Source: Terriglobus albidus
Lineage (GTDB): Bacteria > Acidobacteriota > Terriglobia > Terriglobales > Acidobacteriaceae
Assembly: GCF_008000815.1 (NCBI RefSeq)
Contig: NZ_CP042806.1
Span: 2,418,001 to 2,482,000 of the forward strand
Direction of reading: 5' to 3'
DNA: 64,000 nt
The notes under the pieces are model-generated. The model was not told the origin of the DNA. It saw nothing but the letters and a program-made list of their open reading frames with translations, and searched no databases. The position numbers were made by a program, and so were the translations under genes. Below, in pieces: positions 1-64,000 of this stretch. Within the stretch, counting starts at the first letter, position 1, and the number at the start of each line of letters is the position of its first letter.

Positions 1-105
1 GCCGGAGCTGCCTGCAACGGCCCGGAGGGGGAACGCTGGCTCTTGTCGATAGGCATCGTGCGGTGTGCAGCCTCTGGCCCTGGAGTCGAATACGTCAGCC
101 ATTAG
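1..105 (+). CDS. possible C-terminal end of an upstream gene (partial)
   Basis: Frame 1 is open from the left edge and ends at TAG 103-105, giving about 34 residues with a plausible composition (it includes GERWLLSIGIV). The family cannot be told from so little. The TAG is also the first three bases of the palindromic repeat at 103-254, so the repeat would supply the stop codon, as it does for the gene ending at 16205. The call is tentative because a 34-codon open stretch can occur by chance. Confidence 0.3.
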   Translation, partial: AGAACNGPEGERWLLSIGIVRCAASGPGVEYVSH

Positions 106-254
106 AGCATTTCTCCTAATACTGTAGCTTTGGAAAAGCTGCGAATGCCGTTTTCTTTGCGGAAAACGATGCAGGCAGCCAAAACTTCACCCCAGCGAAA
201 CCGTTCGCTGGGGACCCCGACACTCCGCTCTACGCCATTAGGAGAAATGCTCTA
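103..254. repeat. palindromic dispersed repeat, copy 1 (152 bp)
   Basis: The ends are a perfect 18-bp inverted repeat: TAGAGCATTTCTCCTAAT at 103-120 and its reverse complement at 237-254. Inside are smaller hairpins, including a 10-bp perfect stem at 190-199/204-213 and a GTTTTC/GAAAAC hairpin near 150-172. The termini match the copies at 16203-16291 and 39522-39636. It contains no credible coding sequence, so it resembles a REP/MITE-like non-autonomous element. Confidence 0.8.
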
Positions 255-301
255 TCGCTCAGTCTCGGGGAATTCTCTCGATGCGGCTGGAGAATGCATC
301 G

Positions 302-1354
302 TTATGATCTTGCTTCTCTGGGGAATGCCTTGTTGATAGCGGCGAGTTGATCGAGAAAGACATCACGAATCGTCCCGTCGAGCTCTACCGGGACATCCCA
401 GGTGACGGAGCCGCCGGCGTTCAGGAGATTTCCGGTAAAGGAAACCACCTGTTCGGCGGTGAAGCGAGGTGCGCCGGAGCCCCATTTCTCGCCGAGGAAG
501 CTGAGCATGTGGAGCTGTGTTCCATCGACCTGCCCCTTTTCAGCTCGGCGGATGGCGGCAAGTTCCGGCTTATCGATCTCACCTGCCGTGAAATCTTCTT
601 CAGGCGTTACCGATAGAAAGCGATAGAGCACGCCGGGATTGAATGCAATGCATGAAGCAGAGTTTCCGGCCCGGGCCGCTGCTGCGAAGCTGGCGAAGTT
701 AGGTGCATCTGCGCCCCGATACATCGTATTTGCAAAGTAGCAACCATCAAACCACCAGCCAGTGACCTTCTGTCCCCACCGGTGAGACCACTCCTCAATG
801 ATCTGCTGCCACTTGCGCTGAAAGTTCTTGTTCACATGAGGTCCGTTTGCCCACTCCAGAGCCGTAACGGCTGACTTGTCTTGTGCCGGTGCGCCAGAAG
901 GCAGGTAAACCATCAGCTTGATATCGTGCCGGCTGAGCGGCTCATAAAGATCGGCTACCAGATCGCGATGCGAGCACTTGCTGGGATTGTTGCCGACAAC
1001 CCTGTCATAGGCGGCGTTGGGCGAGAGATAGTAGCCGGAGTTCTGGCCGATGCTGATCTGATAGTGTCCTGCGCCAACGGAGTTGAGGCGTTTTGCCATG
1101 GCCTCCACGTCGAACCCATTTACCAGCTTGTTCCAGAGCTCGACGGTCATCTCAAGCTTATGATCGCGCGCCTGCCAGTCTGAGAGATAGTGCGTCATCA
1201 CTCCCCAGCGGTAACGCTGGTCCTGCATCCATGCAGCCCGGCCGGTGAGAGGTGCAACTTCTTTTTGTGCCGGCTGTGAGGCATGGAGCGACATTGATCC
1301 TGCGGCAAGGGCGGCACTGCCGCCTAAGAGGAAGTTGCGGCGCGTGAGGACCAT
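302..1354 (-). CDS. secreted GH29-like (alpha-L-fucosidase-related) protein
   Basis: This is a 350-aa protein with a Tat-type signal (TRRNFLLGG, residues 5-13, then a hydrophobic Ala-rich stretch). The body resembles a divergent GH29-type (beta/alpha)8 barrel. WWFDG near residue 200 corresponds to the strand that carries the GH29 nucleophile Asp, and NAGGSVTWDVP near the C-terminus resembles the usual GGNxLLNIGP segment. It is shorter than typical fucosidases and lacks their C-terminal beta-sandwich. The start has an AAAGGAG ribosome-binding site. It diverges from the GH29 gene at 1511 across a short region with palindromes. Fucosidase activity is inferred only; it could be another retaining glycosidase. 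Confidence 0.65.
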   Translation of the reverse strand: MVLTRRNFLLGGSAALAAGSMSLHASQPAQKEVAPLTGRAAWMQDQRYRWGVMTHYLSDWQARDHKLEMTVELWNKLVNGFDVEAMAKRLNSVGAGHYQISIGQNSGYYLSPNAAYDRVVGNNPSKCSHRDLVADLYEPLSRHDIKLMVYLPSGAPAQDKSAVTALEWANGPHVNKNFQRKWQQIIEEWSHRWGQKVTGWWFDGCYFANTMYRGADAPNFASFAAAARAGNSASCIAFNPGVLYRFLSVTPEEDFTAGEIDKPELAAIRRAEKGQVDGTQLHMLSFLGEKWGSGAPRFTAEQVVSFTGNLLNAGGSVTWDVPVELDGTIRDVFLDQLAAINKAFPREARS

Positions 1355-1437
1355 CCTGCTCCTTTGCGGACGTTATGAAACAACGCCAGTGAACTGACCC
1401 ACTATGGACTCCGTATGGACCGCCAGTCAATCCTCCT

Positions 1438-1463
1438 GTGAAAAATATATTTCACAAGTGAAA
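1438..1463. promoter_or_regulatory. overlapping GTGAAA palindromes between divergent glycosidase genes
   Basis: Two inverted repeats share one half-site. GTGAAAAATATATTTCAC at 1438-1455 is followed by TTTCAC-AA-GTGAAA at 1450-1463. They lie in the intergenic region between the GH29-like gene (minus strand) and the GH29 fucosidase (plus strand), close to the fucosidase start. Three GTGAAA half-sites in 26 bp look like a dimer-binding operator; the regulator is unknown. Confidence 0.5.
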
Positions 1464-1510
1464 TTAAAGCGTGTTAGGCTGTGTGCGCTCAGAAGAGTAA
1501 GGAGTTGTGT

Positions 1511-3472
1511 GTGCGCATGATGCTCAGCGTTCGAGGTGCTATGGGTATGAGAGGTTTTGTCCGGTCTGTCTGCTGTTCGTCCGCCATGGTTTTGGCGCTG
1601 CACGCTGTGGGGTACGCGCAACACTTGACGCCGGATGAAGCGCAGAGGCAACTGGACACAGGCAATGAGCCGATGAAGGTCGGCGATGCCGCGCCCAAGG
1701 ATGCTGCTGCCGTCAAAGATGCGACTTCAGGTTGGTATGCGGCCTCCTTGAAGACGCGGGATCAGCGCCTGGAATGGTGGAGGGAAGCCCGGTTTGGCTG
1801 CTTTGTCCACTGGGGGGCATACTCCGTGCTGGGGGGAGAGTGGAAGGACCGTCCGAATCCTGGATATGCCGAGCACATCATGCGGGTAAACCGTATTCCG
1901 GTGGAGACCTACAAAAACGAGGTCGCGGCCAAATTTCATCCGGATGCGTATGACGCAAAGTCTTGGGTACGGCAGATGAAGGCTGCCGGCATGCAATACG
2001 TCATCATCACGTCGAAGCACCACGACGGGTTTGCCATCTGGCCTTCGGAAGTGAACAAGTACAACATCCGTGATGTTGCACACTTTCAGCGTGATCCCTT
2101 GAAGGAACTTGTTGATGCGGCCCGGGCAGAAGGTCTGCACGTCGGCTTCTATTACTCGCATGCCTTCGATTGGGAAGACCCCAATGCTCCAGGGAACGAC
2201 TGGGACTATACGAATCCCGCAGGCGACAAGGGACTCTTTGGTGGGCTCAACTGGTACAACGCGCATCCGGAGCTGGTGGCCAAGGTTGATAAGTACATCG
2301 ATGGAAAGGCGATCCCTCAACTGAAGGAGCTCATCGCCAGATATCACCCGGACATCCTCTGGTTCGACACCCCCAGCAAGCTGCCCTTCTACGAGCAGGC
2401 GAGGATTGTGAAGGCGGTCCGCGAAGCCGACCCCAATGTGGTGATCAATGGACGCGCTGCACGGACCAAGGGCGTAAATCTCGGAGACTACCTGGACACG
2501 GCCGATCGTCCTGAGGAGTTGCGGCCGACCCCGGGAGACTGGGAGGCGATTCCGACAACGAATGAGTCGTACGGCTACGACAAGCTGGATCCGGTCCACA
2601 AGCCAGTACCGTACTTCATCCAATTGTTGGCGAAGACCTCCGCAAAGGGCGGCAACATCCTGTTGAATATCGGACCGAAGGGAGACGGAACCATCGACCC
2701 GCCGGACGCGGAGATCCTGGCTGGTATCGGAAAGTGGATGGCGGTGAATGGAGAAAGCATTCACGGCACTGAAAGAACTCCATTGGACCGGCAGGTCTGG
2801 GGGGATTCCACCATCAAAGGAAACACTTTGTACCTGCACGTCATGAACTGGCCGTCCGACGGAAAGCTTCTGGTTGGAGGGCTAACCAGCAAGGTGACAG
2901 AGGCCTATCTGCTGAGCGATAGCGCAAAGCATTCCTTGAAGACCGCGGTGGAAGGATACGACCTGCTGGTGCATGTTCCGGCAACAGCTCCGGACTCGGT
3001 CGATACCGTAATCGTGCTCAAGACCGCTGGTCCTGTTCGGGGGCAGATGGGACGGTTACTGCAGGCGACGTCAGGGCCGAACCGGCTTCTGGGCTTCGAT
3101 GCCGCCTCGCATGGAAATGGGTTTGTCTACGGCGACGGCAAGACCGCACAGTACTTCGTGGATGGGCTGGAGAAGGTGGGGAACTCTCTGACCTGGAACG
3201 TCCGTTCGGACAAGCCGCGGCGGTATGAGGTTGAGGTGAAGTACTCGACTCCGAAGGGTTCCAATCCCGCCGGAGGAAAGTTCGTAGTGAAGATGGCCGA
3301 CCATGTTCTGACAGTTCCCGTGGAAGCGACACCGGGTCCGAAGGAGATCAAGACCGCTGTTGCCGGAACATTTGAGATCGCATCAGGAAGCCTGCAGGAC
3401 ATCTCCGTTACTGCGGAAGGTTCCGCGGAACCGGTGCATTTCTTCGAATTGAACCTGAAACCCATCCAGTAG
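1511..3472 (+). CDS. alpha-L-fucosidase, GH29
   Basis: This secreted enzyme should release terminal alpha-L-fucose from plant or other glycans. A signal peptide (MRGFVRSVCCSSAMVLALHA, cleavage near YAQ) precedes the GH29 barrel, which starts at WWREARFGCFVHWG. SKHHDGFAIW and GFYYSHAFDW are typical GH29 strands, and the nucleophile is Asp in ILWFDTP (about residue 286). GGNILLNIGPKGDG closes the barrel. A beta-sandwich and an extra C-terminal domain of about 140 residues, possibly carbohydrate-binding, follow. The start is ambiguous: GGAG at 1501-1504 best fits GTG at 1511, ATG at 1517 is possible, and an upstream in-frame GTG at 1481 has no ribosome-binding site. Fucose released here could feed the pathway at 33.6-39.5 kb. 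Confidence 0.9.
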   Translation: MRMMLSVRGAMGMRGFVRSVCCSSAMVLALHAVGYAQHLTPDEAQRQLDTGNEPMKVGDAAPKDAAAVKDATSGWYAASLKTRDQRLEWWREARFGCFVHWGAYSVLGGEWKDRPNPGYAEHIMRVNRIPVETYKNEVAAKFHPDAYDAKSWVRQMKAAGMQYVIITSKHHDGFAIWPSEVNKYNIRDVAHFQRDPLKELVDAARAEGLHVGFYYSHAFDWEDPNAPGNDWDYTNPAGDKGLFGGLNWYNAHPELVAKVDKYIDGKAIPQLKELIARYHPDILWFDTPSKLPFYEQARIVKAVREADPNVVINGRAARTKGVNLGDYLDTADRPEELRPTPGDWEAIPTTNESYGYDKLDPVHKPVPYFIQLLAKTSAKGGNILLNIGPKGDGTIDPPDAEILAGIGKWMAVNGESIHGTERTPLDRQVWGDSTIKGNTLYLHVMNWPSDGKLLVGGLTSKVTEAYLLSDSAKHSLKTAVEGYDLLVHVPATAPDSVDTVIVLKTAGPVRGQMGRLLQATSGPNRLLGFDAASHGNGFVYGDGKTAQYFVDGLEKVGNSLTWNVRSDKPRRYEVEVKYSTPKGSNPAGGKFVVKMADHVLTVPVEATPGPKEIKTAVAGTFEIASGSLQDISVTAEGSAEPVHFFELNLKPIQ

Positions 3473-3482
3473 AAAAGACAAA

Positions 3483-3507
3483 TGGCCTGGCTGTCACAGC
3501 CAGGCCA
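3483..3507. terminator. bidirectional terminator hairpin
   Basis: There is a perfect 11-bp stem, TGGCCTGGCTG at 3483-3493 and its complement at 3497-3507, with a TCA loop. The plus side continues GTCTCTTTT, and on the minus strand GTCTTTTC follows. It lies between the convergent fucosidase and GH51 genes and can serve both. Confidence 0.8.
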
Positions 3508-3524
3508 GTCTCTTTTGAAGGTGT

Positions 3525-5423
3525 TTATTTCAGCGGAATATCGATGACTTCGATCGTGTTTGCGGGCACGTTGCGAGAGAGTTGTGGCTTCCAGGTCGCG
3601 CTCGACTTCACCGGCTTGATGACGTCGGGGTGTTCGATAGTGTTCGTGATCCAGCGACTGGCTCCGTGCAGGGTATAGACCGTAGCGTTTCCTGATGCCG
3701 CATTGGGAATCTCGAGCATAAGCGGTTGAGCCGAGCTCGATCCGTTAACCAGTTTGAGATGCAGCACTTTTTCCGCCGTGGAGACGGTGGCCGACCAGAA
3801 GAAGCGTGGGTTTTCCCCGCTCGCCGTGGTCTTCACCGTGTGGTCCCCAAGATGGTTCGCGAAGAGCACCTGGGCATAGTACGAAGGTGATCCGTAGGAG
3901 CGTATGGCATCGTAGCCAATCAGGTCAGACGACCATTGCATGCCGCCTGGATTGACATTCACCATCAGCGGGGCATATGCGGCCATGACGATCAGGTCGC
4001 TATTGCGTTCCATACCCGCCATGAAGGCCGCGTCTCCGAGCGCGGCGCCGAAGTCGGGTGTCGGCGATCCGGTCCGCGTCGCCCACTCTCCTACAAAGAT
4101 CTTCGGTCCCTTGCGGTCCGCGTCATCGTACTTGTGGACAAGGGCGAACATCTCCTCCGGATTCCTGTAGTAGTGGTCATCCTGCACATCAGGATCTCCC
4201 TTGGTGTTGGGCGCAGTTGAGATCAGCTTGTACTGCGGGTATTTGGCACGGATTGCTTTTGCGAATGCCTGGAAGCGTTCGTCATAGGAGCCAGATTTAT
4301 CGAAGTAATCTTCGTTCCCGATCTCGATGTAGTGCAGCGGGAAGGCAGCGGGATGGCCGTTCTTTGCCCGTACCGCGCCCCACTTCGTGCTGGTGTCGCC
4401 GGTTACGTACTCAATCTCGTCGAGAGCATCCTGGATAAACGGCTCCAGGTCCTTTCCGGTAACGTGTTCTCCCTTCAGGGAGTAGCCGGCATAGACGGCC
4501 AACACAGGCTCGATCTTCAGGTCTTCGCACCACTCCAGGAATTCGAGCAGGCCCAGACCGTCGGACGAGGTGTAGTTCCAGGGGCTCCGGTGCGTGGGAC
4601 GATCGACGAGAGGGCCAATGGTCTCTTTCCAGTTGAAGCGTTCTTTGATGAAGTCGCCCTCAAGGTAGTTCCCGCCAGGAAGACGCAGAAAGTTTGGCTT
4701 CATGGCTGCCATCATCTCCATCAGGTCGGGACGGTTTCCATTGGCGCGGTTGTGATACGTCGGGCTCATCACCGAGACCAGCTGCAGTGAGACGGTTCCT
4801 GGCTGGTCAAAGAGCACTTCGAGATGATGCTGCGCGGAGGCGGTGATCTCAGCCTTCGAAGTCATCTTGAACTCGCATTGCTTCCATGCTCCGCCACTCA
4901 GATCCACTGTAGTCTCCGCGACAGCTTCTCCAGTCTGATCGGCGATCAGGCGGATATGCGCCTTCATAGGGGAGTTGGTCTTTGCATAGAGGCTGCCGGT
5001 GTAGGTGGTGGAGGGTTTAACTCCCATTCCCCAGAAGCCGGTATTGGCCACTCCTGCTTCGTCGCCGGCGCCGCGGGCTTTTATGGTCAGTTTCATGCTT
5101 GAGCTGAGCGCTGCGCTGGGACCGTCCGAGCCCGCATCGATCTCAACCTCACCATTGCCACGAGAGGCCGGCAGCCAGGAGGCGAAGCTTTTGCCCCGGT
5201 GCTGGAAGGTGCGGTTACGAATCAGCTCTGCATAGAGGCCTCCGTCGTAGGAGTAGTTGATCTCCTCTGTCATCAGGCCATAGAGCATGGGGCTCACGGA
5301 GGAGAGGACTGCGTCGGTTTCGACTCTAAGGGTTGGGCTCTGTGCGGATATCTGGCTGGAACCGAGACCAAGAAACACGGAGGCAATGAGCGGCGTAAGA
5401 ACTGTCCTGGCGAGGGTGTTCAT
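3525..5423 (-). CDS. alpha-L-arabinofuranosidase, GH51
   Basis: This is a secreted protein of 632 aa that should cleave alpha-L-arabinofuranosyl side chains from arabinan or arabinoxylan. After the signal peptide (MNTLARTVLTPLIASVFLG) comes the N-terminal GH51 segment (YGLMTEEINYSYDGGLYAE) with an inserted CBM4/9-like sandwich at about 80-220, then the (beta/alpha)8 barrel. Catalytic residues are the acid/base Glu in IEIGNEDYF (about residue 371) and the nucleophile Glu in FVGEWATR (about 446). The frame is open further upstream, but the start at 5423 has a GGGAG ribosome-binding site and immediately precedes the signal peptide. A consensus-like promoter lies at 5481-5509. Confidence 0.92.
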   Translation of the reverse strand: MNTLARTVLTPLIASVFLGLGSSQISAQSPTLRVETDAVLSSVSPMLYGLMTEEINYSYDGGLYAELIRNRTFQHRGKSFASWLPASRGNGEVEIDAGSDGPSAALSSSMKLTIKARGAGDEAGVANTGFWGMGVKPSTTYTGSLYAKTNSPMKAHIRLIADQTGEAVAETTVDLSGGAWKQCEFKMTSKAEITASAQHHLEVLFDQPGTVSLQLVSVMSPTYHNRANGNRPDLMEMMAAMKPNFLRLPGGNYLEGDFIKERFNWKETIGPLVDRPTHRSPWNYTSSDGLGLLEFLEWCEDLKIEPVLAVYAGYSLKGEHVTGKDLEPFIQDALDEIEYVTGDTSTKWGAVRAKNGHPAAFPLHYIEIGNEDYFDKSGSYDERFQAFAKAIRAKYPQYKLISTAPNTKGDPDVQDDHYYRNPEEMFALVHKYDDADRKGPKIFVGEWATRTGSPTPDFGAALGDAAFMAGMERNSDLIVMAAYAPLMVNVNPGGMQWSSDLIGYDAIRSYGSPSYYAQVLFANHLGDHTVKTTASGENPRFFWSATVSTAEKVLHLKLVNGSSSAQPLMLEIPNAASGNATVYTLHGASRWITNTIEHPDVIKPVKSSATWKPQLSRNVPANTIEVIDIPLK

Positions 5424-5460
5424 GCTGTCTCCCGTTTGATTTGGGGCGTGGACTTCGGGT

Positions 5461-5509
5461 AAACGTTTTCTAAAGAGACGACGATACGAGCCGGCATCAG
5501 CCTTGTCAA
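5461..5509 (-). promoter_or_regulatory. GH51 promoter with AAACGTTT operator-like site
   Basis: On the minus strand, TTGACA (complement of 5504-5509) is followed after 17 bases by TATCGT (complement of 5481-5486). About 12 bases downstream of the -10 lies the palindrome AAACGTTT (5461-5468), near the expected transcription start. A centred CG palindrome of this type is usual for LacI-family operators. The same core and right flank (CTAAAG...AGACGA) recur at 16380, before the beta-helix gene. Confidence 0.55.
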
Positions 5510-5761
5510 GCAACCCGTTGCTGTCGCTGTCTATGATTGGCGTCGAATGGGCCTACCAATAGGGAATGAGATCGTCCCGTTGCAGGGGCTGGGCCGGTAT
5601 CTACGAAACAAAAATTGGGACCCTCGACTGGTGTTGGATCGAATGGCTCCGATCCGCGAAAATCTTTTGTTTTATCTGTTCATGGTTGCAGAAGACCTGT
5701 GGATGGTTGCCTGAAAGCCTCTTATTCCCGGCCGGCAAAAGGCCCTCATCAAAAACTCTCG

Positions 5762-5792
5762 TTGACACGTTTTTCTTAAAGGTAGTACCTTT
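5762..5792 (+). promoter_or_regulatory. promoter with GntR-type operator before the Oar-like transporter
   Basis: TTGACA (5762-5767) is followed after exactly 10 bases by AAAGGTAGTACCTTT (5778-5792), a perfect 7-bp inverted repeat around one base. The same arrangement occurs at 10055-10085 in front of the GH39 operon. The adjacent GntR/FCD regulator gene is the obvious candidate to bind both. The operator sits where the spacer and -10 element should be, so repression by steric block is inferred. Confidence 0.75.
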
Positions 5793-5851
5793 TGTCCCGA
5801 TTTTGAGGAGAGGTGGATTCGAAAGCCTGTACCTCGCATCGGGGGGAAGTG

Positions 5852-8800
5852 ATGGTTCGCTATATGCTGCTCAAAAAAATTGCCAGGTCGCTAGGAAGTG
5901 CCGCGTTTGCATCTCTCTTCACGGCCGTATCCGCACTGGGGCAGGTAGACCAGGGACGCTTCGTTGGCCATGTAGCCGATCCGCAGGGAAGTGCTGTGGT
6001 CAACGCCGCTATCAGCGCCACGAATCTTGATACCAACATCACGCAGACGGCAAAGACCGACGAGAACGGCGACTACGTGATTACGTCGGTTGTAACGGGT
6101 AATTACACGGTAAAGGTCGCTGCGCAGGGTTTTGAAGGTGCGGTGACCCAACGGATTGAGGTGCAGGTCGCGCAGATCGTCCGCCAGGACTTCAGCCTGA
6201 GGATCGGCTCAACCAGCGAAACGATTGAGGTGAGCACGACTGCTCCGCTGCTGAGCACGGACAGTGCAACAGTCGGACAGGTGATCACGAACAAGCAGTT
6301 GACGGAGCTTCCGATCAACGGGCGAGGATTCTACCGTTTGGCATCTCTGACGCCGGGAGCGGCGCTGTTGCCGCCTACCGGCAATTCGCTCGCGATCCGT
6401 CCGGAGGTCGTGAACGGAAACGTGATCAGCGGAATCCGCGGCAGCGCTACCTCGTTTCTGCTGGATGGCAACGATGTCAGCGAACAGCATCAGGGCGGAA
6501 CCTTCATTCAGACATCCATTGATGCGCTGCAGGAGTTTTCTGTGCAGCAGAGCCCGTACTCCGCCGAATATAACCGTGGCGGCGCCTTCTTCAACGCAAC
6601 CGTGAAGTCCGGCACGAATCGTTTTCACGGCGGGTTATTTGAGTTCCTGCGGAATGAGAAGTTCGATGCCCGTAACTTCTTTTCTCCTACCCGCGCAATT
6701 TTGAAGCGGAATCAGTTCGGGGCCTCGCTTGGTGGACCCCTCTTTATTCCGAAGTTTTACAGTGGCCGCGACCGCACCTTCTTTTTCGTCAACTATGAAG
6801 GGCAGAGGCTGCGCAATGGTTTGGTGGTCAACGTCATTGTTCCTTCCGATGCGCAGCGCTCTGGAAACTTCGGTGCGAAGAGAATCACGGATCCGCAGAC
6901 AGGGTTGCAGTTTACGAACAATACGATTCCCACGAACCGCCTTTCGTCCCAGGCATTGGCCATTCAGCAGTACATCCCGCGGCAGAACACCTCATCGGGA
7001 ACCTTTGCTGCCGTACCATCACAGGCGATCGACTTCGATCAGTACATTGTGCGGCTTGATCATCAGGTGACGGATAAGAACCGCCTCTTTGCGCGCTGGG
7101 TGTATGTGACCAATCACGAGGTCGATCCAAACAACGCACCTGCACTGGGCACCGCTAATCTCAGCTCGATTGGGCAGGACGTTGCTGTGGGGTTGATCAC
7201 GAATATCGGGGCGACGATGGTGAACGAGATCCGTTCGCACTTCCTTCCCAGCCACGTTCGGTTACAGGCGTTTCTGCAGGGGCCTGACTTCAACGCAAAG
7301 TTCGGCATTGCCGGTTTGAGTGAGACGCTGAGGGACGGAAAGAGCTCCTTCCCCGACTACAGTTTCAGCGGATACTCTCCTATTCAGGGATCGACGTTCG
7401 ATCAGCGCCCGAAATCGCAGGATCGCAAGGCATGGGAGATCAGCGATAACTTCACCATCTTGAAGGGAAAGCAGTCCATCAAGATGGGTACGCTGGTCCG
7501 GTACTATCAGTGGCTGGGCTACGACAGTCAGATCTACGCCGGCTCCTTCGGTTTCAGCGGAAGCGCAAGCGGAGACGCCTACGCAGACTTTCTGCTGGGC
7601 CTGCCGAATACCGGAAGCAGAGCCTTCCCCGCGATCAACTTCGGAGGGCAGGTGTGGTCGAAGCAGTTCTATGTGCAGGACGACATCCGCCTGGGACGGC
7701 TGACCCTGAACCTTGGCGTGCGTTATGAGTACACCCCGTGGCTGAATGGCTACAAAGGTCAGGTCGGAACCTTCGACCCATCCCAGTCGAAGCCGATCAT
7801 CGTCTCCGGCGACGGCACTGTACCGGACCTGACGGCGCAGCCTGCGGCGCCTACGGCCTACCAGTTCTTTGGCCAGTACATCCAGACGACGGCACAGGCA
7901 AAACTTCCAAAGAATGCAACCTATACGGACAAAACCCAGTTCGGGCCAAGAATTGGGCTCGCCTATTCCCTGGATAACAAGACGGTGATTCGTGCTGGAT
8001 TTGGAATGTTCTATGAGCCGGAAGGAACCAGTGGTCGTGTCAACCTGAACACGCTACCATTCCGCCTGGCGGAGACGGTTGCTCAGACACAATTCTCCGG
8101 GCCGAATGTAAAAACGCTTGCCGACTACTATCAGGGTTCGAAGCTTGGCTCGACGACTGCGAATCCCACCCTGTCGCCGACACGGCTCTATCTGAACATG
8201 GGAACAAACATCCACTACAGTCTGAACATCCAGCGACAATTTTCGAATCATGACGTTCTTGAGATCGGCTATGTGGGGAACCGCGGTGTTCACCTGAATG
8301 GAACAAACGATATCAACATCCCCACTCCAACTACAGGTACGGCTTCAGTACAGTCTCGCCGGCCATATCAGCCGTGGGGCAATATCACGTACAACACGCA
8401 GGATGTCACCAATCACTATGACTCACTGCAAACAAAGTACGAGCACCGTTTTCATGGCGGCTTCAGCCTTCTTACTGCGTATACCTATTCGAAGACGTTG
8501 CAGTATAACCAGGCTTCTGCGCTTGGTGGGAACTCTGCATACGAATATGCGCTTGCTGCTTATGACGTGCCTCACAACCTGGCCATGAGCGGACAGTATG
8601 AGCTTCCCTTTGGGCGTGGAAGAAAGATGTTGGGCAATGCCAATGGGTTTCTTGATTCGTTCATCGGCGGCTGGCAGGTGCAGGGAATCGTTATTCTACG
8701 CAGTGGAACGCCGTTTACCCCGGTTGTCTCGGGCGATGTAGCAAAGACCGGAGTTGGCAGCCAGCGACCGAACCTGAATCCCGCGGGAGGCTCGGCGAGC

Positions 8801-9109
8801 TTCAGGAAGTCGCTGACGAAGTGGTTCGATACCTCGCGCTACGTTGTCGCCCCAACCGGAACCTATGGCAACGTGCGAGCCAATACACAGCGCAGTGACA
8901 TGTTCCGTCAGTACGATGCGTCGGTCTTCAAGAACTTCTCGCTTCCCGGCGAAAGCATCCTGTCGTTCCGTGCGGAGTTCTTCAATGTATCGAACACAAC
9001 CAGCTTTGCAGCTCCCAATGCGACTATCGATGCAACGGCTGGAGGGCAGGTCAGCGCCACGTCGGTGAATCCTCGCAGCATCCAGCTCGCCCTGAAGTAT
9101 CGGTTCTAA
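5852..9109 (+). CDS. Oar-like TonB-dependent outer-membrane transporter
   Basis: This is a 1,085-aa outer-membrane protein with a signal peptide (LLKKIARSLGSAAFASLFTAVSALGQ). A carboxypeptidase-regulatory-like beta-sandwich lies at about 30-110 (GRFVGHVADPQGSAVVNA) and a plug at about 120-240, including ELPINGRGFY and LDGNDVSEQ. The beta-barrel ends in LALKYRF with a terminal Phe, as outer-membrane proteins do. Such proteins are presumed to import glycans in acidobacteria; no SusD partner is present. ATG 5852 follows GGGGGGAA, and the upstream GTG at 5813 is poorer. The shared operator suggests it imports the substrate processed by the GH39 operon at 10120-16205. Confidence 0.88.
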   Translation: MVRYMLLKKIARSLGSAAFASLFTAVSALGQVDQGRFVGHVADPQGSAVVNAAISATNLDTNITQTAKTDENGDYVITSVVTGNYTVKVAAQGFEGAVTQRIEVQVAQIVRQDFSLRIGSTSETIEVSTTAPLLSTDSATVGQVITNKQLTELPINGRGFYRLASLTPGAALLPPTGNSLAIRPEVVNGNVISGIRGSATSFLLDGNDVSEQHQGGTFIQTSIDALQEFSVQQSPYSAEYNRGGAFFNATVKSGTNRFHGGLFEFLRNEKFDARNFFSPTRAILKRNQFGASLGGPLFIPKFYSGRDRTFFFVNYEGQRLRNGLVVNVIVPSDAQRSGNFGAKRITDPQTGLQFTNNTIPTNRLSSQALAIQQYIPRQNTSSGTFAAVPSQAIDFDQYIVRLDHQVTDKNRLFARWVYVTNHEVDPNNAPALGTANLSSIGQDVAVGLITNIGATMVNEIRSHFLPSHVRLQAFLQGPDFNAKFGIAGLSETLRDGKSSFPDYSFSGYSPIQGSTFDQRPKSQDRKAWEISDNFTILKGKQSIKMGTLVRYYQWLGYDSQIYAGSFGFSGSASGDAYADFLLGLPNTGSRAFPAINFGGQVWSKQFYVQDDIRLGRLTLNLGVRYEYTPWLNGYKGQVGTFDPSQSKPIIVSGDGTVPDLTAQPAAPTAYQFFGQYIQTTAQAKLPKNATYTDKTQFGPRIGLAYSLDNKTVIRAGFGMFYEPEGTSGRVNLNTLPFRLAETVAQTQFSGPNVKTLADYYQGSKLGSTTANPTLSPTRLYLNMGTNIHYSLNIQRQFSNHDVLEIGYVGNRGVHLNGTNDINIPTPTTGTASVQSRRPYQPWGNITYNTQDVTNHYDSLQTKYEHRFHGGFSLLTAYTYSKTLQYNQASALGGNSAYEYALAAYDVPHNLAMSGQYELPFGRGRKMLGNANGFLDSFIGGWQVQGIVILRSGTPFTPVVSGDVAKTGVGSQRPNLNPAGGSASFRKSLTKWFDTSRYVVAPTGTYGNVRANTQRSDMFRQYDASVFKNFSLPGESILSFRAEFFNVSNTTSFAAPNATIDATAGGQVSATSVNPRSIQLALKYRF

Positions 9110-9118
9110 ACCGAAGAA

Positions 9119-9145
9119 GGCCGCCCGCGATATATGCGGGCGGCC
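9119..9145. terminator. hairpin between convergent genes
   Basis: There is a perfect 10-bp GC-rich stem, GGCCGCCCGC at 9119-9128 and its complement at 9136-9145, with loop GATATAT. It separates the transporter gene from the convergent regulator gene. There is no strong T-run, so termination strength is uncertain. Confidence 0.6.
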
Positions 9146-9166
9146 TCGCGTGGACAACGACTTCCG

Positions 9167-10030
9167 TCAGGTCGAAGCCTTCAGGCGGCGAGGTGTCGCG
9201 ACTTTGGCGGGTTTTTCCGTAACGCGCTTCGTGCGTAAATGTTCCTGAAGCACGCGTTCCGACTCTCGTTGGCGGCCCCTGAGCAAGAGATTGTTGGCAT
9301 CGTTCAGGTGGTCCGCCATCAGCTTCCGCGCCAGCTCCGCATCCCGCTGCTTGATGGCGTTGAAGATGGGTTTGTGAAATGCGAGCGTGTGTTCCAGCTC
9401 AACGAGCTGTGATGTCACCAGCATGACATTGAGCATGGCCCGGTGGATGAGGTGAAACAGCCGTTCGCTCAGGCGATTGCCCGAAGCAATGAAGATGGCC
9501 CGATGGAACAGTAGGTCCGAAGCGACCATTTGAAAGTGGTCGCCCTTGCTGTTTTCGAAATCATCGAGAGACTGTTTCAGAAGCGCGATATCGGCCGAGT
9601 TCGCATGCTCGGCGGCGCGTGCCGCCAGTGCCGGCTCCATGATCAGACGCATCTCCATCAGTTCCTGCCAGGAGATGTCGTCCAGCAGGAAAAGGAACTC
9701 CATCGGTACGGCCAATACTGAAGAAGCGTCGGGATTCAGATAGCTGCCGTCCCCGACTTTCTGTTGAATGACGCCCATGATTTCCAGCACCTTAAGCGCC
9801 TGCCGAAGAGACGACCGGGCAACACCAAAGTGCTGCGCAAGTTCACGTTCAGAAGGTAGCTTCGACCCTGGTGAGAGCAATCCGTCGCTCAGCATTTGCT
9901 GAAAACGAAGGATCAGAAGATGAGTGACATCTCCTTTGTCCTTGCCCCCGGGCGTCATCAGAGACAATCTCGTTTTACCGCGTCCACGCATGTCGTAATG
10001 GTGCACGAAGAATCCCGGAGCAGCAAGCAT
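9167..10030 (-). CDS. GntR-family transcriptional regulator, FadR/FCD type
   Basis: This is a 287-aa DNA-binding regulator. The N-terminal GntR winged helix (about 35-105) has the hallmark LLSPGSKLPSERELAQHFGV followed by SSLRQALKVLEIMGVI. The C-terminal FCD all-helical effector domain (about 120-250) contains MRLIMEPALAARAAEHA, DLLFHRAIFIASGN and a late His (ADHLNDANN), typical of metal- and acid-binding FCD proteins. It likely responds to a sugar acid. It lies between two transcription units that carry near-identical palindromes (5778-5792 and 10071-10085). The start codon is uncertain: ATG 10030 has only a weak ribosome-binding site, and internal ATGs at 9991 and 9958 are possible. Confidence 0.9.
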   Translation of the reverse strand: MLAAPGFFVHHYDMRGRGKTRLSLMTPGGKDKGDVTHLLILRFQQMLSDGLLSPGSKLPSERELAQHFGVARSSLRQALKVLEIMGVIQQKVGDGSYLNPDASSVLAVPMEFLFLLDDISWQELMEMRLIMEPALAARAAEHANSADIALLKQSLDDFENSKGDHFQMVASDLLFHRAIFIASGNRLSERLFHLIHRAMLNVMLVTSQLVELEHTLAFHKPIFNAIKQRDAELARKLMADHLNDANNLLLRGRQRESERVLQEHLRTKRVTEKPAKVATPRRLKAST

Positions 10031-10054
10031 TCTTCTGCGAAGGCTGGAAAGAGC

Positions 10055-10085
10055 TTGACAGGGATTCTCTAATGGTACTACCTTT
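10055..10085 (+). promoter_or_regulatory. promoter with GntR-type operator before the GH39 operon
   Basis: TTGACA (10055-10060), then 10 bases, then AATGGTACTACCTTT (10071-10085). The arms match in six of seven positions around a single central base. The layout is the same as at 5762-5792. The site lies in the divergent region next to the GntR gene, so it may also mediate autoregulation. Confidence 0.75.
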
Positions 10086-10119
10086 GGCGCATTCGAATAC
10101 CTCGCATAAAGGGGATGTA

Positions 10120-11838
10120 ATGCAGCTCAACAAACTCAGCCAGCTGGCTTTTGTGTTGGCGGCGTCTGCCGGTGTCGTGAGTGCTCAGGGCACTGTTCCT
10201 GCGCCATTACCGGCATCGAGTGAAAAGCCAGTTGCCATTTCTGTGGACCTATCCAAGCCGATTGCGCCCAATAAGCCGATCTATAGCTGGTTTGGTTATG
10301 ACGAGGGCAACTACACCACCATGCGCGATGGAAAGAAGTTGCTGGGGGAGCTGCGAGACCTTAGCCCAGTGCCGGTCTACATCCGCGCGCATCACCTGCT
10401 GACCTCCGGGAATGGAGTGGCGGAGCTGAAGTGGAGCTCGACCAACATCTACAGTGAAGACGCTAACGGCAAGCCGGTCTATGACTTCAAGATCATCGAT
10501 GGCATCTTCGACGAGTACAAAGCCGCCGGTGTCCGGCCAATGGTGGAACTCGGCTTTATGCCGAAGGATCTGGCAGCGACGCTTCCGGACCGGAAGGAAT
10601 ATCAGGTCCATTATCCGAAGAGCGCCATCTCAGGAGCGTCCAACAATCCTCCGAAGGACTACAAGAAGTGGGGCGAGCTGGTGCGGGTGCTGACCGCCCA
10701 TCTGGTCGAGCGCTACGGACGTGAGACGGTTCTTCAGTGGTACTTCGAAGTGTGGAATGAGCCCGATATCGACTACTGGCACGCCACCCCCGAGGACTAC
10801 TGGAAGTTGTATGACTATGCGGTTGCCGGTGTGCGGTCTGCACTGCCCGGAGCCAGGGTCGGCGGGCCTGCGACGACCAGCCCGCGTTCGGACAAGGCAC
10901 AGAAGTTTCTGCAGAACTTCCTCGAGCATGTGAACACGGGCAAGAGCGCGGCCACGGGTGGCGCGGTGCCTATGGACTTTATCTCCTTCCATGTGAAGGG
11001 GCAGCCCACTATCACCAACGGACATGTACAGATGGGGATCGATCGGGAGCTGAAGGATGCAGACCGCGGATTTGCAACCATCGCCTCGTTTGCCAGGTTC
11101 AAGAACCTGCCGATCATTCTGAGCGAGGCGGATCCGGAGGGATGTGCGGCGTGCTCCAGCAAGGTCAATCCGGCAAACAACTATCGCAACGGCACGCTCT
11201 ATCCCGCATATACAGCGGCGGCCTACAAGGCACTCTTCGAACTGCAGGACAAGCACAAGGTCAACCTGATCTCGATGCTGAGCTGGTCGTTTGAGTTTGA
11301 AGACCGGGAGTATTTCGAAGGCTTCCGTTCGCTCTCTTCGAATGGAGTCAACAAGCCCGTTCTCAATCTCTTCCGCATGGTTGCTCTGATGGGTCCGACC
11401 CGAGTGGCGACGTCGAGTGACGGGAAGGTGCCGCTGGAGAGCCTGGTGGCGAGTGGCGTGCGCGAAGCCGCCGATGTCGATGCAATGGCAACCATCGGAA
11501 CGCGTCGTGCCGATGTGCTGCTGTGGAACTATCATGATGCCGATGAGCCGGCTGCTGCGGCGCCGACCAGCGTCGCCATTACTGGACTTCCAGTGACAGC
11601 GAAGCGCGTGCTGGTCAAACACTTCCGCATCGATGCCAATCACAGCAATGCATACACTGTGTGGAAGGCGATGGGATCCCCGCAGCATCCAACTTCGGAA
11701 CAGTATGCGGAGCTGGCGGATAAGGCGGGCCTGCAGCTTTTCGACTCACCCGTTTGGATGGATGTGGTGAACGGGCAGATCAAGGTCAGCACTGAGATGC
11801 CGCGCGAGTCCATCTCACTGCTACAGGTGAGCTGGTAA
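10120..11838 (+). CDS. GH39-like glycosidase (beta-xylosidase-type)
   Basis: This is a secreted protein of 572 aa with signal peptide MQLNKLSQLAFVLAASAGVVSAQ. The clan GH-A barrel resembles GH39: the acid/base Glu is in YFEVWNEPDIDYW (about residue 214) and the probable nucleophile Glu is in IILSEADPEG (about 336). SFHVKGQP and ISMLSWSFEFED follow the family pattern. GH39 members include beta-xylosidases and alpha-L-iduronidases, so the exact substrate is open. ATG 10120 is preceded by AAAGGGG; the frame is open to 10072, but that overlaps the operator. It is the first gene of an operon with a transporter and three sugar-acid enzymes. Confidence 0.8.
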   Translation: MQLNKLSQLAFVLAASAGVVSAQGTVPAPLPASSEKPVAISVDLSKPIAPNKPIYSWFGYDEGNYTTMRDGKKLLGELRDLSPVPVYIRAHHLLTSGNGVAELKWSSTNIYSEDANGKPVYDFKIIDGIFDEYKAAGVRPMVELGFMPKDLAATLPDRKEYQVHYPKSAISGASNNPPKDYKKWGELVRVLTAHLVERYGRETVLQWYFEVWNEPDIDYWHATPEDYWKLYDYAVAGVRSALPGARVGGPATTSPRSDKAQKFLQNFLEHVNTGKSAATGGAVPMDFISFHVKGQPTITNGHVQMGIDRELKDADRGFATIASFARFKNLPIILSEADPEGCAACSSKVNPANNYRNGTLYPAYTAAAYKALFELQDKHKVNLISMLSWSFEFEDREYFEGFRSLSSNGVNKPVLNLFRMVALMGPTRVATSSDGKVPLESLVASGVREAADVDAMATIGTRRADVLLWNYHDADEPAAAAPTSVAITGLPVTAKRVLVKHFRIDANHSNAYTVWKAMGSPQHPTSEQYAELADKAGLQLFDSPVWMDVVNGQIKVSTEMPRESISLLQVSW

Positions 11839-11850
11839 CGGAAAAGGGCG

Positions 11851-13134
11851 ATGACGATGGCCACGACCATGCGGAGTGAGTACAACCGTCTGTTGGAGAC
11901 GCGCTGGTACTACGTCGTACTGGTGACAGCGGCGATCGCCATCAGCTACTTCGACCGGCAGACGATTTCGGTGGCGATTGCTGCTATCCAGCAGTCGATA
12001 CCGATCTCGGAGCAGCAGTTCTCGTATTTACAGACTGCCTTTCTGCTGGCCTATGCGGCCATGTATATCGCCGGAGGACGGCTTCTGGACCGCATCGGTA
12101 CTAGCCGTGGATTTCTGCTGATCATGCTGTGGTGGTCGTTGGCATGTGCGCTTCATGGCTTCGCGCGCAACTTCACATGGTTGCTGGGTATGCGGTTTCT
12201 GCTGGGCATGGGCGAGGGGGGAGCGTTTCCGGCTGCGACCCGCGTTGTCGCGGAGTGGATGCCGCGAGAGCAGCGTTCGACGGCGATGGGACTGATCAAT
12301 GCCGGCACCGCATTCGGCTCCGTGCTGGCTCCGCCGTTGATTGGCGCTCTCATCCTCAACACCGGGTGGCGTTCCGTCTTCTTTGTCGCCGGGGCGATTG
12401 GTATGGCATGGACACTCTGGTGGGCGTTGAGCTACCGCAATAATCCCGCCACGTTGACGATGAGTACGCAGGATGCCCGCCTGCTGGCGGAGAAGTTATC
12501 GCTGCGCGAGATCGTAGGCGTGCGTAGCGTCCAGGTACTGGTCTTCGCCAAGTTCATGAGCGATTCAGCATGGTTTTTCCTGCTCTTCTGGTTGCCGAAG
12601 TATCTCTATGACGCCCGTGGCTTCGATATAAAACACGTCAGTTATTACGCCTGGATTCCTTATGCCGCGTCAGGTGTGGGCAGCTTTCTGGGTGGATACT
12701 TTTCCGCTCAGCTGTTACGACGCGGGCGCTCACTCAACTTCTCGCGCAAGCTGGTACTTGGGATCAATGCGGCGACGATGCCAGTGGTGATGCTGGTGCC
12801 CTTTGTTCCGGTAAGTGCTGCGATCTTCCTCTTCAGCCTCGCCTTCTTCTCGCAGCAGTCATGGTCGGGATTGATCATGACTATTCCCGCGGACGTCTTT
12901 CCGCTTTCGGCAGTTGGGACCGTCGCCGGACTAGTTGGTTTCGGTGGATCAATGGGCGGAGCGATCTTCGGCATAGTTGCGGGTCGTATGTTGCAGCACG
13001 GCTTCAGCTATACGGCGTTATTTTTTCTTGTCGGTACCTTCCACCTGATCGGCTTCCTGGCTCTGGCATGGCTGGGAGGCAGGATTCAACCACTTCGTTC
13101 AAAAGACCTCCGGGAGATAGAGAGCCTCACATGA
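11851..13134 (+). CDS. MFS transporter, anion:cation symporter (hexuronate/sugar acid) type
   Basis: This is a 427-aa inner-membrane permease with about 12 hydrophobic segments. Early features (ISYFDRQTISVAIAAIQ, GRLLDRIGTSRGF, MGEGGAFPAATRVVAEWMPREQRSTAMG) match the ACS family that includes ExuT and other sugar-acid transporters. Its stop overlaps the ATG of the next gene (ATGA), so translational coupling is likely. ATG 11857 is an alternative start better spaced from AAGGG. The substrate is probably the acid or sugar handled by the following dehydratase. Confidence 0.85.
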   Translation: MTMATTMRSEYNRLLETRWYYVVLVTAAIAISYFDRQTISVAIAAIQQSIPISEQQFSYLQTAFLLAYAAMYIAGGRLLDRIGTSRGFLLIMLWWSLACALHGFARNFTWLLGMRFLLGMGEGGAFPAATRVVAEWMPREQRSTAMGLINAGTAFGSVLAPPLIGALILNTGWRSVFFVAGAIGMAWTLWWALSYRNNPATLTMSTQDARLLAEKLSLREIVGVRSVQVLVFAKFMSDSAWFFLLFWLPKYLYDARGFDIKHVSYYAWIPYAASGVGSFLGGYFSAQLLRRGRSLNFSRKLVLGINAATMPVVMLVPFVPVSAAIFLFSLAFFSQQSWSGLIMTIPADVFPLSAVGTVAGLVGFGGSMGGAIFGIVAGRMLQHGFSYTALFFLVGTFHLIGFLALAWLGGRIQPLRSKDLREIESLT

Positions 13135-14303
13135 AGATCACTGAAGTCCGTACACGTGTCGTGCAATGGGAAGGTGAGACGGTTCCATTGCCCCCGCACT
13201 TCTGCACCAATCCCATGGATCTGGTCAGCTTTCGCCAGGCATCGATGGGTAACTTCGCTTTTCATGGATGGGTGTTGGTAGAAATCTTTACGGACAACGG
13301 TCTCGTTGGACTTGGGAACGCGGCACTGTCGCCTATGGTGACCAAGACCCTAATCGATACTTATTTGCGGCCTCTGTTGATCGGTGCTGACCCCTGGGAT
13401 GTCGAGTTCCTCTGGCAGCAGATGTATCGGCGAACACTGGCTTTTGGACGCAAGGGGGTAGCGCTCACAGCGATTTCGGCGGTGGATATAGCGCTCTGGG
13501 ACCTATTGGGCAAGGATGCAAAGCAACCGGTCTTCCGCTTGCTGGGCGGGCGCACCAAAGACCGGATTCCCGTCTATGCCAGCCGCCTGTACGCGATGCC
13601 GATCCCTGAATTACGCTCCGAGGCTCAGCGGTATAAAAATGAGGGCTACAAGGCGATGAAGCTTCGCTTTGGTTGGGGGCCGCTTGATGGAGCGGAGGGC
13701 ATGCAGAAGAACCTGGAACTCATTCGCACGGTAAGAGAGGTAGTCGGCGACGGTGTCGATATCATGGCCGATGCTTACATGGGATGGACACTGGACTACG
13801 CCAAGCGAATGCTGCCGCTGCTGGAGCCATTTCATCTGCGCTGGCTGGAAGAGCCTGTCATCCCAGATGACACCCGCGGGTATAAGGAATTGAAAGCGTA
13901 TGGCCGGGTCCCGATCGCAGGCGGTGAGCACGAGTTCACCATCTTCGGCTTCCGCGAACTCCTGGAGAATAACGCCCTCGATTACATTCAGTTCGACACG
14001 AATCGCGTTGGCGGTATCAGCCAGGCACGAAAGATCTCGGCCCTGGCGGAGTCATTCCAGATTCCGGTCGTGCCCCATGCAGGACAGATGCATAACTATC
14101 ATGTCGTGATGGCGAGCCTGAACTCGCCGATCGCCGAGTTTTTTCCCAAGGTAGATGTAGAGGTCGGGAACGAGCTGTTCTGGTACATCTTCGACGGCGA
14201 GCCGGTCCCGACCGATGGCCACATCAATCTCGATGAGAGTAAGCCGGGACTTGGTCTGACGGTTAACGAAGATTCACTGCGGCAATTCCACGTGATTGGA
14301 TAA
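13131..14303 (+). CDS. enolase-superfamily sugar-acid dehydratase, L-rhamnonate dehydratase-like
   Basis: This is a cytoplasmic protein of 390 aa in the mandelate racemase/enolase superfamily. The capping domain is at about 1-125 (ISAVDIALWDLLGK) and the barrel follows. YKAMKLRFGWGPLDG aligns with the rhamnonate dehydratase segment around its HWGPHDG. Metal ligands are probably Asp in DIMADAYMG, Glu in RWLEEPVIPDD and Glu in AGGEHE, with the catalytic His in VVPHAGQMHNYH. It should remove water from an aldonate to give a 2-keto-3-deoxy acid. The start is the ATG that overlaps the transporter stop. The stereochemical specificity cannot be read from the sequence. Confidence 0.82.
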   Translation: MKITEVRTRVVQWEGETVPLPPHFCTNPMDLVSFRQASMGNFAFHGWVLVEIFTDNGLVGLGNAALSPMVTKTLIDTYLRPLLIGADPWDVEFLWQQMYRRTLAFGRKGVALTAISAVDIALWDLLGKDAKQPVFRLLGGRTKDRIPVYASRLYAMPIPELRSEAQRYKNEGYKAMKLRFGWGPLDGAEGMQKNLELIRTVREVVGDGVDIMADAYMGWTLDYAKRMLPLLEPFHLRWLEEPVIPDDTRGYKELKAYGRVPIAGGEHEFTIFGFRELLENNALDYIQFDTNRVGGISQARKISALAESFQIPVVPHAGQMHNYHVVMASLNSPIAEFFPKVDVEVGNELFWYIFDGEPVPTDGHINLDESKPGLGLTVNEDSLRQFHVIG

Positions 14304-14306
14304 ACG

Positions 14307-15314
14307 ATGGCTCTTCATCTGGTTCAGCTTACAAACGGAGTTCAGCGCCGGGTCGCGCGTGTCGATGGAGACGGACTGATGTGCCTCAGCAACGTGTCAT
14401 CCGTATACGATCTGGCGCGTGATTGTGTTCGCGTACGACAGTCACTTGCGGCGTGTGCCGAAGCGCTGGATGTGGACGCGACGTTACGGTATGAGCCGAT
14501 CTACTCAGGGCAGTCGGAGTGGCGTCTGCTGCCGCCGGTGGATGTGCCGGGGAATCCGTCGCGCTGCATCGTCTCCGGAACTGGTCTCACGCATCTGGGC
14601 AGCGCCGCGTCGCGTCAGGCCATGCATGCGATGCAGGCCGAGGCGATGACAGACAGCATGCGCATGTTTCAGTGGGGACTGCTGGAGGGGAATCCCGGAA
14701 AAGGTAAGGTCGGCGTTGCTCCGGAGTGGTTTTATAAAGGAACCGGCACGATGGTGCGGGCTCATCTTCAACCGCTCGATGTGCCGTTTTATGCCGAGGA
14801 CGGCGGTGAAGAAGCCGAGGTCGCCGGTATCTACTTCATTGACAATGAGGGCATGCCGCAACGCCTTGGGTTTACTGCGGGTAATGAATTTTCAGATCAT
14901 GTTTTTGAGAAGAAAAACTACCTGAACCTTGCCGGCTCGAAGCTGCGGTCTTGTTCTCTGGGGCCGGAGCTGGTGGTGACCGACGATTTTGCGCGGGTGC
15001 CGGGCAGGGTTTCGATCGAGAGAGAGGGGAAGGAGCTCTGGTCTGCCGCGATCGAGACAGGCGAAGAGGCGATGTGTCACAGCCTCCAGAATCTGGAACA
15101 TCATCACTTCAAGTTCGAAAATCATCGTATTCCGGGCGACCTGCATGTGCACTTTCTAGGTGCTGCCGCCCTTAGCTTCAGCAACAACGTTAGTCTGGTA
15201 GAAGGCGACTGGATGCAGGTTGCGTTCGAGGGCTTTGGGCGTCCGTTGCGGAACCCACTTCGGGTAGCAACGCCGCAGTGTGATCGCTTGATTACCGTGC
15301 ACTCACTCGCCTAG
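14307..15314 (+). CDS. FAH-superfamily protein, AraD1/GguC-like
   Basis: This is a 335-aa cytoplasmic protein whose C-terminal two-thirds has the fumarylacetoacetate hydrolase fold (PEWFYKGTGTMVRAHLQPLDVP, EAEVAGIYFIDNEG, GFTAGNEFSDH). The N-terminal segment contains GTGLTHLGSAASRQAMH, as in AraD1/GguC proteins linked to pentose and sugar-acid catabolism. It starts 4 bases after the dehydratase stop. The likely role is dehydration or C-C cleavage of the 2-keto-3-deoxy acid made by the preceding enzyme. It might also supply the 2,4-diketo-3-deoxy acid hydrolase step missing from the fucose cluster, but that is speculation. Confidence 0.75.
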   Translation: MALHLVQLTNGVQRRVARVDGDGLMCLSNVSSVYDLARDCVRVRQSLAACAEALDVDATLRYEPIYSGQSEWRLLPPVDVPGNPSRCIVSGTGLTHLGSAASRQAMHAMQAEAMTDSMRMFQWGLLEGNPGKGKVGVAPEWFYKGTGTMVRAHLQPLDVPFYAEDGGEEAEVAGIYFIDNEGMPQRLGFTAGNEFSDHVFEKKNYLNLAGSKLRSCSLGPELVVTDDFARVPGRVSIEREGKELWSAAIETGEEAMCHSLQNLEHHHFKFENHRIPGDLHVHFLGAAALSFSNNVSLVEGDWMQVAFEGFGRPLRNPLRVATPQCDRLITVHSLA

Positions 15315-15332
15315 CTGAAACCGGAGAATGGC

Positions 15333-16205
15333 ATGAAGAGGATTGCTTTGCTGGGTTTGGGGACGATGGGCGCCGGTATGGGGAAGCGCCTGCTGGATGC
15401 GGGATTCTCACTGGCGGTTTATAACCGTACGGCTGCCAAAGCCGAGACGCTTCGGGAGGCCGGCGCTGTGGTAGCTGCTTCCCCAGCTGAGGCTGCTGGC
15501 GGCGCAGAGGTCGTGATCTCCATGCTGGCTGACGACCAGGCATCGCGAATGGTCTGGATGGGTGCCGAGGGTGCGCTCGCATCGGTGCCCGCCGGCGCCA
15601 TCCTGGTGGAGTGCGGTACGGTGACTCCGGACTGGGTGCAGGAATTGGGTCACGCAGCACAGGGGAAAGGGTGCGTGCTGCTGGATGCGCCGGTGACCGG
15701 GAGCAGACTGCAGGCTGCCGGAGGGGAGCTCACCTTTCTCGTAGGTGGGCCACTGACGGAGCTTGAGACGGCTCGGCCGGTGTTGGAGGCCATGGGAAAG
15801 AAGATCGTTCATGTAGGTCCCTCGGGCAGCGGAAGCCGCCTGAAGCTAGTCAACAACTTCCTGTGTGCGGTGCAGCTAGCCTCATTGGCGGAGGCTATCG
15901 GCTGGATGGAGCGCGCGGGGCTGGATATGGAGCTTTCGCTGGATGCGCTGAGCACAGGCGCTCCCGGGAGCCCATTGCTGAAGACCATGTCTCAGCGCAT
16001 GATGAAACGCGACTATCAGGTTAATTTTCTACTCCGGCTTCTGGGCAAGGACGTTGGGTATGCGCAGAAAGATGCCCAGCAGACCGGTATTTCCCTCCAC
16101 ACGGCAGGCAGCACGCTGGACCTCCTGGAGAGAGCGAAAGAATTGGGCTACGGAGAGCAGGACATGTCCTCCGTCGTGGAGCAGTTCCGCAACGGTAAGG
16201 GATAG
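15333..16205 (+). CDS. beta-hydroxyacid dehydrogenase (GarR/3-HIBDH family)
   Basis: This is a 290-aa NAD(P)-dependent oxidoreductase. The Rossmann motif GLGTMGAGMGKRLLDAGF is at 7-24, the substrate motif DAPVTGSRLQAAGGELTFLVGG at about 119-140, and the catalytic Lys is in GSRLKLVNNF (about 172). Family members reduce tartronate semialdehyde or oxidise 3-hydroxyisobutyrate. Here it probably reduces a semialdehyde or aldehyde fragment from sugar-acid breakdown. It is the last gene of the operon. Its stop codon TAG (16203-16205) is formed by the first bases of the dispersed repeat, which suggests that the original 3' end was altered by insertion. Confidence 0.88.
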   Translation: MKRIALLGLGTMGAGMGKRLLDAGFSLAVYNRTAAKAETLREAGAVVAASPAEAAGGAEVVISMLADDQASRMVWMGAEGALASVPAGAILVECGTVTPDWVQELGHAAQGKGCVLLDAPVTGSRLQAAGGELTFLVGGPLTELETARPVLEAMGKKIVHVGPSGSGSRLKLVNNFLCAVQLASLAEAIGWMERAGLDMELSLDALSTGAPGSPLLKTMSQRMMKRDYQVNFLLRLLGKDVGYAQKDAQQTGISLHTAGSTLDLLERAKELGYGEQDMSSVVEQFRNGKG

Positions 16206-16291
16206 AGCATTTTTCCTGTAGGTGCAGTGTAGGGGTTCCGCATCCATGACGCCCCCTTTCCGGAATACCCGGCAACAGGAAAAATGCTCTA
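16203..16291. repeat. palindromic dispersed repeat, copy 2 (89 bp)
   Basis: The ends are a perfect 17-bp inverted repeat: TAGAGCATTTTTCCTGT at 16203-16219 and its complement at 16275-16291. The inner sequence shares CCTGTAGGTG, GTGTAGGG and CAACAGG blocks with copy 3 at 39522-39636, so the copies are homologous beyond their ends. The first three bases form the stop codon of the dehydrogenase gene. The strong hairpin may also end transcription of the operon. Confidence 0.85.
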
Positions 16292-16347
16292 GCACAGCTT
16301 TAAAGCAAGGTAAAACGCTTCGCCTTGGAGCGATCCGATGCCCTTAC

Positions 16348-16389
16348 GGGAGGGTATGATACCGTCCCATCGCAAACACAAACGTTTGT
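16348..16389. promoter_or_regulatory. two adjacent palindromes, candidate operators
   Basis: 16348-16368 is a 21-bp palindrome around a central G: GGGA-G-GGTAT-G-ATACC-G-TCCC, with one symmetric G/G mismatch. Its GGTAT/ATACC core resembles GntR/FCD operators. Ten bases later, ACAAACGTTTGT (16378-16389) is a perfect 12-bp palindrome with a central CG, and its core and right flank resemble the site at 5461. TATGAT at 16355-16360 could be a -10 element, but I see no good -35. The target would be the beta-helix gene at 16874. Confidence 0.45.
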
Positions 16390-16448
16390 CTAAAGCAGAC
16401 GATGCGGCCTGTCTTCCTGAAACAATGACTCAATTTCGGGGAATACTG

Positions 16449-16610
16449 AGCTGTTACGTTATGTAACGGCTTGGAACTTCCCGTGGGCAGGACTCAGGAA
16501 CGATAGTTCTCAGCCGTGCGGGGAATGAGGTTTAGCCTCGTCTCCCACCGGTTTTGAAAACTGGACTCCCGACAAGGCTACCCATGAAGCATCTTTCGAG
16601 ATGTACCTCC
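16449..16610. other. possible structured leader RNA (hairpin plus three-way junction)
   Basis: A 9-bp hairpin with one G-T pair is at 16449-16457/16463-16471. Downstream, helices can form a three-way junction: P1 GAGGT 16527-16531 with ACCTC 16605-16609; P2 16533-16542 with 16571-16580, enclosing an inner hairpin at 16548-16564; P3 CATCT-TTCG-AGATG at 16590-16603. The best strand is unclear, because P2 favours minus-strand RNA and its inner hairpin favours plus. No known riboswitch motif was recognised. Sequence pairing by eye is the only support. Confidence 0.3.
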
Positions 16611-16873
16611 ACACCTCCGGCGCCCTTTTGTTTCCAGACCCAAGATGTACGCAGCCTGCGAGCGGCACTATCGCCAGATGGTTGATAGACCCTCGCTGTC
16701 TTATTTGAACCAGACCACATCCCAGATCCACCCCAACGGAACCATACAAGGGAGGCATTGAAGACTTCCTGATCTTCCGTCTGCAGCTTCCTGCGTCTCC
16801 ACACCTTTTGGCGGCGTTCGGATCGCTCGCGATACAGCAACAGCACGATCGAAGTTTATTTCTGGAGGAGCTT

Positions 16874-19800
16874 ATGAAAAAGCCCATGCAGGTCTTTTGG
16901 CTTGCGGCGATGATGATGTTTTTCGTGTCATCTCTGGTAGCGCAAACGTACTACGTTTCGCCGAATGGCAGTGACAGCAATAATGGGACCTCGACCGCTA
17001 CCCCCTGGCAGTCGATCAGCAAGGTCAACAGCTTTGTCTTCCCACAGGGAAGCACGGTCTCATTCCAGGGAGGACAGACTTTTACAGGATGTCTGGTTTT
17101 CAATACGACGAACGTTCCTGCGTCGTCAGCCTCAACGCCATTTACCGTGAACTCCTACGGTACAGGCGTTGCGACGATTCAGTCGAACTGCTCCGGCACG
17201 ACCGGGGCCGCAGTGACGGTCGATAATGTCAGCGGTTTTTACTTCAATGGGTTGAAGGTGGTGAATGGAAGCAGCACCATCTATGGAATCCTGCTGGAAA
17301 ACCAGACCTCGAATTCGCCGACCCAGACCATCGTGATTGAAAACTCTGAGGTGACTGGGTTTGGGGCGGTAAGCGGAAGTTCGAACGGTGGAGAGATCTG
17401 GATTATTGGATATGCCCTGAACGGCAACAACGGTCCGCTGAACAATGTTCAGATTCTGAATAATTCATTGCATGGAGCCACGGTGACTTCCGCCGATGGA
17501 GGTGGCGTCAATGGATGGGGCTACGGAAAGAACGTCACGAACGTCCTGGTTCAAGGAAACACCATCTACAACAATGGCATGGTGGCCTCGACTACGTGGG
17601 CAGGCATCGGTGCCGATGGATGGAACGGAGGCCTGATCCAGTACAACGTTCTGCATGATATCGGTGCGAATGTGACCTCGTGCGGTGGTACTTCCGGTAT
17701 CGAAGTCTACACCTCGAATAACATCACGATCCGCTATAACGAGGTCTACAACATTCAACCTTCGCCGAGCTTTACCAAAGGATGCGATTGGGATGGCATT
17801 GACCTGGATGGAGGTACCACCAACTCTCTGGTCGAGTACAACTACACGCATCACAATGCTGGCAGCGGATTTCTCGCCTACACCTCTAAGCCGAGTGGGT
17901 ATACCTGGGGCCCGAATATCTATCGCTACAACATCTCGGAGGATGACGATTGGGCCAAGGCACAGGGAGCTCTGTTTGATGTGGTGCCAAATGCTCCGGC
18001 GAATGCGCTCTCCATCTATGGCAATACGTTCTTCAGCAACATCTCGCAGAATACAAAGTCGACCTCCAGCGCCTGTTTCAACTTTGGGAATGGTGGTGGA
18101 ACCTGGGCAAGCGGCTCTCTGATTGCAGACAACATCTGCTACATGAATAACCATGATCAGTACGGCAGAAGCGGGAACTTTTACTACAACCCATATACCC
18201 AGAGTGGGATGACGCTCCAGAACAATCTGTATTACGCGGGCACCACCCCAACCTGGCGTTGGGGAGGTACGTCTTACACCACTCTCGCTGCATGGACAGC
18301 GACCGGCCTGGAAACGAGCCCGGCATACGGTGATCCCTTATTCAGCAGCGGTGGTAACGGCGGGACCTGCAGTTGGTCTCCCCTGTTGGGCAATGGGCCG
18401 CAACCGTGCCCTTCGGCGTACGCACTTCAATCCGGTTCGCCGGGATTGGGAACAGGAGCTTCCATTACCGGTAATGGAGGTGTCGATTATTACCAAAGCG
18501 CACTAACCAGTCCACCGAGCATAGGAGCATACTCGGGTACAGGTGGAGGAGGCGGTGGCGGAAGCACCACACCTCCGGGAACGCCGAGTGGTTTGACTGC
18601 GACGCCGACATCTGTGAGCACGGTAAGTCTGACATGGTCCCCATCCACAAACGCCTGGAGCTACAACATCTATCGCAGCCTGACGAGCGGATTTACGCCG
18701 TCTCCGTCAAATCTCGTCGCACAGGGAATTGCTGGCTCTCCCTACACAGATACTGGTCTAACGCATGCCACAACGTACTACTACGTTGTGCAGGCAGTGA
18801 ACGGCGCCGGCACCTCAGCCGCATCGAACGTGGCATCTGCGGCGACCTTCAGCCAGCAGCAATTGCAGTACTACGTCTCTCCGAATGGGAACGACAGTAA
18901 TGACGGCACAACGTCATCAACCCCATGGCAGACCATCGTCAAGGTGAATAGCTTTACCTACCCGGAAGGAAGCACCGTCTCGTTTGAGGGAGGCCAGACC
19001 TTTGTTGGATGCCTGGTCTTCACCAGAACCATCGTGCCGACGTCTTCGGTGCAGAATCCCTTTACCGTGACCTCCTATGGAGGAGGGGTGGCTACCATTC
19101 AGTCCTCGTCGAGTTGCTCTGGAAAGAACACCGCGGCGATCATCGGGGATAACATCAATGGATTCACCGTGGATGGTTTGAAGGTCGTGAATGCAGCGAG
19201 TACGAACTGGGGCATCCTGTTGCAGAACAGTTCCGTCAGTTGGGCGACTCAGGGAATGACCGTCAAAAACTCTGAGGTGTCGGGGTTTGCAACGACGGGC
19301 GGGCAGAGCGGAGGAGAGATCTGGATCCTTGGCTATGCTCTGAATGGGAACAATGGTCCACTCAACAACATCCAGATACTGAACAATACGCTCCATGGAA
19401 CAGATCCAACTTCTACCGATGGCGCGGGAGTGGCCGGATGGGGATATGGGCGGAACATCACCAACGTCCTGATGCAGGGCAATACCGTCTATAACCTGGG
19501 AAGTCCCGCCCCTTATGCCGGCTTGAACGCCAATGGTATGAACGGCGCAATCATCCAATACAACATCATCCATGACGTCGGGGCAAACGTAACCACATGT
19601 GGTGGAACGAGCGGCATCGAGACCTACAACGCGAACAACATCTTCGTCCAGTACAACGAGGTCTACAACGTACAGCCGTTGCCTGCATTCACAACTGGTT
19701 GCGATTGGGACGGCATCGATCTCGACGGGGGCACAACCAACTCAACCGTTCAATACAACTACACCCATCACAATGGCGGTGCGGGAATCCTAGGGTATGA

Positions 19801-20893
19801 CGGCAATCCCAGCGGCACCACTTGGGGACCAAATACCTTCCGCTATAACATCTCCGAGAACGATGACCTGGTGCGCGGTATCGGTGGGCTCTTTGGCTTG
19901 ACGCCGAACCCTGCACCGAATCCCGTATATGTCTATGGCAATACCTTCCTCAACAACATCGCGCAATCGTCTATCTCGACAGATCCAAGTGCGTGCTTTT
20001 ACCTGCCGATGTGGAATGGATCTGGCACATTTGCATCGGGATCGATGATCGAGAACAACATCTGCTATATGGCGAATCCAAACTCCGCCAACAATGTGGA
20101 GTTTCTCCGTGACGTGAATACGATCAGCGGGCTCACCTTTAGCAATAATCTCTACTACACTCCCAACAATCCACAGTGGGTATGGAATGGAACCACCTAT
20201 ACCACTGCGTCTTCGTGGGCATCTTCAGGTAGCGAATCAAGTCCAGTGTATGGCGATCCTCTGCTCAGTGGCGCCGGCAATGGCGGCACATGCACCTGGA
20301 CGGCGTCCCTGGCGAACGGTCCTCAACCTTGCCCTGCAGGGTACGCGTTGCAGCCGGGATCTCCAGCCGCGGGAGCAGGAGTGGCCGTTACTAACAATGG
20401 CGGAGTGGATTACTATCAGAATCCGCTAACGACACCCCTAAGCATCGGCGCCTATTCGGGAAGCGGTAATTGCCGGACAGGGCTCTGGTGTCTGCAGGTC
20501 ACAGTGCCGGCCAGCCCAAACTGGACCTCTATACATCAGCAGATATCGGTGGCAGCCAACCAAACCTATGTTGCGAGTGTATGGATCAAAGGATCGGGTT
20601 CTGTGGAACTGGATGCGATGTACAACTCCACCAACCTGGCTACTGTGAAGTGCACGGCAACTTCCACGTGGACGCAGTGCTCAACTCCGGCCTTCAGCAC
20701 GGGAAGCCACACAGGCTTGAGGTTCCAGCTCAAGGATTCCTATCCGGGAGCCGGCACGCTCATCGCCGACGACTGTTTCATGGGGGTTGCTGGAGGAACC
20801 AATGTCTTGTCACATCCCGGATTTGAAAGTGGCCAGACGGGGTGGGGCATTGACGCCGGTGGAGCATCAACCTGGGTGATTGCGCAGTTCTAA
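16874..20893 (+). CDS. secreted duplicated right-handed beta-helix protein with FN3 linker
   Basis: This is a protein of 1,339 aa with signal peptide MKKPMQVFWLAAMMMFFVSSLVAQ. Two homologous modules (about 26-555 and 666-1197) each begin with YYVSPNG-DSN-GT--TPWQ. They continue with repeated Asn-rich rungs such as NNVQILNNSLHG and VQYNYTHHN, typical of parallel beta-helices of the pectate-lyase/PbH1 type. Between them lie a GGGGGGGS linker and a fibronectin type III domain (about 570-660, SGLTATPTSVSTVSLTWSPS). The C-terminus (about 1205-1339) resembles a CBM4/9-like sandwich (NVLSHPGFESGQTGW). GGAGGAG precedes ATG 16874. A polysaccharide lyase or hydrolase role is plausible; no catalytic triad was identified. 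Adhesion is an alternative. Confidence 0.8.
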   Translation: MKKPMQVFWLAAMMMFFVSSLVAQTYYVSPNGSDSNNGTSTATPWQSISKVNSFVFPQGSTVSFQGGQTFTGCLVFNTTNVPASSASTPFTVNSYGTGVATIQSNCSGTTGAAVTVDNVSGFYFNGLKVVNGSSTIYGILLENQTSNSPTQTIVIENSEVTGFGAVSGSSNGGEIWIIGYALNGNNGPLNNVQILNNSLHGATVTSADGGGVNGWGYGKNVTNVLVQGNTIYNNGMVASTTWAGIGADGWNGGLIQYNVLHDIGANVTSCGGTSGIEVYTSNNITIRYNEVYNIQPSPSFTKGCDWDGIDLDGGTTNSLVEYNYTHHNAGSGFLAYTSKPSGYTWGPNIYRYNISEDDDWAKAQGALFDVVPNAPANALSIYGNTFFSNISQNTKSTSSACFNFGNGGGTWASGSLIADNICYMNNHDQYGRSGNFYYNPYTQSGMTLQNNLYYAGTTPTWRWGGTSYTTLAAWTATGLETSPAYGDPLFSSGGNGGTCSWSPLLGNGPQPCPSAYALQSGSPGLGTGASITGNGGVDYYQSALTSPPSIGAYSGTGGGGGGGSTTPPGTPSGLTATPTSVSTVSLTWSPSTNAWSYNIYRSLTSGFTPSPSNLVAQGIAGSPYTDTGLTHATTYYYVVQAVNGAGTSAASNVASAATFSQQQLQYYVSPNGNDSNDGTTSSTPWQTIVKVNSFTYPEGSTVSFEGGQTFVGCLVFTRTIVPTSSVQNPFTVTSYGGGVATIQSSSSCSGKNTAAIIGDNINGFTVDGLKVVNAASTNWGILLQNSSVSWATQGMTVKNSEVSGFATTGGQSGGEIWILGYALNGNNGPLNNIQILNNTLHGTDPTSTDGAGVAGWGYGRNITNVLMQGNTVYNLGSPAPYAGLNANGMNGAIIQYNIIHDVGANVTTCGGTSGIETYNANNIFVQYNEVYNVQPLPAFTTGCDWDGIDLDGGTTNSTVQYNYTHHNGGAGILGYDGNPSGTTWGPNTFRYNISENDDLVRGIGGLFGLTPNPAPNPVYVYGNTFLNNIAQSSISTDPSACFYLPMWNGSGTFASGSMIENNICYMANPNSANNVEFLRDVNTISGLTFSNNLYYTPNNPQWVWNGTTYTTASSWASSGSESSPVYGDPLLSGAGNGGTCTWTASLANGPQPCPAGYALQPGSPAAGAGVAVTNNGGVDYYQNPLTTPLSIGAYSGSGNCRTGLWCLQVTVPASPNWTSIHQQISVAANQTYVASVWIKGSGSVELDAMYNSTNLATVKCTATSTWTQCSTPAFSTGSHTGLRFQLKDSYPGAGTLIADDCFMGVAGGTNVLSHPGFESGQTGWGIDAGGASTWVIAQF
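16949..18540 (+). repeat. internal duplication, module A of the beta-helix gene
   Basis: This coding segment matches 18869-20466 at the protein level over its whole length. Shared blocks include GGEIWI-GYALNGNNGPLNN and TSCGGTSGIE/TTCGGTSGIE. The near-identity of several blocks implies tandem duplication of a whole module within one gene. Confidence 0.8.
18869..20466 (+). repeat. internal duplication, module B of the beta-helix gene
   Basis: This is the second copy of the module. Differences from module A are spread along the length, so the duplication is not very recent. The FN3 domain lies only between the two modules and is not repeated after module B. Confidence 0.8.
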
Positions 20894-20911
20894 CTGGTGC
20901 GTGTGGCAGTC

Positions 20912-20951
20912 GGGAGGTCCTGCCGGTAACCCGGCAGGACCTTCCATTTTT
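20912..20951 (+). terminator. rho-independent terminator after the beta-helix gene
   Basis: A 15-bp stem (20912-20926 with 20931-20945, one G-T pair) with loop TAAC is followed by ATTTTT. It lies 19 bases after the stop codon. Confidence 0.9.
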
Positions 20952-20981
20952 CACCGGCTCAGATGGATCAAATCTGAGGAT

Positions 20982-21392
20982 TTATTCCAGATGAGCAGGC
21001 TGCAGCGTCCAGTTGATAGCGGAGACGCTGCTCTCAAAGGGGAGCCGGCGAACGAGCTCTTCGGCGATATCCGTGTGACGTCCTGTCGTATGGAAGATAG
21101 CCTTGATCTGCATGCAATTTGCAGGCTCGGTATCTTCGCTATGCAACGATTGCAGCACTGCTGTGGTCTGCGCAATGGTTCTCAGCAGCAAGGCTCGCAG
21201 ATGTGCTTCATCCTGGGAGCGGCAGTTGAGGGAGATTTCGTACGTCGCTTCCGTGGGCGCAGTTGAGGTTAGAACAGGGTGTAGTAAGCGGGCGAGCGGC
21301 CGAAGCAGGATGTTGGTAAGAACGACGACGATCATCAGAAGGAACGCGAAGAGGAGTTTGACATCTGTCGCTACCAGTGCCCGATTCTTTCT
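20982..21392 (-). pseudogene. mgtC: 5'-truncated mgtC/sapB-family remnant
   Basis: The minus-strand frame is open from just after a TGA at 21393-21395. It encodes only one hydrophobic helix (KLLFAFLLMIVVVLTNILLRPLAR) followed by an ACT-like C-terminal domain (YEISLNCRSQDEAHLRALLL, QIKAIFHTTGR, VSAINWTL). These match the last transmembrane helix and cytoplasmic domain of MgtC/SapB proteins, which are normally about 230 aa with four or more further helices. The N-terminal membrane part is missing and no other piece is seen nearby. ATG 21335 could give a 117-aa product, but a functional protein is unlikely. Confidence 0.7.
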
Positions 21393-21446
21393 TCACGGGA
21401 TTCTGAAAATCCTCTCATCAGCCTTACATTTTGCGTCTTGGCCTGT

Positions 21447-23633
21447 TTATTGAAGTGCGAGCAGGGCAGAAAGCTCTGTACCGGAATCTGCTTGAGAGAG
21501 GGAATTTGTAATCGCTTCGGGCGTCAGGGGATAGGAGAAAAAATATCCCTGCGCGAATTCGCATCCTAGAGACCGTATCTTGTCGACCTGTTCCTTGGTC
21601 TCGATTCCTTCTGCGACCAACTCCATCCCCAATTGGTGACCGAGAGTAATGATCAACTCAACGATCCCGCTTGGATTGCGGGGAGAGTCCACCGACGAGA
21701 TGAAGGACCGGTCGATCTTCAGCGTATCTAAAGGGAAATGGTGAAGATAGCTCAGCGAGGAAAAGCCCGTTCCGAAGTCGTCGCAGCTAAGCCCGACTCC
21801 GATCTCCTTCAGCTTTTTGAGAGTGATTTCCGCCTGAGCCGCATTGGTCATTGTGAGAGTCTCAGTGATTTCAACGGTCATGAACTCCGGCGCAAGACGT
21901 GTCTCTTCGAGCATGGACGAGATAGAGTTCAGAAGATCCGGATCCGCAAACTGCTTTGCCGAGACGTTCACCGAAACCTTGAAGCGAGTATTGAAGCGGC
22001 GGTTCCACTCTTCGATCTGGGCGCAGGCCTGGCGCATCACCCAGGCTCCGAGCGGAATAATCAGCCCCATCTCTTCGGCAGCGGAGATAAAGTGCCCCGG
22101 AGCGACGATGCCGATTCCCGGCCGGTCCCATCGCAGGAGAGCTTCAAATCCATGTACGGTTTCTGTATCGAGAGAGACAATCGGCTGGTAATGGATGCGG
22201 AACTGTTCGCGCTCAAAGGCGCTCCGCAGGTCACTTTCCAACTTACGCCGATTGACACCTCTGTTATGAAGCTCCGGATCACAGATCCGATGTTTTCCAC
22301 GGCCTTCCAGTTTGGCCTCATACATTGCGGTATCGGCATCTGTCAGCACGTCCTTGGCGTTATCCATACCGACATCGCTGACGGATGACCCAATGCTGGC
22401 TGTCACTATAACCTCTTCGTCCGCGACGAAGATCGGAAGCGAGAGTTCCGCAATAATCGATTCGGCAAGGAGTTCGACATCGGCAGTAGTATCGATGGGA
22501 TTCAAAAGAATTACGAATTCATCTCCGCCGATTCTGGCAACAACATCTGAGTTCAGACGGGCTGCCGCGCCTTCGTCGAGCGCTCTATGGCGGGCGGCGC
22601 AGTAGAGAAGCCGTTTTGCGATCTCCTTGATAAGTTCGTCGCCGGCAATATGCCCAATGGTGTCATTGATGGTTTTGAACCTGTCGATATCAATAAAAAG
22701 AACGGCGAACTTCGTCTCCCCATCCCTGTTTTCCGGAGCGACGGTTCTGGAGAGGTGCTCGACGAAGTAGCGGCGGTTGGCAACGTGTGTCAGGGAGTCA
22801 TGGTGCGCCTCATAGAGCAGCTTGGCTTCTGCCTGTTTCCGCTCGATGATCTCTTTCTGTAGTGCAGCTGTCCGCTCCTGGACCTTGCTCTCCAGCACGC
22901 CGTTCGCATTGTGCAGGGCGAAGTCTCTTTCCTCGATCTTCTCCAGCATCTGGTTGAAGGACTGGATCAGGCTTCCAACTTCATCGGATCCTCCGGCCTG
23001 GGCGCGCAGCGAGTAGTCTTTGCTGTCGGCGACCTGGGTTACAAGCCCGGCCAGGCGAGCAATCGGTCCACCAATCGCGGAAACCAGCAATCCGGAGATC
23101 AGGTAGGTAATGCAAATGGAGATGAAAAGTACCAGAGAGGCGATCAGAAGATAGCGGCGAAGTTTGACGTGGAACCCGTCGAGCGTAGAGACAATGAGAA
23201 TTGAGCCTGTTTTTTCGCCATCCAGGTAAACTGGCCGTGCGAGCAGCAGACGATCGTCGGCGAAGTGTGCCCCTTCCTTGACTGGAAGCGCGGGCGCCGG
23301 CCCCGCGTGCTCCGTAGCCCTGTCGTACCGAGCGAAAAGGGAGCCATCGATGTCATAGAGATATGCGCCGCTGATGTCCGAGGCCTGGGCGAGCGCATGA
23401 AGAATTTGCTCGGCCGTACGGGAATCACTGAAAGCAAGCGATGCAGCCGCATTCGACCCGACGGTGCCGGCAAGTGTTTTGAGTTCCGCTTCAGCGGAGG
23501 TCCGGAACTGCGCCCGTTCATAGACGGAGAAGCCGATCAGCGCCAGCGTCAGCGCAAGCAGCGTCGAGCCGATCACCAGCAGCCGCAGCTTCTGCCGGAT
23601 AGGGAGGTCGCGGATTTGAAGGTTGAGTTTCAT
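21447..23633 (-). CDS. membrane GGDEF-EAL protein (c-di-GMP turnover)
   Basis: This is a 728-aa inner-membrane signalling protein. TM1 is at about 17-37, a periplasmic CHASE8-like sensor at about 40-155, TM2 at about 160-185, HAMP at about 185-240, then a coiled coil to about 270. The GGDEF domain has an intact GGDEF at 369-373, but the usual RxxD inhibitory site reads LNSD, so product inhibition may be lost. The EAL domain is intact by motif: EAL at 497-499, then EITETLTM, CDDFGTGFSSL and KIDRSFI. It could both make and degrade cyclic di-GMP. It is the last gene of a three-gene operon with a YfiR-like protein and a TonB receptor, and is comparable to YfiN. Confidence 0.92.
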   Translation of the reverse strand: MKLNLQIRDLPIRQKLRLLVIGSTLLALTLALIGFSVYERAQFRTSAEAELKTLAGTVGSNAAASLAFSDSRTAEQILHALAQASDISGAYLYDIDGSLFARYDRATEHAGPAPALPVKEGAHFADDRLLLARPVYLDGEKTGSILIVSTLDGFHVKLRRYLLIASLVLFISICITYLISGLLVSAIGGPIARLAGLVTQVADSKDYSLRAQAGGSDEVGSLIQSFNQMLEKIEERDFALHNANGVLESKVQERTAALQKEIIERKQAEAKLLYEAHHDSLTHVANRRYFVEHLSRTVAPENRDGETKFAVLFIDIDRFKTINDTIGHIAGDELIKEIAKRLLYCAARHRALDEGAAARLNSDVVARIGGDEFVILLNPIDTTADVELLAESIIAELSLPIFVADEEVIVTASIGSSVSDVGMDNAKDVLTDADTAMYEAKLEGRGKHRICDPELHNRGVNRRKLESDLRSAFEREQFRIHYQPIVSLDTETVHGFEALLRWDRPGIGIVAPGHFISAAEEMGLIIPLGAWVMRQACAQIEEWNRRFNTRFKVSVNVSAKQFADPDLLNSISSMLEETRLAPEFMTVEITETLTMTNAAQAEITLKKLKEIGVGLSCDDFGTGFSSLSYLHHFPLDTLKIDRSFISSVDSPRNPSGIVELIITLGHQLGMELVAEGIETKEQVDKIRSLGCEFAQGYFFSYPLTPEAITNSLSQADSGTELSALLALQ

Positions 23634-23675
23634 CGTTTATGAGCCCATTCGAGCTGCCTACGGCACACACTATAT

Positions 23676-24281
23676 CTATCGAGTGGAAACCGCCCTTGCG
23701 AGAGATAGCAACATCGAACTGACGGTCAGATTGGATTTTGTGATGGCTGCAAGATTGACGTCGAAACGCAAACGATCATTTTCTCGCCGGAAGGCGACCA
23801 TTCCCCCGTACTGAGTAAAGGATTCGTCGTCTCCGACGGTGAGAATCGGAAGGTTGCCAAGATCGTTAACCACGGCGCTTATCTCTCCGCGCTGCAGTCC
23901 TGGAATAAAGGCGATGTGACAACTGTGAGCATCAGCCACTCGCCGTACATGGGCTACTTTGATGGAGTGTCCCTGAACCTTCTTCGCGCCGATCGTTTTT
24001 TCCAGGGAGCCGTCAAACGGATCTCCGTTCACTGTGCAGATTACGAACGGCTCATCGCCGGAAGGAAAGGCAGATGCCGGCCAGGTAGTGAGCTGGGCAA
24101 AGTGGAAGAGAAATGCCGCCTTGAGCTGGTATTCGTCATACCCCGGGGCGTCGACCGTAACCGCTCTGAGAGGGGTGAGGAAAAGCCAACCCAGGGTGCC
24201 GATCCAAATCGACATGCGTCGCCACGCGCGCCAAAGCGCGAAGGGCCGCTGCAAATCGATTTGTTGTCCGATGAGAGACAT
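23676..24281 (-). CDS. YfiR-like periplasmic protein (DUF4154)
   Basis: This 201-aa protein has a signal segment around MSIWIGTLGWLFLTPLRA. The DUF4154/YfiR pattern follows: EYQLKAAFLFHFAQLTTWPA, FVICTVNGDPFDGSLEKTI, CHIAFIPGLQRGE, LPILTVGDDESFTQYGGMVAF, NRLRF-like DRLRFDVNLAAI, and SSMLLSLAR. In the Yfi system, YfiR sits in the periplasm and represses the YfiN diguanylate cyclase. The gene precedes the GGDEF-EAL gene by 42 bases and overlaps the receptor stop by one base (TAATG), so the three are co-transcribed. The true start may be the internal ATG at about codon 22. Confidence 0.85.
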   Translation of the reverse strand: MSLIGQQIDLQRPFALWRAWRRMSIWIGTLGWLFLTPLRAVTVDAPGYDEYQLKAAFLFHFAQLTTWPASAFPSGDEPFVICTVNGDPFDGSLEKTIGAKKVQGHSIKVAHVRRVADAHSCHIAFIPGLQRGEISAVVNDLGNLPILTVGDDESFTQYGGMVAFRRENDRLRFDVNLAAITKSNLTVSSMLLSLARAVSTR

Positions 24282-26359
24282 TACCGCCCGCCACCGTGCC
24301 AGACGAGTTTTATCCGGAAGCTTCTTCCGTCCTGCTGCAATGCATCCTGACGGTGCTGTTCTGCCCCGGGATCGTAGAAGGTCTTGTCGAGTGCGTTATA
24401 GAGACTGGCGGAGAGATCAAGATGACCGAAGACGTCCCGGCTCAGCAGAGTGAAGTTCAAGGTGGTATAGGGGCCGACCGTGTTTTGAGCCAGGGTGGAG
24501 CGTCGGCCAACATACTGCGCATCGATTGTGGCAAAGGTCTTCTTTGTCAGTAACGGAATGCTGGCATTCAACTTTCCAAGATGCTTTGGCGAGTTGATCT
24601 TTCCTTCTCCGTCATCACCTAGCTGCTGGAATGTATTGCTATAGCCGAGGATCGCTGTCGCACCGTTGAGCCATTTTTTCTGGAATGTGGTTTCCAGGCC
24701 GGCGGTTTCCATCTTGCCTTCGTTCTCGAATCCGAACGTGTTTGCCTCATTGGTTGCGATGAAGTTCCGCATGCGATTGGCATATAGCGCGGTGGACAGA
24801 AGAAACCCGCTGGAGAATTCCCGGTCCCAGTTTCCTTCCCATGCGAGGTTGCGTTCCGCCGCCAATTTGGACGGTGTATATGCCGGGTAGTAGTACAACT
24901 CATACGCATTGGGTGAGCGAAATGACTGCCCGAATATGAGTTTGAAATGGTTGCGGTCGCCTTGTGCGAAACGGAGAGCAAGCCGAGGGCTAGTCATCCA
25001 GCCGACACGCGGATTGTAGTCAACACGAATGCTCGGAGCGAGCAGGAAGGATCCACGAAGGGGAATCTCACCCTCGATGTAGGGCGCGGCGACGAAGGAC
25101 GGGTGATCGTAGTTCAGATAGCTGGTGAATGGTGATACGTCGTAATTGGTGACTTCCTGGCGGAAGTCATTCCGATACTCAAAACCTGAGACAAAACGAT
25201 ACTTGTCCCACAACCGGGTAGTGGACTGCAGTTCCAGGCCGAAACTCTCGCCGCGGCCAAAGTCTTTATTGAGGACACTTCCGTCCTGTCCGACCTGAAC
25301 AAATTTGCCGTCGTACATGTAGCGGTCGAAGTAGGATCGTGCGAGGAGGGAGGAACTATTGCCGATGGAGCGTTCGTAACGAAGATCCAGATATCCATGC
25401 GCGTCGGCTTCCCGGTTACGACGATCATTGAACACGTCGCCGAAGGCTCCGGTTGGATCTCCCTTCTCCCGGGCGTTATAAGCCGCCTGAAAGCGCAAGC
25501 CGCGTCTGGTCAGGGTTGCGAGCAGGTCAACGAACTGGTCGTCATCCGCATGGCTGACGATGCCGTTATTGGTAGACGGATCGTCATATTCGGGATAGTA
25601 GAGCTGCTTGGGGCCCTGGCTGCCATAGAAGGTGCCCGAGAGCAGTGTTTGTATCCCGGCGATCTCGTGTCCATAACTCAGCCGGCCACGATATGTGTTG
25701 AATGATCCTGCGTCTGATGCTGCTTCAACCCCATTGAGATCCGAGCCCTTGCGGGTAATAACATTGATTACCCCAAAGACGGCATTTGTGCCATAGAGAG
25801 AGGATGCAGGGCCACGTGTGATCTCGACATGATCGATAAGGTCCACATCGATGCCGAATTCGGTACCGACCATCGCCTGTTCGAAGATAGCGTCATTCAG
25901 ACGGTGTCCATCGACCATCAGCAGCACGCGTGTGTTGTAGTCTCCAGGATTGGAAAAACCGCGCACGCCAACATAGCTGTATTGGCGGTCATAGGTAATG
26001 TAAAACCCCTGGACCCCTCGAAGAATGTCTGCGAGTGTGCGGTATCCAGACCGCTGGATCTGTTCACGGGTAACGACTGTCACGGACGCGGGCGCCTCCA
26101 TGGAGGACTGCGAAAATCGGGAGGCGGTCGAGATCGGCGTATTCAACAGATCGGGAAGAGAGAGCTCCGTGATGTCTGCCGGTTTCTGTTGTGCTGGGAG
26201 AGGCGCAATGACTGCGCAAAACATCGTTGCTGCGAGATAGCGGACGAGGCGTGGGGGATGACTGAGCCCGGGGGAGGGAGTTCGCCGTGTTGGGGAGTTC
26301 CGGGAGGTGCTAGAGTGCCTCGCCCATCTTTTTTTGTAAACCTTTTCCCCGACCGACAC
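24281..26359 (-). CDS. TonB-dependent receptor (BtuB/CirA type) in a yfiR/yfiN-like operon
   Basis: This is a 692-aa outer-membrane receptor without the Oar N-terminal sandwich. The plug is at about 75-190 (PASVTVVTREQIQRSGYRTLADILRGVQGFYI, YVGVRGFSNPGDYNTRVLLMVDGHRLND, VEITRGPASSLYGTNAVFGVINVITRKG). A 22-strand-type barrel follows to about 690. SLPDLLNTPISTASR before the plug resembles the region seen in receptors of c-di-GMP/YfiR operons. GTG 26359 has GAGGGGG upstream but gives a long basic N-terminus before the hydrophobic core LVRYLAATMFCAVIAPLPAQ, so the start is uncertain. The partner genes suggest that ligand occupancy is reported to a c-di-GMP enzyme. Confidence 0.88.
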   Translation of the reverse strand: MSVGEKVYKKRWARHSSTSRNSPTRRTPSPGLSHPPRLVRYLAATMFCAVIAPLPAQQKPADITELSLPDLLNTPISTASRFSQSSMEAPASVTVVTREQIQRSGYRTLADILRGVQGFYITYDRQYSYVGVRGFSNPGDYNTRVLLMVDGHRLNDAIFEQAMVGTEFGIDVDLIDHVEITRGPASSLYGTNAVFGVINVITRKGSDLNGVEAASDAGSFNTYRGRLSYGHEIAGIQTLLSGTFYGSQGPKQLYYPEYDDPSTNNGIVSHADDDQFVDLLATLTRRGLRFQAAYNAREKGDPTGAFGDVFNDRRNREADAHGYLDLRYERSIGNSSSLLARSYFDRYMYDGKFVQVGQDGSVLNKDFGRGESFGLELQSTTRLWDKYRFVSGFEYRNDFRQEVTNYDVSPFTSYLNYDHPSFVAAPYIEGEIPLRGSFLLAPSIRVDYNPRVGWMTSPRLALRFAQGDRNHFKLIFGQSFRSPNAYELYYYPAYTPSKLAAERNLAWEGNWDREFSSGFLLSTALYANRMRNFIATNEANTFGFENEGKMETAGLETTFQKKWLNGATAILGYSNTFQQLGDDGEGKINSPKHLGKLNASIPLLTKKTFATIDAQYVGRRSTLAQNTVGPYTTLNFTLLSRDVFGHLDLSASLYNALDKTFYDPGAEQHRQDALQQDGRSFRIKLVWHGGGR

Positions 26360-26660
26360 GTTGCCCCCTCAGGCTAAGTGATCTATTTTGTGAGTTTTGT
26401 GAAATCATAGAAGGCTCTCTGAAATATCTCCAATCCTATTTAGAAGGCGGTATACGTGCTGCCACTGCAAAAGGGGAAATAGTCAGTTCGTCAGAGTTCC
26501 AGGGTGCCTGTCTGCGGACATCATGGGTTCGCCTCCGTTCAAACGATGGATTTTCAGTCTTGATTCGACATGCGATGAATGGGCCCTCTGATCCTTCTAT
26601 CGGCAATTGCCTGGATAGCCTTAGCTCTATCAGAGTCTGAGACCGGCCATGAGAAGAGGG
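26360..26660. other. intergenic, no gene seen
   Basis: This is a 301-bp gap upstream of the receptor gene and downstream of the kinase gene, both on the minus strand. It contains a direct repeat TTTTGTGA/TTTTGTGA (26383-26403) near the receptor start. I see no convincing promoter, terminator or RNA. Confidence 0.5.
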
Positions 26661-28586
26661 TTATTCGAAGCTGTTCACAGGAAGCGTGAACGAGATGACG
26701 GTACCGCCGCCTGATTCCGCTTTACGGCTGCGGATTTGAATCCTGCCGCCATGTCTGGCGATGATCTCTCCGCTTACCCATAGCCCGAGACCCGAACCCT
26801 TTTCCCCTTTGGTTGTGAAGAAAGCGTCGAAGATACGTGCTTTGACTGCTGACTCCATTCCGGGGCCGGTATCGGCTACGGTGATGCGAATACGATCTGT
26901 GCCGTCGGCGGAGGTAGAGACGCGGCGGAGCTGTAACCGTAACTTTCCAGGAGTGCCGGCCATGGCATCAAGAGCGTTACTTAGCAGGTTGACCAGTACC
27001 TGCCGTATGTCTGAAGCGTGAATCAGAATTGCAGGCACGTCTGCGAAATCTCGTTCTACCGTGACCTGCTGCTCACTGAGCCGGCGAGCGAAGAGCGCCA
27101 GCGCAGACTCCAGCAGTTGCGATGGTGCGGTGCGAGTCTGACGGTTGCTCTGACGATGGAACTGAAGGGTTTGTGTCGCAATCTGGGAGACGCGTTGAAG
27201 TTCATGCTGGGCATCTCTGAGGTATGACTGTGTCTCTTTATTGACTTCGCTGGAGGTCTCGGCCAGATAGATGAAGTTTGTTACGGCTTCAAGCGGATTG
27301 TTGATCTCGTGAGCGATCATCGAGGCCAATTTGCCGACGGCCGCAAGTTTTTCGCTTCGCCGCAAGCTCTCTTCAGCTCTTCGCCGATTAGTGACGTCAT
27401 CTACCGTTCCAATCGTTCCCATCGGCAGACCCGCTTCATTGAAGAAGACTGTGGATCGTCCGAAGATCCATCGTGTTTCCCCGTCGGGCAGCAGCAATCT
27501 GTATTCGATCTCAAAGGAGGATCCGCGGCTGCTTGCATCAGACCAGCCTTCGATAAGATGGGAGACGTCGTCTGGGTGGATGCGGGCGGTCCAGCCCCGT
27601 CCAAGGATCTCCGGTTCATTCATATGCCAGATCTCCTGGAGCCGAGGGTTGGTATAGGAGACATTCGCCTGCAGATCGGCCTGAAAGATGCCTACCGGAC
27701 TGGATGCACTGAGACCGCGGAAGCGGGCTTCGCTGGCGCGAAGCGCCTGCTCCGCAACTTTGCGATCGGTGATGTCGGAAGCAACGCCTACGATCTCTCT
27801 GACGGTTCCATCTCCGTCAAGGTAAACACGGCCGTGGCTCAGGATCCAACGCACGCCGCCGTCGGGACGCACAAGGCGGTACTCCATCTTGGCCTCGGAG
27901 CCCTGCCGAATTGCCTCCGTCAGAACCTCACGCCGCCGGGCGCGATCATCCGGATGGATCAGTGATTCAAAAAGTTCCGGAGTGATGATGGTTCCCGCAG
28001 GGATACCGGCTACGGCATAACACTGCGCATCCCAATCAATGACATTGGTGGCGACGTTATAGGACCAGATCCCGAGACTCGCGGCCCCGGCGGCAAGGCG
28101 GATACGTTCCTCACTTCGGCGTAAGGCAAACTCGGTCTGCATCCTCGTTCGCCGCTCCGTTGCTGTTCGTAACTCGCGCAGCACAACGAAGGGCAGGCGG
28201 GTGAGATCGTCTTTCTGGAGATAGTCCTGTGCGCCAGCTTTCACCAGGGTGTCGGCATGCTCATGACGGGGACTTTCGCAGATCAGGAGGAAGGGGATTG
28301 CCGGGGCAAGTTCACGTACGATTTGAAGCGACACCAGGGCAGGGAGCTCCTGAACGGAATCCCCGCAGATGACAATATCCCAGTCGGAAGAGGCGAGCGC
28401 CCTTCTGAGTTGTGTCCCCGTGGACGCGACGCGATAGGTATGCGGCAGGCCTGCTGACTCGAGCGCATGTCGAATCGGAAGGATATCCGTCTCGCGATCG
28501 TCAAGAAAGAGAACACGCAGCACGGCACATGACATAGAAACCTGGGCGACAGCCGATCGGGAACTCGGCATCTCAGATGCCCGCAA
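26661..28586 (-). CDS. PAS-domain histidine kinase with N-terminal pseudo-receiver
   Basis: This is a 641-aa cytoplasmic kinase with no membrane segment. A receiver-like domain is at about 22-140, two PAS/PAC domains at about 160-275 and 285-403, HisKA with phosphoacceptor His in IAHEINNPLEAV (about 426), and HATPase with N box (LVNLLSNALDAM), DTGPGM and KGSGLGLW. In the receiver, the acidic pair LDD (29-30) and Lys125 remain, but the phosphoacceptor position in DIVICGD is Gly75 with Asp76 next to it, so normal phosphorylation looks unlikely. The first codon at 28586 would be TTG; ATG at 28571 or 28535 is an alternative. No cognate response regulator lies nearby. Confidence 0.87.
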   Translation of the reverse strand: MRASEMPSSRSAVAQVSMSCAVLRVLFLDDRETDILPIRHALESAGLPHTYRVASTGTQLRRALASSDWDIVICGDSVQELPALVSLQIVRELAPAIPFLLICESPRHEHADTLVKAGAQDYLQKDDLTRLPFVVLRELRTATERRTRMQTEFALRRSEERIRLAAGAASLGIWSYNVATNVIDWDAQCYAVAGIPAGTIITPELFESLIHPDDRARRREVLTEAIRQGSEAKMEYRLVRPDGGVRWILSHGRVYLDGDGTVREIVGVASDITDRKVAEQALRASEARFRGLSASSPVGIFQADLQANVSYTNPRLQEIWHMNEPEILGRGWTARIHPDDVSHLIEGWSDASSRGSSFEIEYRLLLPDGETRWIFGRSTVFFNEAGLPMGTIGTVDDVTNRRRAEESLRRSEKLAAVGKLASMIAHEINNPLEAVTNFIYLAETSSEVNKETQSYLRDAQHELQRVSQIATQTLQFHRQSNRQTRTAPSQLLESALALFARRLSEQQVTVERDFADVPAILIHASDIRQVLVNLLSNALDAMAGTPGKLRLQLRRVSTSADGTDRIRITVADTGPGMESAVKARIFDAFFTTKGEKGSGLGLWVSGEIIARHGGRIQIRSRKAESGGGTVISFTLPVNSFE

Positions 28587-28796
28587 CGAATCGAAGACAA
28601 TCTTACCGCTTCATGACAGAAATGCCCTAGATCGTCTTTGATGGCATATCAACGCTCTTTGAGCGGTACGTTTCATCAGGACTGGTGCTATGATCGGCAT
28701 GCTTCTGAGGAGCAATGTTCACGCGCTCTGAACGTTCGTTCGATACACCGAAGAAGCCTCACATCCCATCATGATTCAGCCCGGAGTTATCTTCCA

Positions 28797-29852
28797 ATGA
28801 CGATGTATCGGTATGCGTTTGTCCTATTTGTTGCAACTTCGATCAAAAGCGTGGCGTTTGCCGCCTCGGCGTATCACTCGCCCTGGGATGCGCATCCAGT
28901 AAAAGAGACCAGCGCGGCCTATAGCTGTCCGGAGCCGGCGCACCTGCCCGTGGATTTTGTCACGGATGGCTTCTACGCAGACAACGATCCGACGCACTCC
29001 ATCATTGATCCGGTGAAACAGAAGGCGTATGCGGAGTCGTCCGGTCCGGTGAAGCGCGAGGGCGATCTGATGGTCGCCGCGGCCGACGAGTTTCGAAAGA
29101 CTGGATCCGCGCAGGCTGCCAAATGCGTTTTGCAGCACCTGGAATTCCAGGCAAAAGAGGGTGCGCTGACCGGAAAGATGTCATCCTCACAGGCCTACTT
29201 TGTTCAGGGATGGGTTGTGGGTGCGGAAGCCATTGCTTATCTGAAGGTCGGGGGGCCGGCAAAGACGACAGCGGCGCAGCGCGCACTGATTTTGCCATGG
29301 CTGGAGAAGGTGGGTGCGCAGACGGTGAAGTTCTATGAAGACCGCGCCAAAGAGAGCGGCGGCAACAGAGCCCAGAACCACTTCTACTGGGCTGCAGTGG
29401 AACTGGCAGCTATTGGCATTGCGGCGAATAACCCCAACGACTTCGACTGGGCGATGCAGCAGGCGAAAGCCGGGATAGCGTCAATCCGCCCTGACGGAAC
29501 GCTTGCGGAAGAGATGCGCCGAGGTAAACGCGCTCTGCACTATCACCTCTATGCTGCGTCGCCCCTCGTCATGTTGGCAGAGCTCGGACTGGCGAACGGT
29601 GTCGATCTTTATGCGGAGCACTCCGGGGCTTTGAAGAAGTTGATTGCTATCTCGACGACTGGCCTGGTCGATTCCTCATTTTTCGATAAGCAGACCGGGA
29701 TTCCGCAGGAGCGTCCTGATCCACCGACAGCCGAAGCAATCGGCTGGGCAGAACCCTACAATCGCCGTTTTCCCGATCCTGTTACGACAAAGCTGCTCGC
29801 TGCGGCTCCCAGCCATAGCTACATGTACCTGGGCGGACTTCCGCCTCAATAA
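28797..29852 (+). CDS. PL5-family alginate lyase-like protein
   Basis: This is a secreted protein of 351 aa with signal MYRYAFVLFVATSIKSVAFAA. The helical toroid features of the AlgL/PL5 family are present: SSSQAYFVQGWVVGAEAIAYLKV, QNHFYWAAVELAAIG (catalytic His region) and EEMRRGKRALHYHLYAASPLVMLAE (catalytic Tyr region). It should cleave poly-beta-D-mannuronate by beta-elimination, probably in the periplasm. ATG 28797 with GGAG upstream was chosen over the longer open frame from 28638. No alginate biosynthesis or other alginolytic gene is nearby, so it may act on another uronate polymer. It is convergent with the Oar-like transporter. Confidence 0.85.
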   Translation: MTMYRYAFVLFVATSIKSVAFAASAYHSPWDAHPVKETSAAYSCPEPAHLPVDFVTDGFYADNDPTHSIIDPVKQKAYAESSGPVKREGDLMVAAADEFRKTGSAQAAKCVLQHLEFQAKEGALTGKMSSSQAYFVQGWVVGAEAIAYLKVGGPAKTTAAQRALILPWLEKVGAQTVKFYEDRAKESGGNRAQNHFYWAAVELAAIGIAANNPNDFDWAMQQAKAGIASIRPDGTLAEEMRRGKRALHYHLYAASPLVMLAELGLANGVDLYAEHSGALKKLIAISTTGLVDSSFFDKQTGIPQERPDPPTAEAIGWAEPYNRRFPDPVTTKLLAAAPSHSYMYLGGLPPQ

Positions 29853-29884
29853 AAGTATTGTCCCGGTCTGTGAGAGACAAAAGA

Positions 29885-29913
29885 AAAGAGGCCAGCTTCG
29901 AGCTGGCCTCTTT
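29885..29913. terminator. bidirectional terminator hairpin
   Basis: A perfect 13-bp stem, AAAGAGGCCAGCT at 29885-29897 and its complement at 29901-29913, has loop TCG. The A-rich left and T-rich right sides make it work in both directions, between the convergent lyase and transporter genes. Confidence 0.88.
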
Positions 29914-29931
29914 CCATTCGAGTCGTGTTGG

Positions 29932-32900
29932 TTAGAAGGTGAGGCGAAGACCGAGCTGCGTCTGGCGCATCGAATTTGCGCCGGTGATCTTGCCGTAGTT
30001 GGGCGAGTTCAAGGTCGCATTCGGATTGCTGAGGTTCACATTGTTCAGGACGTTGGTGAATTCGCCGCGGAACTGCAGCGTGCTCTTCTCCCAGAGTGCG
30101 AAGTTCCGGAAGAAGGCAACGTCCACAGACTTCGATCCCGGGCCGTCCAGAGTATTCCGTCCGGTCGTGCCTTCGGTAGCCGTGGTTGGAGCAACGAATG
30201 CTGCCGTATTGAACCAGGCGTTGATGACGTCGTTCCGCGAACGGTGAGCTTCAAGGTATGGGTTTCCGACGATATTAGGACGATCGTTGTTCGTACCATC
30301 CAGGTTGGTATCGGTACCGTTGGTGACGGTGAATGGAGCTCCGCTACGGAAGCGGATGATCGGAGAGACCTGCCATCCATTGGCCGCGGTTTTGATGTAG
30401 CGGTTGTTGCCGTTGTAGTAGTCCAGCATCCACACAACCGAAGTGGTGAACATGTGGCGGTAGTCGTTGTCAGAGCGGCCGCGTTCGAGCCAGAGCTTGG
30501 TCTGATTGACCACAGAGGCGGTGCTGTTCTGCATACCGAGGCTGGCCCAGTTCTTCGCCCATACATAGAAGCTACGCACCGTAAAGTGCTGGCTCATGCG
30601 CTTGTTCGCTGTGACCTGCATTGCGTGATAAGCACTGGTCTGGTTGGAGCCGAAGATGTTGATTCCCTGATAGGTAATGGGAATGCCCTGGTAGTTGGTG
30701 GCTGTGCCGGTCGATAGCGGAGGATTCGGCTGGTAAGGCCGGCGCTGATCGACATTGCTGGTGGAAGGCGCCGCGGCGCCGACGTTCACAAGCATGGGGT
30801 AGTTGACGTCCGTCGTGTAGGGAAGGTGGCGCCCCATGGCTCCAACGTAGCCCACAGAGGTTGCAAAGGTGGAGGTCCACTGTTGCTCGACGGTAAGGTT
30901 CGCCTGATAGGCCGAGGTCCAATCGAAGTTCGGATCCGTTCCAGGAGCTGAGAACGGAGCGGTGAAGCGGGGAGCGGATGGCGTGTAGTTGTACGGGAAA
31001 GGGGAGCCTCCCGCCACATTGGCGTAGGGATCGGTGATCGACTTCACATTTGTGAAGGATGCCCGGAAGGAGAAGGGCTGACCGGCCGCTCCCCATTCGT
31101 TGCCAGAGATGCTGCCCCAGAAGATACCGGCGCCGCCGCGAACCGCGATCTTCGAGTTGCCAAAGACATCCCATGCAAAGCCGACACGCGGAGAGAAGTG
31201 ATTCCAGCGAACCGGAACAATGCCGCGCGAGACACCCTTATCGCCGGGCACGAGCAATCCGAGCGGAGCGCTGGAGATGGTGGTTGATTGCTGACCGAAC
31301 TTGAAGTTCTCCACCTTGTTGTCGGTATCGACAGGTGGTGTCTGTACATCCCAGCGCAGGCCGAGATTAAAGGTCAGGTTGGAGGTAATGCGGTAGTCGT
31401 CCATCAGGAACAGGCCGGCATACCAGCTATTCATCCGCTGAATGCTAGGCGCGTCCTGGTTCATGGAATTGGGAAGTCCCAGGAGGAAGTCCGACAGCGC
31501 GTTGTAGCTGCGCGACTTCGCTGACGTGAAGTTGAAGATTCCGTAGTTATTCAGCAGCGATTCCTGGATGTCTTTGTCGAGAGCCGCATTGCCGCCGAAA
31601 CGCAGGGAGTGTTTGCCTTTGGTCCAGATGATGGTGTCGCGCACCTCATAGTAGTTGGAACCGGCGCGTGGGCCGGCGATGGCATTACCGGCGGTGAAAT
31701 AGCCACTGACGGCGATCTGCGGAAGTGATGGAGTTCCCTGAACCTGGAACTTCGAACCATACTCGCTGATCTGGTGTGCTGGAGTGTTCACGCGGCCGCC
31801 CAGGTTGCGCGCAAATGAGATCCAAGCCTGGTTGATCAGCGTGGGGCTGATCGTATAGACGTGGCTGATATTGGCATTCCACTGGCGCCATACATAGTTC
31901 TGCTGTGACCACGGCAGGTTTCCGCCGGCGTTCTGGGAGTTGATGCCCGCTGTCTCGAAGACTTCGCCGGTGAGCCGTTGGTTTGCGGTCAACTGGTGGT
32001 CGACCTTCATCAGGAATTCGTCGGTGTTGTTCTGGTTGCGGATATAGCCGGCGTACGTGTTGCCGGCGCCGTTCGGCAGGGGAATCGATGGCAGGCCGTT
32101 GGCGCCCTTGAGGATGTTCTGCACTGTTGCATCGAGGTCAGAAGCCGGAATGATGTTGCCGGCATACGGTTTGTTGGTTTTTGGGTTGCAGACGTAGAAA
32201 CTGGTCGATGTGCCGCTTTGACAGGAAGATGCTGCCGGCCCCGAAGGCAGATTCTCGCTGAAGTTGCCCGCTCGCTGTGCTGCTGAAGGAACCACGGCTG
32301 CGCCGTTGCTGATCGGCGTTGTCGTAATCTGCCTCAGACCGCCATAGCTGAAGAAAAAGAAGGTCTTGTCGCGCTTGATCGGGCCGCCGACGGTGCCGCC
32401 GAACTGATGACGGTGCAACGGCTGCGCCGCAGGAGCGGACGCTACAAAGCTGCGGTCAAGAGCGTTGAGGGCATTCTCCCGCCAGAACTCGAAGAGCGAG
32501 CCGTGAAAGGCATTTGTGCCCGACTTGGTGATGACGTTGATGACGCCGTTCGGGAAGCGGCCATACTCTGCGCTGTAGTTATTGGTCTCCACACGGAACT
32601 CATTGACCGCATCTGGATTAGGCTGCGTATTCCCGGTATTGCGCAGGCCTGTCATGTTCGTGCCGCCGTCCATGTAGTAGCTGGTGGAACCAGCATTGCC
32701 GAGCATGACGCCGCCGTTGATCTGAACAGTCTGCTGCGGATAACCGAGAGTGTAGGAGGTGGTATTCGTCTGCACGCCAGGAACCAGCGTCAGCAGGTCA
32801 TAGACGTTACGGTTCACGATGGGCAGATTGACGATCTCGCTATTCTGCACCGTGGCGCCGACCACCGAGTTGGTGACATTCACAAGTGGCACGTCGGAGT

Positions 32901-33264
32901 TGATGCTGATGGTTTCAGAGGTATCGCCAATCTGGAGAGCTGCATTGACCGTGGCAAACTGGCCCAGGCTCAGGACGATACCTGACTGTGCGAAGGTCTT
33001 GAATCCTTCAGCCTTGATGGTCAGGCGATATCCGCCGACTGGAAGCAGATCGATGCGCCAGGCGCCCTGGTCATTGCTGTCTGTGCTCTGGGTAAAACCA
33101 GTGTCTGTATTGACGGCGGTGATGTGAGCTTTCGGAACGAGCGCTCCGGTATTGTCCTGGACCTCTCCGGAGAGCGTCGCCGTTGTGAGCTGTCCAACGG
33201 CCATGGACGAGAAGAAAACGAGACACGTGGCCACACAAAGAATGCGTACTGCAGTTCGGATCAT
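29932..33264 (-). CDS. Oar-like TonB-dependent outer-membrane transporter
   Basis: This 1,110-aa protein has signal peptide IRTAVRILCVATCLVFFSSMAVGQ. The carboxypeptidase-regulatory-like domain is at about 27-110 (ATLSGEVQDNTGALVPKAHI), the plug at about 115-250 (VNLPIVNRNVYDLLTLVPGV, YYMDGGTNMTGLRNTGNTQ), and the barrel ends in LGLRLTF. ATG 33264 follows a GGGGGT ribosome-binding site. It stands alone between a terminator and the fucose gene cluster, so its substrate cannot be assigned from context; oligouronate from the neighbouring lyase is one guess. Confidence 0.88.
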   Translation of the reverse strand: MIRTAVRILCVATCLVFFSSMAVGQLTTATLSGEVQDNTGALVPKAHITAVNTDTGFTQSTDSNDQGAWRIDLLPVGGYRLTIKAEGFKTFAQSGIVLSLGQFATVNAALQIGDTSETISINSDVPLVNVTNSVVGATVQNSEIVNLPIVNRNVYDLLTLVPGVQTNTTSYTLGYPQQTVQINGGVMLGNAGSTSYYMDGGTNMTGLRNTGNTQPNPDAVNEFRVETNNYSAEYGRFPNGVINVITKSGTNAFHGSLFEFWRENALNALDRSFVASAPAAQPLHRHQFGGTVGGPIKRDKTFFFFSYGGLRQITTTPISNGAAVVPSAAQRAGNFSENLPSGPAASSCQSGTSTSFYVCNPKTNKPYAGNIIPASDLDATVQNILKGANGLPSIPLPNGAGNTYAGYIRNQNNTDEFLMKVDHQLTANQRLTGEVFETAGINSQNAGGNLPWSQQNYVWRQWNANISHVYTISPTLINQAWISFARNLGGRVNTPAHQISEYGSKFQVQGTPSLPQIAVSGYFTAGNAIAGPRAGSNYYEVRDTIIWTKGKHSLRFGGNAALDKDIQESLLNNYGIFNFTSAKSRSYNALSDFLLGLPNSMNQDAPSIQRMNSWYAGLFLMDDYRITSNLTFNLGLRWDVQTPPVDTDNKVENFKFGQQSTTISSAPLGLLVPGDKGVSRGIVPVRWNHFSPRVGFAWDVFGNSKIAVRGGAGIFWGSISGNEWGAAGQPFSFRASFTNVKSITDPYANVAGGSPFPYNYTPSAPRFTAPFSAPGTDPNFDWTSAYQANLTVEQQWTSTFATSVGYVGAMGRHLPYTTDVNYPMLVNVGAAAPSTSNVDQRRPYQPNPPLSTGTATNYQGIPITYQGINIFGSNQTSAYHAMQVTANKRMSQHFTVRSFYVWAKNWASLGMQNSTASVVNQTKLWLERGRSDNDYRHMFTTSVVWMLDYYNGNNRYIKTAANGWQVSPIIRFRSGAPFTVTNGTDTNLDGTNNDRPNIVGNPYLEAHRSRNDVINAWFNTAAFVAPTTATEGTTGRNTLDGPGSKSVDVAFFRNFALWEKSTLQFRGEFTNVLNNVNLSNPNATLNSPNYGKITGANSMRQTQLGLRLTF

Positions 33265-33580
33265 TGTTTTTATACCCCCGAGGGATGTTGGCCAGTCTGC
33301 TCGTCAGGATTTTCGATTGTCAAGGGTAAAACTTAATTCTCGTATATGGAATAAAGGCAAGAATTGCAATGAAATCAAAATGGCGCCCAGTATGCGCGCG
33401 GATATTCCAAAAGATGGAGAAATGTCCCGTTATTTGTAGAGATTCGACATGCGGCAGGAAACGTATTGCGTATGAGAAAACGAACAGGTGAAAGGCGTCG
33501 TTTCTTTCAATTTCTGCTGTCGCGGAGGAAAAACAACGCTTCATAGGTGAAATGCGGGAGATCTCGTTTATTTAAAGCAA
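33265..33580. promoter_or_regulatory. upstream region of the Oar-like transporter, AT-rich
   Basis: On the minus strand there is a TTGACA (complement of 33318-33323) about 54 bases before the transporter ATG, a plausible -35. No clear -10 stands out. The rest (33340-33580) is AT-rich with no credible gene. Confidence 0.35.
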
Positions 33581-33606
33581 AACTGCCGCCTGGAGAGGCG
33601 GCAGTT
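33581..33606 (-). terminator. terminator of the fucose catabolic operon
   Basis: A perfect 10-bp stem, AACTGCCGCC at 33581-33590 and its complement at 33597-33606, has a 6-base loop. On the minus strand the hairpin is followed by TTGCTTTAAA. It lies 23 bases after the fuconate dehydratase stop. Confidence 0.8.
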
Positions 33607-33629
33607 GCAGGTAAGGGTGTTGCTCAGTA

Positions 33630-34955
33630 TTAGCGGACGTGCTGCTCCTGATAGGACGGCTCGGCCCACGCAGCGCCGCCGGGATACTGATAGGTCTCCA
33701 GCGATTCCGGATAGATCTGAATGCTGTAGCCGGGCGCTTCGGGCAGAAGGTACTTGCCCTTGCGGATGCGGACCGGGTGCAGGAAGTGTTCGTGGAGGTG
33801 GTCGACGTACTCGATCACGCGGTTTTCGAGGCTCCGCGAGACACGCAGATAGTCGAAGAACGAGAGGTGCTGGACATACTCGCAAAGTCCTACACCGCCT
33901 GCGTGCGGGCATACCGGGATGCCAAACTTCGCCGCCATCAGCAGGATGGCGATGTTCTCATTGACTCCGGCGACGCGGCAACTATCGATCTGGCAGACGT
34001 CAATGGCTTCGGCTTGCATAAGCTGCTTGAACATCACGCGGTTGTGGCAGTGCTCTCCGGTGGCTATACGTGTCGGTTTGCACTCTCTGCGGATTCGCGC
34101 ATGGCCAAGGATGTCGTCAGGGCTGGTGGGCTCTTCCATCCACCAGGGTTCGAGCTCCTGCAGTTGGTGAATGCGATCGATGGATTCGGCGACGCCCCAT
34201 TTCTGGTTTGCATCGACCATCATGCGATTCTCCCAGCCGATCTCCTCCCGCACGATGCGTCCGCGGCGCAAGTCGTCCGCTGGATCGCCGCCAACCTTCA
34301 GCTTGAAGTGAGTCCAGCCGTCGGCCAGACCTTCACGGCACAGACGCCTGATCTTCTCGTCGCTGAAGCCGAACCATCCGGCTGAGGTGGTGTAAGCCGG
34401 GTAACCTTCCGCCTGAAGCTGGGCAAGCCGTTCGCTCATGCCGGCCTTTCCAGCATCGAGAATCGCCTTTGCCTCATCACGCGAGATGGCGTCGTCGATG
34501 TACCGGAAATCCACCGCTGAGAGAAGCTGTTCGGTCTCCATCTCCGCAAGCAGCTTCCAAAGCGGCTTGCCCTCTACCTTGGCGTAAAGGTCCCAGACCG
34601 CGTTGATCAGGGCCCCGGTCGCAAGGTGGATCACGCCTTTTTCCGGACCGAGCCAGCGGAACTGGCTCTCATCGGTCAGCTCACGGGAGAAGGCGGCGAA
34701 GTTGGAGACGATGGAGGAAAGTGTGCGGCCTTTGACGGTCCGGGCGAGGTAATCGAGAGCCTGGACAACAATGTCCGTGCCGCGTCCGAGAGTAAACGTC
34801 AGTCCATGACCTTCCAGTCCGGAGTTCGTTTCCAGGATGCAGTAGGCGGCCGAGTAATCAGGATCCTTGTTGACCGCATCCGAGCCGATGGCCTCGCGAG
34901 ATGTCGGGAAGCGGAGGTCGATAGTTCGTATACGTTCAATGCGAAGATCGTTCAC
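33630..34955 (-). CDS. L-fuconate dehydratase
   Basis: This 441-aa enolase-superfamily enzyme converts L-fuconate to 2-keto-3-deoxy-L-fuconate in the cytoplasm. Diagnostic features of the FucD group are RTIDLRFPTS--IGSDA near the N-terminus, FRWLGPEKGVIHLATGALINAVWDLYAK, AYTTSAGWFGF, the KLKVG catalytic Lys segment, MMVDANQKWG, WMEEPTSPDD, ATGEHCHNR and the catalytic His in VCPHAGGVGLCE. It starts with GTG (complement of 34953-34955) behind AAGGAA. It is the last gene of the operon fucU-lactonase-fucP-dehydratase. The stop is followed by a terminator. Confidence 0.92.
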   Translation of the reverse strand: MNDLRIERIRTIDLRFPTSREAIGSDAVNKDPDYSAAYCILETNSGLEGHGLTFTLGRGTDIVVQALDYLARTVKGRTLSSIVSNFAAFSRELTDESQFRWLGPEKGVIHLATGALINAVWDLYAKVEGKPLWKLLAEMETEQLLSAVDFRYIDDAISRDEAKAILDAGKAGMSERLAQLQAEGYPAYTTSAGWFGFSDEKIRRLCREGLADGWTHFKLKVGGDPADDLRRGRIVREEIGWENRMMVDANQKWGVAESIDRIHQLQELEPWWMEEPTSPDDILGHARIRRECKPTRIATGEHCHNRVMFKQLMQAEAIDVCQIDSCRVAGVNENIAILLMAAKFGIPVCPHAGGVGLCEYVQHLSFFDYLRVSRSLENRVIEYVDHLHEHFLHPVRIRKGKYLLPEAPGYSIQIYPESLETYQYPGGAAWAEPSYQEQHVR

Positions 34956-34970
34956 GGTGTGTTCCTTCCA

Positions 34971-36299
34971 CTAGTGGGTAATACCGGTTGCGGGTTGTGC
35001 TGTAGCTGCTTGTTCGGCCACTGGAATGCTTTTTGTCATCATCCATGCGTAGAGAGCGACAAACAGATAGCAGACCGCTGTAACGGAGTAGCCGAGTGCA
35101 TAACTGGAGAAGCGATGAGCGACATAGCCGAGGAGCGGCGGAATGATGGCGCCGCCCACGACTGCCATGACAATGGTGGAGCCGCCAAGCTTCGCGGCCG
35201 GGCCGAGACCCGACACGCCGACTGCGAAGATGGACGGAAACATCGGAGCCATAAAGAAGCTGGTCGCGAGAATCGCACCAGCACCCACCAGGCTGGGATG
35301 GGTGATACAGATTGACAGCAGGCACAGATTAATCGCGGCGTAGGCGAGAACCAGCCGCATCGGCCGGATCCAGCGCATCAGGGCGGTTGCGGCGAAGCGG
35401 CCAACTGAGAATGCGATCAGATTTCCGATCAGCCAATAAGCTGCCTTCTTTTCCGTAAGTGTCGTGTACTGACGGAGATAAGGGATCAGAGAGGACCATG
35501 TGCTGATCTGCGCCCCGCAATAGCAGAATTGAGCTGCTGCGGACCACCATAGCCGTGGAGCATGCAGCAGGTCCGAAAACATCGCGGCTTCGCCGCCAGC
35601 CGATTCGACAGATTGGTCGATCGACGGGAAGCGGACTCGCCAGATTAGAAACGCCAGAAAGAAGACGACACAGCCAAGCCCCAGATAGACCGGGACAACG
35701 CGCATGATCTCGCTATGCAGATAGCTCTGATAGGTTCCCTGGAGCTTCATCGCCGCGATCTGCGCGGGCTTGAGCTCGATGCCCGAGAAGATGAAGGTGG
35801 CCCCGAGTATGACACCGGTTATCGTTCCCGGTGGATTGAACGCCTGGGAGAAATTGAGCCGCTGCACCGAGGTTTCAGCAGGACCGAACTGCGCGATGAA
35901 CGGATTGGCGGCGGTCTCAAGCACAGCTGATCCGCAGCCGACAAAAAAGAGGGCAGTCAGGAAAGTCCAATACTTTCCAACCGCGGCCGCGGGCCAGAAC
36001 ATCAGCATGCCCGTGCCGAAAAGAAAGAGTCCGCCCAGGATGCCCGCTTTGTAGCCGCGCCGCTCCATCAGGAAGGCTGCCGGCAACGCCATACAGAAAT
36101 ATCCAAAGAAAACAGATGTCTGCACCAACTGGGCCTGCATCTGCGTCAGCTCGAACGACTTCTGGAACTGCTGCACCAGGATGTCGGTGAGGTTATTGGA
36201 CATGCCCCAAAGGAAGAAGAGGACGGTCACAAGGACAAAGACCGCCATGTTTCCCTTGGGGAAGATGCCCGGTGCGTGCGATTTCTGTGAAGCGGCCAT
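34971..36299 (-). CDS. fucP: L-fucose:proton symporter
   Basis: This 442-aa inner-membrane MFS permease belongs to the FHS/FucP family and has about 12 transmembrane segments. Typical FucP features are TVLFFLWGMSNNLTDILVQQFQKSF, QTSVFFGYFCMALPAAFLMERRGYK, GCGSAVLETAANPF and RLNFSQAFNPPGTITGVILG. It imports L-fucose with a proton. ATG 36299 lies 2 bases after the lactonase stop and was chosen over a longer open frame that would overlap that gene. The neighbouring genes are exactly those of oxidative fucose use, which supports the substrate. Confidence 0.9.
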   Translation of the reverse strand: MAASQKSHAPGIFPKGNMAVFVLVTVLFFLWGMSNNLTDILVQQFQKSFELTQMQAQLVQTSVFFGYFCMALPAAFLMERRGYKAGILGGLFLFGTGMLMFWPAAAVGKYWTFLTALFFVGCGSAVLETAANPFIAQFGPAETSVQRLNFSQAFNPPGTITGVILGATFIFSGIELKPAQIAAMKLQGTYQSYLHSEIMRVVPVYLGLGCVVFFLAFLIWRVRFPSIDQSVESAGGEAAMFSDLLHAPRLWWSAAAQFCYCGAQISTWSSLIPYLRQYTTLTEKKAAYWLIGNLIAFSVGRFAATALMRWIRPMRLVLAYAAINLCLLSICITHPSLVGAGAILATSFFMAPMFPSIFAVGVSGLGPAAKLGGSTIVMAVVGGAIIPPLLGYVAHRFSSYALGYSVTAVCYLFVALYAWMMTKSIPVAEQAATAQPATGITH

Positions 36300-36301
36300 C
36301 G

Positions 36302-37201
36302 TCAGATCGCCTTTCCCTGCGTTGAGAGTCTGGGAATCTTGTAAGTGCGGCAGCAGGTTCCGGCAAAGAGGCTCTGCTGCTCGGAATCGCTGAGGGTGGC
36401 AAAGTACTGCCGAAGGAAGTTCCACCACCGTTTATAGTCTGTCGCCAAAAGGCAGACAGGCCAATCGGAACCGGCCATAAGTCTGTCTGCGCCAAAGGCT
36501 TCAAGACAGACGTCGAGATAGGGCGCCAGCGTTTCGGTAGACCACGACTTCCAGTCGCCTTCCGTAACCAGGCCGGAGATCTTACAGACAACATTGGGCC
36601 GTTTCGCCAGTTCGCGGAGATTGGCCGCCCAGGGCTCGATCTCTCGCGCGGCAATGCGCGGTTTGGCGGCATGGTCGACAACAAACGGTTGGTTGGGATG
36701 GCGATCGACGAAGCGGATCGCCTCCTCGAGCTGATGCTGAAAGATCAGGATGTCGTAGATGAGGCCGCTGGCCTGCAGGTGCTCGATACCGCGATTGAAG
36801 GCGGGTGCATCGAGGAAGCCGGCGTGCTCGGCCTGGACGACGTGGCGCAGACCCAGGAGCTTCGGCTCCTGGCTGAGCCGTTCCAGAAGCGCAGGGAAGC
36901 CGTCCTCCGCAATGGGAGCCCAGCCTACCACCCCGCAGAGAAAAGAATGCTGCGCCGCTAGCTTCAGCAGCCACTCCGTCTCCCCAATCGTTTGTCTCGC
37001 CTGCACTGTGACGGCCCCATCGATGTCGGCCTCTTCCATCTTAAGCTTCAAATCCGATGGAAGAAAATCCTGCCGCAGCTCCGGCATCTCCGGGGAGATC
37101 CAGTCATACTGGTTCTCGTCATACTCCCAGAGATGGTGGTGTGCATCCACGCAGACTTGCCTGGAGTTGCTGTTATGAAGCTTGGTGGAATCCGAAGGCA
37201 T
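36302..37201 (-). CDS. amidohydrolase-family L-fuconolactonase
   Basis: This 299-aa protein of the amidohydrolase-2 (COG3618) type has metal-binding VDAHHHLWEY at 18-27, RHVVQAE near 118, the late His in FVVDHAAKP and Asp in MAGSDWPVC. Family members in fucose clusters hydrolyse L-fucono-1,5-lactone to L-fuconate. It lies 4 bases after fucU and 2 bases before fucP. The substrate is inferred from context and family. Confidence 0.85.
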   Translation of the reverse strand: MPSDSTKLHNSNSRQVCVDAHHHLWEYDENQYDWISPEMPELRQDFLPSDLKLKMEEADIDGAVTVQARQTIGETEWLLKLAAQHSFLCGVVGWAPIAEDGFPALLERLSQEPKLLGLRHVVQAEHAGFLDAPAFNRGIEHLQASGLIYDILIFQHQLEEAIRFVDRHPNQPFVVDHAAKPRIAAREIEPWAANLRELAKRPNVVCKISGLVTEGDWKSWSTETLAPYLDVCLEAFGADRLMAGSDWPVCLLATDYKRWWNFLRQYFATLSDSEQQSLFAGTCCRTYKIPRLSTQGKAI

Positions 37202-37205
37202 CGCG

Positions 37206-37589
37206 TCAGGCAGACTCCAAAATCACATTTGCATACTGGATCGTTTCGGCTGTCCGGATCAGGCCGATGGCATGTGGAACCCGCTTTTTGAAATCGATGT
37301 GTGGTTCCCAGCCGATAGGAGGAAGAAGTGACGTAAACCGCGCCACGGTTGCTGCGTCGTTCATCTCCTGGAACTCCCGCGCCATCCAGCATTTTCCAAC
37401 AATGAAGTTAGGACGCAGCGCCAGGAGTACATCGGTCACAGTGGGAATGTTGTCCACCAGGGAGATGTCGACCGTCTCAATCATCGGCCAGTAGGGAAAG
37501 CCACGGTCGGCGATAACGAGAGTATTGGTGTGTCTGACTCTGCTAAGCAGTGAATTGATATGAGGATTGAGGATTCCGGTTCGCAGCAT
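37206..37589 (-). CDS. fucU: RbsD/FucU-family L-fucose mutarotase
   Basis: This 127-aa protein matches the RbsD/FucU fold: MLRTGILNPHINSLLSRVRHTNTLVIADRGFPYWP at the start, with the catalytic-type His and Asp in HTN--IADRGFP, and a C-terminal IGLIRTAETIQYANVIL. It interconverts fucose anomers, which supplies the form used by fucose dehydrogenase. It is the first gene of the minus-strand operon. No fucose isomerase or kinase is present, so the mutarotase serves the oxidative route here. Confidence 0.88.
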   Translation of the reverse strand: MLRTGILNPHINSLLSRVRHTNTLVIADRGFPYWPMIETVDISLVDNIPTVTDVLLALRPNFIVGKCWMAREFQEMNDAATVARFTSLLPPIGWEPHIDFKKRVPHAIGLIRTAETIQYANVILESA

Positions 37590-37788
37590 ATGTTCAACGC
37601 TTCCTGGTCATACCGATAGCGGTTAGCGGTGCGGCCGGTGACATCTCGTCCTTCGGTAGGGAGAGATGATGCGGTAACGCAACCGTCAGGCTGCCCAAAC
37701 AGATGGCAGTGAGCATGTTATCGCACTCCAATGTCACGCTTGCTCCAACATGGGCGCGTTCAGACTGCCCCTCGGTAAATTGCTGGCA

Positions 37789-37916
37789 GTTTATGTTTTC
37801 CTATTGTATTTCGTCAATAAAAATATTTTTTTGCATACGGTAATCCAGCCGACTTTTTCTCAGCCTGCGAAACGCCGGATTCTTATTTGGCAACCGGTCT
37901 TTTGCGATGCTATAAC
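37789..37916. promoter_or_regulatory. divergent promoters of the two fucose operons
   Basis: This entry covers the useful part of the 334-bp gap between fucU and the first SDR gene. On the plus strand, TTGGCA (37887-37892) and TATAAC (37911-37916) are 18 bases apart, which places the start of transcription about at the ATG 37924, so this mRNA may be nearly leaderless. On the minus strand, TTGACG (complement of 37812-37817) and ATAAAC (complement of 37789-37794) are 17 apart. The AT-rich stretch 37810-37835 between them could hold the IclR site. 37590-37788 shows nothing else. Confidence 0.45.
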
Positions 37917-37923
37917 TCCGGGA

Positions 37924-38706
37924 ATGACAACTGGTATGCCATCCTCTCCATTTCGCCTTGAAGGAAAATCTGCGGTCGTTACGGGCGGTGCAAGCGGCAT
38001 CGGCAATGCGATTGCTATTGCCTTCGCCGAGGCCGGAGCACGCATCACACTTCTCGATATCAATCCCGCGCAGTTAGAGGCTGCGGCTGCAGCGATTCCG
38101 GGTGCAAACGGTATTCCGTGCGACGTAAGTGAGCCAGAGCAGGTGCAGCAGGCATTTGCAGCGATCGGCGAGGCAGGTGGAACCGACATCCTGGTAAACA
38201 GTGCCGGCGTTTCGCATATCGGAACGCTGCTCTCGACCGACGTAGCTTCGTTTGATCGTCTGTTCCGGATCAATGTCAAAGGCTCGTACCTGGTGATGCA
38301 GGCCGCAGTTGCCCAGATGGTCGAGAAGAAGAGCGGAGTCATCCTGAACATGGCGTCGGTTGCCGCCACTGCCGGGCTGTCAGACAGGTTCGCTTATTCC
38401 ATGAGCAAGGGGGCGGTGTTGTCGATGACGCTCTCTACTGCGAAGGACTATCTGCAGCACGGTATCCGGTGCAACTGTATCTCGCCTGCACGGGTGCACA
38501 CCCCGTTCGTCGACAACTTTTTGGCGCGTAACTACGCGGGCAAAGAGGCGGAGCAGATGGCGCGTCTGGCAGCCGCCCAGCCGATCGGCCGCATGGGAAC
38601 TCCTCAGGAGATTGCGCTTCTGGCGCTATACCTTTGTTCGGATGCTTCGTCGTTTGTGACCGGCGCCGACTATCCGATTGACGGCGGCTTCTTCAATCTT
38701 CGCTAA
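37924..38706 (+). CDS. SDR dehydrogenase, probable 2-keto-3-deoxy-L-fuconate dehydrogenase
   Basis: This 260-aa short-chain dehydrogenase has the cofactor motif TGGASGIGNAIAIAFAEAG near residue 20, LDIN favouring NAD, NSAG, and the catalytic Ser and Tyr-x-x-x-Lys in MASVAATAG / YSMSK. In oxidative fucose pathways two SDRs act: one on fucose and one on 2-keto-3-deoxy-L-fuconate to give the 2,4-diketo acid. This one resembles the KDF/KDR dehydrogenase type (IGRMGTPQEIALLALYL and a GGFFNLR-like end); the assignment between the two is inferred. The start at 37924 sits directly after the predicted -10; 37936 is an alternative. Confidence 0.82.
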   Translation: MTTGMPSSPFRLEGKSAVVTGGASGIGNAIAIAFAEAGARITLLDINPAQLEAAAAAIPGANGIPCDVSEPEQVQQAFAAIGEAGGTDILVNSAGVSHIGTLLSTDVASFDRLFRINVKGSYLVMQAAVAQMVEKKSGVILNMASVAATAGLSDRFAYSMSKGAVLSMTLSTAKDYLQHGIRCNCISPARVHTPFVDNFLARNYAGKEAEQMARLAAAQPIGRMGTPQEIALLALYLCSDASSFVTGADYPIDGGFFNLR

Positions 38707-38715
38707 AGGGCGCAT

Positions 38716-39501
38716 ATGGATCTGGGACTTAAGGGGAAGGTCATTGCCGTCACCGGCGGAGGCTCCGGCATTGGTGAGGGAATCACCCGTGCATGTCTGG
38801 CTGAAGGCGCCAGGGTGGTGATATTGGGCCGTGTAACAGCGGCCGTACGGCAACTGATGGAAGAGGTGAACCAGAAAGGTCTGCCCTGTGAGCTGGTTGA
38901 GATGGAACTGGCAGACACCCGCCAGTGCCGGACAGCGATCGACCATATACAGGCCAAATATGGCGAACTCTTTGGGTTAGTCAATAATGCCGGCGCGAAT
39001 GATGGAATCGGCCTGGAGAACGGTACGCCAGAGCGGTTTATGGAGAGCCTCCAGCAGAACCTGCTGCACTATTACGCTTTGGCCCAGTTCGCATTGCCTC
39101 TTTTAAAGGCGTCGGTAGGTGCGATCGTGAATATCAGCTCGAAGGTCGCGATGACGGGGCAGGGCGGAACCTCAGCCTATGCCGCCGCAAAAGGGGCGCA
39201 GCTTGCCTTGACCCGGGAATGGGCGGCGGAGTTGTTGCCATACGGCATCCGGGTGAATGCCGTGGTGCCGGCTGAGGTGATGACTCCTCTGTATCAAACC
39301 TGGCTGAAGACCGTAGGCGATCCCGAGAAGGAGCTGTCGCGCATCAAATCCCGCATTCCCCTCGGTCACCGGATGACGACGATCGAGGAGATCGGGGCAC
39401 TGACCGCCTTTCTGTTGTCTCCTACAATGTCTGGCCATACTACCGGGCAGCATCTTAGCGCCGATGGCGGCTATGTACATCTGGACAGAGCCCTTACCTA
39501 G
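38716..39501 (+). CDS. SDR dehydrogenase, probable L-fucose dehydrogenase
   Basis: This 261-aa short-chain dehydrogenase has TGGGSGIGEGITRACLAEGA, NNAGANDG, and the active-site Ser in NISSKVAMTGQGG with Tyr/Lys in YAAAK. MDLGLKGKVIAVTGG and GLENGTPERFMESLQQNLLHYY resemble the SDR-type L-fucose dehydrogenases of proteobacterial fucose clusters. Those oxidise L-fucose to L-fuconolactone. It starts 9 bases after the previous SDR gene and is followed by a dispersed repeat and then the IclR regulator gene. Confidence 0.82.
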   Translation: MDLGLKGKVIAVTGGGSGIGEGITRACLAEGARVVILGRVTAAVRQLMEEVNQKGLPCELVEMELADTRQCRTAIDHIQAKYGELFGLVNNAGANDGIGLENGTPERFMESLQQNLLHYYALAQFALPLLKASVGAIVNISSKVAMTGQGGTSAYAAAKGAQLALTREWAAELLPYGIRVNAVVPAEVMTPLYQTWLKTVGDPEKELSRIKSRIPLGHRMTTIEEIGALTAFLLSPTMSGHTTGQHLSADGGYVHLDRALT

Positions 39502-39521
39502 CAGGCAGGGCGGATGTGCGC

Positions 39522-39636
39522 TAGAGCATTTCCCTGTAGGTGTCGTGTAGGGCTTCCACATCTATGGGCGTTTTCCGTAATGAAAACGCCACTGCACGCC
39601 CCCTCACGGGCTACCCAGCAACAGGGAAATGCTCTA
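39522..39636. repeat. palindromic dispersed repeat, copy 3 (115 bp)
   Basis: The ends are a perfect 16-bp inverted repeat: TAGAGCATTTCCCTGT at 39522-39537 and its complement at 39621-39636. The inside carries a 9-bp hairpin (GGCGTTTTC/GAAAACGCC, about 39566-39592) like one in copy 1, and shares CCTGTAGGTG, GTGTAGGG and CAACAGG blocks with copy 2. It lies between the SDR gene and the iclR-type gene. Its end is 20 bases before the regulator start, so it may affect regulator expression. Confidence 0.85.
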
Positions 39637-39656
39637 AAGTATCCAGATAACTCGCC

Positions 39657-40460
39657 ATGAGCCTTAAACAGACCGCCAAGCAGACCAGCCCGCGCACCAA
39701 GCGCAACCTTAAAAACGATTATGCCGCGCCTGCCCTCGACAAGGGGCTCGACGTGATCGAACTTTTGGCCCATCAGACCGTCGGTTTGAGCATGAGCCAG
39801 ATCGCGCGAGAGCTGAACCGCAGCGTCTCAGAGATCTTTCGCATGTTGCTCTGTCTGGAACATCGGGGATACATTGCGCAGGCCGGTGCAGAGAAGTACT
39901 CTTTGACGCTGAAGCTCTTCAAGCTGGTGCAGGAGCATCCGCCCACGGAGCGTCTCATCAGCGAAGCTCTACCCGTCATGCACCGGCTGGCGTCGCAGAC
40001 CATGCAGTCCTGCCACCTGGGTGTGGTCGAGAGCGGTCGTGTCGTGATTCTGGCGCAGGTCAATGCGCCTACTTCCGTCGGCTTTTACGTAAAGCTTGGA
40101 TCGACCGTGGACATCATGGAGGCCTCGTCCGGGTACGTCATTCTGGCTCATCAGAATAAGGCGGAGCAGGAGCGGACCCTGACGGAGTGGCAGCGTGAGA
40201 CCGGCCGCAAGCCGCCGAAGAACCTCGAAGCCCATCTTGCGCTCATCCAGAAGAAGGGTTTCGAAAAGCGCGAGAGCTACCAGGTACGTGGCGTCGTCAA
40301 CTTCAGTTTTCCGGTGCTGGATCACACGGGCTCAGCTATCGCGGCGATCACTATCCCGTACATCGACCACATGGACGCTCATATCTCTCCGGCGAGCATT
40401 ACAGAGATGCTGCGTGCGGGAACACAAGAGGTGTCGAAAGCGATCGGACTGCACGTTTGA
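39657..40460 (+). CDS. IclR-family transcriptional regulator
   Basis: This 267-aa protein has an N-terminal winged helix (about 25-90: ALDKGLDVIELLAHQTVGLSMSQIARELNRSVSEIFRMLLCLEHRGYI) and a C-terminal GAF-like IclR effector domain (about 100-262: LPVMHRLASQTMQSCHLGVVESGRVVILAQV, SVGFYVKLGSTVDIMEASSG). It most likely senses L-fucose or a downstream acid and controls the divergent fucose operons. Its last codons form one arm of a terminator hairpin. The repeat directly upstream leaves little space for its own promoter. Confidence 0.9.
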   Translation: MSLKQTAKQTSPRTKRNLKNDYAAPALDKGLDVIELLAHQTVGLSMSQIARELNRSVSEIFRMLLCLEHRGYIAQAGAEKYSLTLKLFKLVQEHPPTERLISEALPVMHRLASQTMQSCHLGVVESGRVVILAQVNAPTSVGFYVKLGSTVDIMEASSGYVILAHQNKAEQERTLTEWQRETGRKPPKNLEAHLALIQKKGFEKRESYQVRGVVNFSFPVLDHTGSAIAAITIPYIDHMDAHISPASITEMLRAGTQEVSKAIGLHV

Positions 40461-40470
40461 TCGCTTTCGA
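40434..40470. terminator. hairpin overlapping the end of the iclR-type gene
   Basis: A perfect 12-bp stem, TCGAAAGCGATC at 40434-40445 and its complement at 40459-40470, has a 13-base loop. It includes the iclR stop codon and lies before the convergent GH105 stop. There is no T-run, so it is a moderate candidate. Confidence 0.55.
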
Positions 40471-40476
40471 CGTCCA

Positions 40477-41649
40477 TTAAACGCTGCGCATGTGTTCGTT
40501 CATGATGAGGAAGGCTCCCAGGCCGTGGAAGTCGTCCGTGCGGCGGGGGCGGTTGTAGTAGTACGCCAGATCTCCCACATTGGTGCCTTCGCAGATATTG
40601 GCGATATGGCCAAATCCGTCGTCGTCCTTTGAAAGCTGCGTGAGCACGCCCTTGTAGCCCTTGGCCGCGACCTCGGCGTAGCGCTTCGCGATGTAGCCGC
40701 GTTTGACGGCCATCGACAGTGTGTAGGTGTACATGCAGGAGCTCGAGGTCTCGCGCCAGTTGTTAGGATCCTCGCCCTTGTCCAGAATCTGGAACCAGAG
40801 ACCCGTCTCCTTGTCCTGGTAGCGGGTATAGGCCTCGCAGAGCTGGCGAAGTTGGGCGATCAGCTTTTCCCGTTGTGGATGGGAGTGAGGCATCAGTTCG
40901 AGAACCTCGATCAAGGCCATGCCGAACCAGCCGATCGCGCGGCACCAGAAATAGGCCGAGTGATGCGTGCTGGGATCCGCCCACGGCTGCGCTCCGGACT
41001 CGTCGTAGGCATGGAACATCAGGCCCGATTTCGGATCGTTGAGATGGCTGGCATAGATCTGGAACTGCTTCGCCGCCTCATCGAACGTATATTTGCTCTC
41101 TCCATAGGCGACGCCATAGCGCACGAGGAAGGGCATCCCCATAAAGATGCCATCAAGCCATAGCTGGTGCTGGCGGGAGAGCGCATGCCAGAAGCCGCCG
41201 TCCTCGGTGCGGGGATAGTTGTCGAAGGTGTGGCGGATGGTATCGGCAGCCGTCTTGTACTTCTTCTGTCCGGTCTCCTTATGCAGGATGAGCAGGAGAT
41301 TGCCAGGTAGCACGTAGTCGAGCGCGGTGATCGGGCGATCAATCACGCCCTCGTCATTGACGTGCTTATCGACCCATCCCTGGATGTAGTCAAGGTACTT
41401 CCGTTCTTTAGTCCGCTTATAGAAGAGATATTGCCCATACAGAAAGAGGGAAACAGCATAGCCCCAGCCGCTCAGGTTGCGAGGGTCCGGCGTGCGATGC
41501 AGCATGCCATCGATCACCAGGCGGGACCAGTCGGGCTGAGCTGCGGGTTTTTCTGCTTTCATCGCCCATGCGGAGCGATGCAAGCCTGTGGTGAGCAGAG
41601 GCGCGGCTGCGAGCAGCCTGAGCGATTCTCTTCGGGTGAAATCTGTCAT
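40477..41649 (-). CDS. GH105 unsaturated rhamnogalacturonyl/glucuronyl hydrolase
   Basis: This 390-aa protein carries a Tat-type signal (FTRRESLRLLAAAPLL). The (alpha/alpha)6 barrel of GH105 shows GWGYAVSLFLYGQYLFYKRT, DYVLPGNLLLIL, GGFWHALSRQHQLWLDGIFMGMPFL (catalytic Asp in WLDG), YFWCRAIGWFGMALIEVL and WRETSSSCMYTY. GH105 enzymes remove the unsaturated uronate left by pectin or rhamnogalacturonan lyases. AAGGAAG precedes ATG 41649. It is downstream of and in the same direction as the GH29 gene, which fits a side-chain and backbone cleanup role. Confidence 0.9.
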   Translation of the reverse strand: MTDFTRRESLRLLAAAPLLTTGLHRSAWAMKAEKPAAQPDWSRLVIDGMLHRTPDPRNLSGWGYAVSLFLYGQYLFYKRTKERKYLDYIQGWVDKHVNDEGVIDRPITALDYVLPGNLLLILHKETGQKKYKTAADTIRHTFDNYPRTEDGGFWHALSRQHQLWLDGIFMGMPFLVRYGVAYGESKYTFDEAAKQFQIYASHLNDPKSGLMFHAYDESGAQPWADPSTHHSAYFWCRAIGWFGMALIEVLELMPHSHPQREKLIAQLRQLCEAYTRYQDKETGLWFQILDKGEDPNNWRETSSSCMYTYTLSMAVKRGYIAKRYAEVAAKGYKGVLTQLSKDDDGFGHIANICEGTNVGDLAYYYNRPRRTDDFHGLGAFLIMNEHMRSV

Positions 41650-41712
41650 GTTCTGTCTTCCTTTGGGCAGGTGGCGAAAAAAATGGGGTGCTGCGCTTCC
41701 GATACGAACCCA

Positions 41713-41751
41713 CGGCTGGGAGCCGCGTGGCTTTTGCGCAGCTCCCAGCCG
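41713..41751. terminator. hairpin between the GH29 and GH105 genes
   Basis: An 11-bp perfect stem, CGGCTGGGAGC at 41713-41723 and its complement at 41741-41751, has a 17-base loop. No T-run follows on the minus strand, so it may be an attenuator or mRNA-stabilising hairpin rather than a full terminator. Confidence 0.45.
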
Positions 41752-41772
41752 CGGTTGGAGAGACTATGCTCG

Positions 41773-43128
41773 TTAGACGCCGGCGCGTGGTTTTTCTTTC
41801 CGCACGCGGATGTTGTCCTGGGCCGGTTCGCCATCGCACTCGATTGCGATGGTGGTTACCGGCGAGTCCGGCGCCTTCTCGGGCAAGCCGGTGAACTTGA
41901 CGTGCCACTCATTCTGAGTAAAGGTCACGGGCTTGCCGCCCTTGAGAAGCTTCGCACTCTTCACCTTCACGCTAAGCCCGCCGATCGAGACATACTCTCC
42001 CGGCCAGAAGTGAACGTGCATGTAGAGCGTGTTTCCTTTGCGCGTGAAGCTGGCGTAGTTGGAGCGGCGCGGCTGGCAAGGATCGCTTCCGTAGATGCTC
42101 TCCCCGTTGGCCGCCATCCAGTCGCCGACCTCGGTGAGAATGCGGACCGACTCCTCCGGGATGGAGCCATCCGGTTTGGGCCCGATATTCAACAGGTAGT
42201 TTCCGCCATCGCGGGCGCAACTGATCAGGTTGCGTACGACGGTCTTCGAGGTCTTCCAGGCGTCATCGGCACGCTGGTAGCCCCAGCTGTCGTTCAGGGT
42301 CATGCATGACTCCCAGGCACGGCCACCGGTCTCCGCGACGATCTTCTGTTCCGGGGTAGAGAAGTCTCCATCGAGTTTGTTCCGGTTGTTGACGACGATC
42401 TCCGGCTGCAGCTTGAAGACCATCTCGTTCATCCGCTTCGACTCCCATCCGTCGGCGTCCAGCGGCCAGGGAACGTCGTACCACAGGACGTCGATCTTCC
42501 CGTAGTTGGACAGAATGTCGTGGATCAGCCCGTGGGTGTATTCCACGAACCGCTTCCGGGCAGCCTCATCGGTGGCGCAGTGGGCGCCGTCCGGATGGTG
42601 CCAGTCCATGAGCGAGTAGTAGAAGCCGACGCGGAGCCCCTCAGCGCGGGCGGCGTCCACGTATTCCTTGACGATGTCGAAGCCAGGCCCCTGTTTGACG
42701 GCGTTGTACTCCGTAAGCTTGGTGTCGAAGTTGCAGAAGCCCTCATGGTGCTTCGTCGTCAGAACCATGTACTTCATGCCGGCTCGTTTTGCCAGCTTGG
42801 CCCAGGCGCGAGGTCCCGTGCGGGACGGCTTGAATGACTTCGCGTGCGCCATGTATTCCTCGATCGGAGGAGCTTCATTCTCCATGTTCCACTCGTGCCG
42901 CATGATGCTGCTGTAGACGCCGAAGTGGATGAACATGCCGAACTTTGCTTCATGCCACCATTGCAGGCGCTGCGTGCGCGTCTCATCCCCGGGCTGCGCT
43001 TTTCCGGTGTAGGCCTGATTGGAGACGGTTTGCTGGGCGAAGCCGAATTTCGGCGCCGCGAGTCCGGCGATCGAAGCCGCGGTTCCGAGCAGCGCCTGCC
43101 GGCGATCGAAAAGTTTCTTGCTGAGCAC
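41773..43128 (-). CDS. alpha-L-fucosidase, GH29
   Basis: This 451-aa secreted enzyme has a Tat-like signal (FDRRQALLGTAASIAGLAAP). The GH29 barrel starts at LQWWHEAKFGMFIHFGVYS and has TTKHHEGFCNFD, GFYYSLMDWHHPDG, the nucleophile Asp in VLWYDVPWP, and GGNYLLNIGPKPDGSIP. A C-terminal beta-sandwich follows. The start is GTG (complement of 43126-43128) behind a near-perfect AGGAGGA ribosome-binding site 6 bases upstream. Promoter-like and LacI-type operator elements lie upstream. It differs strongly in length from the fucosidase at 1511 and belongs to the pectin side-chain locus. Confidence 0.9.
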   Translation of the reverse strand: MLSKKLFDRRQALLGTAASIAGLAAPKFGFAQQTVSNQAYTGKAQPGDETRTQRLQWWHEAKFGMFIHFGVYSSIMRHEWNMENEAPPIEEYMAHAKSFKPSRTGPRAWAKLAKRAGMKYMVLTTKHHEGFCNFDTKLTEYNAVKQGPGFDIVKEYVDAARAEGLRVGFYYSLMDWHHPDGAHCATDEAARKRFVEYTHGLIHDILSNYGKIDVLWYDVPWPLDADGWESKRMNEMVFKLQPEIVVNNRNKLDGDFSTPEQKIVAETGGRAWESCMTLNDSWGYQRADDAWKTSKTVVRNLISCARDGGNYLLNIGPKPDGSIPEESVRILTEVGDWMAANGESIYGSDPCQPRRSNYASFTRKGNTLYMHVHFWPGEYVSIGGLSVKVKSAKLLKGGKPVTFTQNEWHVKFTGLPEKAPDSPVTTIAIECDGEPAQDNIRVRKEKPRAGV

Positions 43129-43179
43129 GAAGGTCCTCCTGAAAACGATGTACGAGGGTTAGTTGTGACGATAGGTGAT

Positions 43180-43204
43180 TGTCAAATATGAAAAGCATTT
43201 TTCA
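43180..43204 (-). promoter_or_regulatory. possible proximal promoter and inverted repeat of the GH29 gene
   Basis: On the minus strand, TTGACA (complement of 43180-43185) lies about 52 bases before the GTG start. Just upstream is TGAAAA-GCAT-TTTTCA (43189-43204), an inverted repeat similar to the GTGAAA palindromes before the other GH29 gene at 1438-1463. No good -10 is seen. Confidence 0.35.
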
Positions 43205-43289
43205 CGAGCAATCCAACGATGGTCAACGAAATCCTTGTGTCGAAGGGCAGATTTTTTCAGGAAGGATCTGCGAAGAAATGCCGAGGCAA

Positions 43290-43317
43290 TGTATACGTGT
43301 GCAAAAAAGGCTGTCAA
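43290..43317 (-). promoter_or_regulatory. distal GH29 promoter with LacI-type operator
   Basis: On the minus strand, TTGACA (complement of 43312-43317) and TATACA (complement of 43290-43295) are 16 apart. The -10 overlaps TGTATACGTGTGCA (43290-43303), which matches the operator-like sites at 43506-43519 and 51920-51933. Repression by the LacI protein at 52008 is inferred. Confidence 0.5.
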
Positions 43318-43505
43318 GAAAGATTTTGAGCCACTTTTAGGGGCCTAGAGGGAGGGCAAGCGTATTTCCGGCAGTCCTGGTGATCATTGAGGCGGTTCAT
43401 CCCTGAAAGCGTGTTTTTACAGAGAAAATTTTCCATTGACAAAGGCTGAATGGATCACGCACGATGATGCCCGCTCCTCTGAATGCATAAATACGTTTCG
43501 CGAGT

Positions 43506-43519
43506 TGTATACGTATTCA
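43506..43519 (+). promoter_or_regulatory. LacI-type operator before the Oar-like transporter
   Basis: TGTATACGTATTCA lies 47 bases before the transporter ATG. It has the central CG and half-sites typical of LacI-family operators and is nearly the reverse complement of the site beside the lacI-type gene (51920-51933). TTGACA at 43436-43441 is a possible -35, but no -10 at 17 bases is convincing. The rest of the 437-bp divergent gap shows no gene. Confidence 0.6.
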
Positions 43520-43565
43520 TACTCACTGGCTCGGACCGACATCTGAGGTGCGAAAGGAAGTTGTA

Positions 43566-46500
43566 ATGATCAGATCGTTTTTGAGGCCATTTCTTCTGCT
43601 GGTGTTGCTCGCGACGGCTGTCTCCATTCACGCACAAAGCACCAGCGGCCAGATCAGCGGTCACGTTGTAGACCCATCTGGCGCCAACATTGTCGGAGCT
43701 ACCGTACAGCTCCTTAACGTACAAACCGGAGAGGTGCGCGAGGCAAAGACCGCCGAATCAGGCGATTTTGTCTTTCCCGCCGTCCAGCCCGGTCAGTTCA
43801 AGGTCAGAATCGCCCTTATCGGATTTAAGGCCTACGAAAAAGAGAACCTGAACCTCAGCGCAAATGAGCGCCTCTCCGCCGGTAACATTACGCTGGCGGT
43901 CGGCGCACAGTCGGAGACGGTGGAGGTCCAGGCGGACCGGACGCCGGTGCAGACTGAGAGCGGCGAACGCTCGGCGCTGCTCGATTCAAAGGAACTGTCC
44001 ACCCTGATGACCGCGGGGCGTGACGTGACGGCCCTCCTTCGTGTTCTTCCCGGTGTCGTCAAGGACGGCGGCGGCGCAAGCCAGCTCGGAACGCAGAGCG
44101 CAGGTACCATCAATGGCGTACGCGGCGACTACAACAGCCTGAGTGTGGATGGAACCACAGGAAATACCCGCGGCGGCCCGAACCTCGACACACCGATGAA
44201 CTACGACGCGATCGGCGAAGTAAAGGTGCTTCTGGGCAACTACCAGGCTGAGTACGGTCAAGCTGCCGGTTCAGTAGTACAGATTGTGACCAAGTCGGGT
44301 TCGAAGACCTTTCACGGCTCGGCGTACTACTACAACCGCAATGAAGCCTTCAATGCGAACGACTACTTCAATAAGAACAAGACCTATGTGCCTCGCCCGA
44401 TAAGCCGTTACAACACGATCGGCTATAACATCGGCGGACCGTTCTTCATCCCTGGCCTTCTCAACGAGAGGAAAGACAAGATCTTCTTCTTCTTCTCGCA
44501 GGAGATCTGGCCCACCCAGAAACCTGGAACACTACGCCAGTTCATGATGCCGACAGCGTTGGAGCGCCAGGGTGACTTCTCGCAGAGTGTCGATAAGAGC
44601 GGCAATCAGGTCTATATCAAGGACCCGACATCTTCATCGACAACCTGCTCCAAGGCGAACACGTCGGGATGCTTCCCGGGGAATAAGATCCCAACCAGCC
44701 GCATCGATCCTGACACGCAGAAGTTGATGAATATTCTGCCAATGCCCAATGCCAGCGGTACGATCAGCGGCGGCCTGTACAACTTTGTCAATCAGGGTGT
44801 GACAAAGAACCCTGTGAACCAGCAAGTGCTGCGTGTGGACTACAACCCCTTCACCCAGTTGCACACCTACTTCCGCGGTACGCATATGACGACCACGAAT
44901 GATGGTCCGAATGCGGCAGCGGTCAACGCGCTGATGCAGTGGGGCGTGCCTTTCTTCTACTCAACGCCATCGAGAAATGCGACGTTGAACGTTACCTACA
45001 TCCCAACTCCAACATTGATCAACGAACTCAATGTCGGCTTTGCGAGCTGGAACGAGACAACGGGCCTTTCCAATTCTGCCGACATCGCCAAGTTCCAGAA
45101 GGATAAGCTGGGCATCAATCTCGGGCAGTACAACCCGGCCATCAATCCGCTGAAGCTGGTGCCGCGAGCGAGCTTTGCAGGCAGCACTGGATTCGCGATT
45201 GCTAACTCGCCGTCGATTCTGTTTGACAACCGGTTCCCACTCTCGGACGACACACGTTCCTGGCAGGTAACGGACGGTATCACCAAAGTCTTCAACCGGC
45301 ATACGCCGAAGGCAGGTATCTACTATCAAAAGGGCCTCTATATTCAGCGGCACACGGGTGCGACCTTCGATGGACAGTTCGCCTTCGACACGAACTCCTC
45401 GAATCCGAACGACACCGGTTATGCTTACGCCAATGCCGTCGCCGGTTACTATAACTCCTACACGGAGGGGAGCAATACGGCCGACTATGCGCCGACGTGG
45501 AAAGTGCTGGAGTGGTATCTGCAGGATAGCTGGAAGGTGGTTCCCAGCCTGACCTTGGAATATGGTGTCCGGTTCAGCTATGACCTTCCGACGACTCTGA
45601 AGCCGGGGAATGGCGCTGGTTACGTCCCCAGCCGGTACAACAGTGCAAAAGTTCCGAGGCTCTATACGCCGTATCAGGACCCGAAGACCAAGACACGCTA
45701 TGCCGTCGACCCTGGAGCCGGCACTCCTGGTTCCTCCGGTAACCCCTTGCTGCCTGCTGTTTACATTGGGCAGTTCGTCCCGAACTCTGGTGACTTCTTC
45801 AATGGAACGGTAGTCAATACTGACTCGAGCTATCCGACTTCGTTGCGTTATAGCAACGGCTTGCTGGTTGCTCCGCGTTTCGGTTTTGCCTACAGTCCCT
45901 TCAATAACTCGAAGACCGTTGTCCGTGGCGGAACCGGACTGTTCTACAACATGCGCGAAGGTGGCGGCACGGTAGGCGACTATTCGCTGATCGGACCCAT
46001 CGTCATCAACCCCGTACAGAACTACGGCGACGCTCGGCAGTTTGCCAACAACTGCTCCGGCTCTGCGTGCAGCAGCGCCGGTATCTCAACCATCAGCCCG
46101 CAAGATACGCGAATCCTTCAGCCGAACCGTCCGCTGGAGACCATCTTCAACGGAACAATTGGCATACAGCAGGCCATCAACGGAGGCACTGTCATTGATG
46201 TTGCCTACGTTGGTACCTTCGGACGCCATTTGAGCGAGCAGTACAACACGAACCTGGTGCCGTATCTCTCGCACTTCCAGACGAAGAACATCGACAACAC
46301 GGTCGCCGCGACGACCGTGCTTGGAAACGTCTCACAGCCCGTTCCACTGAACGATAACTTCTTCCGTCCCACTCCGGGCTATGGCGCTATCAATCTTCGC
46401 TCGTACTCGGGCACGTCGAACTATCACTCGCTGCAGGCACAACTGACCCGCCGCTTTGCCAAGGGGCTGCAGTTCGGTGTGGTGTACACCTGGTCAAAGG

Positions 46501-47162
46501 CGATGACGGATGCGGACGCGGTGAATGGAACTGTGGCGACCTACCAGAATCGCCGCTTTTGGAACTACTCCCTGGCGAGCTATGACCGCACCAACAACTT
46601 TGTTGTTCACTGGCTTTGGGATCTCCCGAAGGCCAGCGCTCTGTGGTCGAACTGGGCAACGAAGGCTGTCCTGGATAACTGGCAGTACTCCGGTATTGCG
46701 GAGCTTGTCAGCGGAACGCCCTACGGCATTACTCTCAACACCTCTGGCATTGACCTGACCGGCGGCGGCGACGGTGCACGTGCTGTGGTAAGCGCAAGCC
46801 CGGTCCTTCCCAAGAACAAGCGGACGGTAACGCAGTACTTCGACACCAGCGTCTTCGTTTTGCCGACGTATAAGGCGGTACCCGGACCCGACACACCAGG
46901 TATCACACGCAACATTGTCTTCCGCGGCCCCGGAACAAACAACATGGATATGGCCCTCAACAAGAATGTCCCAATACGCGAGGGAATTCTCTTCCAACTC
47001 CGCTGCGAAGCCTATAACGTCTTCAACCATGCATCGTTCAACGCCATCGATAACACGGCACGTTTCAATACGAACGGCACGACAAACTTCTCTACCTTTG
47101 GAAATCTGACGGGCGACCGCGGCCCTCGCCAGTTGCAGCTCTCCGGACGCATCAACTTCTAG
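43566..47162 (+). CDS. Oar-like TonB-dependent outer-membrane transporter
   Basis: This 1,198-aa protein has signal peptide MIRSFLRPFLLLVLLATAVSIHAQ. The carboxypeptidase-regulatory-like domain is at about 26-110 (GQISGHVVDPSGANIVGATVQLL), the plug at about 115-260 (LMTAGRDVTALLRVLPGVVKDGGGASQ, SLSVDGTTGNTRGGPN, GSVVQIVTKSG), and the barrel ends in LQLSGRINF. ATG 43566 with AAGGAAG upstream is the likely start. A LacI-type operator lies just upstream, and GH27 and GH28 genes follow in the same direction. It probably imports pectin-derived oligosaccharides. Confidence 0.88.
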   Translation: MIRSFLRPFLLLVLLATAVSIHAQSTSGQISGHVVDPSGANIVGATVQLLNVQTGEVREAKTAESGDFVFPAVQPGQFKVRIALIGFKAYEKENLNLSANERLSAGNITLAVGAQSETVEVQADRTPVQTESGERSALLDSKELSTLMTAGRDVTALLRVLPGVVKDGGGASQLGTQSAGTINGVRGDYNSLSVDGTTGNTRGGPNLDTPMNYDAIGEVKVLLGNYQAEYGQAAGSVVQIVTKSGSKTFHGSAYYYNRNEAFNANDYFNKNKTYVPRPISRYNTIGYNIGGPFFIPGLLNERKDKIFFFFSQEIWPTQKPGTLRQFMMPTALERQGDFSQSVDKSGNQVYIKDPTSSSTTCSKANTSGCFPGNKIPTSRIDPDTQKLMNILPMPNASGTISGGLYNFVNQGVTKNPVNQQVLRVDYNPFTQLHTYFRGTHMTTTNDGPNAAAVNALMQWGVPFFYSTPSRNATLNVTYIPTPTLINELNVGFASWNETTGLSNSADIAKFQKDKLGINLGQYNPAINPLKLVPRASFAGSTGFAIANSPSILFDNRFPLSDDTRSWQVTDGITKVFNRHTPKAGIYYQKGLYIQRHTGATFDGQFAFDTNSSNPNDTGYAYANAVAGYYNSYTEGSNTADYAPTWKVLEWYLQDSWKVVPSLTLEYGVRFSYDLPTTLKPGNGAGYVPSRYNSAKVPRLYTPYQDPKTKTRYAVDPGAGTPGSSGNPLLPAVYIGQFVPNSGDFFNGTVVNTDSSYPTSLRYSNGLLVAPRFGFAYSPFNNSKTVVRGGTGLFYNMREGGGTVGDYSLIGPIVINPVQNYGDARQFANNCSGSACSSAGISTISPQDTRILQPNRPLETIFNGTIGIQQAINGGTVIDVAYVGTFGRHLSEQYNTNLVPYLSHFQTKNIDNTVAATTVLGNVSQPVPLNDNFFRPTPGYGAINLRSYSGTSNYHSLQAQLTRRFAKGLQFGVVYTWSKAMTDADAVNGTVATYQNRRFWNYSLASYDRTNNFVVHWLWDLPKASALWSNWATKAVLDNWQYSGIAELVSGTPYGITLNTSGIDLTGGGDGARAVVSASPVLPKNKRTVTQYFDTSVFVLPTYKAVPGPDTPGITRNIVFRGPGTNNMDMALNKNVPIREGILFQLRCEAYNVFNHASFNAIDNTARFNTNGTTNFSTFGNLTGDRGPRQLQLSGRINF

Positions 47163-47177
47163 ACGTTGGTTACCTCC

Positions 47178-47215
47178 TGGGTCACGGCTTCCGAACAGCC
47201 GTGACCCACTTTTTT
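47178..47215 (+). terminator. rho-independent terminator after the transporter gene
   Basis: A perfect 12-bp stem (47178-47189 with 47197-47208) with loop TCCGAAC is followed by CTTTTTT. The GH27 gene begins only 44 bases later with no visible promoter, so partial readthrough to the glycosidase genes is likely. Confidence 0.9.
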
Positions 47216-47258
47216 ATCTACAGGTCTCTCTGGCCGGAACCGAATTAAGGACTTTGTC

Positions 47259-48449
47259 ATGTCTTTGTTGCATCGCACCTCTGTGTTCGGAGCCGTTGTT
47301 TTGACGCTCTGTTCTGCTTCGTTTTGTGCACAGGCACAAAGCGGTTCTAATCAGCTTGCCCAGCGTCCACCGATGGGATGGAATAGCTGGAACCATTTTC
47401 GAAATAAAGTAGACGACGCCGTCATCCGCGCCCAGGCGGAGGCCATGGTCTCGAGCGGCATGCGCGACGCCGGCTACGTCTACATCAACATCGACGACAC
47501 CTGGGAGGCGAGCCGGGACGCCAACGGCAATATTCAGACGAACAGCAAGTTTCCAGATATGAAGGCGCTTGCCGACTTCGTTCATAGCAAAGGTCTCAAG
47601 CTGGGCATCTATTCTTCGCCCGGAAGCCAAACCTGTGCGAAGTTTGAAGGAAGCCTCGGGCACGAAGAACAGGATGCAAAGACCTATGCCGCCTGGGGAA
47701 TCGACTATCTGAAGTACGATCTATGCGGCCTGAAAGAGCAGATGAAGGCGGCTGCCAGTCCTGAAGAAGCTCACAAGATCATGATCGACGCTTATAAGAA
47801 GATGGACGTCGCGCTTCGCAACACAGGACGGCCGATTGTCTATAGCCTCTGCCAGTATGGTCAGGACGCTGTGTGGCGTTGGGGCACTGAAGTAGGTGGC
47901 AACCTGTGGCGGACAACGGGCGACATCTCCGACAAGTATGCCAAGATGGCGGAGATTGGTTTCAGCCAGGCAGGGCTAGCGCGCTACGCAGGGCCCGGGC
48001 ATTGGAACGATCCAGACATGCTTGAGGTCGGTAATGGCGGTATGACGACCGACGAGTACCGGACCCACATGAGCCTTTGGGCGATTCTCGCGGCTCCGCT
48101 GCTTGCCGGAAACGATCTCTCTTCGATGACTCCAGAGACACTCGCTCTGCTGACGAACAAGGACGTTATCGCCATCGATCAGGACGCGGCGGGCAAGCAA
48201 GGAGACCGGGTCAGCACCGAGGGACCCATTGAAGTCTGGTCGCGCCATCTTGCGGATGGATCGCAAGCTGTAGGTATCTTCAACCGGCACCACACCGCTC
48301 TCACAACGACAGTCGACCTCCGCACCCTGGGCTTTACCGGCCCGGTCAAGGCGCGTGATCTGTGGAAAGGGGAACTCAAGAATCTGAATAGTTCCTTCCA
48401 GACCACGGTTCCAGCGCACGGAGTCGTTTTCTTGAAAGTATCGCAGTAG
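47259..48449 (+). CDS. alpha-galactosidase, GH27
   Basis: This 396-aa protein has signal peptide LLHRTSVFGAVVLTLCSASFCAQA. GH27/clan D motifs are clear: RPPMGWNSWNHF, AGYVYINIDDTWE, KGLKLGIYSSPGSQTC, nucleophile Asp in DYLKYDLC, acid/base Asp in LWRTTGDI, and GHWNDPDMLEVG. The C-terminal beta-domain ends in HGVVFLKVSQ. It removes alpha-galactose, or alpha/beta-L-arabinopyranose in some members, from plant glycans. It lies between the transporter and a GH28 gene 22 bases downstream, which suggests co-transcription of the two hydrolases. Confidence 0.92.
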   Translation: MSLLHRTSVFGAVVLTLCSASFCAQAQSGSNQLAQRPPMGWNSWNHFRNKVDDAVIRAQAEAMVSSGMRDAGYVYINIDDTWEASRDANGNIQTNSKFPDMKALADFVHSKGLKLGIYSSPGSQTCAKFEGSLGHEEQDAKTYAAWGIDYLKYDLCGLKEQMKAAASPEEAHKIMIDAYKKMDVALRNTGRPIVYSLCQYGQDAVWRWGTEVGGNLWRTTGDISDKYAKMAEIGFSQAGLARYAGPGHWNDPDMLEVGNGGMTTDEYRTHMSLWAILAAPLLAGNDLSSMTPETLALLTNKDVIAIDQDAAGKQGDRVSTEGPIEVWSRHLADGSQAVGIFNRHHTALTTTVDLRTLGFTGPVKARDLWKGELKNLNSSFQTTVPAHGVVFLKVSQ

Positions 48450-48471
48450 CAATCACAACAGGGAGCTTACG

Positions 48472-50076
48472 ATGGATGCGTTTCGCAGAGACTTTTTGAA
48501 GCTTGCCGGCACTGGCGTTGCCGGAGCGTTGACTCCAAGTGTCGTCGGAGCGAGAGCTATGGCCGCTCCGGCTCCGACTTCCGGAGTCGGTTCGATCTTT
48601 GATGTTAGAAAATATGGGGCGAAGGGTGATGGCAAGACAATTGACTCACCCGCTATCAATCGCGCCATTGAAGCAGCCGCCGCCGCCGGTGGAGGGACGG
48701 TTCTTTTTCCTGCCGGTGTCTATGCCAGCTACTCGATTCGCTTGAAGAGCAATATCGTTTTGTACATCGAGCAAGGCGCAACGATTCTTGCCGCAAGTAC
48801 GCCGCTGGAGGGCGGAACAGATGGATACGATCCTCCGGGTGAACGGCAACCCTGGGAGGATTACCAGGACTACGGTCATAATCACTGGCATAACAGCCTG
48901 ATCTGGGGCGAGGGGATTCATGATTTCGCAATCCTCGGCACCGGCCTGATCTGGGGTAAGGGACTCAGCCGCGGACTATCGGATAAAGATCGTCCTAAAG
49001 CCGATAAGCCGGGAGCGGGTAACAAGGCGATCGCGCTCAAGAACTGCTTCAATGTTGTCCTTCGCGACTTCTCGATCCTTGAGGGAGGGCACTTCGGCAT
49101 CCTCGCCACGGGTGTCGATAACCTCACTATCGATAACCTGAAGATCGATACCAACCGCGACGGCATGGATATCGACTGCTGCCGCAATGTGCGCGTGTCG
49201 AACTGCAGCGTCAACTCTCCGTGGGACGACGGTATCTGCCCCAAGAGCTCGTTCGCCCTGGGATATGCTCGTGCCACGGAAAATGTAACCATCACCAACT
49301 GCTATGTGACCGGCGGATATCAACTTGGAACGCTGCTGGATGGAACCTTCAAGCGCCATCCACCTGAGTTCAAAGTTGTTCCAACGGGCCGCATCAAGTG
49401 TGGAACGGAATCGAACGGCGGCTTCAAGAACATCACCATCTCCAACTGCGTCTTTGAAAGCTGCCGTGGTTTTGCTCTGGAGTCGGTTGATGGAGCGCTG
49501 CTGGAAGACATCACCTTCGTGGGCATTACGATGCGTGATATCCGTAACTCACCGATCTTCCTGCGGCTTGGCACCAGAATGCGTGGGCCGACTGGAACCC
49601 CTGTGGGCACTCTCAAACGTGTGATCATGAGCGGCATTACCTGTTATGGGGCGAATACGGAGCTGTCCTCCATCATCAGCGGCGTTCCCGGCCACTACAT
49701 CGAAGATGTGAAGGTCAGCGATGTCTACATCCATCAGCTTGGGGGCGGTACTTCGGAGATGGCGGCTCTTCAGCCGGTCGAAAAGCCGAATGACTATCCG
49801 GAGCCAAGAATGTTCGGCACGCTGCCGGCACATGGCTTCTTTGTGCGCCACGTCAAAAACATCGACTTCAGCAATGTTGAGATCGTCTCTGAGAAGCCGG
49901 ACGCGAGACCTGCTTTCTGGATGAATGATGTTGATGGTGTGGATTGTTTCCGTATCAAGACAAAGGCGCCGGAAGGCTCAGCCTTTCATCTCCAGGATGT
50001 CAGCGACTTCCGAGTCTTTGGCTGCAAGTCGATCAAAGACGTTCGAGAGGAAAAGATCGATAAACGGGATATCTAA
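48472..50076 (+). CDS. GH28 family polygalacturonase/rhamnogalacturonase-like
   Basis: This 534-aa protein has a textbook Tat signal (FRRDFLKLAGTGVAGAL). A right-handed beta-helix starts with FDVRKYGAKGDGKTIDSPAINRAIEAA. The GH28 active-site regions are recognisable as variants: NRDGMDID (usual NTDG), PWDDGIC (usual DD) and RIKCGTES (usual RIK). The usual GHG reads GYQLGT, so specificity may differ from polygalacturonase. It should hydrolyse a galacturonan or rhamnogalacturonan backbone in the periplasm or outside. It is convergent with a second GH28 gene. Confidence 0.88.
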   Translation: MDAFRRDFLKLAGTGVAGALTPSVVGARAMAAPAPTSGVGSIFDVRKYGAKGDGKTIDSPAINRAIEAAAAAGGGTVLFPAGVYASYSIRLKSNIVLYIEQGATILAASTPLEGGTDGYDPPGERQPWEDYQDYGHNHWHNSLIWGEGIHDFAILGTGLIWGKGLSRGLSDKDRPKADKPGAGNKAIALKNCFNVVLRDFSILEGGHFGILATGVDNLTIDNLKIDTNRDGMDIDCCRNVRVSNCSVNSPWDDGICPKSSFALGYARATENVTITNCYVTGGYQLGTLLDGTFKRHPPEFKVVPTGRIKCGTESNGGFKNITISNCVFESCRGFALESVDGALLEDITFVGITMRDIRNSPIFLRLGTRMRGPTGTPVGTLKRVIMSGITCYGANTELSSIISGVPGHYIEDVKVSDVYIHQLGGGTSEMAALQPVEKPNDYPEPRMFGTLPAHGFFVRHVKNIDFSNVEIVSEKPDARPAFWMNDVDGVDCFRIKTKAPEGSAFHLQDVSDFRVFGCKSIKDVREEKIDKRDI

Positions 50077-50081
50077 AAAAG

Positions 50082-50121
50082 GAAATGGCCCCCATGAGAA
50101 GCATGAGGGCCGTTTCTCTTT
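50082..50121. terminator. terminator between the convergent GH28 genes
   Basis: An imperfect stem of about 15 bp (50082-50096 with 50102-50116) around loop AGAAG is followed by TCTTTT on the plus side; on the minus side the run is TTTTTTAG. It lies 6 bases after the first stop. Confidence 0.75.
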
Positions 50122-50130
50122 TAGTTTCAG

Positions 50131-51873
50131 TTAAGCCCGGACCTTTACCGTTCCGTTGCTCGCACTGGCGGCATATTTCACAAGGTTCGCCGAGGCAACA
50201 TCGCCTCCGTCGAGTGTGATCTTCTCCGAGCCAGAACCTTCTACCTGAAGATATGCTTGCGGTGCACCCTTCATTCGCGGATCCGTCAGAAGGACATCTT
50301 TGCTGTTGATGAAGCGTACGGCAGATTCCGTCTGACTATCGGCTTCGACATTCAAGCCGCGGATGGAAGCGTCTACAACCCGATCAAAGATGACTGCGGG
50401 CCGCAGGTCCGATGAAGCCAGCCGGAACTTTACGTTCTCGACGGTCAGGCCATGAACTCCACGGGCATAGAGCCCATAGGCAGGCATCGGCCCCATCATG
50501 AAGTACTCACCAGCGATCTCAGGAAGGTCTCTGCGGGCAGCATCTTCTGCTGTGCCACCTCCACCGAAGGTGAGATTGATGTTGGAGAGCGAGACATTCT
50601 CCATGGTCGCGCCACCGCTGCAGGTAAGGGTGATGCAGGAGTGCTTCTCTCCGGGATTGTAGCCACTGGTGACCTTGGCCTCAGCAAGCTGCGGAGGATC
50701 GGTGGTTACGGTTCCCTGAATATTGCTGAATGAGACGTTGCGGAGGACTGCAGGTGCGCCTGATTCCTCACGAGGAGCCGTGGCCATGTCATCGGTGCGT
50801 GGAGCGTTGGCGCGAGGCTGCCGTGGCCCAACACTGACGTGGATCGGGCCAGTCACTTGATCCAGGGTGATGTTGGAAAAGTTGATGTTTTCATAGCTGG
50901 AGCCTGGATTGCCCTGGAACTTGATCGGGCATCCGTATACCTGCATCAGAACGCAATTAGAGACGGTGATATTGCGCGGAGAGCCGCCCCCGAAGCGGAA
51001 GACCGACCAGCGGGTGCTGAAGATGGAATTGGTGATCGCAACATTCTGGCAGCTACCGAACAAGGCGCAGGCATCATCCTGGCACATGATGACGCAGTTA
51101 TTGACCGTGACATACTGCGCGCTGATGAAGTGGAAACCGTCATTATTGCCGTTTACCCGGTTATGGATATAGATGCCGTCCATGTGGACGCGCTTGCTCT
51201 GGATCACCCGGATACTGTGATACGCGCAGTCAAGCAGATCGATGTCGCGGACGCGGAGACCTTCGCAGCGGTAGGCCAGGATATGGTACGGCCGGCTATT
51301 ACCGCCCAGGCCGCTGGGCGGCTTCTGTCCACGAACCGGGGAATGGAACTGGTAGCCCTGGCCATCGATGGTGCCCGGGCCTTCGACCGTGACATTCGTG
51401 GCATTCACGGCATAGAGCAACGCCCAGTTGCCGTCGATCAGTGTGGTGTCTCCGCTGAGCGGAATGGCATCGACAGCGTGATACTGCTTCCCGTCTGCGG
51501 AACCCAGCAGTTTACCGGATGCGGCAATATGCAGCGTGACGTTGCTCTTCAGCTCCACGGTGCCGATCTGGAAAGTGCCCGCTGGTACAAGTACCGTGCC
51601 TCCGCCATCGTGATTGCATGCATCGATGGCCGCCTGCAGGGCTTTGGTGTCCAGTGTGACGCCGTCACCCTTCGCGCCATAGCTGCGAATGTTGTAGACG
51701 CGGCTTCCAAGATCGATGTCGTTTCGCGACGGAGCCGCTGCATGAGCCTGCTTCGGAAGCATGTCGAAGGCGGCTCCCGCGGCAAGGGCCGTTAGAGGAG
51801 CTTTTTCAAGCCACTGACGGCGAGTGAGACGAGTAGGTGCACCTTGTGCGGAAGGAAGATAATTTTCAGGCAT
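50131..51873 (-). CDS. GH28 family glycosidase (pectin-active beta-helix)
   Basis: This 580-aa protein has a Tat-type signal (LTRRQWLEKAPLTALAAGAAF). The beta-helix starts at YNIRSYGAKGDGVTLDTKALQAAIDAC. The catalytic segment reads NNDGFHF then CQDDACALFGS, the GH28 Asp triad positions. The C-terminal half contains extra rungs with an RxPRANAPRTDD-containing insert. The frame is open to 51912, but ATG 51873 directly precedes the signal. A LacI-type operator sits between -35- and -10-like elements just upstream. It is divergent from the LacI regulator. Confidence 0.86.
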   Translation of the reverse strand: MPENYLPSAQGAPTRLTRRQWLEKAPLTALAAGAAFDMLPKQAHAAAPSRNDIDLGSRVYNIRSYGAKGDGVTLDTKALQAAIDACNHDGGGTVLVPAGTFQIGTVELKSNVTLHIAASGKLLGSADGKQYHAVDAIPLSGDTTLIDGNWALLYAVNATNVTVEGPGTIDGQGYQFHSPVRGQKPPSGLGGNSRPYHILAYRCEGLRVRDIDLLDCAYHSIRVIQSKRVHMDGIYIHNRVNGNNDGFHFISAQYVTVNNCVIMCQDDACALFGSCQNVAITNSIFSTRWSVFRFGGGSPRNITVSNCVLMQVYGCPIKFQGNPGSSYENINFSNITLDQVTGPIHVSVGPRQPRANAPRTDDMATAPREESGAPAVLRNVSFSNIQGTVTTDPPQLAEAKVTSGYNPGEKHSCITLTCSGGATMENVSLSNINLTFGGGGTAEDAARRDLPEIAGEYFMMGPMPAYGLYARGVHGLTVENVKFRLASSDLRPAVIFDRVVDASIRGLNVEADSQTESAVRFINSKDVLLTDPRMKGAPQAYLQVEGSGSEKITLDGGDVASANLVKYAASASNGTVKVRA

Positions 51874-51911
51874 GAAATGGTGTCCGGATCGAAGAAATTC
51901 GAGGTGGGACA

Positions 51912-51941
51912 ACGATAGATGTATTCGTATACATGAGTCAA
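51912..51941 (-). promoter_or_regulatory. GH28 promoter with LacI-type operator
   Basis: On the minus strand, TTGACT (complement of 51936-51941) and TATCGT (complement of 51912-51917) are 18 apart. Between them lies ATGTATTCGTATACAT (51919-51934), a near-perfect 16-bp palindrome with a central CG. It is in the GH28/lacI divergent region, so it may control both genes. Related sites are at 43290 and 43506. Confidence 0.65.
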
Positions 51942-52007
51942 CCTATAAACTAAGTTCAGTCGGTGAATTTCACCGTAATTTCCGCTCTTTTGGAGAGTCT
52001 CTCCCAC

Positions 52008-53036
52008 ATGGACATGCGAGACATTGCGAAGATCGCAGGCGTATCCAGCGCAACGGTCTCACGAGTTATCAATGGATCGTCTCTCGTTCGCCCTGAAACG
52101 GCGGAACGCGTGCAGCGGGTGATCGAGAAGACGAACTTTGTTCCCAATGGAAGTGCGACGACTCTGAAGTACGGGCGCAGCAGCACCTTCGGGCTCATCA
52201 TTCCCGACATCACCAATCCGTTCTTCCCCGAACTGATTCGCTGCTTTGAAGCGATCCTGGTCTCCAACGACCAGGACATGCTGATGGCGACGACAGACTT
52301 TCAACCGGCGAAGCTGCAGCGGACTATTCGCCGGATGCTGATCCGCAAAGTCGATGCGGTTGCTCTGCTTGCGGCAGAGATCGAAACCCAGCCCATCGAA
52401 TCACTCATGCATAACCGTGTTCCGCTCGTCACTCTCGACCGCCGCAGCATTGCGCGAGGCGTAAGCGATGTTGCCGTGGAGTATCTGAGCGGTATGAAGC
52501 AGGCGGTGGAACATCTGAAGCGGCTGGGGCATCGCCGCATTGGATATATCGGGGGCTCGCTTGGGCTGACGATCTCAGAACATCGTGTCGAGGGCTTCCG
52601 CACCGCAATCGAAGAGGCCGGATTGAAGTACGATCCAAAGTTTGTTCTGCCGGGAAATTACCGGATCAGCGGCGGAGAAGCCGGCATGCGCGAGATCCTG
52701 GCGATGAAAACGCGTCCGACTGCCATTCTGGCGACCAATGATCTTACAGCGATCGGAGCCATGCGGGTGGCACGCGTGCAGGGTGTTGGTATTCCTGAAG
52801 AGATTTCGATCATCGGATTTGATGACATTGAGTTGTGTGAGATCGTTTATCCCGCATTGACAACGCTTCGCCTGCCACGGCAGGAACTGGCTCAGGCGCT
52901 CTTCCGGGCTCTGGATGTATTGGCGAAGCATCCCCATGGAAGAGGACATCAGTCCATGGTGAGTACTACGCTTGTGATCAGGGACTCCACGGGGCCGGCC
53001 CCTCGGGACCGAAAGCCGGCCGGTAAGTCGGTTTGA
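52008..53036 (+). CDS. LacI-family transcriptional regulator
   Basis: This 342-aa repressor-type protein has an N-terminal helix-turn-helix (MRDIAKIAGVSSATVSRVINGSSLVRPETAERVQRVIEK) with hinge region NFVPNGSATTLKYGRSSTFGLIIPD. The periplasmic-binding-like effector domain (about 60-330) includes PLVTLDRR, HRRIGYIGGS, ATNDLTAIGAMR and IIGFDDIELCE. It probably senses a pectin-derived sugar. ATG 52008 follows GGAGAG; an upstream open frame to 51963 lacks a ribosome-binding site. Three matching operator-like palindromes in the locus are its likely targets. Confidence 0.92.
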   Translation: MDMRDIAKIAGVSSATVSRVINGSSLVRPETAERVQRVIEKTNFVPNGSATTLKYGRSSTFGLIIPDITNPFFPELIRCFEAILVSNDQDMLMATTDFQPAKLQRTIRRMLIRKVDAVALLAAEIETQPIESLMHNRVPLVTLDRRSIARGVSDVAVEYLSGMKQAVEHLKRLGHRRIGYIGGSLGLTISEHRVEGFRTAIEEAGLKYDPKFVLPGNYRISGGEAGMREILAMKTRPTAILATNDLTAIGAMRVARVQGVGIPEEISIIGFDDIELCEIVYPALTTLRLPRQELAQALFRALDVLAKHPHGRGHQSMVSTTLVIRDSTGPAPRDRKPAGKSV

Positions 53037-53077
53037 AAGTATTGGAAAGCTGATATAGCTGATCCATAGCCCATGCG

Positions 53078-53096
53078 CGTTTCAGATCGTGAAACG
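53078..53096. promoter_or_regulatory. CGTTTCA/TGAAACG inverted repeat before the beta-propeller gene
   Basis: A perfect 7-bp inverted repeat with a 5-base spacer (CGTTTCA-GATCG-TGAAACG) lies 42 bases after the lacI-type stop and about 190 bases before the next gene. GAAACG recurs downstream at about 53163 and 53211. It is an operator candidate distinct from the TGTATACG sites. Confidence 0.4.
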
Positions 53097-53284
53097 ATCC
53101 ATGGAGGACGGTGTGCCTCCAATATTCAACGGATATCGCGTCCGCGGGCCATTCATGCGCGCGAAACGATATATTCGTCATGCATCCAATACTGGCGTCT
53201 TCTCGAAAATGAAACGCCGCCGTCGGCGCGCTTCCGAAGCTCGGATGGCTGCTATGAAGTCACTATCGTATCTTCTGAGGGAAG

Positions 53285-56200
53285 ATGGCCGTGGTGCGTA
53301 TGTTGTGTTGGTCTTGCAGAAGATGGATGAACTACCGTGCCGGCGCGATTGCCGGTCTTGCTGTATTCGCCTTGGCGCAATGCTCTCAGGCGCAGGGGAA
53401 CAGTTCACCGGCAAAACAGGAAACGTCTCCGGCGAAGTCACAGGGAATCTCTATCTCCTATGAGGCTCCCGAGGATGGTCTTCTGACCCTGGTGCTTGAG
53501 GACGAGAAAGGCATTCGCGTCAAGAACGTCGTCGCAGACCAGCCCGTCCATCAAGGAAAGAACATCATCACGTGGGATGGAACGTCGACAGACGGTGTAG
53601 CCCATCCTGGGAAGTACCATGTTCGCGGTCTCTTCCATCAGGCGATTACGCCACATCTGCAGTACTCCATCTATTCCCCTGGAGATCCGCCCTGGCCCAC
53701 ATCAGATGGAACCGGAGCATGGCTGGCAGATCATACAGCGCCGGCGTCCGCATTGTTTCTTCCGCAGGGAAGTCCATGGCCAACGCACTCTACACAACCA
53801 CAGGTCTTGCTGGGAGCAGATGCAGCGGAGGCTGGCCAGGCACTGATCTGGACTGATCTGAACGGCCATAAGCTTGGCGGCACCAAGATCCGCGGGTGGA
53901 ATGGCGGCATAGCGCTTGCGCGCGATATCGGCAGCGCCGGAAATCCTGACCATGTTGCTTACACCGTCTATGTCGTAAATCCAAGCCGCGACTTTGGCGT
54001 AAAGGATCCGGGGGCACTGCAGGTCTACGCCATCACCAGGAATGGTCTGGCTCCGGTGGACAAGGTCGTTGGTGGTATCCAGGTCCATGACGCTTTTCGT
54101 GCGCTGGCTGGACTGGCGGCATATAACGGTCTGCTGCTGCTTTCGAATCCGGCGGCAAACGAGATTGTTGCCTTTGATGAGCGGCACGGTACCAAGCCAG
54201 CCTTTGCAAAAGTTAAGCTTTCGGGCCTGGGCGCCCTGACCTTCGAGCCGGATGGCCATATGCTGGTCACGACTGCGGAAGGCATTACGCGATTCACCGT
54301 GAAGAACGACTGGCGCTCCATCGAGCTCACCGAGGCGCAGTTGGTCGTCGCTTCAGGGGCGCTGCAGGCTCCGAAGCAGATTATCGAATCGGATGGCGAG
54401 ATCTATGTCACGGACTGGGGAACGAGCCATCAGGTCAAAGTGTTTTCTGCCGCGACAGGCAAACTCGCACGTGTGATCGGCCGTCCCGGAGGCCCGCAGA
54501 TCGGCGCATATGATGAGCTGCGCATGGCGCATCCGTTGGGAATGACGGTCGACTCCAACGGTGTACTCTGGGTTGCCGAAGAGGATTACCTTCCCAAGCG
54601 AATCAGCCGTTGGAACGCAAAGACTGGTGCATTTCTCAACGCATGGTATGGTCCTACGCAATATGGCGGCGGAGGATTTGCCGATCCTCATGATCCCTAC
54701 CGCGCTTACTATCCGTCGATTGGAAACCCAGGAAGTATGGGGCTGCTCGAGTTCAACGTAGATCCCGCAACCGGAGACTCACGTCTGACGGCAGTGCGAT
54801 ATCGTTACCCGGATCCGCTCAATGATGTAATCGCCTACGCAGGTCAGCCTGCGAAGCCGATCTTCTTTCCGAATGACATGATCCCGGTAGGCTCGCATGG
54901 AGGCATTACACCGGCGCAGACCTTCTATCGAAACGGGCACCAGTACTTTACCGATTCCTACAACACTTACTGGTATAACCAGACCGCCGTCAGCGATCTG
55001 TGGATCATGGAGGATGGTGTTTGCCGTCCTATTGCTTCGGCCGGCTGGGTTGAGCCCGGTCCACATTACTGGACGACTCTGGATCGGCCCGATATTAAGA
55101 GCAAGATGCCGCCAGGGAAACCGGAGGGCATCTTCTTCGTCTGGACCGATCGCAATCATGATCATGCGGTTCAGGCCAACGAGGTAGAGTTCACCCGTCC
55201 GGCAGTGCATGGTGCGGCGGGTGTCGTAATACAGCCTGACCTCTCTGTCATTAGCGGAGGTCCCTACCGGCTTGCTGCAACTTCCGTCGACAATGCAGGC
55301 GTTCCTGTCTATGACCTGAACAAGCTCACGCTGCTCTCGCATACGCCAGCGGAAGGCGATGTGGCTCTAAGCCCCGATGGCTGGTTCCTTGCCGATATGA
55401 GTGGCTATAAAGATGGGCAGCGCCGGTGGACGATGTCGAGCCGTGGCATTGGAACGCCGCCAACAGGGCCGGGAGATATCCAGGAACCGAAGCGGATGCT
55501 CGGATATCCGGTAATGCCGGCGAAAGGCCAGGCGGGATACCTGGTTGCCCGCTACTCCTATATGGGAGAGATTTACATCTACACGACGGACGGTTTACTG
55601 GTCACGACCCTCGGAGCAGATACACGCATGGCGCCTTTCTGGCCGTATCCGAAACAGAAGCCAGGCATGGCGATTGCTGGACTCAGTTTCGATGCGGAAC
55701 ACTTCTGGCCGTTTATGTTTGGAGAAGACGACGGCAATGTCTACCTGGCTATCGGAAAGTGGCACACATCGATCGTGCGTCTCGATGGTCTCGATTCAGT
55801 TCGGCGGGTTGATCTGGGATATATAGACGCAACGAAAGAGGCAATTGCCGCTGCAGAACCGCTTCGCACGGAAGCCGCATCGAGAGAAAAGCTGCGCGCC
55901 GAGGTTGAGGTCCATCGTATTGGCGGAGCTTCAGATCGTACGGAGAAGAAGTGGAACCAGAAGGATTGGGCATCGATCGATGCACAATCGTCCTTCCAAC
56001 TAGGCACAGATGGTAAGAGCCTGGTTGTTGCTTACAGGACGAATCAGCCGCAGCTTCTCCGCAACAGCGCCGCTGAATTCCCTTATGCGTTCACGCAGGG
56101 CGGCGGACTGGACCTCATGATCCGGGCTCAGGGAGCAAGTGATAACCGGCAAGTCTTTGTCGGTGACTCCCGGCTCTTCGTGACACAGAGAAGTGGCAAG

Positions 56201-56542
56201 CTGCTGGCAGTTCTCTATCGGCAAAAGGCTGAGAGAGCCGGCAATCGTGTCACCTTCGCCTCGCCGGTGGGAGAGGTGACCTTCGATGACGTCCAGGATG
56301 TCAGCGATCGCGTCAAGCTTGCCGCGAATGGGGGCGCGTACGAGATTTCAGCTCCGCTCGGTCTGCTGGGTATCGACTCGTCACCGGGCAAAACATATCG
56401 CGGAGACGTAGGCATGGTGTTGAGCGATGGCGTACGAGCACAGGCACGTGTCTACTGGCACAATAAGACCGACTCTATGACGGCTGACGTTCCGAGTGAG
56501 GCCCGCCTGAATCCAAGTCAATGGGGCATCTTCCGGTTCTGA
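53285..56542 (+). CDS. secreted large beta-propeller (NHL-like) protein of unknown function
   Basis: This 1,085-aa protein has a signal region (MNYRAGAIAGLAVFALAQCSQAQ). A FlgD-like Ig segment is at about 50-120 (NIITWDGTSTDGVAHPGKYHVRG). A long NHL/propeller-type region at about 190-860 has recurring NEIVAFDERHG, SDGEIYVTDWGTSHQVKVFSA and MTVDSNGVLWVAEEDYLPKRISRW units. A C-terminal sandwich at about 890-1080 resembles CBM9-like or DOMON-type domains. No catalytic motif was recognised. Placement beside the pectin locus suggests polysaccharide binding or cleavage, for example a lyase of propeller type. ATG 53285 with GAGG upstream was used; ATG 53327 would give a neater signal peptide. Confidence 0.75.
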   Translation: MAVVRMLCWSCRRWMNYRAGAIAGLAVFALAQCSQAQGNSSPAKQETSPAKSQGISISYEAPEDGLLTLVLEDEKGIRVKNVVADQPVHQGKNIITWDGTSTDGVAHPGKYHVRGLFHQAITPHLQYSIYSPGDPPWPTSDGTGAWLADHTAPASALFLPQGSPWPTHSTQPQVLLGADAAEAGQALIWTDLNGHKLGGTKIRGWNGGIALARDIGSAGNPDHVAYTVYVVNPSRDFGVKDPGALQVYAITRNGLAPVDKVVGGIQVHDAFRALAGLAAYNGLLLLSNPAANEIVAFDERHGTKPAFAKVKLSGLGALTFEPDGHMLVTTAEGITRFTVKNDWRSIELTEAQLVVASGALQAPKQIIESDGEIYVTDWGTSHQVKVFSAATGKLARVIGRPGGPQIGAYDELRMAHPLGMTVDSNGVLWVAEEDYLPKRISRWNAKTGAFLNAWYGPTQYGGGGFADPHDPYRAYYPSIGNPGSMGLLEFNVDPATGDSRLTAVRYRYPDPLNDVIAYAGQPAKPIFFPNDMIPVGSHGGITPAQTFYRNGHQYFTDSYNTYWYNQTAVSDLWIMEDGVCRPIASAGWVEPGPHYWTTLDRPDIKSKMPPGKPEGIFFVWTDRNHDHAVQANEVEFTRPAVHGAAGVVIQPDLSVISGGPYRLAATSVDNAGVPVYDLNKLTLLSHTPAEGDVALSPDGWFLADMSGYKDGQRRWTMSSRGIGTPPTGPGDIQEPKRMLGYPVMPAKGQAGYLVARYSYMGEIYIYTTDGLLVTTLGADTRMAPFWPYPKQKPGMAIAGLSFDAEHFWPFMFGEDDGNVYLAIGKWHTSIVRLDGLDSVRRVDLGYIDATKEAIAAAEPLRTEAASREKLRAEVEVHRIGGASDRTEKKWNQKDWASIDAQSSFQLGTDGKSLVVAYRTNQPQLLRNSAAEFPYAFTQGGGLDLMIRAQGASDNRQVFVGDSRLFVTQRSGKLLAVLYRQKAERAGNRVTFASPVGEVTFDDVQDVSDRVKLAANGGAYEISAPLGLLGIDSSPGKTYRGDVGMVLSDGVRAQARVYWHNKTDSMTADVPSEARLNPSQWGIFRF

Positions 56543-56583
56543 TGGGGAACTGGAAGACCTGCACAATCTCGGTTACCTGTACC

Positions 56584-57348
56584 TTACAGCCGCACCGGTA
56601 ACTGAGACAGCAGACCTCCATCGACACGATAGGAAGCCCCGGTCATGAATGAGGCCGCGTCGCTGAGCAGGAACGCGATCACGTGCGCAATCTCGGTGGC
56701 ATGGGCTACGCGGCCCAGCAGGTGATTGCCTCCCCACTGTTCCAACGTTTGCTCCAGCCCGTCCCTTCCTCCAAAGCGCTCTGCGGAAGAACGAACCATT
56801 GGCGTGTCTACGGTGCCCGGAAGAACGGCATTAACGCGGATTCTGTCCTTTGCATGATCGACAGCCATGGCACGAGTTAAAGCTTCAAGTGTTCCTTTGC
56901 TGGCTGCATAGGCCGCAACGCCTTCCTGACAGGCGAGTGCTTGTACTGACGAGACCAGGACAATCGCTCCGCCGCGCGTCATTGCAGGAATGGCGGACCG
57001 GCAGGCGAGGAAGGCCCCACGAGCATTGACTTGCTGGACAAAGTCGTACTCTTCGATCGGTGTATCGACAACCGATCCGTAGTGCTGAATACCGGCACTA
57101 TAGACCAGCCAGTCAAGCGGTCCACGCTCGACAGCTTTTTTGACCGCCTCGCAGACCTGGCTGGCATCGCGTACATCGCAGGCTGTGTACCGCAGTCTTC
57201 CTGGATCAGACGGCCTTGGATCAGCCGGCCTTCGCAGATCGGCGATCGTAACCTGAGCTCCCTGATCCAATAGTGTTTGTGACGTGGCCCATCCGATTCC
57301 AGAAGCTCCACCAAAGACCAGTGCATTTTTTCCTGGGGTCATCTGCAT
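56584..57348 (-). CDS. SDR dehydrogenase, probable D-mannonate/fructuronate oxidoreductase
   Basis: This 254-aa short-chain dehydrogenase has FGGASGIGWATSQTLLDQGA, IADLRRP, SAGIQHYGS, the catalytic Ser in VLVSSVQAL and YAASK, and PGTVDTPMV with the usual DGG near the C-terminus. It starts 2 bases after the mannonate dehydratase gene on the same strand. SDR-type mannonate oxidoreductases are known beside uxuA, so it probably interconverts D-fructuronate and D-mannonate. The role comes from context. Confidence 0.78.
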   Translation of the reverse strand: MQMTPGKNALVFGGASGIGWATSQTLLDQGAQVTIADLRRPADPRPSDPGRLRYTACDVRDASQVCEAVKKAVERGPLDWLVYSAGIQHYGSVVDTPIEEYDFVQQVNARGAFLACRSAIPAMTRGGAIVLVSSVQALACQEGVAAYAASKGTLEALTRAMAVDHAKDRIRVNAVLPGTVDTPMVRSSAERFGGRDGLEQTLEQWGGNHLLGRVAHATEIAHVIAFLLSDAASFMTGASYRVDGGLLSQLPVRL

Positions 57349-57350
57349 TC

Positions 57351-58556
57351 CTACTCCAAATCCACGATCAGTCGTTCAGCCATAGTGAGAGCGCCACGCA
57401 GCTCCGCAAGCCCTCGTAGACGCCCGATGGCGGGATATCCGGGAGCGGCATTTCGTTCGCGGTCATTGAGCAGCTCCTGACCGTGGTCAGCCCGGAACGG
57501 TAAATGGAAATGATCGCCGGCAAACTCGCGCCGACGCTTTTCCTTCACGAGTTCGATGATGATCCCGATCAGGTCAGCATCTCCTTCGAGATGAGCCGCC
57601 TCAAAAAAAGTCTCGATGCCTTTGGGATAGACGGTCTCCCGTTGTGTCGAGCGCAGGTGGAGAAAACCAATGCGAGGAGTAAAACTCCGCACCATCGCCA
57701 GCAGGTCGTTGTCAGCTCTTACACCCAGCGCTCCGGTACAGAAGGTGAGCGAATTGGCTGCATGAGGGTATTGCTGTAGAAGCCATTGCAGGTCATCTGC
57801 AGTGCTGACGATTCTGGGTAAACCCAACAACGGGCGTGGCGGGTCATCCGGATGGATACAAAGCTTCACACCGCACTCTTCAGCTACAGGGCAGACCAGC
57901 ATGAGGAACTCTCGAAGTGAGGCTCGAAGATCTTCTGAGGAGAGGCCGGAATACTCCTGCAGGAGATCATTCGTCTTCTGCAGCGTGAGCGACCGGTGTC
58001 CTCCAGGGAGACCTTGCAGGATCGTCTGCTGCAGCAGCTCTTTCTCTTCTGAAGACAGATCTGCAAGATAGTCATGGGCCGCTCGGCTCAGGTCTTCACC
58101 CCAGTCAGCCTCCGCGTCCCTCCGTTGCAGCAGATAGAGATCGAATGCCGCGAAGGCAAGCACGTCGAAGCGGGTAGTGTATCCACCCTTTGGCGCCGGT
58201 TCGCGCAGATGGGTTCTCATCCAACTGAAGAGGGGCATCCAGTTGTAAGCGATAGTCCGTATGCCGCAGGCCGCCAGATTTCGAATCGACTGGGCGAAGT
58301 TCTCTACGTCAGCGCGCCAACCGGGTGTCTGCATCTTGATGCGCTCCGTGACCTCGAGGCTTTCGACGACGGACCATTCCATACGCGCAGACCGTATCTC
58401 AGCCTGACGAGCCCGGATGCTCTCAACCGGCCACACCCCCCCAGCCGGAAGTTCATGCAGCGCCGATACAATTCCGGTCGCGCCGGCTTCTCTCGCGTCT
58501 CGCAATGTGACACGGTCCGGCGGACCGAACCAGCGCCAGGTTTGCTCCAATAACAT
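57351..58556 (-). CDS. uxuA: D-mannonate dehydratase
   Basis: This 401-aa cytoplasmic enzyme converts D-mannonate to 2-keto-3-deoxy-D-gluconate in glucuronate breakdown. UxuA signatures are MLLEQTWRWFGPPDRVTLRDAREAGATGIVSALHELP, TIAYNWMPLFSWMRT, VKLCIHPDDPPRPLLGLPRIVST, SLTFCTGALGVRADND (metal-binding His and Cys segments), GFLHLRSTQRE and FRADHGQELLND. Its partner SDR follows directly. No uxaC isomerase or KDG kinase/aldolase lies in the window. Confidence 0.93.
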   Translation of the reverse strand: MLLEQTWRWFGPPDRVTLRDAREAGATGIVSALHELPAGGVWPVESIRARQAEIRSARMEWSVVESLEVTERIKMQTPGWRADVENFAQSIRNLAACGIRTIAYNWMPLFSWMRTHLREPAPKGGYTTRFDVLAFAAFDLYLLQRRDAEADWGEDLSRAAHDYLADLSSEEKELLQQTILQGLPGGHRSLTLQKTNDLLQEYSGLSSEDLRASLREFLMLVCPVAEECGVKLCIHPDDPPRPLLGLPRIVSTADDLQWLLQQYPHAANSLTFCTGALGVRADNDLLAMVRSFTPRIGFLHLRSTQRETVYPKGIETFFEAAHLEGDADLIGIIIELVKEKRRREFAGDHFHLPFRADHGQELLNDRERNAAPGYPAIGRLRGLAELRGALTMAERLIVDLE

Positions 58557-58841
58557 CCTTGCCTTTCCCCGGGAAACACCTGTAGCGAGAAGCTCAGAGT
58601 TGTTCCCTTTGCATTTTCAGCATGTCTTGCGATAAGTTTCCTGTGCACGATTACGAACTCGTACGAAGTCAGCCTTACCAGCGTCACGATCCTACGTCCC
58701 CAGCGATATTGGGATGAATCTCACTTGGCGAGAAGGGAAGTTGTTTCACATCGCGAGATGAGCTGAGTTCTTCATGGATCAAACAAACCCCACCCCCGAA
58801 TGGCAGGCCACATGGACACAATCATTGGAAGAGAAGGCAAG

Positions 58842-60005
58842 ATGAAGCATGCATCGAAACCAGCTCCGGCAGAAGGCACAAAACGGGGATATACGATTCA
58901 GGCAGTTGTCCGTGCCGCTTCGATCATCAACGCATTTCAATCAACCTCTGAGGTATTGGACCTCCGTGTAGTAGCGGCAAGAACCGGACTTCATAAAGCC
59001 ACTACGTTTCGCCTGCTGGAAACTCTGGTGGAGACGCGCATGCTGGAGCGAGCGGGGAAGCAAGGGTATCGCTGTTGTGTTCAAACGGCGCGCGCCAAAC
59101 GCTATCGGATCGGCTATGCCTCTCAAAGCAATCTCCTGCCGTTTACAACGACCGTGAGCGACAGCCTGGGAGTTGCCGCAAATGCAGCGAATATCGATCT
59201 GCTGGTGCTGAACAACGGCTTCAGCCCGAGGGTGGCGCTGCAGAATGCCGAGACTTTCGTTGCCGAGAAGGTTGATCTTGTCGTCGACTCCCAGATCAAT
59301 GTAGCGGTCGCTGCGCAGATCGCGGCGAAGTTCTCCGATGCCCGTATTCCGTTCATCGCGCTGGATATTCCTCATCCTGGCGCCATTTACTACGGCGCGG
59401 ACAACTACAAAGCGGGGCGCATGGCAGGAAGGCACCTCGCACGATGGGCCGAGAAGAACTGGAAGAACGGTCCTGAGCAGATCATTCTGCTCGGCGTCGA
59501 TGCAGCCGGCCCGCTTCTGAATGCGAGGCTGACCGGCGTTCTGGACGGCATCAATGAGGTTGGGCAGTACGCCCGCACTGTTCCGACGCATCACTATGAC
59601 ACCAAGGGCGGACAGTTTGAGGCTACCCTTGACATCGTCCGTCGTCACATCCGCCGTAGAAAGCCGGAGCGTGCCCTGGTGGGCGCGGTAAACGATTCCA
59701 CGGCCCTGGCGGCGCTGCAGGCTTTCCGTGAGGTGGGCCTTGAGCGTGCATGCGCCATTGCAGGACAGGATGGCAGTGTCGCTGCCCGTGAGGAGATGCG
59801 ACGTGCCTCGACACGACTGGTCTGTTCCGTTGCCTATTTCCCCGAGATGTACGGAGAACGGATCATCCAATTGGCATTGGATGTTTTGAAGCACAAACCC
59901 GTGGCCCCAGCTGTCTTTGTGCCACATGAACTCATCACGCCCCAGAACGTGGACAAGATCTATCCAAACGATAGCTGGATGAAGGTCAAGCCTAACCGGG
60001 TCTAA
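58842..60005 (+). CDS. IclR-type winged helix fused to a periplasmic sugar-binding domain
   Basis: This 387-aa protein has an unusual architecture. Residues about 15-80 form an IclR-type winged helix (GYTIQAVVRAASIINAF, LDLRVVAARTGLHKATTFRLLETLVETRML). Residues about 88-375 match the type I periplasmic-binding fold of ribose-binding proteins and LacI effector domains (YRIGYASQSNLLPFTTTVSDSL, VDLVVDSQINVAVAAQIAAKF, IPFIALDIPHPGAIYYGADNYKAGRMAGRHL, IILLGVDAAGPLLNARLTGVLDGI, VGAVNDSTALAALQAF, IAGQDGS). No signal peptide is present, so it is a cytoplasmic sugar-sensing regulator. ATG 58842 follows GAGAAGG and is preferred to 58800. It probably controls the divergent uxuA pair and the following transporter. 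Confidence 0.85.
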   Translation: MKHASKPAPAEGTKRGYTIQAVVRAASIINAFQSTSEVLDLRVVAARTGLHKATTFRLLETLVETRMLERAGKQGYRCCVQTARAKRYRIGYASQSNLLPFTTTVSDSLGVAANAANIDLLVLNNGFSPRVALQNAETFVAEKVDLVVDSQINVAVAAQIAAKFSDARIPFIALDIPHPGAIYYGADNYKAGRMAGRHLARWAEKNWKNGPEQIILLGVDAAGPLLNARLTGVLDGINEVGQYARTVPTHHYDTKGGQFEATLDIVRRHIRRRKPERALVGAVNDSTALAALQAFREVGLERACAIAGQDGSVAAREEMRRASTRLVCSVAYFPEMYGERIIQLALDVLKHKPVAPAVFVPHELITPQNVDKIYPNDSWMKVKPNRV

Positions 60006-60160
60006 ACCCGTATCGATTCGTCTCGCTTTGTGAGATATGTCGTGCGGTTACGAACGGCCTCTTTTGGAGACCATTCGCCAAAGGAACGAGCTTTTATTTT
60101 CGATAAATAGCAAGATCTCCCGGAAAATGCCCGCTGCGTGCGTGGGGCATCGAACAGGAA

Positions 60161-60244
60161 TGCATTTCACAATGCAAAACGAGCGTGAGCGAGATTCAAA
60201 GTCAAGAGAGCTCCGTTGACACGGTTTTACGCCAACACTTACAA
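60161..60244 (+). promoter_or_regulatory. promoter and inverted repeat before the last Oar-like transporter
   Basis: TTGACA (60216-60221) and TTACAA (60239-60244) are 17 bases apart, a good promoter, with an 85-base leader to the ATG. Upstream, TGCATT-TCAC-AATGCA (60161-60176) is a perfect 6-bp inverted repeat of the size bound by IclR-type proteins. This is the notable content of the 323-bp gap 60006-60328; no small gene is seen there. Confidence 0.55.
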
Positions 60245-60328
60245 CGCTGCTCGACCTGGTACATCAGCCATTCTGATCCCCCAACGAGATGGCTGGGCCG
60301 GCAATGAGTACGTTTCCCGGGAGGCTGC

Positions 60329-63300
60329 ATGCAAGTTAACAACGAAAAAGAGATCAAGGGACACCACCTGCTACGCAGGGTCTGGATGCGCCCATTCTTC
60401 TCTCTCGCACTTTCTTTTCCAGGCGTGGTTTCTTCCGCTCTGGCCGTAACGCTGGTTTCTGCCACCGCCTTCGCGCAGACTGGGCAGGGTTCTATCAGCG
60501 GTACTATCCGTGACAGCCAGGGCGATCTGGTCCCAGGGGCAAGGATTGAGGTTGTCAGCGATGCGACCAAGGTATCGCAGGTGGCGACTACCAATAACGC
60601 CGGTCTCTTTCAGATTCAGTCGCTCAACCCAGGGTCCTACATGGTGCTCATTGTCAAAGAAGGATTTGAGAAAACGACCGTCAAGACGGTCAACGTCTCA
60701 GGTGTCGGAGTGACCCCAATTGATGTCATGTTGACATTGGGATCGACCACCGAGACGGTCACGGTCAATTCCGACGCGGAACTGATCAGCAAGACCGACA
60801 CCGATGTTGTCACGACAGTCGACAACGCACTCGTGCTGAACCTGCCATATCCTGAACGCAGTTCCCTGGGTGCAGCGTTGCTGGTACCAGGGGTAGAAGG
60901 TGATCCCCTGCAGCCGGGCGGCATCTCTACGGAGAATCCAGGCGCCTACACGAGTTATGTCACACCGGGTGCTGGAATTGTGATCGGCGGAGCACCTCCA
61001 GGAACAAGTTCCATCGTCGTGGACGGATCTGACGTGACCCAGGCAAGCCTCGCGCGCACCGGTGTCAACCTTTCCGGCCGTCAGGTGCAGGAAGCGACCG
61101 TCATTGTTACAGGACTCTCCGCGAAGTATGGAAGAACTGGCGGCGGCGTCATCGTGCAGAGCAGCGCGCCGGGTACCAGCAACTATCACGGAGCGATTTC
61201 GTGGCGGCACACCGATCCCTATTTCAACGCCTTTCCTGACGGTAATACCGCGCCAAGCGCGCTCCGTGAGAACTACTACGGCTTCTATGTCGGTGGCCCG
61301 ATCTGGATTCCGAAGGTCTATCCGCACAAGGATAAGTCTTTCTTCTTTGTAGGTATTGAGCCCGCCCGGATGCAGAACTCGTTTGGTTTCCGCGGTATCT
61401 TTCCAACTCCCGATGAACTTTCCGGAAAGCTTCACAACTCTCTTGCTCTGTTGAATCAGAGCATCTTGAAGAGCCAGGGATATGCTGCGGCCCTCGCAGC
61501 TCCGCGCATAGGAGCGATTAACTATCAGTCCACTGTCGATGCCAATGGCTTCCCGAACGGACCGTATGATGCGTCGCAGATTCGCGCGGTTCCGAATGAC
61601 GACGTCTCTGCGCAGTTGTCAAAGAACCAGTTGGCGCAGTTCGTGCTGTCGCAGTTTCCTACCCCAAGCAATCCCGGACCGTATGTCAAGTTTGATAACG
61701 CCCAGGCCACTTCCCAGAACGATGGGACCAATGCGACGTACAAGCGCGGTGTGATCAATAAGGATAATCGGTATTCCTTCCGCATCGATCATCATTTCAA
61801 CGATACCGATCAGATGTTTGTCCGTTACACGGTGATTCCGGTAAATGCTGCCCGGTTCTTTGCCGTGGATCCTTCAAATCCGTTGACGATTGTTCCGACG
61901 GACTTAGCCAATACGCATGACATTGCATTGGGATACTCACACGTTTTTACAAACAATATCGCCAACAGCTTCCATTACTCCTTCATGCGCGTCAATCAGC
62001 AGCGCCTCGCTCCGCCCAGCACGCGTTCCAAGGATTACGCGGGAGCGTATGGTCTTACTCCGGCATCCTTCGGATATGGCTTCCCAAGCCTTGGCAACCT
62101 GAACGCCAACGGAGTCGGGTACACCATGCAGATGGGCCTCTCCAATGCGGCAATCCAGGTGGACCAGAACTTTATCGCCGGGGACGACATTACCTGGACC
62201 CACGGTCGCCACGTAGTAGAGTTCGGTGCTGACATCCGCTGGCTGCAATCGAGTCAGTATGATCTGGGCGGAGCCACGGGAGGACGCTATTCCTTCACAG
62301 CCAGCAGCACCAACAACGGTTCGACTGGTGGCGCACCTCTGGCCAGCTTTATTCTCGGAAGTATTGCGTCGTTCTCCAATACGCCGGTTGCGGTGCCTGG
62401 CTATTACCGCTGGCGCTACTACGCCGGCTACATCCAGGACAAATGGCGCATCACACCAAACCTGACGATTGATGCCGGTGTCCGCTATGAGCTTGAGACT
62501 CCTCGTATGGAGAAGTTCAACAATCAGGCGTATATCAATCTGAGCACCGCTGGAAATCTCAATGGCCTGCTGCCGACCACCTCAGCGTTCTGCTTCTCAG
62601 GTGCATGCGGCAACCCACAGTCACTCTGGCCGATCAACTACAAGGGAATTGAGCCCCGCGTTGGCTTTGTCTATGCCCCCACGCCCAAAACATCCATACG
62701 TGCTGCATACACACTGCAACGGCTGCCGCTGACGGGATACGAGAATACGCCGGATCCCAACTTCAACGTTGCGTCTCAGGCGGTCGGCGGTCAGAGCGGA
62801 GGTGTGACGCCGAATTCAACGGTGAATTACATCACCAATCCAATTGGGCCGCTCACCTCTGCCTATACGGCCCTGGCAGGCAATCGTGGACCGATTCTGT
62901 ACTCTACGGGGCTGTCGCCGGTGTTTGTAAATCAAAGTAATGCTGTTCCTTATACTCAGACCTGGTCGTTTACGCTGCAGTATCAGCCGGCAGCGCGCAC
63001 GGTGGTACAGGCGACCTATAACGGCTCTAAGGGAACGCATCTCATCGGCCCTTTCACGAACGCACTCAATGTCCCGAGCCTCGGCACACTTGTCAACGCG
63101 ATTCAGACGCACCAGAATCTGGGAGCTACGTCGCCGAACAAGTATGGCATCACCCAGAATGGAGCGCTGGTCAGCGAAAGCAACCTTCAACTCCTCAATC
63201 CCTACCAGAATTTCTACAACCAGCCACTCCCTGAGATCTATCCGCGTGGTGGAACCATGGAGTACAACGGGCTCTATCTCAGCGTGAACCAGCGTTTTGG

Positions 63301-64000
63301 ACATGGCCTTTCCGCACTGGCGAACTATACCTGGTCAAAGATCATGGACAACATTCCGGATACCAACACGGGAGCGAATGGTGGAGGCTTCGGATTTGTG
63401 GCTCCACAGGATCCGACCAACCCATACGCCGAATGGGCGGTCGCAAGCTTCGACCAGGCAAGCCGCCTTAAGATCGGTTATACGTACGATCTTCCGATCG
63501 GCTCTGGACACTTCTTCAGCGCCCACAACCGTCTTCTGGATAACATCATCGGCAATATCTCTACAGCGGGTATCGCCACTTATGCGGACGGTTTGCCAAA
63601 CTCCGTAATCCTGGGAACGGGAAATGCCGGCTACTTCGTTTCGGTAACGCCTTCCGGTACGAACGGATGCACTGCGAGCGGCTCTAATAAGTACTGCACT
63701 GCAAGCGCTCTTCCTGCGAACTATGGTTATACTTTGCGGCCGGATATCATTCCCGGCGTTCCATTGATCAACAAAGACTGGAAGAAGAACGCTCTGAACT
63801 CCAACTTTACGCCTTACCTCAATCCGGCGGCATTTGCTGTGCCCGGTTCTGTCAACAATCCCCGGCTGGGAAACGCGCCTCGTACCCTGGCCGGCGCACG
63901 CAGTCCGCGTGAAGCGCTATTCGATATGCGCTTCAGTAAGGGCATCAAGTTCGAAAGCCGTTACGCTATCAATGTCAACGCAACCTTCAGCAATGTCTTC
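60329..64000 (+). CDS. Oar-like TonB-dependent outer-membrane transporter (runs off right edge)
   Basis: The frame from ATG 60329 is open to the last base (1,224 codons). GGGAGG at 60318-60323 precedes the start. A long cytoplasmic-side N-terminus (MQVNNEKEIKGHHLLRRVWM) precedes the hydrophobic core and signal cleavage near SATAFAQ. The carboxypeptidase-regulatory-like domain begins TGQGSISGTIRDSQGDLVPGARIE, then the plug and barrel. The final residues (FSNVF) correspond to the penultimate strand of such barrels, so few residues are missing. The neighbouring uxuA/SDR genes and fusion regulator suggest that it imports glucuronate-containing oligosaccharide. Confidence 0.87.
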   Translation, partial: MQVNNEKEIKGHHLLRRVWMRPFFSLALSFPGVVSSALAVTLVSATAFAQTGQGSISGTIRDSQGDLVPGARIEVVSDATKVSQVATTNNAGLFQIQSLNPGSYMVLIVKEGFEKTTVKTVNVSGVGVTPIDVMLTLGSTTETVTVNSDAELISKTDTDVVTTVDNALVLNLPYPERSSLGAALLVPGVEGDPLQPGGISTENPGAYTSYVTPGAGIVIGGAPPGTSSIVVDGSDVTQASLARTGVNLSGRQVQEATVIVTGLSAKYGRTGGGVIVQSSAPGTSNYHGAISWRHTDPYFNAFPDGNTAPSALRENYYGFYVGGPIWIPKVYPHKDKSFFFVGIEPARMQNSFGFRGIFPTPDELSGKLHNSLALLNQSILKSQGYAAALAAPRIGAINYQSTVDANGFPNGPYDASQIRAVPNDDVSAQLSKNQLAQFVLSQFPTPSNPGPYVKFDNAQATSQNDGTNATYKRGVINKDNRYSFRIDHHFNDTDQMFVRYTVIPVNAARFFAVDPSNPLTIVPTDLANTHDIALGYSHVFTNNIANSFHYSFMRVNQQRLAPPSTRSKDYAGAYGLTPASFGYGFPSLGNLNANGVGYTMQMGLSNAAIQVDQNFIAGDDITWTHGRHVVEFGADIRWLQSSQYDLGGATGGRYSFTASSTNNGSTGGAPLASFILGSIASFSNTPVAVPGYYRWRYYAGYIQDKWRITPNLTIDAGVRYELETPRMEKFNNQAYINLSTAGNLNGLLPTTSAFCFSGACGNPQSLWPINYKGIEPRVGFVYAPTPKTSIRAAYTLQRLPLTGYENTPDPNFNVASQAVGGQSGGVTPNSTVNYITNPIGPLTSAYTALAGNRGPILYSTGLSPVFVNQSNAVPYTQTWSFTLQYQPAARTVVQATYNGSKGTHLIGPFTNALNVPSLGTLVNAIQTHQNLGATSPNKYGITQNGALVSESNLQLLNPYQNFYNQPLPEIYPRGGTMEYNGLYLSVNQRFGHGLSALANYTWSKIMDNIPDTNTGANGGGFGFVAPQDPTNPYAEWAVASFDQASRLKIGYTYDLPIGSGHFFSAHNRLLDNIIGNISTAGIATYADGLPNSVILGTGNAGYFVSVTPSGTNGCTASGSNKYCTASALPANYGYTLRPDIIPGVPLINKDWKKNALNSNFTPYLNPAAFAVPGSVNNPRLGNAPRTLAGARSPREALFDMRFSKGIKFESRYAINVNATFSNVF

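Follow-up and report, generated by a model that had tools for sequence, protein, structure and literature searches.

Can a TonB-dependent receptor (TBDR) in the outer membrane set c-di-GMP levels in the cytoplasm through a YfiR-like protein in the periplasm? To our knowledge, the ways in which outer-membrane receptors other than those of the FecA type report to the cytoplasm are poorly known; in the FecA-FecR system, a TBDR signals through its periplasmic N-terminus. In the YfiBNR system of Pseudomonas aeruginosa, YfiR acts on the periplasmic PAS/CHASE8 domain of YfiN to repress it and is itself captured by YfiB (PMC3375315, PMC4887326). The question is raised by three genes in the window (the whole stretch of 64,000 nucleotides of the Terriglobus albidus genome analysed here), which encode a TBDR, a YfiR-like protein and a sensor with GGDEF and EAL domains. 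The coordinates and strand given for them by the initial annotation, and their spacing (the YfiR-like start codon lies inside the TBDR stop, TAATG, and a gap of 42 bases precedes the sensor-GGDEF-EAL gene), were all correct on re-check. The features of the locus are as follows.

24281-26359, minus strand: TonB-dependent receptor, plug and barrel (Pfam Plug 2.1e-23, barrel 7.4e-24)
26135-26182, minus strand: N-terminal tail of the receptor, PADITELSLPDLLNTP, residues 60-75, directly before the plug, of a type conserved in YfiR-paired receptors
23676-24281, minus strand: YfiR-like periplasmic adaptor (DUF4154; PF13689 'YfiR/HmsC-like', E 3.5e-43)
21447-23633, minus strand: inner-membrane CHASE8-HAMP-GGDEF-EAL sensor (Pfam, all four domains above cut-off; catalytic motifs present)
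23193-23504, minus strand: CHASE8 periplasmic sensor domain, residues 44-147 (Pfam 1.5e-16)
23430-23432, minus strand: Phe68, aligned with the Phe of the YfiN AAVVF motif, a proposed YfiR contact (sensor alignment)
22818-22823, minus strand: junction at residues 271-272, where similarity switches from the hybrid-kinase gene to the response-regulator gene of the sibling locus L119 (alignments with L119)
22296-22808, minus strand: GGDEF domain, residues 276-446, active-site motif intact, I-site lost (Pfam and motif pattern)
21528-22232, minus strand: EAL domain, residues 468-702, motifs intact (Pfam and motif pattern)

The annotated start of the receptor gene is a GTG and is uncertain; the best PDB relatives of its product are the colicin I receptor and BtuB. 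Compared with a same-genus relative, T. albidus (G273), the three genes have dN/dS values of 0.10, 0.28 and 0.07, and all are under purifying selection. In our scan, the gene junctions lacked terminator-like sites, and the promoter-like match ahead of the TBDR was weak; promoter-like sites were fewer than in shuffles (1 versus 4.4), and a single transcript of the three genes is plausible. About 135 bases of the gap upstream of the TBDR are conserved in T. albidus (G273). An RNA control element in that position was rejected, with no Rfam match near the gathering score and folding that is not unusual. Pfam places alginate lyase and beta-helix genes among the window neighbours, a weak hint that the ligand of the cassette might be a polysaccharide.

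The source genome (phylum Acidobacteriota) is a single contig of 6.4 Mb in which, at E 0.001, there are 51 matches to Plug, 32 to GGDEF and 12 to EAL, with one each to DUF4154 and CHASE8. These single DUF4154 and CHASE8 matches both fall in the cassette, where the only YfiR-like protein and the only CHASE8 sensor of the genome are thus encoded as neighbours. A YfiR-like match is present in three of the eight same-genus genomes listed (own genome counted), and the cassette is therefore accessory within the genus.

Comparison with YfiBNR shows likeness in the fold and C-terminal surface of the YfiR-like protein, in a CHASE8-HAMP sensor with an AAVVF-like site (NAAASLAF in the window, including Phe68), and in the GGDEF output. 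The differences are a TBDR in place of the YfiB lipoprotein and GGDEF-EAL in place of GGDEF; a scan of 15 window proteins, from the cassette and its flanks, gave no OmpA domain of the YfiB kind. The YfiR-like protein is a member of the YfiR family (139.2 bits to NF053591, the TOL_0243 family, cut-off 125) that fails the NCBIfam model 'regulatory sequestration protein YfiR' (43.1 bits against 85), and the sensor likewise falls below the DgcN/YfiN equivalog (241.5 bits against 325). The structural model of the YfiR-like protein (pLDDT 94.8) has the YfiR crystal structures as the best fold match (Z 16.9), with 3lkv (Z 12.8), 3lft (Z 11.5-11.7) and a Rhodothermus substrate-binding protein (Z 11.5) among the nearest non-YfiR folds; Foldseek ranks the Rhodothermus protein above 3lkv. 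Likeness of P. aeruginosa YfiR to 3LFT and 3LKV has already been reported, by Dali (PMC4655355). In alignment, the window protein lacks the second cysteine pair of YfiR and keeps the pocket that takes YfiB F57 (residue list from PMC4887326), with L166, I169, V176 and L181 identical and P178 replaced by S.

The receptor resembles FecA as a TBDR that would signal through its periplasmic N-terminus, and differs from it in having no STN match (Pfam, E 0.001); the same 15 window proteins gave no match to a FecR anti-sigma or an ECF sigma factor. Relatives are also found in an NCBIfam trio of the same protein kinds, the TOL_0244 receptor (NF053590), the TOL_0243 YfiR-like protein (NF053591) and HK_near_YfiR_like (NF053592), which we read as one cassette from the model names and from our locus surveys rather than from the Thalassolituus locus itself. 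Since all three kinds of protein are already modelled there, the kinase as YfiR-associated, the gene order in itself is no novelty. The window receptor scores far below the TOL_0244 cut-off (135.8 bits against 645), and the sensor part misses that of HK_near_YfiR_like by 1.4 (192.6 bits against 194), a family with kinase output, whereas the window sensor has no kinase domain and ends in GGDEF-EAL. Malone 2012 described a modular YfiR-YfiN core with GGDEF-EAL, HPT, kinase and MCP outputs, and its alignment of distant homologues includes an acidobacterium (PMC3375315); the word 'TonB' does not occur in the main text of that paper. We did not find the TBDR-YfiR pairing described in the open-access literature searched.

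How widespread is the order? Of 396 genomes sampled across the phylum, 79 had an NF053591 match, as did 65 of 200 sampled from the family. Around a subset of these matches we fetched 100 wide regions (most of the family matches and 19 from outside the family, picked mainly by score), which yielded 101 YfiR-like genes, or 102 with that of the window. A TBDR lies directly upstream (less than 350 bases) of 87 of these 102, leaving 15 without one, a sensor lies directly downstream of 91, and 79 have both. Set against only 51 Plug matches in the whole 6.4-Mb genome, the 87 upstream receptors argue that the gene order is not due to chance.

Starting from the other end, a scan of a species-genome collection with the window receptor plug gave at least 564 confirmed stretches, the best 80 of which resolve into 79 loci from (by record title) Acidobacteriota, Nitrospirae, Planctomycetes, Myxococcota and other deltaproteobacteria, beta- and gammaproteobacteria, Verrucomicrobia and others. 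Among these 79 loci from the best 80 stretches, YfiR is directly downstream in 56 and a protein of another family, PF04392 (see below), in 11, or 12 with L207; the remainder are two with divergent YfiR, one with YfiR upstream, five at a contig end and four with neither. L207, which shares its record with L321, is one of the last four; its receptor frame is split, and a PF04392-type gene follows the receptor. Among 369 genomes from the class to which one of the gammaproteobacterial loci belongs, 53 gave a TOL_0244 profile match at 1e-60. Thirty TOL_0244-like receptor loci were fetched there, and 24 of them have YfiR downstream, counting one contig-end fragment and one case in which 638 bases intervene. 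Of 19 receptor matches above 200 bits in the family draw, 17 adjoin YfiR, and the 16 genomes that hold these 17 are all among the 65 YfiR-positive genomes of the 200 (places compared by hand, the same family draw assumed). Exceptions exist: L283 and L284 have strong type-1 receptors with a YfiR-type tail and no adjoining adaptor, and L195 has a PF04392-type tail with no adaptor seen. The initial annotation had proposed comparing gene order in other genomes, and the TBDR-YfiR-sensor order does recur across phyla. The cassette is real, conserved and partly known.

At the 11 receptor-first loci mentioned above, a protein of about 318 residues is encoded between receptor and sensor. Four of these proteins were scanned by Pfam, and all four are PF04392 (ABC_sub_bind); the eleven are alike, with 35-66% identity to the first. 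For one of them, 3lkv and 3lft are among the PDB relatives, as they are among the fold relatives of the window YfiR-like protein, and two adaptors of related fold thus fill one slot.

The two kinds of adaptor go with two kinds of receptor tail. Directly before the plug, YfiR-paired receptors carry a stretch approximating DLTxLSLEELMNIxV ('SLEELM'-type) and PF04392-paired receptors one approximating EExLLFQEIPSV ('LFQEIP'-type). Of the 136 YfiR-paired tails, 120 could be anchored and 16 could not; 113 of the 120 carry the YfiR-type motif, versus 0 of 10 anchored PF04392-paired tails, with patterns that were devised after the first loci had been seen and then loosened slightly between tests; the tail of the eleventh PF04392-paired receptor, L199, reads IMFQEIPSV. 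As a control, a loose YfiR-type motif occurs in 4 of 29 other receptors of the window's own genome. On a receptor tree built from plug and barrel without the tail, in which 59 of 62 rows could be classified, the tail goes with the adaptor in six of six independent contrasts on well-supported branches (sign test, 0.031), a number that falls to one with plug columns alone and to three with the barrel alone. Because the whole plug and barrel sequence lies between the tail and the adaptor gene, close linkage alone is insufficient to account for the match.

From the phylum of a Nitrospirae locus we later took 25 PF04392-type loci, 22 of which show a receptor (19 of them new), and the YfiR-type motif appeared in 1 of 17 new anchored tails. 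A positive PF04392-tail pattern set beforehand proved too narrow, matching only 7 of the 22 receptors; an LFxEIP-like core, recognised by eye only, is present in all 22. With the YfiR-type motif broadened slightly, all 27 anchored tails of the gammaproteobacterial set fit it.

A similar match is seen on the sensor side. The AAVVF site of YfiN was mapped genetically as the proposed YfiR-binding site (PMC3375315), and the residue aligned with its Phe is F in 124 of 126 YfiR-paired sensors and in 0 of 11 PF04392-paired sensors; a further 14 of the 140 YfiR-paired sensors (nine of them GGDEF-EAL) were too fragmentary in the alignment for this count. At unseen loci, all 20 gammaproteobacterial YfiR-type sensors have F here, and all 21 aligned PF04392-type sensors have T (23 of 23 with two re-fetched records); one fragment has no residue at this position. 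The PF04392-paired sensors may form one clade, and thus the Phe match alone could reflect descent. Like the conserved gene order, this matching of tail, adaptor and Phe can be read directly from the sequences, and we infer from it that the proteins contact one another.

The output end of the cassette is far more variable. Combining the YfiR-first set with the YfiR-like genes of the receptor-first loci gave 154 distinct genes, with a TBDR directly upstream of 136 and a sensor directly downstream of 140. The outputs of the 140 sensors are hybrid kinases (52), kinases (46), GGDEF-EAL (27), HisKA_3-like kinases (4), one each of GGDEF, HWE-like kinase and MCP (the last borne out by Pfam), and 8 that are unclassified or truncated. 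Neighbours were labelled with our own small HMMs; those for MCP, HisKA_3-like and HWE-like outputs each started from a single locus and could overlook members, so that the 8 may hide further outputs. Histidine kinases predominate and c-di-GMP output is a minority version. Behind 11 of the kinase cassettes, a REC-GGDEF or REC-GGDEF-EAL gene begins at a distance of less than 150 bases. In a 122-row tree of YfiR and sensor (18 of the 140 loci are omitted: 8 with unclassified output, and 9 GGDEF-EAL and 1 hybrid kinase with a fragmentary sensor), the starred branches force at least seven changes of output.

The window enzyme itself bears marks of such a change. As the initial annotation observed, the cyclase is without the usual inhibitory site, reading LNSD in place of the expected RxxD, and the EAL domain is intact; by pattern, both GGDEF and EAL motifs are present, which would place the enzyme among potentially bifunctional GGDEF-EAL proteins. 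Loss of the I-site is not a family trait: 23 of the 28 GGDEF proteins from cassettes have retained RxxD. At L119, in another genome of the genus (G297), two TBDR-YfiR pairs are followed by a CHASE8-HAMP-kinase-REC-REC gene that overlaps a REC-GGDEF-EAL gene by one base. Residues 4-272 of the window enzyme, linker included, align with the L119 hybrid kinase, and residues 272-714 with the adjacent REC-GGDEF-EAL protein, starting just past the receiver. The GGDEF-EAL part is 53% identical to that of L119, compared with about 45% for the next best outside T. albidus and at most 37.5% for paralogues in its own genome, and trees group the window, T. albidus (G273) and L119 together for both the sensor and the GGDEF-EAL halves.

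This chimeric structure is plain from the alignments and gives the window enzyme the look of a phosphorelay that has been short-circuited; if an operon resembling L119 lost about 2.4 kb in frame, the window gene would result. Five of the eight members of the smallest larger well-supported sensor set are kinases, which suggests that the fused form is derived from the split relay, a polarity that we infer from a tree with an unproven root. A second fused/split pair, with a PF04392 adaptor, is found in Brocadia-type planctomycetes (L180, fused, versus L230, split).

The best reading of this evidence is direct signalling from receptor to YfiR-like protein to c-di-GMP. The outer-membrane receptor would bind or import a ligand, and the state of its periplasmic N-tail would control the YfiR-like adaptor, perhaps with the tail using the hydrophobic pocket that in YfiR takes YfiB F57. 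The adaptor would dock on CHASE8 at a patch around Phe68 and restrain the output; its capture by the receptor would lift the restraint and change GGDEF-EAL activity, the most likely shift being to c-di-GMP synthesis free of product inhibition. Receptor tail, adaptor (YfiR-like or PF04392 binding protein) and sensor would form the conserved unit, to which histidine kinase, hybrid kinase, GGDEF, GGDEF-EAL or MCP outputs are exchangeably attached; in the window version, a sensor-kinase phosphorelay ending in REC-GGDEF-EAL would have lost its kinase and receiver parts, leaving the sensor to drive GGDEF-EAL directly. We put the probability of such a trans-envelope cassette, with a conserved front end, exchangeable outputs and a relay-derived enzyme in the window, at roughly 0.55. 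The proposal of the initial annotation that the TBDR stands in YfiB's place, with YfiR as the likely link to the cyclase, is supported and holds more generally, as tail and sensor Phe both track the adaptor; its gene order is not new, given the NCBIfam trio, and the c-di-GMP output on which it centred is a minority one.

It is also conceivable, and in our view rather unlikely, that the receptor only imports the ligand, and that the YfiR-like protein, as half a binding protein, binds this ligand and acts on CHASE8 with no receptor-YfiR contact. YfiR does share its fold with the PF04392 binding proteins that take its slot in 12 of the 79 loci (from the best 80 of 564 stretches), P. aeruginosa YfiR is reported to bind vitamin B6 and L-Trp, weakly (PMC4887326), and the PF04392 version also fits an adaptor that senses an imported ligand without touching the receptor. 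Such import leaves unexplained why receptors with different adaptors have different N-tails, unless the tail serves to adjust TonB use to the cargo.

The same tracking of adaptor by tail, together with the pairing of receptor and adaptor across phyla, makes it improbable that the YfiR-like protein answers periplasmic redox or envelope stress alone and that the receptor is a co-transcribed uptake gene of unrelated purpose, even with a cysteine pair that is frequent in the YfiR-like set (72 and 96 of 102) and whose aligned counterpart in YfiR is the first such pair. Finally, the receptor might be the target and not the input, its expression or activity being controlled by the cassette output; the genes do form one apparent operon, and other signalling genes are often close to cassettes. 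On that account a front end that stays unchanged with outputs as different as GGDEF-EAL and MCP, and a tail matched to the adaptor, would not be expected, and we consider it very improbable.

Returning to direct signalling from the receptor, candidate ligands are suggested by marine oil degraders. TOL_0244 is reported to rise sevenfold on the n-C28 alkane relative to Tween 80 (PMC6304351), which makes the idea testable with known candidate ligands and, together with other oil degraders, points to alkanes as ligands for other cassette members. In Alcanivorax, the TBDR OmpS is reported to start an alkane detection cascade (PMC6304351, PMC5174103, PMC9788540; citing Wang and Shao 2014); OmpS is 40.3% similar to TOL_0244, and the comparison with the window system covers the receptor.

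The matching of tail, adaptor and sensor appears to be new in the open-access literature searched, and so do the variant with PF04392 and the short-circuiting of the relay. Where the papers on YfiR cited here place YfiB as the outer-membrane partner, many YfiR-like proteins have a receptor instead. We tentatively suggest, as a possibility a little short of even odds, that non-STN TonB receptors are a general signalling route in many phyla, with the N-tail serving as a specificity code for a YfiR-like or PF04392 adaptor that in turn reads a small patch of sensor residues, and with outputs freely exchanged, including by deletion-fusion of a phosphorelay into direct c-di-GMP control. If the match between tail, adaptor and sensor is real, the partner of a receptor would be predictable from a short tail, and what a TonB receptor binds outside the cell could govern a bacterium's c-di-GMP, kinase or chemotaxis response.

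Around the receptor-YfiR-sensor cassette, the window carries the following features:
9167-16205, sugar-type gene cluster (GntR/GH39/MFS/dehydrogenase), flanking the region
20982-21335 (-), short ORF with an MgtC/SapB C-terminal domain (PF21770)
26527-26661 (-), conserved gap stretch of ~135 bases, from the comparison with T. albidus
26661-28586 (-), PAS histidine kinase, 301 bases upstream of the receptor; its match to a receiver is weak
28638-29852 (+), alginate-lyase-like protein, flanking the region

The PAS histidine kinase also adjoins the cassette in T. albidus (a same-genus relative's genome), at 91% identity and a dN/dS of 0.11; the gene annotation of the cassette locus in another same-genus genome, G297, places no such kinase directly upstream. 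The gap stretch upstream of the receptor is likewise well conserved in T. albidus; an Rfam search of it returned no match, and its folding is not unusual. At the other end of the cassette, the MgtC/SapB ORF consists of the C-terminal domain alone, with the membrane part absent, and looks like a remnant.

Among the compared loci in other genomes, the receptors of L283 and L284 have the YfiR-type tail with no adaptor adjoining, and YfiR is encoded elsewhere in the same genomes. A receptor with this tail is also found at L182 (9542-11917); behind it come a GGDEF gene and motA/motB-like genes, and the gene order there shows no adaptor between receptor and GGDEF gene. At L212 and L222, the receptor and YfiR-sensor genes are divergently oriented, and a gene for an Ig-like repeat protein lies directly behind the receptor.

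The G297 locus (L119, 6000-16094) has a tandem of two TBDR-YfiR pairs ahead of a single hybrid kinase plus REC-GGDEF-EAL, as if one output were common to two ligands. At L067 (8585-12791), the genes behind TBDR-YfiR encode two CHASE8-HAMP sensors whose output is MCP-like, confirmed by Pfam for the first of the two; chemotaxis would here be coupled to the same TBDR-YfiR front end.
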